A stretch of DNA of 26,226 bases from a virus. The position numbers and the translations under genes were made by a program. The stretch lies in the IMG/VR virus record IMGVR_UViG_3300020442_004443, positions 1 through 26,226 of that record; one strand, written 5' to 3'. The notes below the pieces were generated by a model that saw nothing but the letters and a program-made list of their open reading frames with translations, was not told where the DNA came from and made no database searches. Position 1 is the stretch's first letter. Every line of letters begins with the position of its first letter. This document shows positions 1-26,226 of the stretch, piece by piece.

Positions 1-609
1 TGGATATACAACAAACTGTTTTTAAGCCAGCGTTTAGGTTATACTTGTGGTCCTGCGGGATTGGAAGTTCCTAAACCTGGTTTTTATATTGTGCGCCCAT
101 GTATGAATTTCATGGGAATGGGACGTTATGCACGTATTGAACATATAGAAAATGATACTGAACACCTACATCCTGGTGAATTTTGGTGTGAGGTGTTTGA
201 AGGAGATCATTATTCAGTTGATTATGAATATCATGAAGATAGAACTGGGTGTTATCCTCAATGGATGCAGGAACATTCCGTTGATTATCATGTAAAAAGA
301 CAAAGACTCATCGTAAAGGGGTATAAAGATGAGAATAATCTCTATAGATTCACCAAATGGGAGAAAATAGATAAAGAAATACCATATCCTAAGATTTTAA
401 CAACCATTGGATTGTATCGTTATGGTTGGATTAACTGTGAATTCATTGGTGATAAGTTAATTGAGGTGCATTTTAGGAGAAATCCTGACTTTAGGTACGG
501 AAATTCGGTTGCAATTCCTGTTTGGAACGACCAAGAAGTGGGAAATATGGAAAATTATCAGTATGTTGAAGATCCAGACTACCTTAGAAAGGGTTTTTGG
601 ATAAAATAG
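1..609 (+). CDS. Conserved phage protein, 5'-truncated, possible ATP-grasp-like fold
   Basis: The frame is open from the first base of the window to a TAG stop at 607-609, giving 202 visible residues, so the gene starts upstream. A TTG at 61 is in frame but is probably internal, because the reading frame before it encodes ordinary-looking protein. Visible motifs are VRPCMNFMGMGRYARIE (about 31-47), GEFWCEVFEGDHYSVDY (59-75) and, near the end, INCEFIGDKLIEVHFRRNPD (144-163). An Arg-Pro/Gly-rich strand, a central acidic strand and a terminal IEVHxRxN segment recall ATP-grasp ligases, where the final Glu and Asn bind metal. That is inference from motif layout only. I recall similar proteins in other T4-like cyanophages, where they are annotated as hypothetical. 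It lies just upstream of the baseplate genes but is separated from them by a late promoter motif, so it may belong to another transcript. Function is not established. Confidence 0.75.
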   Translation, partial: WIYNKLFLSQRLGYTCGPAGLEVPKPGFYIVRPCMNFMGMGRYARIEHIENDTEHLHPGEFWCEVFEGDHYSVDYEYHEDRTGCYPQWMQEHSVDYHVKRQRLIVKGYKDENNLYRFTKWEKIDKEIPYPKILTTIGLYRYGWINCEFIGDKLIEVHFRRNPDFRYGNSVAIPVWNDQEVGNMENYQYVEDPDYLRKGFWIK

Positions 610-619
610 AAGATAAGCT

Positions 620-627
620 CATAAATA
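620..627 (+). promoter_or_regulatory. T4-type late promoter motif CATAAATA upstream of gene 25
   Basis: CATAAATA differs in only the first base from the T4 late promoter consensus TATAAATA, which is recognised by a phage sigma (gp55 type). It sits in the only non-coding gap on the left side (610-659), 32 bases before the gene 25 start. It would drive the 25-6-giant gene unit. No -35 element is expected for this promoter class. Confidence 0.6.
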
Positions 628-659
628 ATTGAACAATCTTCATTTACATTTGACCAAAA

Positions 660-1061
660 ATGGCAGTAAAGAGGGTATCCAGGTCATTTAAAGATATCAG
701 TTTATCCTTTGATGCCCATCCAGTAACAAAAGACATCACCATTCTCAAAAATGAGAGTGCAATTATACGTTCAATTCGAAATTTAGTCGAAACTACACCC
801 AATGAAAGGTTTTTTTCACCTGAATTGGGATCGAGCGTGCGCTCCAGTTTGTTTGAATTTGTTGATATAGGTACAGCATCTGTAATTCGTGATCAAATTA
901 AGAATGTAATTCAAAATTTTGAACCTAGAGTTGAAAATGTTGAGATAGATGTCTTTCCAAGACCAGACATAAATGAATTTGAAGCTACTGTATCCTTCAA
1001 TATCGTTGGACAAGAAGCTCCAACACAAGAGTTTTCATTCATCTTAGAGGCAACGGGATAA
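660..1061 (+). CDS. 25: Baseplate wedge protein gp25
   Basis: A 133-residue protein, almost the same length as T4 gp25 (132). It shows the family pattern: an N-terminal segment ending in DITILKNESAIIRSIRNLV, then RFFSPELGSSVRSSLFE in the middle, and NFEPRVENVEIDVFP with the conserved EPR at residues 88-90. In T4, gp25 joins gp6 and gp53 at the inner baseplate to bind wedges together and helps trigger sheath assembly. The Pfam name includes lysozyme, but the structural role is the established one. In T4 gene 25 is not next to gene 6; adjacency to gene 6 is the cyanophage arrangement. The ATG at 660 follows the late promoter by 32 bases; no good Shine-Dalgarno sequence is visible. The stop is 3 bases before gene 6, which suggests translational coupling. 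Confidence 0.93.
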   Translation: MAVKRVSRSFKDISLSFDAHPVTKDITILKNESAIIRSIRNLVETTPNERFFSPELGSSVRSSLFEFVDIGTASVIRDQIKNVIQNFEPRVENVEIDVFPRPDINEFEATVSFNIVGQEAPTQEFSFILEATG

Positions 1062-1064
1062 AAA

Positions 1065-2975
1065 ATGCCTTTTACAAAATATACTAACTTAGATTTCGAT
1101 CAAATAAAAGCATCGATTAAAGATTATCTTCGATCAAACTCAACTTTCACTGATTTTGATTTTGAAGGATCAAACTTTTCGGTCTTAATTGACACTTTAG
1201 CATATAACACATATATTAGTGCTTTCAACTCCAACTTAGTTGTTAACGAATCTTTCTTAGAGTCTGCTACTTTAAGAGAAAATGTGGTTTCATTGGCAAG
1301 AAACATTGGATACGTACCACGCTCTAGAACCGCCCCTACTGCGTCTGTGGCATTCACTGCTGAAACGGATGGTGATACCAGAACAATGACCTTAGAGGCG
1401 GGTCTGGTGTGTACTGGAACAGTGTCAGATACTTCTTATGTTTTCTCAGTACCAGAAAATGTTAGTGCATCTGTAATAAATGGTGTGGCTACCTTTACGG
1501 ACTTGGAAATTAGAGAGGGAACCTTTCTTAAAAAGCAGTTTACATATGATGGTTCAATAAATCAAAAGTTTATACTGAATAACTCATTTATTGATACTTC
1601 AACAATTAAACTTTTTGTAAAATCTACAAATGATACTGGGATTGGAAGACCTTTTAATTTAGTTGACAATATTTTTGATGTTGATAATACCTCAGAAATA
1701 TTCTTAATACAAGAAATTCAAGATGAAAAGTATGAGATTCTTTTTGGTGATGGTATTTTTGGCAAAAAATTGGTAGATGGGGATGTTATTACAGTAACTT
1801 ATATTGTTACTAACGGTGTAGATGGAAATGGTGTTTCTAACTTTGCTTTTGCTGGAGCATTTTTAGATGAAAATAACAATCCACTCATTGCTACAACTAG
1901 TGCTATAACGACTGTAAATGCCGCTCAAAACGGGTCTGCGATAGAGAGTGTAGATTCTATTAAGAACTACGCTCCACGCCTCTATTCCTCGCAATATAGA
2001 GCGGTTACTGCAAGTGATTATGAGTCTATAATTAAATCTAAAATTTTCCCACAAACTGAGTCTGCTTCAGTTATTGGTGGAGAAGAATTAAATCCACCAG
2101 AATTTGGCAAAGTTTATATTAGCATCAAACCAAAGAACGGTACATTTATTTCTGATTTCAATAAGCAGGAAATTAAAAATAAACTTAAACTTTATTCCGT
2201 AACTGGTATTGATCCAGAAATTATTGATCTAAAAATACTTTATGTTGAAATTGATTCATCAGTATACTTCAATAATTCAAAGGTTTCAAATACAAGTGAT
2301 TTAAAAACCAGAGTATTAAGTTCTCTTACAACATATTCAAATTCTACAGATTTAAATTCTTTTGGTGGAAGATTTAAGTATAGTAAGATTCAGCAAGTAA
2401 TTGATAATACTGATGAAGGTATTACTTCAAACATTACTAAAGTTAGAATTAGAAGAGATTTGAAAGCATTAATTAATGCTCAAGCTCAATATGAAATATG
2501 TTATGGAAATAGATTCCATGTGAATCCTGATGGTAAAAATATTAAATCTACAGGATTTAAAGTATTGGGTGAAACTGATTTTGTTTATTTGACGGATATT
2601 CCAAATGCCGACTACAAGACAGGATCTCTTGCAATTGTTAAGGATATGGGAATAGATGATTCTGGTGAAAGAAAAACTCCAATTGTAGTTCAGGATGCTG
2701 GAACAGTTGACTATGAAAAAGGTGAGGTTATTTTAAATACAATTATTGTTACAGAAACTGAATTGCCAAGGGATGTTATTGAAATTCAAGCGTTCCCCGA
2801 GTCAAATGATGTTGTTGGATTGAAAGATTTGTATCTCACATTTAGTATTGATAAAAGTGAGATAAATATCGTTAAAGATGTTATTGCATCTGGCGATGAT
2901 ATGTCTGGAGTCATATTTACGTCTGAAAATTATTATAGATCTAGCTATTCAAACGGAGAAATAAAGAGGTTGTAA
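1065..2975 (+). CDS. 6: Baseplate wedge protein gp6 (baseplate J-like family)
   Basis: A 636-residue protein, close to T4 gp6 (660). It carries the baseplate J-like signature: FGDGIFGKKLVDGDVITVTY with FGDG at residues 227-230, followed by TNGVDGNG, and RAVTASDYES from residue 312. The N-terminus (MPFTKYTNLDFDQIKASIKD) has the usual tail-wedge helix. In T4, gp6 dimerises and links neighbouring wedges into the ring that dilates during contraction, contacting gp25, gp53 and gp7. The start ATG at 1065 is 3 bases after the gene 25 stop; an AGAGG at 1046-1050 is too far away to be convincing. The gene ends 1 base before the giant gene, consistent with one coupled transcription and translation unit 25-6-giant. 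No frameshift or missing part is seen. Confidence 0.93.
   Translation: MPFTKYTNLDFDQIKASIKDYLRSNSTFTDFDFEGSNFSVLIDTLAYNTYISAFNSNLVVNESFLESATLRENVVSLARNIGYVPRSRTAPTASVAFTAETDGDTRTMTLEAGLVCTGTVSDTSYVFSVPENVSASVINGVATFTDLEIREGTFLKKQFTYDGSINQKFILNNSFIDTSTIKLFVKSTNDTGIGRPFNLVDNIFDVDNTSEIFLIQEIQDEKYEILFGDGIFGKKLVDGDVITVTYIVTNGVDGNGVSNFAFAGAFLDENNNPLIATTSAITTVNAAQNGSAIESVDSIKNYAPRLYSSQYRAVTASDYESIIKSKIFPQTESASVIGGEELNPPEFGKVYISIKPKNGTFISDFNKQEIKNKLKLYSVTGIDPEIIDLKILYVEIDSSVYFNNSKVSNTSDLKTRVLSSLTTYSNSTDLNSFGGRFKYSKIQQVIDNTDEGITSNITKVRIRRDLKALINAQAQYEICYGNRFHVNPDGKNIKSTGFKVLGETDFVYLTDIPNADYKTGSLAIVKDMGIDDSGERKTPIVVQDAGTVDYEKGEVILNTIIVTETELPRDVIEIQAFPESNDVVGLKDLYLTFSIDKSEINIVKDVIASGDDMSGVIFTSENYYRSSYSNGEIKRL
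2965..2969 (+). promoter_or_regulatory. Ribosome binding site of the giant gene
   Basis: AGAGG inside the end of gene 6, with 7 bases between it and the ATG at 2977. It is one of only two well-placed Shine-Dalgarno sequences in the window and fixes the giant gene's start. Most other genes here have weak or no such site. Confidence 0.7.
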
Positions 2976-2976
2976 T

Positions 2977-5900
2977 ATGATAGAAACTGGTTTCTCTCCC
3001 AGGGTACAAATCCAAGATATTATTGATAGTCAATTACCTGAATTTATTGTAAGTGATAATCCAAAATTTTCTGAGTTTTTAAAACAATATTATATTTCAC
3101 AAGAATATCAGGGAGGTCCAGTAGACCTATCTGATAACTTAGATCAATATTTGAATATTGACTCATTACTTCCTGAGGTAATAGTTGATAGAGCCACTTT
3201 ATCTTCAAATATTGATAGTTCTACTACAACAATTCAGGTATCAAGTACTAAAGGATATCCAGAATCTTACGGATTATTTAAAATTGATGATGAAATCATC
3301 ACATATACTAGTAAAACTTCAACCGAATTCCAAGGTTGTGTTCGTGGATTTTCTGGTGTAACAGGATATGATTATGGATATAATAAAGGTGAGTTAATAT
3401 TCAGTGAATCATCCTCAGCATCTCACATAGCTTCTACAAGCGTATCAAATCTTAGTTCGTTATTTTTACATCAATTCTACAAAAAGTTAAAATATGCCTT
3501 ATCTCCAGGGTTAGAGGGTTTTGAATTTGACTCAAACATTGATGTTCGCAACTTTATAAAGGAAGCAAAGACATTCTATCAATCAAAAGGTACTGAAGAA
3601 TCATTTAGAATTCTATTCGGTGTTTTATTTGGAGAAAGTCCAAAGGTAGTTGATCTTGAAAAATACTTAATTAAGCCATCTTCTGCTAATAATTTAAGAA
3701 GATTGGTAATATTAACTGAAGTATTAAGTGGAAACCCACTCAATCTTGAAGGTCAAACAATTTATAAGAACATTGACTCTAATACTTATGCTACTGTATC
3801 TGAAGTTGACATAATTCAAAGGGGTGAAAAAGTCTACTATAGAATGCTTCTTTTCTATGGGTATGATGATTCATTCCCACCTGTTTTCGGTGATTTTGTA
3901 ATTACTGGTAATACTAAAAATACAACATCAGTTTCTATTGGTGCATCTAATATAATTGTTGACACAACTATTGGATTCCCCAAAACAGGAACATTAACTG
4001 TGGGGAATAATAATATTTCTTATAGTGATAAAAGTATTAATGAATTTTTAGGTTGCTCTGGCATTACAGAAGAAGTTGGTGTAGCTTCGACAATCACATC
4101 AAATGAAACTTATTATGGTTGTGAAAATGGAGATTTGAGTAAAAAAGTTGTATTCAGAATTACTGGAATTATCTCTGGATACAAATCAAAAGTTAAAAAT
4201 GCACCGGTCTCTGTAGGTGAAGAAGTCACTGTTAAGAGTATTGGTGAAAAAATTAAAAATGAGCAAATCAATCCCACTAGAAAGCAAGTGTTTGCTAATA
4301 GTTGGGTTTACAATAGCTCTTCCAGAATTCAAATTGATACATTTGGTTCTGGAACTATCTCACAGATTACTCTTAAAAAATCTGTTGATAAGTGCCAATT
4401 AAAAGTTGGTGATCGTATAGACATTCTTTTTAGAGATTCTCAAACAGCAGTTGTAGAAAATCTTGAAGTTAATTCAATATTTGGAAACCAAGTAGGAACA
4501 TCTAATGCATTTTCACTGTCAGAATCTGCAAGATATGATATTAGGAAGAGAATTAATTTTGCTGACTTTGAAAATGTAGATACTGAATATGATAATATAT
4601 TTGCTGATATTCAAAATGTTTATAATGAAAATGATGAGTATATGTATGTTGCATCAAATTCAACTCCATCATATACAGTAACTAAGAAATTATTTTCATA
4701 TAATGTTTCCAGTCTGCATGAATTTAATGAATTTACTGGAAAATATGGAATTATTCAATTTGGCGCTACAGATAAAGTATCATTTTTAACTGGTACTGAG
4801 GTTGTATATACTCCATCTGGTGACCCAATTGAAGGATTAGTTCCTGGAACATATTTTGTAGAGACTTTGAGTAATAATACAATTAGATTATATGCATCAA
4901 GTGGAGCTATTAGATCTGGAGATTATTTAAGATTTGGTAGTTTGCCATCTGGTACACATAACTTTATTCCATTAAAACAGCAGGAGAAGGTAGTCTCTCC
5001 CCAGAAAGTATTTAAAAAATTCCCATTAAATCCAAACATTGGAGATGGAGAATCTACTTTAACTGCTCCAGGTGCAGTTGGAATGTTGATTAATGGTGTT
5101 GAGATATATGGATACAAGTCAAATGATAAAATTTATTATGGTCCATTAACTTCAGTAGATATACTAAACGGAGGAAGTGGATATGATGTTATTAACCCAC
5201 CAATAATTGAACCTTCATTTGGAACGGCAAAAATACAACCAATTATAACTGGAAGTGTAGTTGATGCTTTTGTAGATCCTCTTGATTTTGATGTTGATAA
5301 AGTTATTTCTATTGGATTTAGTGGTGGAAATGGAACTGGAGCATCTTTTGAACCAATTATTGAAAATAGAAGAAGAGAAATTTTATTTAATGCTAAGCAG
5401 TTAACTGAGGGTGGTGGAGTAGATGTTGATACTGATACTCTAACTTTTAGTAGTCCCCATAAATTATCTAATGGAGAAGCTATTCTTTATGATCCAGGTG
5501 TATATGCACCTCTTGGTATTGGAACATATCTTGGATCAAATTCGGATAGTGGAGATACTTTAATTAAAGACTCTGAGTATTATGTTCGTGTAATAAGTGA
5601 TGTTAGTATTTTACTATATGAAAAAATCACTGATTATAATGCTGGAATTAATACTGTTGGATTTACAACAATTGGTACAGCAGGAATTCAAAAATTCTTA
5701 ACTAAACCAAAGAGACAACTTGTTGGATTACAAGTTATAAATGGTGGAAGTAAATATGAAAATAGATTATTACGTGTGCAACCATCTGGAATTTCCACCA
5801 ATACTGATCGAATTACATCAGTTAATCATGGATTCTCTGATGGTGAACTAATTAACTATACTTATGAGACTAGTGGAATATCCGGTGTATCTACTGATAG

Positions 5901-8900
5901 TCAATACTATGTTCTTAAAGTTAATGATGATGTATTCAGTATTGCTGATGCGGGTATTGGTGCAACAATAAGTTCTAATTATGAAAGAAGAAAACCAGTA
6001 AAATTTGAAGATACTGGATCTGGTTATCAGATGTTTAAGTATCCAGATTTTAATTTAAATGTTAAATATACTGCTGCTGGTGTTGGAAGCACTGTATTTA
6101 CATCAGCAATAACTGCCACTCCTGTCATTCGTGGCGAAATTACTGGCACTTATGTTTATGATGGTGGATCTAATATTGGATCTGAAATCTTAAACTATGA
6201 AAATAATCCAAATATTATAGTTAAAAATGGAAAGAATGCTATTCTTTCACCCATAATCACTAATGGACAAATTACTGATGTATTTGTTCAGTCTAGTGGA
6301 TCTGAATATTTTTCGATACCAAATATAACAGCATCTGGAGATGGTAATGGTGCAAAGTTTAGACCTGTTATTGCAAATGGAAAACTTACTGATGTAGTTG
6401 TTGTAAGTCCTGGAATTGGATACTCCACTTCAAATACAGTAATATCTGTTGAGAGTGCAGGAAAAAATGCAGTTCTAAGGTCAAATATTAGATCTCTATC
6501 TGCTAATAACAATGTTATATTTAATGATGCAGATGATACTCTCGCAGCAGCAAATGAATTATTAATTTCAACTCCAAATAATAATTTACAATATGCTGTT
6601 TGTGCATATTCAGATACCATATTGAATCAATTTAATGATGATGGTACAGAGCACTCACCGATTATTGGTTGGGCTTATGATGGAAACCCAATTTATGGAT
6701 CTTTTGGATATACAGATCCTAGTGATATTAACTCAGATATTAAGAGATTGGTTTCTGGATATAGTGAAAGTATTTCTAATATTGAAAACAGACCAACATC
6801 CTTTGGATCAGGATTCTTTACTGAAGATTATGTATTTGATAATAGTGGAGATTTGGATGAATATAATGGTAGATTCTGTCTAACTCCAGAATTTCCAAAA
6901 GGAACTTACGCTTATTTTGCACCATCGGTTCTTGATGGTGATGGTAATGTTAAGGGTGTCTTCCCATATTTTGTAGGTAATAGATATAGATCCCCATTAT
7001 TGCAGGAAAATATTGAGTTAGATCAAGATTTTGATTTCAATCAATCAGATTTGATTAGAAATACATTCCCATACTCTGTAACTGAAGAATTTGCTGATAA
7101 TGATTTCATTGTAGAATCTAATGAGGAATTTACACAATCAACTAGAATTAATTCTATCAGCACTGGTAGTATTGAAGAATTCGATATTATTGATCCAGGA
7201 TCAAATTATAAGGTTGGTGATATTTTAAACTTTGATGAAGAAAAGAGTGGTGGAAGTGGTTTGTTTGCTTCTGTCCAAAAAATTAAAGGAAAACCAGTTA
7301 ATTCTTTGGATGTATCTACATTATCGTATGAGAATGCTATTTTTACTAAAAAGGATAATCAGACTATTGAAGTAAAAATATCACCTTCTCATGATTTGCA
7401 GAATTTAGATAATGTAATCATTTCTGGATTTTCTACAGTATCTACAGAATTATCTGGATTTTATCAAATAGGTGTTAGTTCAGTTACCTCAACATTAGTT
7501 GCTGAAATTCCATCAGCATCTGGTACAACTGTTGATATTTCACTATCAAGAATTCCAGATTCCATATCAATGGGAAGCAAGATTGGTATTGGTACTGAGA
7601 GACTTACCATACGTAATATTTTTGGTGATCTTAATGTTATCAGAGTTTCTAGGGAATATCCTGCGATTGCACACACCGCTACATCAACTGTAAGTTTTAT
7701 TCCTGATAAGTTTACTTTTAGTAAAACAAGTGATTTCTTCGAATCTTCATATAATGATTTGGTTTATTTTAACCCCACTAATGCATTAGGTGTAGGAACA
7801 ACACCTGGTGCCGGTATTTCCACAACTTATAATATTGGTGTTCAAACTAATCATACAGTATCGATTCCAACTCAGTCAATATATCTTCCAAATCATCCAT
7901 TTAGAACAAATCAAAAAGTAACATTTAAAAAAGAAGGACTTTCAGCTTTAGGTGTTGCAAATACTTCAGATAGTGCTATTTTCAATTTACCAAGCAGTGG
8001 AGAACAACAAGATGTATATATTATTAGGAAATCCCATGACCATATTGGTATTGTAACGCAAATAGGATTAACAACTACAACTGATGGTTTATTTTTCCGT
8101 AATTATGGAACAGATAGTCCATTATATAATTTTGAGTCTAATTATTTCCAATCTTTAGCAAACGTAAAGAAAGTAACTACAACTGTTTCAGTATCAACCG
8201 CACATGAAATGGTTAATGGTGATGTCATTGAGTTGGAAGTAAAACCAAACTTATCCGTAGGAATTGGAACATCTACTGCAGTAAGAATTAAGTATGATCA
8301 ATTCAATGAAAAAATCTTAGTTAATTCAACTGAATTTTTATCAACAGGTATCAATACCATTACAAATCAAATAAACATAGAAGATCATGGATTTAGTACT
8401 GGTGAGAAAGTAATTTATACTTCAGCAACTCCAGCTGTTGGATTGGAAACTGGATCTTTCTTTGTTTATAAAGTTGATGATGATAATTTACAACTTTGCG
8501 AAACGCTTCCAGACTCTTTATCAAATCCACCAATAGTTGTTGGAATTGCGACAGCTCCAGCAGCAACTCATGAACTTAGTCATATCAATCCACCATTAAA
8601 AGTTATTAGTAATAATAATATTGTATTTGATGTAAGTGACTCTTCTTTGATTGGATATAATTTCAAGATTTTCTATGATAATACATTTAAAGATGAGTTT
8701 GTCTCCACTGCAAGTACAAATGCTTTCTCCGTAACTGGTATTTCTACAGTAGGTTATGGTACAGCATCGGTAACAGTAATACACGATTCACTTATACCAT
8801 CTCCACTATACTATGGTTTAGAAAAATCTGGATTTATTAGCACTGCAGATGTTGATGTTCAAAATTATTCTCAAATAACTTATGAAGATAGTCTCTTCAA

Positions 8901-11900
8901 TGGAGAATATGCTATTTCTGGTGTCGGTGAAACCACTTTCAATATTTCACATTCTAGAATTCCAGAAACAACTTCATACTTAGCATCACAATGTGATACT
9001 ATAGAATATAAAACAAGATCCACCACATCTTCTGGTGGAATATCAGATATTTTAATTACATCTCCAGGATCTGGATATGAAAGTCTACCCAAATTATTAG
9101 GATCTAATTCAGTTTCTGGTGCAGGTGCTGCTATAGTTGCCAATTCAAAAGGTATTGGTGATGTCAATCAACTGGAAGTTTTGAATGAAGGTTTTGATTA
9201 TTCATCAGATTTGACTTTAAGACCACTTGCAACTATTCCAAAACAGTTAATTACTAAAAATTCTAATACTGTAAATGGCGTAGAAGTTTTAGATGGTGGA
9301 AAGAATTTTATTGGTGCTCCAGACTTGATTCTCATCAATAAAAATACTGGAGAGTTGGTTGATTCTGGATTCATTTCAGCAGAACTTTCTGGAAGCACAA
9401 TTATTTCTGCAAATGTTGAAAGTGAACCAAAGGGTGTTCTTGAAGGTGTTTTCTTAGATGTTAGATCTATTAACAATACTAATGGTGTTGCTGTTAACGT
9501 TTACACTGGATCAGTTAATAGTGGAATTGTCAGTGCAACATTGGCAACTCCTTTAAATGGATTCTCTGTAGAACCATTTAAAGTTGGAGATTTAGTATAT
9601 GTTGAGGGATTAACAAGATATGATTCTCAGGGTGATGGATTTAATTCTGAAGATCATGGATATGCTTTCTTCCCAGTAGTTGCATATTCAAATGCAGGTA
9701 CAAATCAACCTAGAGTCTTGCAGTATGATATATCCAGATATTCTACAGGTGCTGGAATTGGTCTTACTGGAAATGTTTATGGTACGATTATAAATTATGA
9801 AAATTATCCTAAATTTGAAGTTAATACTATCTTCTCAGAATTTCTCATCAATGAGAGTGTTGAAGTTTTACAGACTGGAGGATTTACTCTCACAGATTCT
9901 AGAATTGTAAGTTTTGAAGGAAGTGTTCTTAAGATATCTGGGGATTATGTTTTTAATTCCGATGATATCATTAGGGGGGTTCAGTCTGGTTCCATTGCTA
10001 CAGTCGATGAGGTTAATCTCTCTGAGGGTATATTTGATATACAATTTTCCATTTTGAAAGACTTTGGATGGCAAAATGATATTGGAAAATTAAATAACGA
10101 CACTCAAATCATAGAAGATAATGATTATTATCAAAATCTATCATATACAATAAAAACCAGAAAAACCTGGGATGATGTTATTAGTCCTGTTAATAATCTT
10201 GTCCACCCATCTGGACTAAAGAATTTTGTTGATACTGAAATTCTACAACCAGTGGGAGTTGTAACTACAACTTCTACTGAATCTTCAATCTCCATTCATG
10301 AGATTATGAATGAAAAGAGGGTAGATGCTATTAATAATTTTGATTTAGTTAGAGATTCAAATACTTTTGATCAATCTTCCAAATTTATTGAATTTGCCAA
10401 TGAAAAACTAACTGACTATGTTGAAGTTAGAACAAATAGAGTTCTTGAAATTGACGATATCAGTGATCAGTTCTCAAACAATAATCTTGATATTGAAAGA
10501 GAAACTAATTTAGAAGAAATTCCATCAAATAGACAGTTTAGTAAATTCTTAGTCCAAGCTACTAGTGCAGACTACTCCCAAGTAATGTTCAGCGAAGTAA
10601 TGGTCCTGAATAATAATCAAGGTCGTGCATATACATTATCAAAAGCAAGTCTGACAAATTTTGATGAAGATTTTGCTGAAATCACTTCCTTTACAAATAC
10701 TCAAGGAGAAGTATTCTTACAATTCAGCCCAACTGAAGTATTCAATACATCATATAATGTTAAGCATTTAAACACAGGATTTACCAATTTTGTTACTGGC
10801 GTATCATCTATAACAGTAGGATTTGTTGATATCATTGGTGTTACTACTACAGTTTCAGCAGGAACAACTACGACAGTATTAACAGCAGAAACTGGTAAAA
10901 AGGAAGCAATTCATTCTTATATCCATGTCTTAGGTGACACTAGTAGAGAAATGAATTATGTTGAATTGCTTGTAGATCATGATGGTGAAAATACAAACAT
11001 TGCAGAGTTTTACTTTGACACTGATGAGGGTGATATTAGTAATAGTCCCATCGGATCTTTTGATGCTTCAATAGAGGATGGGATTCTAAGCTTAAATTAT
11101 TCAAATACAACTGGAGAACCAGTTGTTTTAAGAACCAGAAACGTTGGTTTTGGAACAACTGTTACTGGAATTGGAACTTATAGATTCCAAAAAATAGGAC
11201 AACCAGAGGGTGATGAAAGATCCATAACATTTGATTCTCAATTTGTTAACACTTCTATTGCTTCCACAACTATAAAATCATTTGATATTAGTGAATTTAC
11301 ATCAATGAAGTCAACTGTAAGGGTTAGTGTTGGAGAAACAAGCGCTTTGCATCAAGTGATGGTTATCACTGATACTTTCAATGTCAATCAGGAAGCATAC
11401 ACACTTCAATATCCTTTCTTATCTATTGGTAGCACCAGTGGTATTGGCACCTTTGGTATGGAAATGTCTGGATTTAATGGTAACTTCAAATTCTACCCAG
11501 ATCCAGAATATGTTGGAGCAGAATCTATTCAAATATCTTCTTTTAATGAAAACTTCTATCATGATTATGATACTGCAAATCTTCCGGAAGATTTGCAGTA
11601 TGGAAATATTTTAGAGTCTATGACTCTTTCCAAGTTCTTATCTGCAAATGATGACGATTTATTTAAGACAACATTTGATTTAACATATGATGGAATTCCA
11701 ATTTTTGTAAAAACTTTTAATCCCACGGATTCTTCCGTAATTGATATTTCATTAGATACTTCTACTCTGAGTATTGATGATCATTTCTTCAGTACTGGAG
11801 AGGAATTAGTTTATACTCCAGGTTCAACCTTCACTTCAATTGAAGCATCTCCAATCCAAATAGTTGAAACTGAAAATTATCTTGGTGTAACCACAACATT

Positions 11901-14900
11901 GTTGCCAAGTACAGTATATGCAATTAAGATTAATAATGGAAAGCTTAAGTTAGCAACTACTAGAGAAAACGCTGACGCAGGCATAGCAGTTACTTTCAGT
12001 TCAATTGGTGATGGTAATGCTCATAATCTGGAAATGAAAGAGAAGGTAAGTAAGACTCTCATTACAGTTGATAATTTAATTCAGTCTCCCATTGCATATT
12101 CACTTATTAGATACCAAAACGTTGGTGGTGAGATTGGTGTTGGTGATAGTATGGTACATGTTAGTGGAATTTCATCAATTATTCTTGGAGATCTGTTAAA
12201 AGTTGACGATGAGTACCTTAAGGTTTTGAATGTTGGGTTGGGAACAACCGCTAGCGGACCTATCTCTTTTGGTGGAACTTTCCCACTTGTAAATGTTGAA
12301 AGAGGAGTTGCAGGAACAATAAGCACTTCTCACACACAATATAGTGATCTAGATCTCTATAGAGGTTCGTATACTATTACAGAAAACCAAATTCACTTTA
12401 CAGATGCTCCTGCAGGTATATTAGAAGATCAAATATTTGAGGACGTTGATAACTTACCAGAAGGTAGATCACAATTCTTCGGTAGAACTTTCTTAAGACT
12501 TAACTATGATAGTAATCAAATCTTTGATAATATCTCAGAGAAATTTACAGGTTTAGACCAAAGATATACATTGACATCTGCTGGTGTTAATACTGTTGGT
12601 CTCGGAACCAGTGGTGGTGCTGGAATTATTCTTATTAATGGAATATATCAAGCTCCAACTACTTCTAACAATCAAAATAATAACTTTAATATCGAAGAAG
12701 ATCTTTCAGTTGGAATTACTAGTGTAGTATTCTCCGGAATTACTTCTGCAAATGGTCAAATTATAATTTCACCTGATGATGTCAATCAAAATCAATTACC
12801 TAGAGGTGGTGTTATTGTATCATTGGGATCTACACCTGGATTGGGATATGCTCCATTATTTGGTGCAAGCGTTCTACCGCTAGTTGGTGCTGGTGGATCT
12901 ATTGTTGATGTTGTTGGTATACCAACTTATGGAACAGCACTTGGAATTAGTACAGTATCCTATGATAATGAAAGTGGATATATGGACATCACCACAGATG
13001 TCGATCATAATCTAAATTCAACTGATCTTTGGATAGAAGGTTTAAAATTCTCTTGTGATGAATATTATGATGGTCCAGTTGTTAATATTTCCAACTTTGT
13101 ATATGATAATTTGACTGGAATTGCAACAGTTACTACTTCTGGTGATAGTTATGCAACTCTTGGCAAATCAGTTCGTCTTTCTGACATCTTGATGGATTGT
13201 AATTCTTATGAAGTTGGTATTAGTACACTCAATATATCCGACGTAGATTATGATAATCTAACTGGTATTGTAACTGTCACAACTTCTAGTGCTCATGGAT
13301 TGGAGGTATCAAATCCAGTTAAACTTGATAATATTGAGTTTACCTGCAATTCTTATACAGGATTTGTTACATTCACCGCAAATAATCTAACTTATACTGA
13401 ATCTACTGGAATTGTCACAATTACAACTGACATTGAACATGGAATTTCTGTTGGGGAATGGGTACAGTTGTCAGACTTTGAACTTTCTTGTTCTGTTGAG
13501 CACGCTGGTGTTACTACAACAATTTTTCCACACCCAGCACAAGATGGTTATCCACAGTGTATTCCTAATGAACTAACTCTTGGAAATACCTACAACGTAG
13601 TTAGAGCACAAGCTGGTACGTCAGGAACTTCATTAGTTCTCAATGTTGGTGTATCTACAATTGCTCATACTTACGCCTCTGGTGGTGAAGTTATGACAGG
13701 TATTACATCAACCACCTTCCCATATGAGTTTGGAAAAACTCAAAATAATCTTTACGGATCATTTAATATTTGGGAAATAACAGAAATTGTCAGTACCACA
13801 GAGTTTGAGATTAATGTAGGCGTATCAAGCATATATCACACTTATGCTTCCGGAGGAACAGTTACTGTTGGTATTACTTCATCTGTATTCCCATATCCAG
13901 GTGGTAATGCAAATAATTCTTATGATGCATATGACGTATTTGAAGTTACTTCAATAGCATCGCCATCAGAGTTTACTGTTAATGTGGGAATTTCTACAAT
14001 TATCCACGAATATGTAAGTGGTGGTACAGTTAAGTCTGGTGTAACTACAACTATTTTCCCAGATGGAACGTTAGGAAATATATTCAGTATCTCAGAAATT
14101 ACTGGAGACGATACTCTTAGAGTTAACATTGGCATATCTTCCTTCTCTCACACTTATATTGGACTTGGAAGTGTACGTCCATATTATAGAGATTTAAATC
14201 TTGGATCTGGTTATAGAGAACCTGTTTCCATTGCAATTACTGATTCAAATCACAGTGGATCTGATGCAAACATTGTGGTAGAAGTAGATCGCAATGATCA
14301 TAAATTTGTATCTGCTACTACAAACAATGTTACTAGAAGCATTGGTGGAACTTTGAGTATTAGTTCGGCACATTATGAGACAACAACTGGTGTTCTCCAA
14401 TTATATTTTACTGGAGCACATGGTTTAACAACATCAGATACGATTGTCATTGCCGACAATTCAATGACATTTACTTGCTCGGAAGACTTCCACAGAACTC
14501 AACTTTCATATCCACGTTCTACAGATCCAGCTTCTGGAGCAAATCTTGAAGTTCTTTCAGTAATATCATCGACTGGAATTACTGTTAATGTTGGCGCTTC
14601 TCTATATGGAACTGGGGGAAGACTTAAATTTAGGATTGTGGATGGTGGAACAGGATATACAGTTCCAAGAATAGATATTGAACATCCAACATATTCAAAC
14701 TTAACTCTTGTTGGACAATCTAGAGTTGGTCTTGGTACTACAACTGACACTGGATTTGGAATGCTTGTAAATCTAGATGTTGGAAATTCTGATAGGAATA
14801 CTAATGGTGATAGATTCTTTGATGCTGCAAATCTAATAGAAGCAAATAAAGAGTTTATTGCAGATATTGCATATGGAAGAATGGTTGCAGCATTCCCAGG

Positions 14901-16941
14901 ATTTGTAACTCCAACAGGAAATCCTCAGGATTGTAAAGATGATATTGAAGATGTACTTGAATCCATGCTGTATAACCTCAAGTATGGTGGAAATGATTTA
15001 ACCGTTGACGCTGCTAATCTGTACGTTACAGGTGCTCATGTGAGTGGTGAAGAGGCAGAATCAGTCTATGCCTTTATAGAAGCAAAAGACATGGCAATTC
15101 AAGCCATGAGAAATGAAGTGATTACCGTAGGTGGTTATACAACAAAAACTCAGGTATTTGACTACACAATTACAATAGACTCCGAGACACCTTATTGTGC
15201 TAATGTTGCATCTGCAATTCATACTCTGGTTGGAATTGTTACTACAGCAGTGCAAGATGGTATTGTTCCCAAGAGAACAGTTGCTCCTGGAGCACAATAT
15301 GTTGTTGAAGATTTCGATGTCTCTAGAAAGGGATATGGATTTAAGAAGGGTGATGTAATGAGAGCAGTTGGTCTTGTAACAGCTCTTGGATTATTAGAAC
15401 CCATCAAACATTTTGAGATAAGTGTTGAGGATGTTTTCAGCGATGCATTCTCTGCTTGGCAATTTGGTCAAATTGATTATGTGGATCCAATTGATGAGTT
15501 CCAAGATGGATCTAATACAAGATTTGATTTGAGATATAATGGTGAACTTCTAAGTTTTGAAAAAAATAGATCTAATGCTGATTCCCAAGTAATCGATTTT
15601 GCACCTCTTTTAATTATATTCCTTAATGGTATTTTACAGCAACCAAAAGTCGCTTATGAATTTGAAGGTGGTACAACTGTTAAGTTCTCAAATCCACCAA
15701 AAACTAATGATAAAGTATCGATTTTCTTCTATAGAGGAAGTGAGGCAGATAGTTCATTAGTTCTTGTTAATCAAGTTGTTAAAATCGGTGATGATGTACA
15801 AATCTTTAGTGATAATAATAAATTGGGAATTACAACAACACAAGATACTAGAACCATAACTAGGTTTAGTGGATTTGATATTGCTCAAACTAATTTATAT
15901 TCTGGTGAAGGTATTGATGAAGATAATCAAAAACCAGTAACGTGGATAAAGCAGAAAAAAGATATGATTCTTGAAGGTGAAATTATATCTAAATCTAGAG
16001 ATTCGATCGAAACACAAGTTTATCCAACCGCAAGAATTATTGATAATGTCACTTCGGGTGATAGTGAAATATTTGTGGATAATGCACAATTCTTCAACTA
16101 TGAAGATCCTAGCACTGTTAATTTTGATGGAATTATCTTACCATCTACAGTTGATCCAGTCGCTGCTGGTGTGAGTGTTGTTGTTTCTTCTGCAGGAACT
16201 GTTCAATCTCTTCTCATACTTGAATCTGGTAGCGGATATGTTGGATCAGCTCTCACTGTAAGTATTTCTGCACCACCAAGAATTGGTGTTGGAGTTGGAA
16301 CTACTGCTAAGGCAACTGTAACTATTATTAATGGATCTATAACATCTTCAACTATCACCGAACCAGGATTTGGATATTCTCAAAATATATTACCTCAGGC
16401 GATTATTCCACAACCAAGTCCAATTCGCGAAGAAATTGCAGGAATAACTAATGTTGAAGGATTTGGTGGATCAATTGTTGGAATTGCAACCACAACTGGT
16501 ATTGGAACTGATCTAGCAATTTCCTTTACATTAGATGGAACTTTAAGTCCATTTGCTGGATTATCAACAAACTATAGAATATATGTTTATGATTCGCATG
16601 TTGGTAATGGTTTAACATCTATCCTTAATAATGATACCGAAGTTATTGGTACTGGAACAACATGTGTTGATAACATATACAATGTTAGTGCATTTGATGC
16701 CACTGTAGGAATCATTACATGCAATATTGATTCAAATTCTAATACGGTTGGAATAGCAACAACAGGATCTCTATCTGCAAGATTCTCTTGGGGAAGATTA
16801 TCTGGATTTAGTAGAGCAAGTGCTCCAATATCAATTGGAGTATCTGAATTTGTAGTTGATGCTGGACTGTCAACTTTCCCAGTAATTCAAAGAAGAGGTT
16901 TCGGTTTAAGAGATCTTGGAGCTCTTTCTAAAGATACTTAA
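2977..16941 (+). CDS. Giant modular baseplate/virion structural protein in the gene 7 position
   Basis: One uninterrupted frame of 4,654 residues, over half the window and about four and a half times T4 gp7 (1,032). Gene order 6-X-8 points to gp7, the peripheral wedge initiator that binds gp8 and gp10 in T4; direct sequence similarity to T4 gp7 is not something I can see. The N-terminal ~250 residues look like a dedicated assembly domain (SDNPKFSEFLKQYY; FYQSKGTEESFRILFG). The rest is a chain of beta-rich modules: RGxxG, HGFSxGExVxY, GGSGY, a YHYH-like domain (about 1195-1335), Cys-containing tandem repeats (about 3320-3850), an alpha-helical domain (about 3937-4095) and a phage-fibre NGILQQP module (about 4170-4255). 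It ends in IQRRGFGLRDLGALSKDT. A segment near residue 2390 (KTWDDVISPVNNLVHPSGLK) is not repetitive and may be a core contact. The gene has no own promoter motif and starts 1 base after gene 6. Confidence 0.85.
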   Translation: MIETGFSPRVQIQDIIDSQLPEFIVSDNPKFSEFLKQYYISQEYQGGPVDLSDNLDQYLNIDSLLPEVIVDRATLSSNIDSSTTTIQVSSTKGYPESYGLFKIDDEIITYTSKTSTEFQGCVRGFSGVTGYDYGYNKGELIFSESSSASHIASTSVSNLSSLFLHQFYKKLKYALSPGLEGFEFDSNIDVRNFIKEAKTFYQSKGTEESFRILFGVLFGESPKVVDLEKYLIKPSSANNLRRLVILTEVLSGNPLNLEGQTIYKNIDSNTYATVSEVDIIQRGEKVYYRMLLFYGYDDSFPPVFGDFVITGNTKNTTSVSIGASNIIVDTTIGFPKTGTLTVGNNNISYSDKSINEFLGCSGITEEVGVASTITSNETYYGCENGDLSKKVVFRITGIISGYKSKVKNAPVSVGEEVTVKSIGEKIKNEQINPTRKQVFANSWVYNSSSRIQIDTFGSGTISQITLKKSVDKCQLKVGDRIDILFRDSQTAVVENLEVNSIFGNQVGTSNAFSLSESARYDIRKRINFADFENVDTEYDNIFADIQNVYNENDEYMYVASNSTPSYTVTKKLFSYNVSSLHEFNEFTGKYGIIQFGATDKVSFLTGTEVVYTPSGDPIEGLVPGTYFVETLSNNTIRLYASSGAIRSGDYLRFGSLPSGTHNFIPLKQQEKVVSPQKVFKKFPLNPNIGDGESTLTAPGAVGMLINGVEIYGYKSNDKIYYGPLTSVDILNGGSGYDVINPPIIEPSFGTAKIQPIITGSVVDAFVDPLDFDVDKVISIGFSGGNGTGASFEPIIENRRREILFNAKQLTEGGGVDVDTDTLTFSSPHKLSNGEAILYDPGVYAPLGIGTYLGSNSDSGDTLIKDSEYYVRVISDVSILLYEKITDYNAGINTVGFTTIGTAGIQKFLTKPKRQLVGLQVINGGSKYENRLLRVQPSGISTNTDRITSVNHGFSDGELINYTYETSGISGVSTDSQYYVLKVNDDVFSIADAGIGATISSNYERRKPVKFEDTGSGYQMFKYPDFNLNVKYTAAGVGSTVFTSAITATPVIRGEITGTYVYDGGSNIGSEILNYENNPNIIVKNGKNAILSPIITNGQITDVFVQSSGSEYFSIPNITASGDGNGAKFRPVIANGKLTDVVVVSPGIGYSTSNTVISVESAGKNAVLRSNIRSLSANNNVIFNDADDTLAAANELLISTPNNNLQYAVCAYSDTILNQFNDDGTEHSPIIGWAYDGNPIYGSFGYTDPSDINSDIKRLVSGYSESISNIENRPTSFGSGFFTEDYVFDNSGDLDEYNGRFCLTPEFPKGTYAYFAPSVLDGDGNVKGVFPYFVGNRYRSPLLQENIELDQDFDFNQSDLIRNTFPYSVTEEFADNDFIVESNEEFTQSTRINSISTGSIEEFDIIDPGSNYKVGDILNFDEEKSGGSGLFASVQKIKGKPVNSLDVSTLSYENAIFTKKDNQTIEVKISPSHDLQNLDNVIISGFSTVSTELSGFYQIGVSSVTSTLVAEIPSASGTTVDISLSRIPDSISMGSKIGIGTERLTIRNIFGDLNVIRVSREYPAIAHTATSTVSFIPDKFTFSKTSDFFESSYNDLVYFNPTNALGVGTTPGAGISTTYNIGVQTNHTVSIPTQSIYLPNHPFRTNQKVTFKKEGLSALGVANTSDSAIFNLPSSGEQQDVYIIRKSHDHIGIVTQIGLTTTTDGLFFRNYGTDSPLYNFESNYFQSLANVKKVTTTVSVSTAHEMVNGDVIELEVKPNLSVGIGTSTAVRIKYDQFNEKILVNSTEFLSTGINTITNQINIEDHGFSTGEKVIYTSATPAVGLETGSFFVYKVDDDNLQLCETLPDSLSNPPIVVGIATAPAATHELSHINPPLKVISNNNIVFDVSDSSLIGYNFKIFYDNTFKDEFVSTASTNAFSVTGISTVGYGTASVTVIHDSLIPSPLYYGLEKSGFISTADVDVQNYSQITYEDSLFNGEYAISGVGETTFNISHSRIPETTSYLASQCDTIEYKTRSTTSSGGISDILITSPGSGYESLPKLLGSNSVSGAGAAIVANSKGIGDVNQLEVLNEGFDYSSDLTLRPLATIPKQLITKNSNTVNGVEVLDGGKNFIGAPDLILINKNTGELVDSGFISAELSGSTIISANVESEPKGVLEGVFLDVRSINNTNGVAVNVYTGSVNSGIVSATLATPLNGFSVEPFKVGDLVYVEGLTRYDSQGDGFNSEDHGYAFFPVVAYSNAGTNQPRVLQYDISRYSTGAGIGLTGNVYGTIINYENYPKFEVNTIFSEFLINESVEVLQTGGFTLTDSRIVSFEGSVLKISGDYVFNSDDIIRGVQSGSIATVDEVNLSEGIFDIQFSILKDFGWQNDIGKLNNDTQIIEDNDYYQNLSYTIKTRKTWDDVISPVNNLVHPSGLKNFVDTEILQPVGVVTTTSTESSISIHEIMNEKRVDAINNFDLVRDSNTFDQSSKFIEFANEKLTDYVEVRTNRVLEIDDISDQFSNNNLDIERETNLEEIPSNRQFSKFLVQATSADYSQVMFSEVMVLNNNQGRAYTLSKASLTNFDEDFAEITSFTNTQGEVFLQFSPTEVFNTSYNVKHLNTGFTNFVTGVSSITVGFVDIIGVTTTVSAGTTTTVLTAETGKKEAIHSYIHVLGDTSREMNYVELLVDHDGENTNIAEFYFDTDEGDISNSPIGSFDASIEDGILSLNYSNTTGEPVVLRTRNVGFGTTVTGIGTYRFQKIGQPEGDERSITFDSQFVNTSIASTTIKSFDISEFTSMKSTVRVSVGETSALHQVMVITDTFNVNQEAYTLQYPFLSIGSTSGIGTFGMEMSGFNGNFKFYPDPEYVGAESIQISSFNENFYHDYDTANLPEDLQYGNILESMTLSKFLSANDDDLFKTTFDLTYDGIPIFVKTFNPTDSSVIDISLDTSTLSIDDHFFSTGEELVYTPGSTFTSIEASPIQIVETENYLGVTTTLLPSTVYAIKINNGKLKLATTRENADAGIAVTFSSIGDGNAHNLEMKEKVSKTLITVDNLIQSPIAYSLIRYQNVGGEIGVGDSMVHVSGISSIILGDLLKVDDEYLKVLNVGLGTTASGPISFGGTFPLVNVERGVAGTISTSHTQYSDLDLYRGSYTITENQIHFTDAPAGILEDQIFEDVDNLPEGRSQFFGRTFLRLNYDSNQIFDNISEKFTGLDQRYTLTSAGVNTVGLGTSGGAGIILINGIYQAPTTSNNQNNNFNIEEDLSVGITSVVFSGITSANGQIIISPDDVNQNQLPRGGVIVSLGSTPGLGYAPLFGASVLPLVGAGGSIVDVVGIPTYGTALGISTVSYDNESGYMDITTDVDHNLNSTDLWIEGLKFSCDEYYDGPVVNISNFVYDNLTGIATVTTSGDSYATLGKSVRLSDILMDCNSYEVGISTLNISDVDYDNLTGIVTVTTSSAHGLEVSNPVKLDNIEFTCNSYTGFVTFTANNLTYTESTGIVTITTDIEHGISVGEWVQLSDFELSCSVEHAGVTTTIFPHPAQDGYPQCIPNELTLGNTYNVVRAQAGTSGTSLVLNVGVSTIAHTYASGGEVMTGITSTTFPYEFGKTQNNLYGSFNIWEITEIVSTTEFEINVGVSSIYHTYASGGTVTVGITSSVFPYPGGNANNSYDAYDVFEVTSIASPSEFTVNVGISTIIHEYVSGGTVKSGVTTTIFPDGTLGNIFSISEITGDDTLRVNIGISSFSHTYIGLGSVRPYYRDLNLGSGYREPVSIAITDSNHSGSDANIVVEVDRNDHKFVSATTNNVTRSIGGTLSISSAHYETTTGVLQLYFTGAHGLTTSDTIVIADNSMTFTCSEDFHRTQLSYPRSTDPASGANLEVLSVISSTGITVNVGASLYGTGGRLKFRIVDGGTGYTVPRIDIEHPTYSNLTLVGQSRVGLGTTTDTGFGMLVNLDVGNSDRNTNGDRFFDAANLIEANKEFIADIAYGRMVAAFPGFVTPTGNPQDCKDDIEDVLESMLYNLKYGGNDLTVDAANLYVTGAHVSGEEAESVYAFIEAKDMAIQAMRNEVITVGGYTTKTQVFDYTITIDSETPYCANVASAIHTLVGIVTTAVQDGIVPKRTVAPGAQYVVEDFDVSRKGYGFKKGDVMRAVGLVTALGLLEPIKHFEISVEDVFSDAFSAWQFGQIDYVDPIDEFQDGSNTRFDLRYNGELLSFEKNRSNADSQVIDFAPLLIIFLNGILQQPKVAYEFEGGTTVKFSNPPKTNDKVSIFFYRGSEADSSLVLVNQVVKIGDDVQIFSDNNKLGITTTQDTRTITRFSGFDIAQTNLYSGEGIDEDNQKPVTWIKQKKDMILEGEIISKSRDSIETQVYPTARIIDNVTSGDSEIFVDNAQFFNYEDPSTVNFDGIILPSTVDPVAAGVSVVVSSAGTVQSLLILESGSGYVGSALTVSISAPPRIGVGVGTTAKATVTIINGSITSSTITEPGFGYSQNILPQAIIPQPSPIREEIAGITNVEGFGGSIVGIATTTGIGTDLAISFTLDGTLSPFAGLSTNYRIYVYDSHVGNGLTSILNNDTEVIGTGTTCVDNIYNVSAFDATVGIITCNIDSNSNTVGIATTGSLSARFSWGRLSGFSRASAPISIGVSEFVVDAGLSTFPVIQRRGFGLRDLGALSKDT
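3187..3365 (+). repeat. RGxxG-type module, copy 1 (giant protein)
   Basis: Residues about 71-130 of the giant protein: SSTTTIQVSSTKGYPESYG, then IDDEIITYTS and FQGCVRGFSG. The pattern is a Thr-rich strand, a hydrophobic-Asp-Asp/Glu-Glu-Ile strand and a closing Gly-Cys-x-Arg-Gly turn. A degenerate copy follows at about 3915-4075 (GNNNISYSDKS, FLGCSGITEEV), a third lies at about 12090-12330, and one lies in the DUF4815 gene at about 24511-24730. Confidence 0.6.
4768..4977 (+). repeat. HGFSxGExVxY module, copy 1 (divergent)
   Basis: Residues about 598-667 of the giant protein: FLTGTEVVYTPSG, GLVPGTYFVETLSNNTIRLY and SGTHNFIPL. It follows the family order of opening loop, G(E/D/T)xVxY strand, (Y/F)(Y/F)V strand, a strand ending in L, and GxHxF/L close. 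The His-Gly of the opening loop is lost. Confidence 0.55.
5425..5700 (+). repeat. HGFSxGExVxY module, copy 2
   Basis: Residues about 817-908: SSPHKLSNGEAILYDPG, then SEYYVRVISDVSILLYEK and GTAGIQKFL. Same strand order as the other copies, with a longer insert before the YYV strand. Confidence 0.6.
5791..6039 (+). repeat. HGFSxGExVxY module, copy 3
   Basis: Residues about 939-1021: VNHGFSDGELINYTYE, then SQYYVLKVNDDVFSIADAG and GSGYQMFKYP. One of the two best-preserved copies. Confidence 0.65.
6562..6921 (+). other. YHYH-like domain in the giant protein
   Basis: Residues about 1195-1315. HSPIIGWAYDGNPIYGSFGY (1226-1245) and later LDEYNGRFCLTPEFPKGTYA match the conserved core of YHYH-domain proteins known from bacteria and phages. 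The eponymous Tyr-His-Tyr-His stretch expected just upstream is not visible; the corresponding stretch reads LQYAVCAYSDTILNQF. The domain's biochemical role is unknown to me. Confidence 0.7.
8353..8580 (+). repeat. HGFSxGExVxY module, copy 4
   Basis: Residues about 1793-1868: IEDHGFSTGEKVIYTS, then GSFFVYKVDDDNLQLCETL and AATHELSH. This is the copy closest to the pattern also known from bacterial adhesins and other phage proteins (HGL.TGd.V.Y...YYV...L...GtHtL). Confidence 0.7.
11746..12048 (+). repeat. HGFSxGExVxY module, copy 5
   Basis: Residues about 2924-3024: DDHFFSTGEELVYTPGS, then STVYAIKINNGKLKLATT, ENADAGIAVTF and GNAHNLEM. The Gly of the opening His-Gly is replaced by Phe. Confidence 0.65.
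12090..12330 (+). repeat. RGxxG-type module, copy 3 (giant protein)
   Basis: The translated stretch contains GDLLKVDDEYLKVLNVG followed by FPLVNVERGVAGT. It follows the same order as copy 1 (hydrophobic-Asp-Asp-Glu strand, insert, Arg-Gly-x-x-Gly turn), with a longer insert in the middle. Confidence 0.5.
12946..13510 (+). repeat. Tandem ~45-residue Cys-ended repeats (four units)
   Basis: Four successive units in the giant protein centre on VSYDNESGYMDITTD, FVYDNLTGIATVTTS, VDYDNLTGIVTVTTS and LTYTESTGIVTITTD. Each is followed about 20-25 residues later by a strand with a Cys: LKFSCDEYY, ILMDCNSYE, IEFTCNSYT and FELSCSVEH. Units 2 and 3 also look similar at the DNA level (13102 onward against 13248 onward), suggesting relatively recent duplication. 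A fifth, separated unit (YETTTGVLQLY, MTFTCSEDF) lies at about 14350-14530. Confidence 0.75.
13632..14180 (+). repeat. NVGVSTIxHTYASGG repeats (four units)
   Basis: Units read LNVGVSTIAHTYASGGEV, INVGVSSIYHTYASGGTV, VNVGISTIIHEYVSGGTV and VNIGISSFSHTYIGLGSV. The first three are followed by GITSTTFPY, GITSSVFPY and GVTTTIFPD. The same FP-type closing strand (GVTTTIFPHP) ends the preceding Cys repeat array, so the two repeat families interlock. A fifth partial (VNVGASLYGTGGRL) is near 14590. Confidence 0.75.
14785..15260 (+). other. Alpha-helical domain inside the giant beta protein
   Basis: Residues about 3937-4095 are rich in Ala, Glu, Asp, Asn and Met and read as helices: DRFFDAANLIEANKEFIADI, AYGRMVAAFPGF, CKDDIEDVLESMLYNLKYGG, DAANLYVTGAHVSGEEAESV and YAFIEAKDMAIQAMRNEV. 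The composition is unlike the Thr/Ser/Gly-rich beta modules on both sides. I recall similar helical segments in other large cyanophage structural proteins, sometimes in several copies. Confidence 0.7.
15484..15741 (+). other. Phage-fibre NGxLQxP module near the giant protein C-terminus
   Basis: Residues about 4170-4255: FQDGSNTRFDLRYNGE, then IFLNGILQQPKVAYEFEGGT and FSNPPKTNDKVSIFFYRG. This is the common tail-fibre module pattern (NGvlQ.P...Y...g..i.F...P..gd.v.i.y.G). A related NGIYQAP segment sits at residues 3220-3227 (about 12634-12657), followed by LPRGGVIVSLGST. Confidence 0.65.
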
Positions 16942-16950
16942 TTAACTCAT

Positions 16951-16958
16951 TATAAATA
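16951..16958 (+). promoter_or_regulatory. T4-type late promoter TATAAATA upstream of gene 8
   Basis: An exact TATAAATA in the 36-base gap after the giant gene stop (16942-16977). By the T4 spacing, transcription would start about 6 bases after the motif, leaving a leader of only about 14 bases before the gene 8 ATG. It would give gene 8 and the DUF4815 gene transcription independent of the 14-kb gene upstream. Confidence 0.75.
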
Positions 16959-16977
16959 TAGAAAAAACCATAATAAG

Positions 16978-18549
16978 ATGCCTGCAATTGTCACGGATAA
17001 ATTAAGGATATTAAATACGACTAGTTTTGTCAATTCAGTTAATGATGAGTCGAATTCTTTTTATGTATTTGTAGGTTTATCAAATCCAGATACATCTGGG
17101 TTTGGTAGATCTGCTACTTGGGATTCAAATACACCAAACCCAACTGATAATACAGATTATCTAAATCATTATAAGTCTACGATCCTATTTGGTAAAAAAG
17201 TAACCACAGGAAATATAAAAAGGGTTGTTAGAAAAATTAACTGGCAATCTGGTAGACAATATGAAATGTATAGACCAGATTACAGTAGTATAAATCCATC
17301 CCCAACTACAGGGTCGATGAGATTGTATGATGCTGATTATTATGTCATTAATTCTGAATTTAAAGTATATATTTGCATCGATAATGGATCTTCTGGAATT
17401 AAGACAACAGGCAACGCTTCTCAAGTTGAACCAACATTTACAGATTTAGAACCAACTAAATTGACTGATGGGTATACTTGGAAATATTTGTTCAGCGTTT
17501 CTCCTAGCGACATAATTAAATTTGATTCTACAGAATATATTACATTACCAAATGATTGGGATACTACAGCAGATGCTGGAGTATCTGCGGTTAGACAAAA
17601 TGGTAATTCTGTATTGAATGAGAATCAAATTAAAAAAGTTTATATTGAAAATAGAGGTTCTGGATATACAATACCATCAGGAACTTCAGCAAATATAGTT
17701 GGTGATGGAAGTGGTGGAGCAGTTTCTCTTGAAGTTGATACTAGTGGAAGAATTACAAATGTAATTGTTACTTCTGGTGGAAAAAATTACACATATGCAC
17801 TTATAGATTTGGGAACTTCTGCAACTACAGTTCCTGGAGTTTTTGCTCAACTTATTCCAATCATTCCCCCATCAAAAGGTCATGGATTTGATATTTATGA
17901 AGAGTTAGGTGCGGATAAAATTTTAATTTATGCTAGATTTGATGATTCAACAAAAAATTTCCCAATAGATTCTGAGTTTGCTCAGGTTGGAATATTAAAA
18001 AATCCAACAATATTTGATTCAACTGGTATTACTACAGAAAAATTTACTGATAATGAATTTTCTGGAGTTTATGCATTAAAACTAAATTCCACTTCGGGTA
18101 CTATTTCAGTTGGTGATAAAATCGAACAACAAGTAACAGGTGGATATGCATATGGATATGTTGTTTCATATGATACTGAGACTAATGTTTTAAAATATTC
18201 TCAAGATAGATCATTATATTATTCTGGTGGAGGAGGTATAAACCATACAGACTTTATTGGTATATCATCATTCTTCGATTCTTCAACTGGAAACAAGTAT
18301 AAGTTTAATTCAACTAATACTATAAGAAAATCCCTTGGTGGATTTAATGCAAGTATTGATTCTAGTTTTTCTGGAATTACAACTACAGTTGGAAATAAAA
18401 TTATTAACCTTGGAACAGAATTTACATCTGGACTTGCAAATCCTGAGATAAATAATACAACAGGTGAGATAATTTATATTGACAATAGACCTGCTGTTAT
18501 CAGAAACCTAAGACAAAAAGAAGACATCAAAATTATTCTGGAATTTTAA
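16978..18549 (+). CDS. 8: Baseplate wedge protein gp8, enlarged
   Basis: A 523-residue protein that matches T4 gp8 (334 residues) at both ends. LTDGYTWKYLFSVSPSD (from residue 162) and EYITLPNDWD correspond to T4 GDGYVWEYLFEIPPD and EYIVVPWPE. The C-terminus GEIIYIDNRPAVIRNL and DIKIILEF corresponds to GEMIYMENRPPIIMAM and EINILFTF. In T4, gp8 is a dimer in the outer wedge that binds gp7, gp10 and gp6. The extra length here sits in two insertions: about residues 217-300, containing two GGSGY-type modules (ENRGSGYTIP, TSGGKNYTYA), and about 343-490, rich in Gly, Ser and Thr. The ATG at 16978 follows the giant gene by 36 bases; no strong Shine-Dalgarno site is seen. The DUF4815 gene begins 3 bases after its stop. 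Confidence 0.92.
   Translation: MPAIVTDKLRILNTTSFVNSVNDESNSFYVFVGLSNPDTSGFGRSATWDSNTPNPTDNTDYLNHYKSTILFGKKVTTGNIKRVVRKINWQSGRQYEMYRPDYSSINPSPTTGSMRLYDADYYVINSEFKVYICIDNGSSGIKTTGNASQVEPTFTDLEPTKLTDGYTWKYLFSVSPSDIIKFDSTEYITLPNDWDTTADAGVSAVRQNGNSVLNENQIKKVYIENRGSGYTIPSGTSANIVGDGSGGAVSLEVDTSGRITNVIVTSGGKNYTYALIDLGTSATTVPGVFAQLIPIIPPSKGHGFDIYEELGADKILIYARFDDSTKNFPIDSEFAQVGILKNPTIFDSTGITTEKFTDNEFSGVYALKLNSTSGTISVGDKIEQQVTGGYAYGYVVSYDTETNVLKYSQDRSLYYSGGGGINHTDFIGISSFFDSSTGNKYKFNSTNTIRKSLGGFNASIDSSFSGITTTVGNKIINLGTEFTSGLANPEINNTTGEIIYIDNRPAVIRNLRQKEDIKIILEF
17635..17800 (+). repeat. GGSGY module pair inserted in gp8
   Basis: Residues about 220-274 of gp8: VYIENRGSGYTIPSG, GDGSGGAVSLEVDTSGRIT, NVIVTSGGKNYTYA. 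The order is GxGY turn, GDGxGA strand, GxI(T/S)xVxV strand, then a second Gly-x-x-Tyr turn. It matches modules in the giant protein (for example 6331-6425) and in the DUF4815 protein (24034-24177). Confidence 0.7.
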
Positions 18550-18552
18550 AAA

Positions 18553-21500
18553 ATGGCTCAAAAAACAAATTTAAATACAAGCCCATATTTTGATGACTTT
18601 TATGAAAAGGGTGAAGGTGCAAGAGATAAGAATTACTACAAGATTTTATTCAATCCTGGAAAACCAATCCAGGCTAGAGAATTAAATAATATTCAATCAT
18701 TACTCCAAAATCAGTCAGAGTCCTTCGCTCAACATATGTTTAAAGAAGGCTCCATGATTGTTCCTGGAGGAGTCTCTTATGACAATCAATTTGAAGCAGT
18801 AAAGTTAAAACCAAAACAGTTTGGTATTGACATTACAGCATATTTTGAAAACTTGGTTGGAAAAACTATTGTTGGGGAAAATTCCAGAGTTTCCGCAACA
18901 GTTAAAAAAGTTGAAGCAACTAACGCAGCAGTTGAATATCCAACAATTTACGTAAAATACTCAGAGTCAAATACTGAATATGAAATTGCTGGATTTGAAG
19001 ATAATGAAGTAATTACATGTGAAGAAAATATTGTATATGGCAATACCACAATTAGTGCTGGAACTGCAGTAGCAACAACAATTGATGTAGAAGCAACTGC
19101 AACTGGATCTGCGGTTTCTATTAGTGATGGTATATATTTTGTTAGGGGATATTTTGTAAAGGTTGCACAAGAAACAATAATTCTTGATTACTATACCAAT
19201 ACACCTTCTTATAAAGTTGGTCTTAGAATCACTGAGGAAATTATCACATCCAAAGATGATAAAACTTTATATGATAATGCTAAAGGATTTACTAACTATG
19301 CGGCTCCTGGTGCTGATAGATTTAAGATAGGTACATCTCTAACTAAAAAGTTACTTACCGACGATAAAAATACAGATTTTATTGAATTGTTGGTAATTGA
19401 AAATGGAGAAATTAAGGTTTCTCAACCTAAGACACAATATAATCTCATAAAAGATTATCTTGCTAAGAGAACATATGATGAGTCTGGAGATTATGTAGTA
19501 CGTCCATTTGATTTATCCGTAAATAATTCTCTGAATGATAGAGTCGGTAGTGATGGTCTATTCTATTCAGATCAACTTACTGAAGATGGGAATACACCCT
19601 CTGATGATCTTGCATGTCTAAAAGTTTCTCAAGGTTTAGCATATGTTCGTGGTTATGATATCGATAAGACTGGTGTAGAAATAATTGATTTAGATAAACC
19701 AAGAACTACACAAGAAGTTTTATCAGCAAATATTCCATTTGAAATGGGCAATTTGTTGAGAGTAAATAATATTACTGGTGCTCCTTTACAGAAAGATGTA
19801 GTTTATCTTCAAAGTAGAAGAAAAGATGGTTCTCTAGCGGGTTCTGGAACCACTGTTGGATCTGCAAGAGTTTATAATTTCAACTTAACTGATGCTGCTT
19901 ATAGTGATTCAACAACAAATTGGGATCTTTACTTATATGATCTTCAAACATACACAGAACTTACTCTAAACAACACGGTATCTGCCTCTCAAATCCCCGC
20001 TACTTCATATATCAAAGGAAAGTTTAGTGGTGCAAGTGGTTATGCTGTTGAGTCTGGTAATGGTACAGATGGGATCAAGGTCAGACAGACATCTGGATCT
20101 TTTACAGTAAATGAACCAATCTTAATTAATGGTGTAGAATCTCTTCCTAGGTTAATTAAAGCAATAAAGGTTTACGGAACTAATGATGTATATTCTGTTC
20201 ATCAACCTACAGCGATTTCTGGATTTAGCACTGCTTTCTTAGGTGATGCACTATTATCTAGATCTTTGAGAACTGGTCAAATTACCATTACAACTGGCGG
20301 TTCTGCAACAATAGATGCCCCAAATACTTTTAGTGGAATTACAAGCGATACTATTATTAGATATAGTGTTGCTGGAGTTACTACAGAAAGTTATAATAGA
20401 GTTGCATCAGTCTCCTCAGATTTAACAACTTTAACTCTTGCAGAAGTTCCTGGTGTTCCTGGCATATGTGATGGTTCATTCCCATCTTCTGATTACAGTG
20501 GTAAGTATTCATTAGGATTCCCACAAGTAATAGATCAAGAAAAAGGACACCTATATGCAGAACTTCCAGATGAAAATGTTTCTACTGTAGATTTAAGTGG
20601 ATCTACAATATCCTTCACTGCACAGTCCAATACAACTTTTACCCCAGCATCAAACACTTTAACTGTAGATACTGGAGCTTTTAATCTTGGAATTAGTTCT
20701 TCAGTAGCTAGATTTGAAGTATTTGATGAAGAAAGATATTCTATCTTCTATGAAGATGGTAGTATTGAAGATCTTACTTCCGATAAAGTTACTCTTTCTG
20801 GTGATAGTAATCAGGTAACTTTCTCCAATATAGAAAATAAAGTAATTTCAAGCATCAATGCAACTTTTGTAAAGAATTTCATTCAAAGCAAAGTTAAAAA
20901 ATATAATAAATCTCAAGTTTTAGATATTACTTTATCTAGAAATGCTGAGTCTGGTAGTAATGCTAATAGTTCTGTTAATGATGGATTAACATTTAATGAT
21001 TATTATGGTTTACGAGTTCAAGATGAAGAGATCTCATTAAATTATCCAGATGTTGCTGAGGTAATTGCAGTTTATGAATCTCTCGACTCTGCAGAACCAG
21101 TTCTTGATACTATTACTTTTAATTCTATTGTAGATGTTTCAACTAATGCGATTATTGGTGAAAATATTATTGGAAATAAAGGTGCTGTTGCAAGAGTAGT
21201 TACTAAACCATCCGCAAATACTTTAGGTGTTGTTTATTTAAATACAACGAAATTTGTTAGTGGTGAAAATGTAATATTTGAAGAATCAAATATTAGTACT
21301 GATATTACAAACATAACTTTAGGTAAGTATAGAAATATTACTTCAAAATTTGATTTAGATAAGGCACAAAAAGAACAATATTATGATTATTCTCGTCTTG
21401 TAAGAAGAAGAGGTGAAAGTGCTCCATCTAAGAGATTGAAAGTTATTTTTGATTATTATACAGTACCATCTGGTGATACTGGAGATCTGTTTACAGTCAA

Positions 21501-24500
21501 CAGTTACTCTGAAGATGTTTTTGGTAAATATGTACCATCTATTGGTAAGAAAGAGGTTAGAGCATCAGATACTTTAGATTTTAGACCACGAGTTTCAGTT
21601 TACAATTCAACTACAGCTTCACCATTTGATTTTGCTTCAAGATCATTTGGAACTGATCCAAAACTAATTTTGGCACCAAACGAAAGCTCCCTTGTTGATT
21701 ATAGATTCTATCTGGGAAGAATTGATAAACTCTTCTTGACTACAAATGGATTATTCTCGTTAGTAAAAGGTGTTCCATCAACTAACGTCAAAGAACCAGA
21801 TACTCCTGATAATGCTATGGAAATAGCAACTATCTCATTACCACCATATCTGTATAATCCAGCAGATGTAGGTATCACGCTTAGGGATAATCGTAGATAT
21901 ACGATGAGAGACATTGGAGAAATTGAAGATAGAGTTGAAACTCTTGAAACTACTACTTCACTTTCTTTACTGGAGCTCAATACACAAACTTTCCAGGTTC
22001 AAGATGCCGATGGACTTAATAGATTTAAGAGTGGATTCTTTGTTGATGACTTTAGAACAGCAAACTTTATTAATATTCTGTCTAAAGTAAACGTAACTAC
22101 AGATCTTGGAGAATTAAAATCTGAGACAAACAGAGACTCTATTAAATTAAAACCAGTTACTCAAGAAAACATTACGGATGCTAATCTGGATTTAAGTTCT
22201 GATCCTGTATTGTTTGATCCAAATGTTCAAAAAACTGGAGATGCTATTACACTTAAATATGAAACTGTAGAGTGGTTAAAACAACCTTTTGCAACAAAGG
22301 TTGAGAATGTAAACCCATTCCATGTTATTTCATATGATGGTAGTGTTACTTTGAGTCCACCTCAAGATAGTTGGGTTAGAAGGATTGAAGCACCAGACCG
22401 TATTGTAAATCGTGTTCGATTCCGCTCAGTATTTGGTGGATTTGGTGGAGGAGGTTGGAGTTCAGTAAGCAACTCCACAAGCATTAGGCAAGAAATGATT
22501 GCCACTGCGGCAGAAGTATTCATGAGATCCAGAAATACTGGATTTAGTGCTGTAAATCTCAAACCATTTACTAGAATATATCAATTCTTAGACGGAAATG
22601 GAAATGTTGATTTCATTCCAAAATTAATCGAAATTGCAAGTGATTCTAATCTTCAAAATTCCGGAGCAACTGGAGCATTTAGTGTTGGTGAGACTGTAAT
22701 TGGTAGTGTAAATGGTGAGGTTTTAATAAGATTTAGAGTTGCCCAATCAAATCACAAGATTGGACCTTTTAATAGCCCAACGATAACTTATTCTAGTAAT
22801 CCATATTCAACTGATGAAAATGTACCTGCATCTTATAGTTCTTCATCTAAAACTTTGAACGTTGACATTGATTCTTTGAGTGAAGAAGCTCAAGGACTGT
22901 TCTTTGGATATTTGACAACTGGGATGAGATTAATCGGTCAAACCAGTGGTGCAGTTGCATTTGTGAAAGATCTTAGATTGATCACAGATAAAAATGGATT
23001 CTTAGCAGGATCATTCTTCTTGAGAAATCCTTTCACTGAACCAGCACCTGCTATTAGAATTGGAACGGGTGTTAAGACATATAGACTTTCTTCCAGTGAA
23101 ACAAATGTAATTCCATTACCAGGCAGTAAACTTATTAGTGCTGGAGAAACTCCATACAGATCTGAGGGTATTAATGAGACCTGGAGAAGAGTCATTACAA
23201 GAACTAGGACTGTTACTTCAGTATGGTTTAGACCAAGACCAAGACCTCCCGCACCACCACCACCAAGAAGAAGAGATCCACTTGCTCAAACTTTCTCCGT
23301 TGGATTTGATCCATTTACTTTTGATGCAAAACCTGAGGAAGCTAATGGCGCTTATGTAACAGCAGTTGATATCTATTTTGCAAATAAGGATCAAACCTTA
23401 CCTGTCACCGTAGAGTTAAGAACTGTTGAACTTGGAACTCCTACTTTAAACCGTATTGGAGAGTCTGTAACTATTCTTCCAGAACAAATAACTGTTTCTA
23501 GAGACGCAAGCGTTGCAACACATATTAAATTCCCATATCCAATATATCTCAATAATGATGAAGAATATGCACTTGTTCTTCTTGCACCTCAATCAGATCA
23601 ATATGAGGTTTGGTTAGCTGAAATGGGAGAAAAGACAATTGAAACCGCTTCTCTACCTGATTCACAGGCAATAAGACATTCCCAACAATTTGGTATTGGA
23701 AGTCTTTTCAGGTCACAAAACGGTTCAATCTGGACACCAAATCAATATGAAGATTTGAAATTTGTACTTTACAGAGCTAATTTCACAGCAACTTCAGGTA
23801 GTGCTTTATTCCACAATCCTACTTTGAATCAAAGTAACAATTATGTTCCAACTTTACAACCTAATCCAGTTGTTACACTTCCAAGAAAACTGACTATTGG
23901 TATCACCACAACTAGTGATGCTCCAACTATTGCAAATCTTGCTGTTGGTAGAAAAGTTTCAACTAGTAATATTACTGATTATAATTCTGGATTTATTATT
24001 GGAACGGGAAGTAAAGTTGCTTCTGAAGAAGTAACTACAGGTGGTTCTAATTACACCTCCACAAGCGCCTGTGAGACGTTTAACATTACTGGGTCTGGAA
24101 CAGGATTAAAACTTGATATAACCGCCAGCAATGGCGCTATAACCGCTGCTACAATCGATACTCCAGGTAATGGATATGCAGTAGGTGATGTTGTTGGTAT
24201 TAAGACCTCAACAGTTTCTCCAGTTGGAGGAAGAGATGCTAGAATTACTATTACTGGAATTACTGGTCTTGATACACTTTATCTCTCTAATGTTCAAGGA
24301 TCAGCATTCGATACTTCAGATAAACTAGTATATTTTGACAACTCTGGAGTTAGGCAGACATTGAGTTCTATTGATGTATTATCATCAACACCTGAAGGTG
24401 GAGTTTATAGTGGTAACTATTTGAAGGTTAATCATTACAATCATGGAATGTATTCCAGTGCAAATAAGGTAACTTTATTTGATGTTGAATCTGATATTTC

Positions 24501-25776
24501 TCCTACTGTATTGTCAAATACTCTGGTTACATCTGATACTTCAATAAGTATCGCCTCAACTGCAAACTTTAGTACCTTTGAAGGATTGACTGTATCATCA
24601 AGTAATCCTGGATTTATAAAAATTGAAAATGAAATTATCAAATATACTTCAGTAACCGCAGGCACTCTTGATGGAATTACAAGATCTATTGATTCTACTA
24701 TTTCTGCAGATTATGACTCTGGTTCTTCAGTACATAAGTATGAACTTAATGGTGTTTCTTTAAGAAGAATTAATAAGACACATGATGTAAGTTCTACTGG
24801 AATTGATCTTGATAGTTATTATGTTGAGATTGATAGAAGCAACTTTGACTCAAATGCAATTAATAGAGCAGCAGATCAAGGTAGTGGAGGAGATCCAGCA
24901 AATTCATCCCTCTTAGCATTTAATAATGAGGAATCTGCTGGTGGTAATAAAGCTCAAGGAACTCAAAATGTTCTATACAATGCGGTAATTCCAGTAATTG
25001 TGGGTAATAGACCAAGTTCTGCAACCAACATAAGTGGTCAAATTAGATCCGTAACTGGAACTAGTGTAAGTGGTAGTGAAGCATCATTTGTAGATCAACA
25101 ATATGAATCTGTGGAATTGGGATCTTTAAATTACTTATCATCTACAAGATTACTCTGTTCAAATATCAATGAGCAGACTCATCTTTCAAGTCTCCTTAGA
25201 AATAAGTCATTCACTCTAAAGGTTGATCTGGAGACAAATGATTCTTATGTATCTCCACTTATATTCTGGAAAGAAGGATTTGTTCAGTTAAATTCAAATA
25301 GAATTAACAATCCAATATCCAATTACACAACCAGCAATAGAGTTAATGATCTATTTGATGACCCACATGCTGCTTACTATATTTCAGATGTAATTTCTGT
25401 AGAAAAACCAGCATCTTCCTTGAAAGTTCTTGTTAGTGCATACAGACATGAGTCATCTGATTTTAGAGTCTTGTATTCTCTTATTAGACCTGATTCAAGT
25501 GAAGTTGAGCAATCTTTCGAATTGTTCCCAGGATATGATAATGTAACTGTTGATAATAATCAAGATGGTTTCCCCGATGTTATTGACGAAGCACTGAATA
25601 GTGGTTTACCTGATAGATTTGTTTCAGCAAGTTTGGAAGGTGAATTTAAAGAATATGAATTTAGTGCAAATAATCTTGGCAATTTCACTGGATTTATGAT
25701 TAAGATTGTGATGTCTGGAACTGATCAAGCATATACACCAATCTTTAGAGATCTTAGAGTAATCGCTTTAGCATAA
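18553..25776 (+). CDS. Large DUF4815-containing virion structural protein (gene 9/10 position)
   Basis: A 2,407-residue protein. The N-terminus has the DUF4815 pattern: RDKNYYKILFNPGKPIQARE, LNNIQSLLQ, FKEGSMIVPGG, and later CLKVSQGLAYVRGYDIDK (from residue 355). Further on are LDFRPRVSV (DFRPRV at 1009-1014) and a coiled-coil-like segment TMRDIGEIEDRVETLE (1117-1132). A Pro/Arg-rich stretch at 1557-1576 is followed by DPLAQTFSVGFDPF. After that come a GGSGY module pair (about 1829-1876) and an RGxxG-type module (about 1987-2060). It ends in IFRDLRVIALA. It sits where T4 has genes 9 and 10, so a role at the baseplate periphery, perhaps in fibre attachment or host contact, is plausible but inferred. 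It probably shares the gene 8 transcript. The ATG is 3 bases after the gene 8 stop, with no clear Shine-Dalgarno site. Confidence 0.85.
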   Translation: MAQKTNLNTSPYFDDFYEKGEGARDKNYYKILFNPGKPIQARELNNIQSLLQNQSESFAQHMFKEGSMIVPGGVSYDNQFEAVKLKPKQFGIDITAYFENLVGKTIVGENSRVSATVKKVEATNAAVEYPTIYVKYSESNTEYEIAGFEDNEVITCEENIVYGNTTISAGTAVATTIDVEATATGSAVSISDGIYFVRGYFVKVAQETIILDYYTNTPSYKVGLRITEEIITSKDDKTLYDNAKGFTNYAAPGADRFKIGTSLTKKLLTDDKNTDFIELLVIENGEIKVSQPKTQYNLIKDYLAKRTYDESGDYVVRPFDLSVNNSLNDRVGSDGLFYSDQLTEDGNTPSDDLACLKVSQGLAYVRGYDIDKTGVEIIDLDKPRTTQEVLSANIPFEMGNLLRVNNITGAPLQKDVVYLQSRRKDGSLAGSGTTVGSARVYNFNLTDAAYSDSTTNWDLYLYDLQTYTELTLNNTVSASQIPATSYIKGKFSGASGYAVESGNGTDGIKVRQTSGSFTVNEPILINGVESLPRLIKAIKVYGTNDVYSVHQPTAISGFSTAFLGDALLSRSLRTGQITITTGGSATIDAPNTFSGITSDTIIRYSVAGVTTESYNRVASVSSDLTTLTLAEVPGVPGICDGSFPSSDYSGKYSLGFPQVIDQEKGHLYAELPDENVSTVDLSGSTISFTAQSNTTFTPASNTLTVDTGAFNLGISSSVARFEVFDEERYSIFYEDGSIEDLTSDKVTLSGDSNQVTFSNIENKVISSINATFVKNFIQSKVKKYNKSQVLDITLSRNAESGSNANSSVNDGLTFNDYYGLRVQDEEISLNYPDVAEVIAVYESLDSAEPVLDTITFNSIVDVSTNAIIGENIIGNKGAVARVVTKPSANTLGVVYLNTTKFVSGENVIFEESNISTDITNITLGKYRNITSKFDLDKAQKEQYYDYSRLVRRRGESAPSKRLKVIFDYYTVPSGDTGDLFTVNSYSEDVFGKYVPSIGKKEVRASDTLDFRPRVSVYNSTTASPFDFASRSFGTDPKLILAPNESSLVDYRFYLGRIDKLFLTTNGLFSLVKGVPSTNVKEPDTPDNAMEIATISLPPYLYNPADVGITLRDNRRYTMRDIGEIEDRVETLETTTSLSLLELNTQTFQVQDADGLNRFKSGFFVDDFRTANFINILSKVNVTTDLGELKSETNRDSIKLKPVTQENITDANLDLSSDPVLFDPNVQKTGDAITLKYETVEWLKQPFATKVENVNPFHVISYDGSVTLSPPQDSWVRRIEAPDRIVNRVRFRSVFGGFGGGGWSSVSNSTSIRQEMIATAAEVFMRSRNTGFSAVNLKPFTRIYQFLDGNGNVDFIPKLIEIASDSNLQNSGATGAFSVGETVIGSVNGEVLIRFRVAQSNHKIGPFNSPTITYSSNPYSTDENVPASYSSSSKTLNVDIDSLSEEAQGLFFGYLTTGMRLIGQTSGAVAFVKDLRLITDKNGFLAGSFFLRNPFTEPAPAIRIGTGVKTYRLSSSETNVIPLPGSKLISAGETPYRSEGINETWRRVITRTRTVTSVWFRPRPRPPAPPPPRRRDPLAQTFSVGFDPFTFDAKPEEANGAYVTAVDIYFANKDQTLPVTVELRTVELGTPTLNRIGESVTILPEQITVSRDASVATHIKFPYPIYLNNDEEYALVLLAPQSDQYEVWLAEMGEKTIETASLPDSQAIRHSQQFGIGSLFRSQNGSIWTPNQYEDLKFVLYRANFTATSGSALFHNPTLNQSNNYVPTLQPNPVVTLPRKLTIGITTTSDAPTIANLAVGRKVSTSNITDYNSGFIIGTGSKVASEEVTTGGSNYTSTSACETFNITGSGTGLKLDITASNGAITAATIDTPGNGYAVGDVVGIKTSTVSPVGGRDARITITGITGLDTLYLSNVQGSAFDTSDKLVYFDNSGVRQTLSSIDVLSSTPEGGVYSGNYLKVNHYNHGMYSSANKVTLFDVESDISPTVLSNTLVTSDTSISIASTANFSTFEGLTVSSSNPGFIKIENEIIKYTSVTAGTLDGITRSIDSTISADYDSGSSVHKYELNGVSLRRINKTHDVSSTGIDLDSYYVEIDRSNFDSNAINRAADQGSGGDPANSSLLAFNNEESAGGNKAQGTQNVLYNAVIPVIVGNRPSSATNISGQIRSVTGTSVSGSEASFVDQQYESVELGSLNYLSSTRLLCSNINEQTHLSSLLRNKSFTLKVDLETNDSYVSPLIFWKEGFVQLNSNRINNPISNYTTSNRVNDLFDDPHAAYYISDVISVEKPASSLKVLVSAYRHESSDFRVLYSLIRPDSSEVEQSFELFPGYDNVTVDNNQDGFPDVIDEALNSGLPDRFVSASLEGEFKEYEFSANNLGNFTGFMIKIVMSGTDQAYTPIFRDLRVIALA
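23221..23280 (+). other. Pro/Arg-rich hinge in the DUF4815 protein
   Basis: Residues 1557-1576 include FRPRPRPPAPPPPRRRDP, followed directly by LAQTFSV. The low-complexity basic polyproline run separates an N-terminal ~1,550 residues from a C-terminal ~830. It probably forms a stiff or exposed linker. Confidence 0.75.
24034..24177 (+). repeat. GGSGY module pair in the DUF4815 protein
   Basis: Residues about 1828-1876: EEVTTGGSNYTSTSA, then GSGTGLKLDITASNGAIT and ATIDTPGNGYAVGDVVGI. Same order as the gp8 pair and the giant protein copies. Confidence 0.7.
24511..24730 (+). repeat. RGxxG-type module in the DUF4815 protein
   Basis: Residues about 1987-2060: TSDTSISIASTANFSTFEG, then IKIENEIIKYTSVT and LDGITRSIDST. 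It parallels giant protein residues 71-130 (IDDEIITYTS, FQGCVRGFSG). Confidence 0.6.
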
Positions 25777-25777
25777 C

Positions 25778-25993
25778 ATGAAAATACCAGTAAAAGGGTA
25801 TCCAAATTTATATCGTGATGATAAAACAGGTGCTATCATAAATTGTGATAGCACTGGATATGATCAATATATGATTGCGAAAAATAAAAAAATTTCGCAA
25901 AGAAAAGAAATTGAAGATCTAAAGCACGATGTCAGTGAAATTAAATCTATTTTACAGGAGCTTCTAAATGAATCCCGACGAAATCACACTTGA
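25778..25993 (+). CDS. Small conserved phage protein with C-terminal coiled coil
   Basis: A 71-residue protein starting 1 base after the DUF4815 stop. The N-terminal half, MKIPVKGYPNLYRDDKTGAI followed by INCDSTGYDQYMIAK, looks like a small beta unit with a YRDDKTGAIIN core. The C-terminal part (about residues 40-66: QRKEIEDLKHDVSEIKSILQ, ELLNE) shows heptad-like spacing of Ile and Leu typical of a coiled coil. I recall similar small proteins in cyanomyovirus structural clusters but no known function. Immediate adjacency to the DUF4815 gene suggests a partner, chaperone or minor virion component; this is inference. Its 3' end overlaps the next gene by 26 bases and carries that gene's ribosome binding site. 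Confidence 0.85.
   Translation: MKIPVKGYPNLYRDDKTGAIINCDSTGYDQYMIAKNKKISQRKEIEDLKHDVSEIKSILQELLNESRRNHT
25956..25960 (+). promoter_or_regulatory. Ribosome binding site of the 57-residue gene
   Basis: AGGAG inside the end of the 71-residue gene, with 7 bases before the ATG at 25968. It is the strongest Shine-Dalgarno site in the window and supports the short overlapping gene as real. Confidence 0.75.
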
Positions 25994-26141
25994 ATCTATG
26001 TCCAAGTCGTTCGAGTATGAACGGCAAGCAAGATTAATTGATGAATGTAGAGACCTCGATGAATTGAAAAATATTTGCAAGTCTTATGCAAAATTGTATT
26101 TCAAACAACAAGAAGTTTTACAGGCGTTACCTGCTCTATAA
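25968..26141 (+). CDS. Small acidic/helical protein, 57 residues, overlapping the previous gene
   Basis: Translation from ATG 25968 gives MNPDEITLESMSKSFEYERQ, ARLIDECRDLDELKNICKSY, AKLYFKQQEVLQALPAL, with a TAA at 26139-26141. It is predicted to be almost entirely helical, with two Cys (residues 27 and 37). Support for a real gene: an ideally placed AGGAG, translational overlap of 26 bases with the upstream gene, and sensible composition throughout. The layout (a short ITLE segment, a SFExxRQ helix and a LYxxQ helix) loosely recalls NblA phycobilisome degradation adaptors, which some cyanophages carry. That similarity is weak and unverified. Alternatively it is a regulator or a small assembly protein. 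I recall comparable SFEYE...KLYxxQQE proteins in cyanophages, annotated as hypothetical. Confidence 0.75.
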   Translation: MNPDEITLESMSKSFEYERQARLIDECRDLDELKNICKSYAKLYFKQQEVLQALPAL

Positions 26142-26148
26142 ATAGAGC
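26133..26148 (+). terminator. Hairpin overlapping the gene end, weak terminator candidate
   Basis: GCTCTA (26133-26138) pairs perfectly with TAGAGC (26143-26148) around a TAAA loop, starting in the last codons of the 57-residue gene. It is followed by ACATTTTATAG, a poor U tract. A 6-pair stem with half A/T is weak, so it may not terminate. It also contains a late promoter motif. Confidence 0.35.
26137..26144 (+). promoter_or_regulatory. Late promoter motif TATAAATA inside the hairpin
   Basis: An exact T4-type late consensus spanning the stop codon of the 57-residue gene, 47 bases before the next start. Confidence 0.55.
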
Positions 26149-26158
26149 ACATTTTATA

Positions 26159-26166
26159 GATAAATA
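26159..26166 (+). promoter_or_regulatory. Second late promoter motif GATAAATA
   Basis: One base off the consensus, 25 bases before the ATG at 26192 and 22 bases downstream of the TATAAATA at 26137. Its distance to the start resembles the promoter of gene 25. Confidence 0.5.
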
Positions 26167-26191
26167 GTTGAAATATAAAATAAAATACTAA

Positions 26192-26226
26192 ATGTCTGCC
26201 GTATATGTAAATAATCTGACAATTAA
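26192..26226 (+). CDS. Start of a further gene, 3'-truncated; probable structural protein
   Basis: ATG at 26192 opens MSAVYVNNLTI and continues past the window edge. The position just after tandem late promoter motifs and at the end of a structural cluster suggests another late virion gene. The N-terminus resembles starts of cyanophage structural proteins I have seen, but 11 residues are too few to name it. No Shine-Dalgarno site is visible. Confidence 0.6.
   Translation, partial: MSAVYVNNLTI

Follow-up and report, generated by a model that had tools for sequence, protein, structure and literature searches.

A giant gp7-family protein in the baseplate wedge cluster of a T4-like cyanophage appears to carry a gp7 core in two separated segments

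The window analyzed here is the complete 26,226-base IMG/VR record IMGVR_UViG_3300020442_004443. As it contains only part of a tail module, it probably derives from a larger phage genome. The gp25, gp6, giant, gp8 and VrlC genes described below are all located on the plus strand. The gene under study occupies positions 2977–16941: its frame begins with an ATG at 2977, with the ribosome-binding-like sequence AAAGAGG (2963–2969) 7 nt 5' of it, and runs through 4,654 codons without any internal stop to the stop codon at 16941. The single intact frame of nearly 14 kb described in an earlier sequence-only reading was therefore exact. An open frame of 4,654 codons at about 33% GC cannot be due to chance, and by its matches to PHROG 2885 and to the S-SRM01 protein the ORF is judged to be protein-coding. 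A chimeric assembly was ruled out, as 47 environmental contigs contain the scaffold, cassette and C-terminus described below in one stop-free frame.

The giant gene is surrounded by those of its wedge partners. Upstream are gp25, the sheath initiator (660–1061; PF04965, E 2.9e-13), and gp6 (1065–2975; PF21379, E 4.7e-18; phrog_219), the latter ending one base before the ATG of the giant gene. Downstream follow gp8 (16978–18549; PF09215, E 7.3e-13; phrog_438) and, as a gene separate from gp7, a VrlC-type protein of 2,407 amino acids with DUF4815 (18553–25776; Pfam and PHROG matches). The order gp25-gp6-X-gp8-VrlC is found in the window as well as in the cyanophage, Sinorhizobium and Pelagibacter relatives compared, with additional genes between X and gp8 in S-SM1 and Mosig. 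Directly 5' of gp25, an ORF at 61–609 matches PHROG 3577, a family of unknown function. The T4-type late promoter motif TATAAATA occurs twice in the window, at 16951–16958 and 26137–26144 (both plus strand), and both sites are intergenic, one in the 36-base gap between gp7 and gp8 and the other 3' of the VrlC gene. Such sites are rarer than expected by chance (2 versus 4.5), so that their number proves nothing and their intergenic position alone is suggestive; the site in the gp7/gp8 gap suggests that gp8 may have a late promoter of its own.

The position of the giant ORF is that of gene 7 of T4, the product of which, as previously stated, comprises 1,032 residues. This assignment is upheld by the gene order and by profile homology to T4 gp7. 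PHROG 2885 ('baseplate wedge subunit', model length 4,179) matched residues 2–3944 with E = 0, and the S-SRM01 protein is 49% identical across residues 1–3317. With the first 3,000 residues as query, tblastn matched 465 phage records, nearly all of them cyanophages, with S-SRM01 at the top (48.7%); the P-SSM2 and S-SM2 versions are annotated as gp7 'baseplate wedge initiator'. Among T4-like cyanophages, which abound in the ocean, the protein in this slot varies widely in length: 1,942 amino acids in MA01, 3,048 in S-PM2, 3,895 in S-SRM01, 4,120 in S-SCSM1, 4,156 in S-SM2, 4,225 in ACG-2014f, 4,749 in S-T4, 5,195 in P-SSM2, 6,180 in S-SM1 and 6,932 in S-SSM4. With 4,654 amino acids the window protein is thus of ordinary, mid-range size (1,942–6,932 aa) for the cyanophage group, and the family is known and widespread. 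In the deposited genome of S-SKS1 (NC_020851, 14001–27000) the giant gp7 is split over several frames and annotated as fragments, due to either sequencing errors or real decay.

Residues 1–225 (2977–3651) represent the N-terminal half of the wedge core according to AlphaFold, hhalign and Foldseek. In an AlphaFold model of residues 1–600 of moderate confidence (mean pLDDT 69, pTM 0.39), they form helices at about 12–64, a beta insert at 68–158, and further helices at 159–175, 190–202 and 207–218. The beta domain between the core helices (3178–3450), seen in the model and by self-comparison, is the first copy of a repeat module termed A; in S-SM1 and S-SSM4 about 500 more residues are inserted near residue 110. 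Residues 190–224 (3544–3648), hereafter anchor 1, contain the motif FYxSKGTxESxxILFxVLYGE and match residues 730–759 of T4-type gp7. When a profile built from 68 relatives of residues 1–600 was compared to the PDB, the sole credible chain was a 1,032-aa T4-type gp7 at these residues (E 0.0014), and PF23786 (Baseplate_wedge) was matched in 57 of the 68 relatives (best 5e-7). Comparison with 18 T4-type gp7 sequences by hhalign aligned window residues 195–309 with T4 residues of about 727–822 at 93–96% (E 2.9e-7 to 4e-9; hhalign E-values given here are single-comparison values). As a control, 60 column shuffles yielded no more than 1.9%, and the reversed profile gave nothing. In this alignment residues 225–310 (3649–3906) are placed on T4 gp7 760–822, part of T4 domain V. 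The first and third Foldseek matches of the N-terminal model were likewise T4-type gp7 chains, at E 3.6e-4 and 5.9e-3. As their TM-scores were very low, this result supports the gp7 match without proving it. Residues 1–70 alone gave no significant hhalign match to T4 gp7, and the N-terminal helical domain (T4 643–689) was matched only indirectly, via the Desulfovibrio-phage and phiN3 proteins. A single-sequence PDB search with the whole protein returned no credible match, and T4 gp7 domains V and VI were undetected in the window protein by Pfam scan.

A second segment related to the T4 core is found far downstream. Residues 2365–2425 (10069–10251), hereafter anchor 2, carry the motif DNDYYQNLSYTIKT...VHPSGLKNF and correspond to T4 gp7 848–898, which straddles the boundary between Pfam domains V and VI, and to residues 231–290 of a minimal gp7 from a Desulfovibrio phage. 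By hhalign, window 2365–2425 matched the Desulfovibrio-phage gp7 at 98.3% (E 1.5e-14), window 2325–2428 matched Mosig 533–670 at 96.7% (E 3e-10), and window 2365–2421 matched phiN3 930–986 at 93% (E 3.5e-7); for window 5–279 against the Desulfovibrio-phage protein the value was 84%. The minimal protein, of 586 amino acids, is encoded by an unannotated ORF in the gp25-gp6-X-gp8 cluster of Desulfovibrio phage 7757 (OR395405; L261:5926–7683). It matches the T4 gp7 family continuously over T4 644–897 (95.9%, E 5.8e-9) and, judged by these alignments, bridges T4 gp7 and cyanophage gp7. With this bridge included in the T4 profile, anchor 2 matched T4 848–898 at 93% (100 shuffles, no more than 1.4%); without it the match was modest (34%, E 4e-4), a level reached by none of 200 shuffles.

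Both anchors occur in order, with different spacers, in five PHROG families, namely 26741 (154 to 377), 17744 (133 to 671), 4406 (340 to 1794), 2885 (338 to 2373) and 701 (833 to 3416). They also lie together inside the single 284-position model of PF23786, at about 161–228 and 234–284. The second part of this model is matched, below the curated cut-off, far down the giant chains of MA01 (1850–1891), S-PM2, S-SM1, S-SSM4 and S-SCSM1; the window's own anchor 2 gave no PF23786 match. The distance from motif to motif is 126 residues in T4, 155 in the Desulfovibrio phage, 420 in Mosig, 1,636 in S-PM2, 1,662 in MA01, 2,184 in the window, 2,279 in P-SSM2 and 2,883 in S-SSM4. In all relatives checked anchor 2 is present in one copy per protein, in the order seen in the compact gp7 of T4 and of the Desulfovibrio phage. 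The T4 gp7 core (about residues 643–898) appears to be represented in the window protein by two separated segments, at about 5–310 and at 2365–2425. The MA01 protein stops 87 residues beyond anchor 2, and the C-terminal extension is therefore a separate addition from the insertion into the core; hence two separate gains are suggested by the comparison. In the open-access literature, to which the search was confined, no description of such a split core was found.

The insertion between the two core halves comprises about 2,050 residues (311–2364; 3907–10068) and consists of beta modules A, B and C together with a YHYH domain. Profile self-comparison of the whole protein defined seven repeat families, A to G, in addition to the YHYH domain, a helical module and the N-terminal core, which bears out an earlier estimate of at least six kinds of module. 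Copies of module A are found at 68–121 and 308–360. Module B is present in six copies, the first at residues 592–668 (4750–4980) and the others at 821–912, 946–1022, 1626–1700, 1795–1870 and 2920–3020. The 'GSGY' beta module C occurs in about eight copies, the first at residues 722–798 (5140–5370) and others near 1053–1118, 1095–1156, 2018–2082, 2097–2153, 3876–3937 and 4404–4474. Three tandem copies of module D (about 2510–2610, 2630–2732 and 2761–2860), two of module E (3167–3254 and 4158–4239), copies of module F within 3320–3527 and near 3795–3855, and three copies of module G (3546–3735) follow further downstream. Module C is also present in the neighboring gp8, and VrlC gave weaker matches to modules A and C. 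Residues 1872–1957 form a module common to the tail fibre of Mosig, a phage with a separate tail fibre gene and chaperone between gp7 and gp8 (L258:16084–18660); this shared module hints at a possible fibre-to-gp7 exchange at this locus. The Pfam matches E1_FCCH, ACCA_BT and Laminin_G_2 were set aside as sub-threshold.

Beyond the core, alignment with six relatives of other genera showed that residues 1–3320 and 4108–4654 are collinear with few gaps (S-SRM01 has one deletion near 4400–4485), and that residues 3321–4107 are largely missing or replaced. The C-terminal extension thus starts with a conserved collinear scaffold, residues 2426–3320 (10252–12936), which includes the three module D copies. 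It is followed by a length-variable cassette of 787 amino acids, residues 3321–4107 (12937–15297), with modules F and G and the helical module. In the 47 environmental relatives this interval is in frame and stop-free throughout and measures 99, about 103, 141, 190, 206, 303, about 402 or 1,190 amino acids; the nearest relative, with flanks of 80% and 73% identity, has 99 at this place compared to 787 in the window. The helical module itself, residues 3944–4107 (14806–15297), is not present in the nearest sequenced relatives. It recurs in 350 phage records, where some of the genes concerned are annotated as tail protein or short tail fibre. The beta repeats 5' of it have matches in genes annotated as tail fibre and, for S-PRM1, as endosialidase; all these names are the depositors' untested annotations. 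A search of the 236-kb relative G001 did not find the helical module, which is uninformative. The last 547 residues, 4108–4654 (15298–16938), form a conserved, mostly beta block with a mean column identity of 71% among 44 relatives. No significant match to this block was obtained with its profile in the PDB and Pfam or with its model (pLDDT 62) in Foldseek, and comparison with T4 gp7 gave none either.

Taken together, it is likely that the ORF encodes the wedge initiator gp7 of a T4-like cyanophage, with a core split in two, a looped arm and a C-terminal arm. Residues 1–225 would pair with two gp6 molecules under gp25 to form the wedge core bundle and trifurcation as in T4 and XM1, and residues 2365–2425 would come back to the same wedge site. 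Residues 311–2364 would accordingly be an arm running out of the wedge and back into it, and residues 2426–4654 a second arm. As gp10, gp11 and gp12 of T4 have been reported to be absent from cyanomyoviruses (PMC2984593), and none of T4 gp8, gp9, gp10, gp11 and gp12 was found in any tile of the giant protein or of VrlC, both arms are candidates for providing the periphery that T4 makes from the N-terminal domains of gp7 and from gp10, gp11 and gp12. The cassette at 3321–4107 would be an exchangeable, exposed part serving host contact or fibre docking. The earlier proposal of a fibre-like or host-contacting organ is supported in part by the modules that this cassette has in common with genes annotated as tail fibre, short tail fibre and endosialidase. 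The conserved C-terminus may dock onto another component of the particle, probably a constant partner. The gp7 homology, the order of the split segments and the conserved and variable stretches are seen directly in the sequences; the packing of anchor 2 against the wedge, the placement of the arms and the contact with a host are inferred.

The sequence-only reading had instead pictured an assembly domain at the N-terminus only, from which the protein would extend far from the wedge. In such a single continuous fibre-like arm about 4,300 residues would point outward from anchor 1, and anchor 2 would be an old module without wedge function. Beta-bead modules are indeed found throughout the giant protein, and its variable cassette is common to tail-fibre genes. 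However, anchor 2 is a single-copy element ordered as in compact gp7 proteins, the MA01 protein stops just beyond it, and the C-terminus shows conservation instead of variability. Furthermore, while most phage fibres are trimers, T4 gp7 is a monomer, present in six copies per tail, which together with two gp6 molecules builds the core bundle and trifurcation under gp25 (PMC3004832, PMC10457771). The second core segment and the conserved C-terminal block disfavor the single rod, which we regard as unlikely, and show that the N-terminus is not the only candidate assembly domain; a returning loop with a second arm fits better.

The proposal that the ORF encodes a virion protein is supported by published mass spectrometry of particles, which covers relatives only. 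The 'baseplate wedge initiator' S-SZBM1_208 (724 kDa, 6,619 aa), taken as a family member by name, length and place among wedge genes, was detected in virions with 71 peptides and 13.5% coverage (PMC9146016 Table 1). S-CREM2 ORF122 (5,814 bases, 1,937 aa), taken as a gp7-slot protein by its position between two wedge genes, was detected with 91 unique peptides and 27.2% coverage (PMC10665884 Table 3). Furthermore, T4-GC969 of S-SM1, named an experimentally identified structural protein (PMC3037559), is SSM1_102, the 6,180-aa gp7-slot protein. As coverage is not mapped along the chain in these data, they are compatible with cleavage, and both the great length of the protein and its conserved C-terminal block, which follows a variable cassette, would fit a polyprotein that is cleaved into separate virion proteins at maturation. 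Processing is not reported in the literature found, however, and S-SZBM1_208 is a single 724-kDa entry with 71 peptides, an assignment by gene-level peptide inference rather than intact mass. We consider a polyprotein very unlikely.

The YHYH domain, residues 1212–1315 (6610–6921), passes the Pfam cut-off clearly (PF14240, 94.9 bits versus 25), and a hydrolase function has been predicted for YHYH domains (PMC7824862). The giant protein might on this ground be an envelope-degrading arm, with the domain serving as a metal-dependent hydrolase when the phage enters. None of the 114 family segments examined contains the YHYH histidine motif, though, and only an HSPIIGW-type histidine is common, in 91 of them. 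The predicted hydrolase role is thus doubtful here, the domain of the giant family is possibly a non-catalytic version, and an enzymatic arm is highly improbable.

According to a published statement, gp7 is missing from cyano- and pelagimyophages and its place is taken by VrlC (PMC7029224); the giant ORF would then be an unrelated structural protein. In favor of this view, the divergence of gp7 is too great for ordinary BLAST. It is nevertheless hardly tenable: profiles of the ORF match T4 gp7 at both anchors, the gene order is correct for gp7, and no likeness to T4 gp7–gp12 was found in VrlC. This evidence from profiles and gene order contradicts the claim of a missing gp7.

Overall, the gene itself belongs to a known family of giants and is of ordinary size for it, and it is the split core that deserves specialist attention. 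In the baseplate of cyanophages, from which gp10, gp11 and gp12 are reported to be absent, our analysis places a giant, split gp7 and assigns likely core, arm and exchangeable surface parts on the basis of sequence. Tentatively, the core might be physically split; if so, one polypeptide would replace the T4 peripheral proteins gp10, gp11 and gp12, and the baseplate surface would be changed by module insertion. Natural intermediates from 586 to 6,932 amino acids allow testing of the model, the short MA01/S-CREM2 type being structurally the easiest.

When compared to known systems, the window protein is closest to the PHROG 2885 giants (P-SSM2 gp7, S-SM2 gp7, S-SRM01 and S-T4), with which it has the slot, the scaffold (1–3320 and 4108–4654) and both anchors in common at 30–49% identity; it differs by its own 787-residue cassette with a helical module that those relatives lack. 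The S-SM1/S-SSM4/S-SZBM1 type (PHROG 701 and 19630 models; T4-GC969), in which S-SZBM1 is placed by length and name only, has the same slot and anchors. S-SM1 and S-SSM4 differ from the window in the approximately 500 extra residues near 110, a longer insert between the anchors and several helical modules. The proteins of Desulfovibrio phage 7757 (586 aa), Sinorhizobium phage phiN3 (gp105, 1,006 aa) and Pelagibacter phage Mosig (874 aa) have the slot, the N-terminal core and both anchors as in the window, whereas their spacer is short to moderate, and they have no giant extension and no YHYH domain in the Pfam scan.

With T4 gp7 (PHROG 964, 1,032 aa), the window protein has the gene order, the helix/KGT segment and anchor 2 in common (T4 about 643–898). 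T4 gp7 has about 640 residues before this core and about 130 after it. In the window protein no residues precede the core, whereas about 2,050 interrupt it and about 2,230 follow. T4 residues 1–640 and domain VI have no counterpart in the window protein; these parts are features of the Tevenvirinae version and are lacking as well in the proteins that occupy this slot in phiN3 and the Desulfovibrio phage. The T4-like gp7 CDS of Proteus phage PM2 has only 697 amino acids, and PHROG 20454 (253 aa) corresponds to T4 gp7 3–261 alone; the N-terminal part of T4-type gp7 may be a detachable addition that is separately encoded in some phages. Gp17 of Vibrio phage XM1 (242 aa), a T4 gp7 orthologue of known structure, is likened to the window protein by literature and not by sequence. 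Its first 48 residues, a helix-turn-helix, are part of the core bundle, and its loop and C-terminus bind the receptor-binding tail spikes (PMC10457771). Both core segments persist in the window protein, and the sites that it has enlarged are comparable to the loop and C-terminus of XM1 gp17; whereas the tiny XM1 protein binds separate spike proteins, the window protein would instead carry long arms of its own.

Follow-up and report, generated by a model that had tools for sequence, protein, structure and literature searches.

A short gene that overlaps a virion gene near the end of a phage genome fragment raises the question of whether its product serves the virion or is directed at the host and, in the latter case, whether it is related to NblA, as the preliminary description had suggested. 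The window, by which we mean the whole stretch of DNA analyzed, is a virus record of 26,226 bases that encodes the T4-type baseplate proteins gp25, gp6, and gp8 and is therefore part of a T4-like phage. One open frame of 4654 codons (2977–16941) lies between gp6 and gp8; it far exceeds the usual length of a baseplate gene. The features of the locus are collected in Table 1.

Table 1. Coordinates of the 57-codon gene, its signals, and its upstream neighbor in the window
Feature	Position	Strand	Basis or remark
71-codon gene, PHROG 473 (virion structural protein; T4-GC 112 in S-SM2)	25778–25993	+	
AGGAG ribosome site, 7-base spacer to the ATG, within the coding sequence of the 71-codon gene	25956–25960	+	
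57-codon gene (plus stop codon), ATG start	25968–26141	+	ORF; PHROG 27081; predicted NblA-like small helical protein
26-base overlap of the 71- and 57-codon genes, likely translational coupling	25968–25993	+	coordinates
TATAAATA, T4-type late-promoter-like element at the gene end, before the next gene (start 26192)	26137–26144	+	
TATAAATA, second copy in the window, before gp8	16951–16958	+	

The 71-codon gene was assigned to PHROG 473 (E = 2.9e-22), and the product of the 57-codon gene matched PHROG 27081, a family of unknown function, over residues 1–54 of 57 (E = 1.2e-23). Both the overlap between the two genes and the spacing of the AGGAG site were confirmed as first described. The additional claim that this is the best ribosome site in the window came close to being right, as its duplex of −6.6 kcal/mol is equalled by that of the 4654-codon gene (GAGGT at 6 bases, −7.3 kcal/mol). 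Among the eight gene starts compared, the last of which was placed one base late, gp6 has GAGG at 14 bases, and in the remaining five no match reaches 4 bases.

Being short and overlapping its neighbor, the frame might be taken for a chance open frame beside a virion gene. When 54 codons were compared with IMG/VR relatives, however, 17 codons differed from locus L001 and 10 from locus L002, all synonymously, and 15 differed from locus L003, of which 14 were synonymous and 1 was non-synonymous; 16 of the 17 base changes relative to L001 fall at third positions. The purely synonymous differences from L001 and L002 already refute the chance-frame reading, which also has against it that 148 of the 174 bases lie outside the overlap and that relatives occur in other genome contexts, and its likelihood is now negligible. 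The pattern of synonymous divergence, together with relatives in 25 phage records, places the gene beyond chance; judged from these codon comparisons, it is under purifying selection and is a real protein-coding gene.

The 25 phage records were found by tblastn with the window protein (E ≤ 1); merging records that belong to the same phage leaves 19 distinct phages. All 19 have Synechococcus hosts (S-TIM5 and S-TIM54 are listed under Parasynechococcus). Two other family members used as tblastn queries returned 27 records each (E ≤ 10), the only additions being pf16 and S-CRM01, which profile search and hhalign subsequently confirmed as a divergent relative. The pf16 match (E = 3) was dropped, as the family profile has no match in that genome; a PHROG 27081 match in the Synechococcus elongatus control (E ≤ 0.1) disappeared at 0.001 and was not used. 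A scan of IMG/VR with a single sequence gave 44 loci, and in a profile scan of viral contigs at least 585 stretches encode a relative, among the 600 matches listed. Some members go unannotated in phage genomes: the one at L166:2501–2668 (Sf-CH8, PV340853.1) has no gene call in its record, and the Sf-CH5 record likewise has no feature at its family member. Two metagenome-assembled genomes titled Euryarchaeota (L128 and L129) include contigs bearing the cyanophage gene, which is probably binning contamination by phage contigs.

The surroundings of the gene vary. It was held by 216 of the 219 loci fetched, which are the best-scoring ones rather than a random sample and include some contigs fetched twice. 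PHROG 473 lies directly upstream in 157 of the 216, the two genes overlapping by 4 to 47 bases; in 51 the fetched stretch contains no PHROG 473, and 8 begin too near a contig end to judge. Distinct gene DNAs number 123 beside PHROG 473 and 45 in other contexts. A tree of 152 distinct proteins, built from 59 columns, requires 10 changes of the context label (9–11 in bootstrap trees), with at least 4 forced by well-supported branches, which indicates that the gene or its neighbor moved on more than one occasion. Among isolates, S-SM2 and S-SRM01 have the gene after PHROG 473 in the same order and with the same annotation as the window, and Bellamy and SynMITS9220M01 do so by coordinates. The two genes are far apart in S-SCSM1, S-SCSM2R, S-SKS1, DSL-LC03, Sf-CH8, Sf-FS3, S-B05, and S-CRM01. 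S-TIM5 carries the family gene amid ferredoxin, plastocyanin, transaldolase, and tRNA genes, and PHROG 473 has no match in its genome at E ≤ 0.001. Conversely, PHROG 473 was matched in 462 phage records (E ≤ 10, some surely by chance) versus 25 for the 57-codon family, and it is present in P-SSM2 and AG-345-L05, which lack the 57-codon gene. Patchy spread and several contexts point to an accessory gene rather than a core assembly gene, and on these genome comparisons the PHROG 27081 gene is an accessory, mobile cyanophage gene. What is established is a conserved coding gene of patchy spread, found in several contexts, whose known carriers among isolates all have Synechococcus hosts.

The position of TATAAATA, which we take to be the T4 late-promoter element, bears on when the gene is expressed. 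The two copies in Table 1 are the only ones in the window, and both lie on the plus strand in short intergenic gaps, as expected of T4-type late promoters; because shuffled sequence yields 4.5 copies by chance, it is the placement alone that is informative. Of 118 distinct relatives beside PHROG 473, 56 have the element between −10 and +90 relative to the stop, against an expectation of about 1 in 100 from its frequency in these loci; of the 45 genes from other contexts, none has it there. In the 100 bases upstream of the gene it occurs in 0 of 121 loci beside PHROG 473 and in 0 of 45 from other contexts. This placement suggests that, beside PHROG 473, the gene would close a late transcription unit and that its translation would be coupled to that of the virion gene.

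With regard to the host, the psbA/psbD family was matched in 8 of the 9 gene-bearing contigs of at least 119 kb (8 of 23 overall), and its presence on long contigs points to cyanobacterial hosts. In two records the psbA/psbD match falls into two pieces, at 134295–135343 with two in-frame TAG codons (record of L236, G036) and at 163609–164465 (record of L023, G016), as though an intron, insertion, or frameshift had broken the gene. PHROG 473 was found in 22 records named for Prochlorococcus, among which one or two carriers of the 57-codon gene would be expected at a rate of 25 in ~430; these phages are too few for significance, so the absence of the gene from Prochlorococcus phages is no proof. 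S-SCSM1 infects both Synechococcus and Prochlorococcus, according to passages of its authors' report, and an NblA-like ORF is present in the Prochlorococcus phage P-SSP7, so host range alone cannot prove function.

Relatives of the window protein have already been linked to NblA in print. In the passages of a 2022 study (PMC9602691) that bear on the family, S-SCSM1 ORF237 is named a distant NblA homologue by HHpred, seven further cyanomyovirus relatives are said also to match NblA by HHpred, and the prediction of nblA in S-TIM5 is credited to Nadel et al. 2019. Against the NblA family model itself (PF04485), the check proposed in the preliminary description came out negative for the window protein, which has no match at E ≤ 10. 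No PF04485 match was found in 15 related records and 23 long contigs, the window protein has no NblA match in Pfam or NCBIfam, and the best of 133 relatives reaches 17.6 bits against the curated cut-off of 25 bits. Two relatives come closer: L230 matches PF04485 at E = 0.0053, its only Pfam match, and L173 does so at E = 0.059. The best match of L230 among 177,635 PDB sequences is the NblA structure 1ojh (E = 0.0092, against 0.33 for the unrelated chain that follows), and it scores 17.1 bits against a local NblA profile, compared with 9.2 for the best unrelated ORF of 1,347 scanned. L230 was picked as the best of 153 for NblA, however, so its E values and bit scores are optimistic, and it matches two unrelated NCBIfam models at E = 0.006, which places values of this size near noise.

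Against the local profile, 20 shuffled sets reach 10.8 bits and reversed family copies 13.2 bits, and the mean score of the reversed copies (1.7) is higher than that of the real ones (0.85). An unselected Pfam scan of the 133 relatives gave 3 NblA matches versus 18 for DUF7212 and 14 for nSTAND_NTPase4, and the NCBIfam scan of the same relatives gave 1 for NblA. By hhalign, 152 family rows aligned to 21 NblA rows with a score of 12.7 (P = 0.078), a value equalled or exceeded by 17 of 100 column-permuted decoys and surpassed by 3 of 11 unrelated phage families (14.3 to 17.5), PHROG 473 among them. The score against a phage-only NblA alignment was 15.0; other settings and row sets gave P values of 0.13 to 0.41, and the first run gave no alignment. 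When the window protein and alignment A1 were each searched against PDB sequences, there were no matches at all at E ≤ 10, and the 133-row family profile gave four matches there, none to NblA, the best being AcrIIA15 (E = 0.15 over 20 residues). Anabaena NblA searched against phages gave no cyanophage match and one Vibrio phage at E = 4. The NblA residues L-x-x-E-Q-x-F of helix 1 and M-S-x-E-Q-A before helix 2 are absent from the window protein except for the Phe, the corresponding sites reading LESMSKSF and ECRDLDEL; L230 has NEEQAKDF at the first. The weak NblA matches of L230 and L173, obtained in separate alignments, all fall in one register, which also fits the predicted helices. This agreement favors descent from NblA; we consider it somewhat probable that the PHROG 27081 family descends distantly from NblA.

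Predicted structure agrees with a small helical protein, as first described. AlphaFold models the window protein as a two-helix hairpin with a mean pLDDT of 94.5 and helices at 11–26 and 30–53, that is, a hairpin in the range of about 50–65 residues with the shorter helix first, and a phage NblA modeled as a control has a near-identical layout (helices at 9–24 and 27–55). The conserved Phe occupies the same place in helix 1 of the window family and NblA. A Foldseek search of the PDB with the window model found no NblA, which means nothing, as the model of the true phage NblA likewise found none; the best BFVD match of the window model is D6PIK3, an unnamed protein (E = 0.024). The NblA idea is thus supported in part: in its favor are the published HHpred calls on relatives, the predicted helix layout, the L230 matches, the Synechococcus hosts of all 19 isolates, and conservation beyond virion gene clusters; against it are the missing PF04485 match of the window protein, the absence of most NblA motif residues, an hhalign score within the range of decoys, and the lack of NblA among the PDB matches of the family profile.

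Of the known systems, the closest are S-SCSM1 ORF237 (QFG06501.1) and S-TIM5 YP_007006038.1, to which the window protein is 50% identical across 95% of its length. Both genomes match PHROG 27081 (E = 1.6e-25 and 1.3e-32, respectively) and so hold the same family, but their copies are not beside PHROG 473, whereas the window copy overlaps it. S-CRM01 gp108 (YP_004508541.1), from a freshwater Synechococcus phage, is a divergent relative (profile E = 1.5e-5, hhalign probability 96%) that, unlike the window protein, has 86 residues, a C-terminal extension, and no M[ND]PxxI start. NblA itself (PF04485; 1ojh, 3cs5, 2q8v, and 2qdo) has length, two-helix layout, and the helix 1 Phe in common with the window protein but lacks the conserved N-terminal M[ND]PxxIxL and the KLYxKQQE stretch of the window family. 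The NblA-like ORFs of cyanopodoviruses (PHROG 27006), at L157:13741–14049 in P-SSP7 and L155:12021–12305 in S-CBP1, are likewise small proteins of phages and match an NblA profile weakly; they retain the EQxF residues, and the profile of the window family does not find them. Strains of Prochlorococcus, the genus that P-SSP7 infects, are said to lack nblA and phycobilisomes.

Our preferred reading is that the 57-codon gene product is a late-expressed, host-directed, NblA-like adaptor, a predicted function to which we assign a probability of roughly 0.45. Its helical hairpin would bind a host phycobiliprotein by one surface and a Clp-type chaperone by another, the host protease would then degrade phycobilisomes late in infection, and this breakdown would free amino acids. 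What we infer is that the protein descends distantly from NblA, is co-expressed late with the virion operon, has these binding partners, and causes bleaching. Alternatively, the protein may be directed at the host as a small helical adaptor or inhibitor of a different target, for instance a protease, RNA polymerase, or photosystem factor of the host, and resemble NblA only superficially. An accessory, mobile distribution would suit such a protein, the hhalign similarity to NblA is not above that of decoys, and the KLYxKQQE stretch, where conservation is highest, does not correspond to an NblA motif; the single register shared by the weak NblA matches, which fits the predicted helices, and the HHpred assignments of relatives in the published passages tell against it, and we hold it to be possible but doubtful.

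That the gene encodes a minor virion or assembly protein working with the PHROG 473 protein would explain why it so often overlaps PHROG 473 directly and why, by the placement of TATAAATA, it comes last in a late unit. The much wider occurrence of PHROG 473, its absence from S-TIM5, and the distance between the two genes in eight other isolates speak against such a partnership. In the passages describing the S-SCSM1 virion proteome, 45 proteins are reported and three non-structural ones are named, with ORF237 not among them, though small proteins are easily missed. The preliminary description had set against an NblA-like role the combination of no NblA profile match, conservation within virion gene clusters only, and detection in purified particles; the PF04485 match is indeed lacking in the window protein, but conservation extends beyond virion clusters, with nine isolates examined carrying the gene away from PHROG 473. 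A virion function is accordingly judged improbable.

The family is thus already known as a catalogued phage family, and publications predict relatives to be NblA; literature searches, none of which was aimed solely at the family, turned up no test of its activity. The gene merits attention because the family is large, seemingly without an activity test, and, among the fetched relatives, mostly built into the late virion operon. The NblA-like adaptor reading can be carried further, to a proposal that we regard as rather unlikely: PHROG 27081 may be a large, separate NblA-type branch, much of it captured into the late virion operon through the overlap with PHROG 473, which would time phycobilisome breakdown to virion protein synthesis and feed it. 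If the family is active, the dismantling of phycobilisomes would be a common late step for T4-like Synechococcus phages in both sea and fresh water, and the breakdown of the antenna would be linked to the supply of virion protein.
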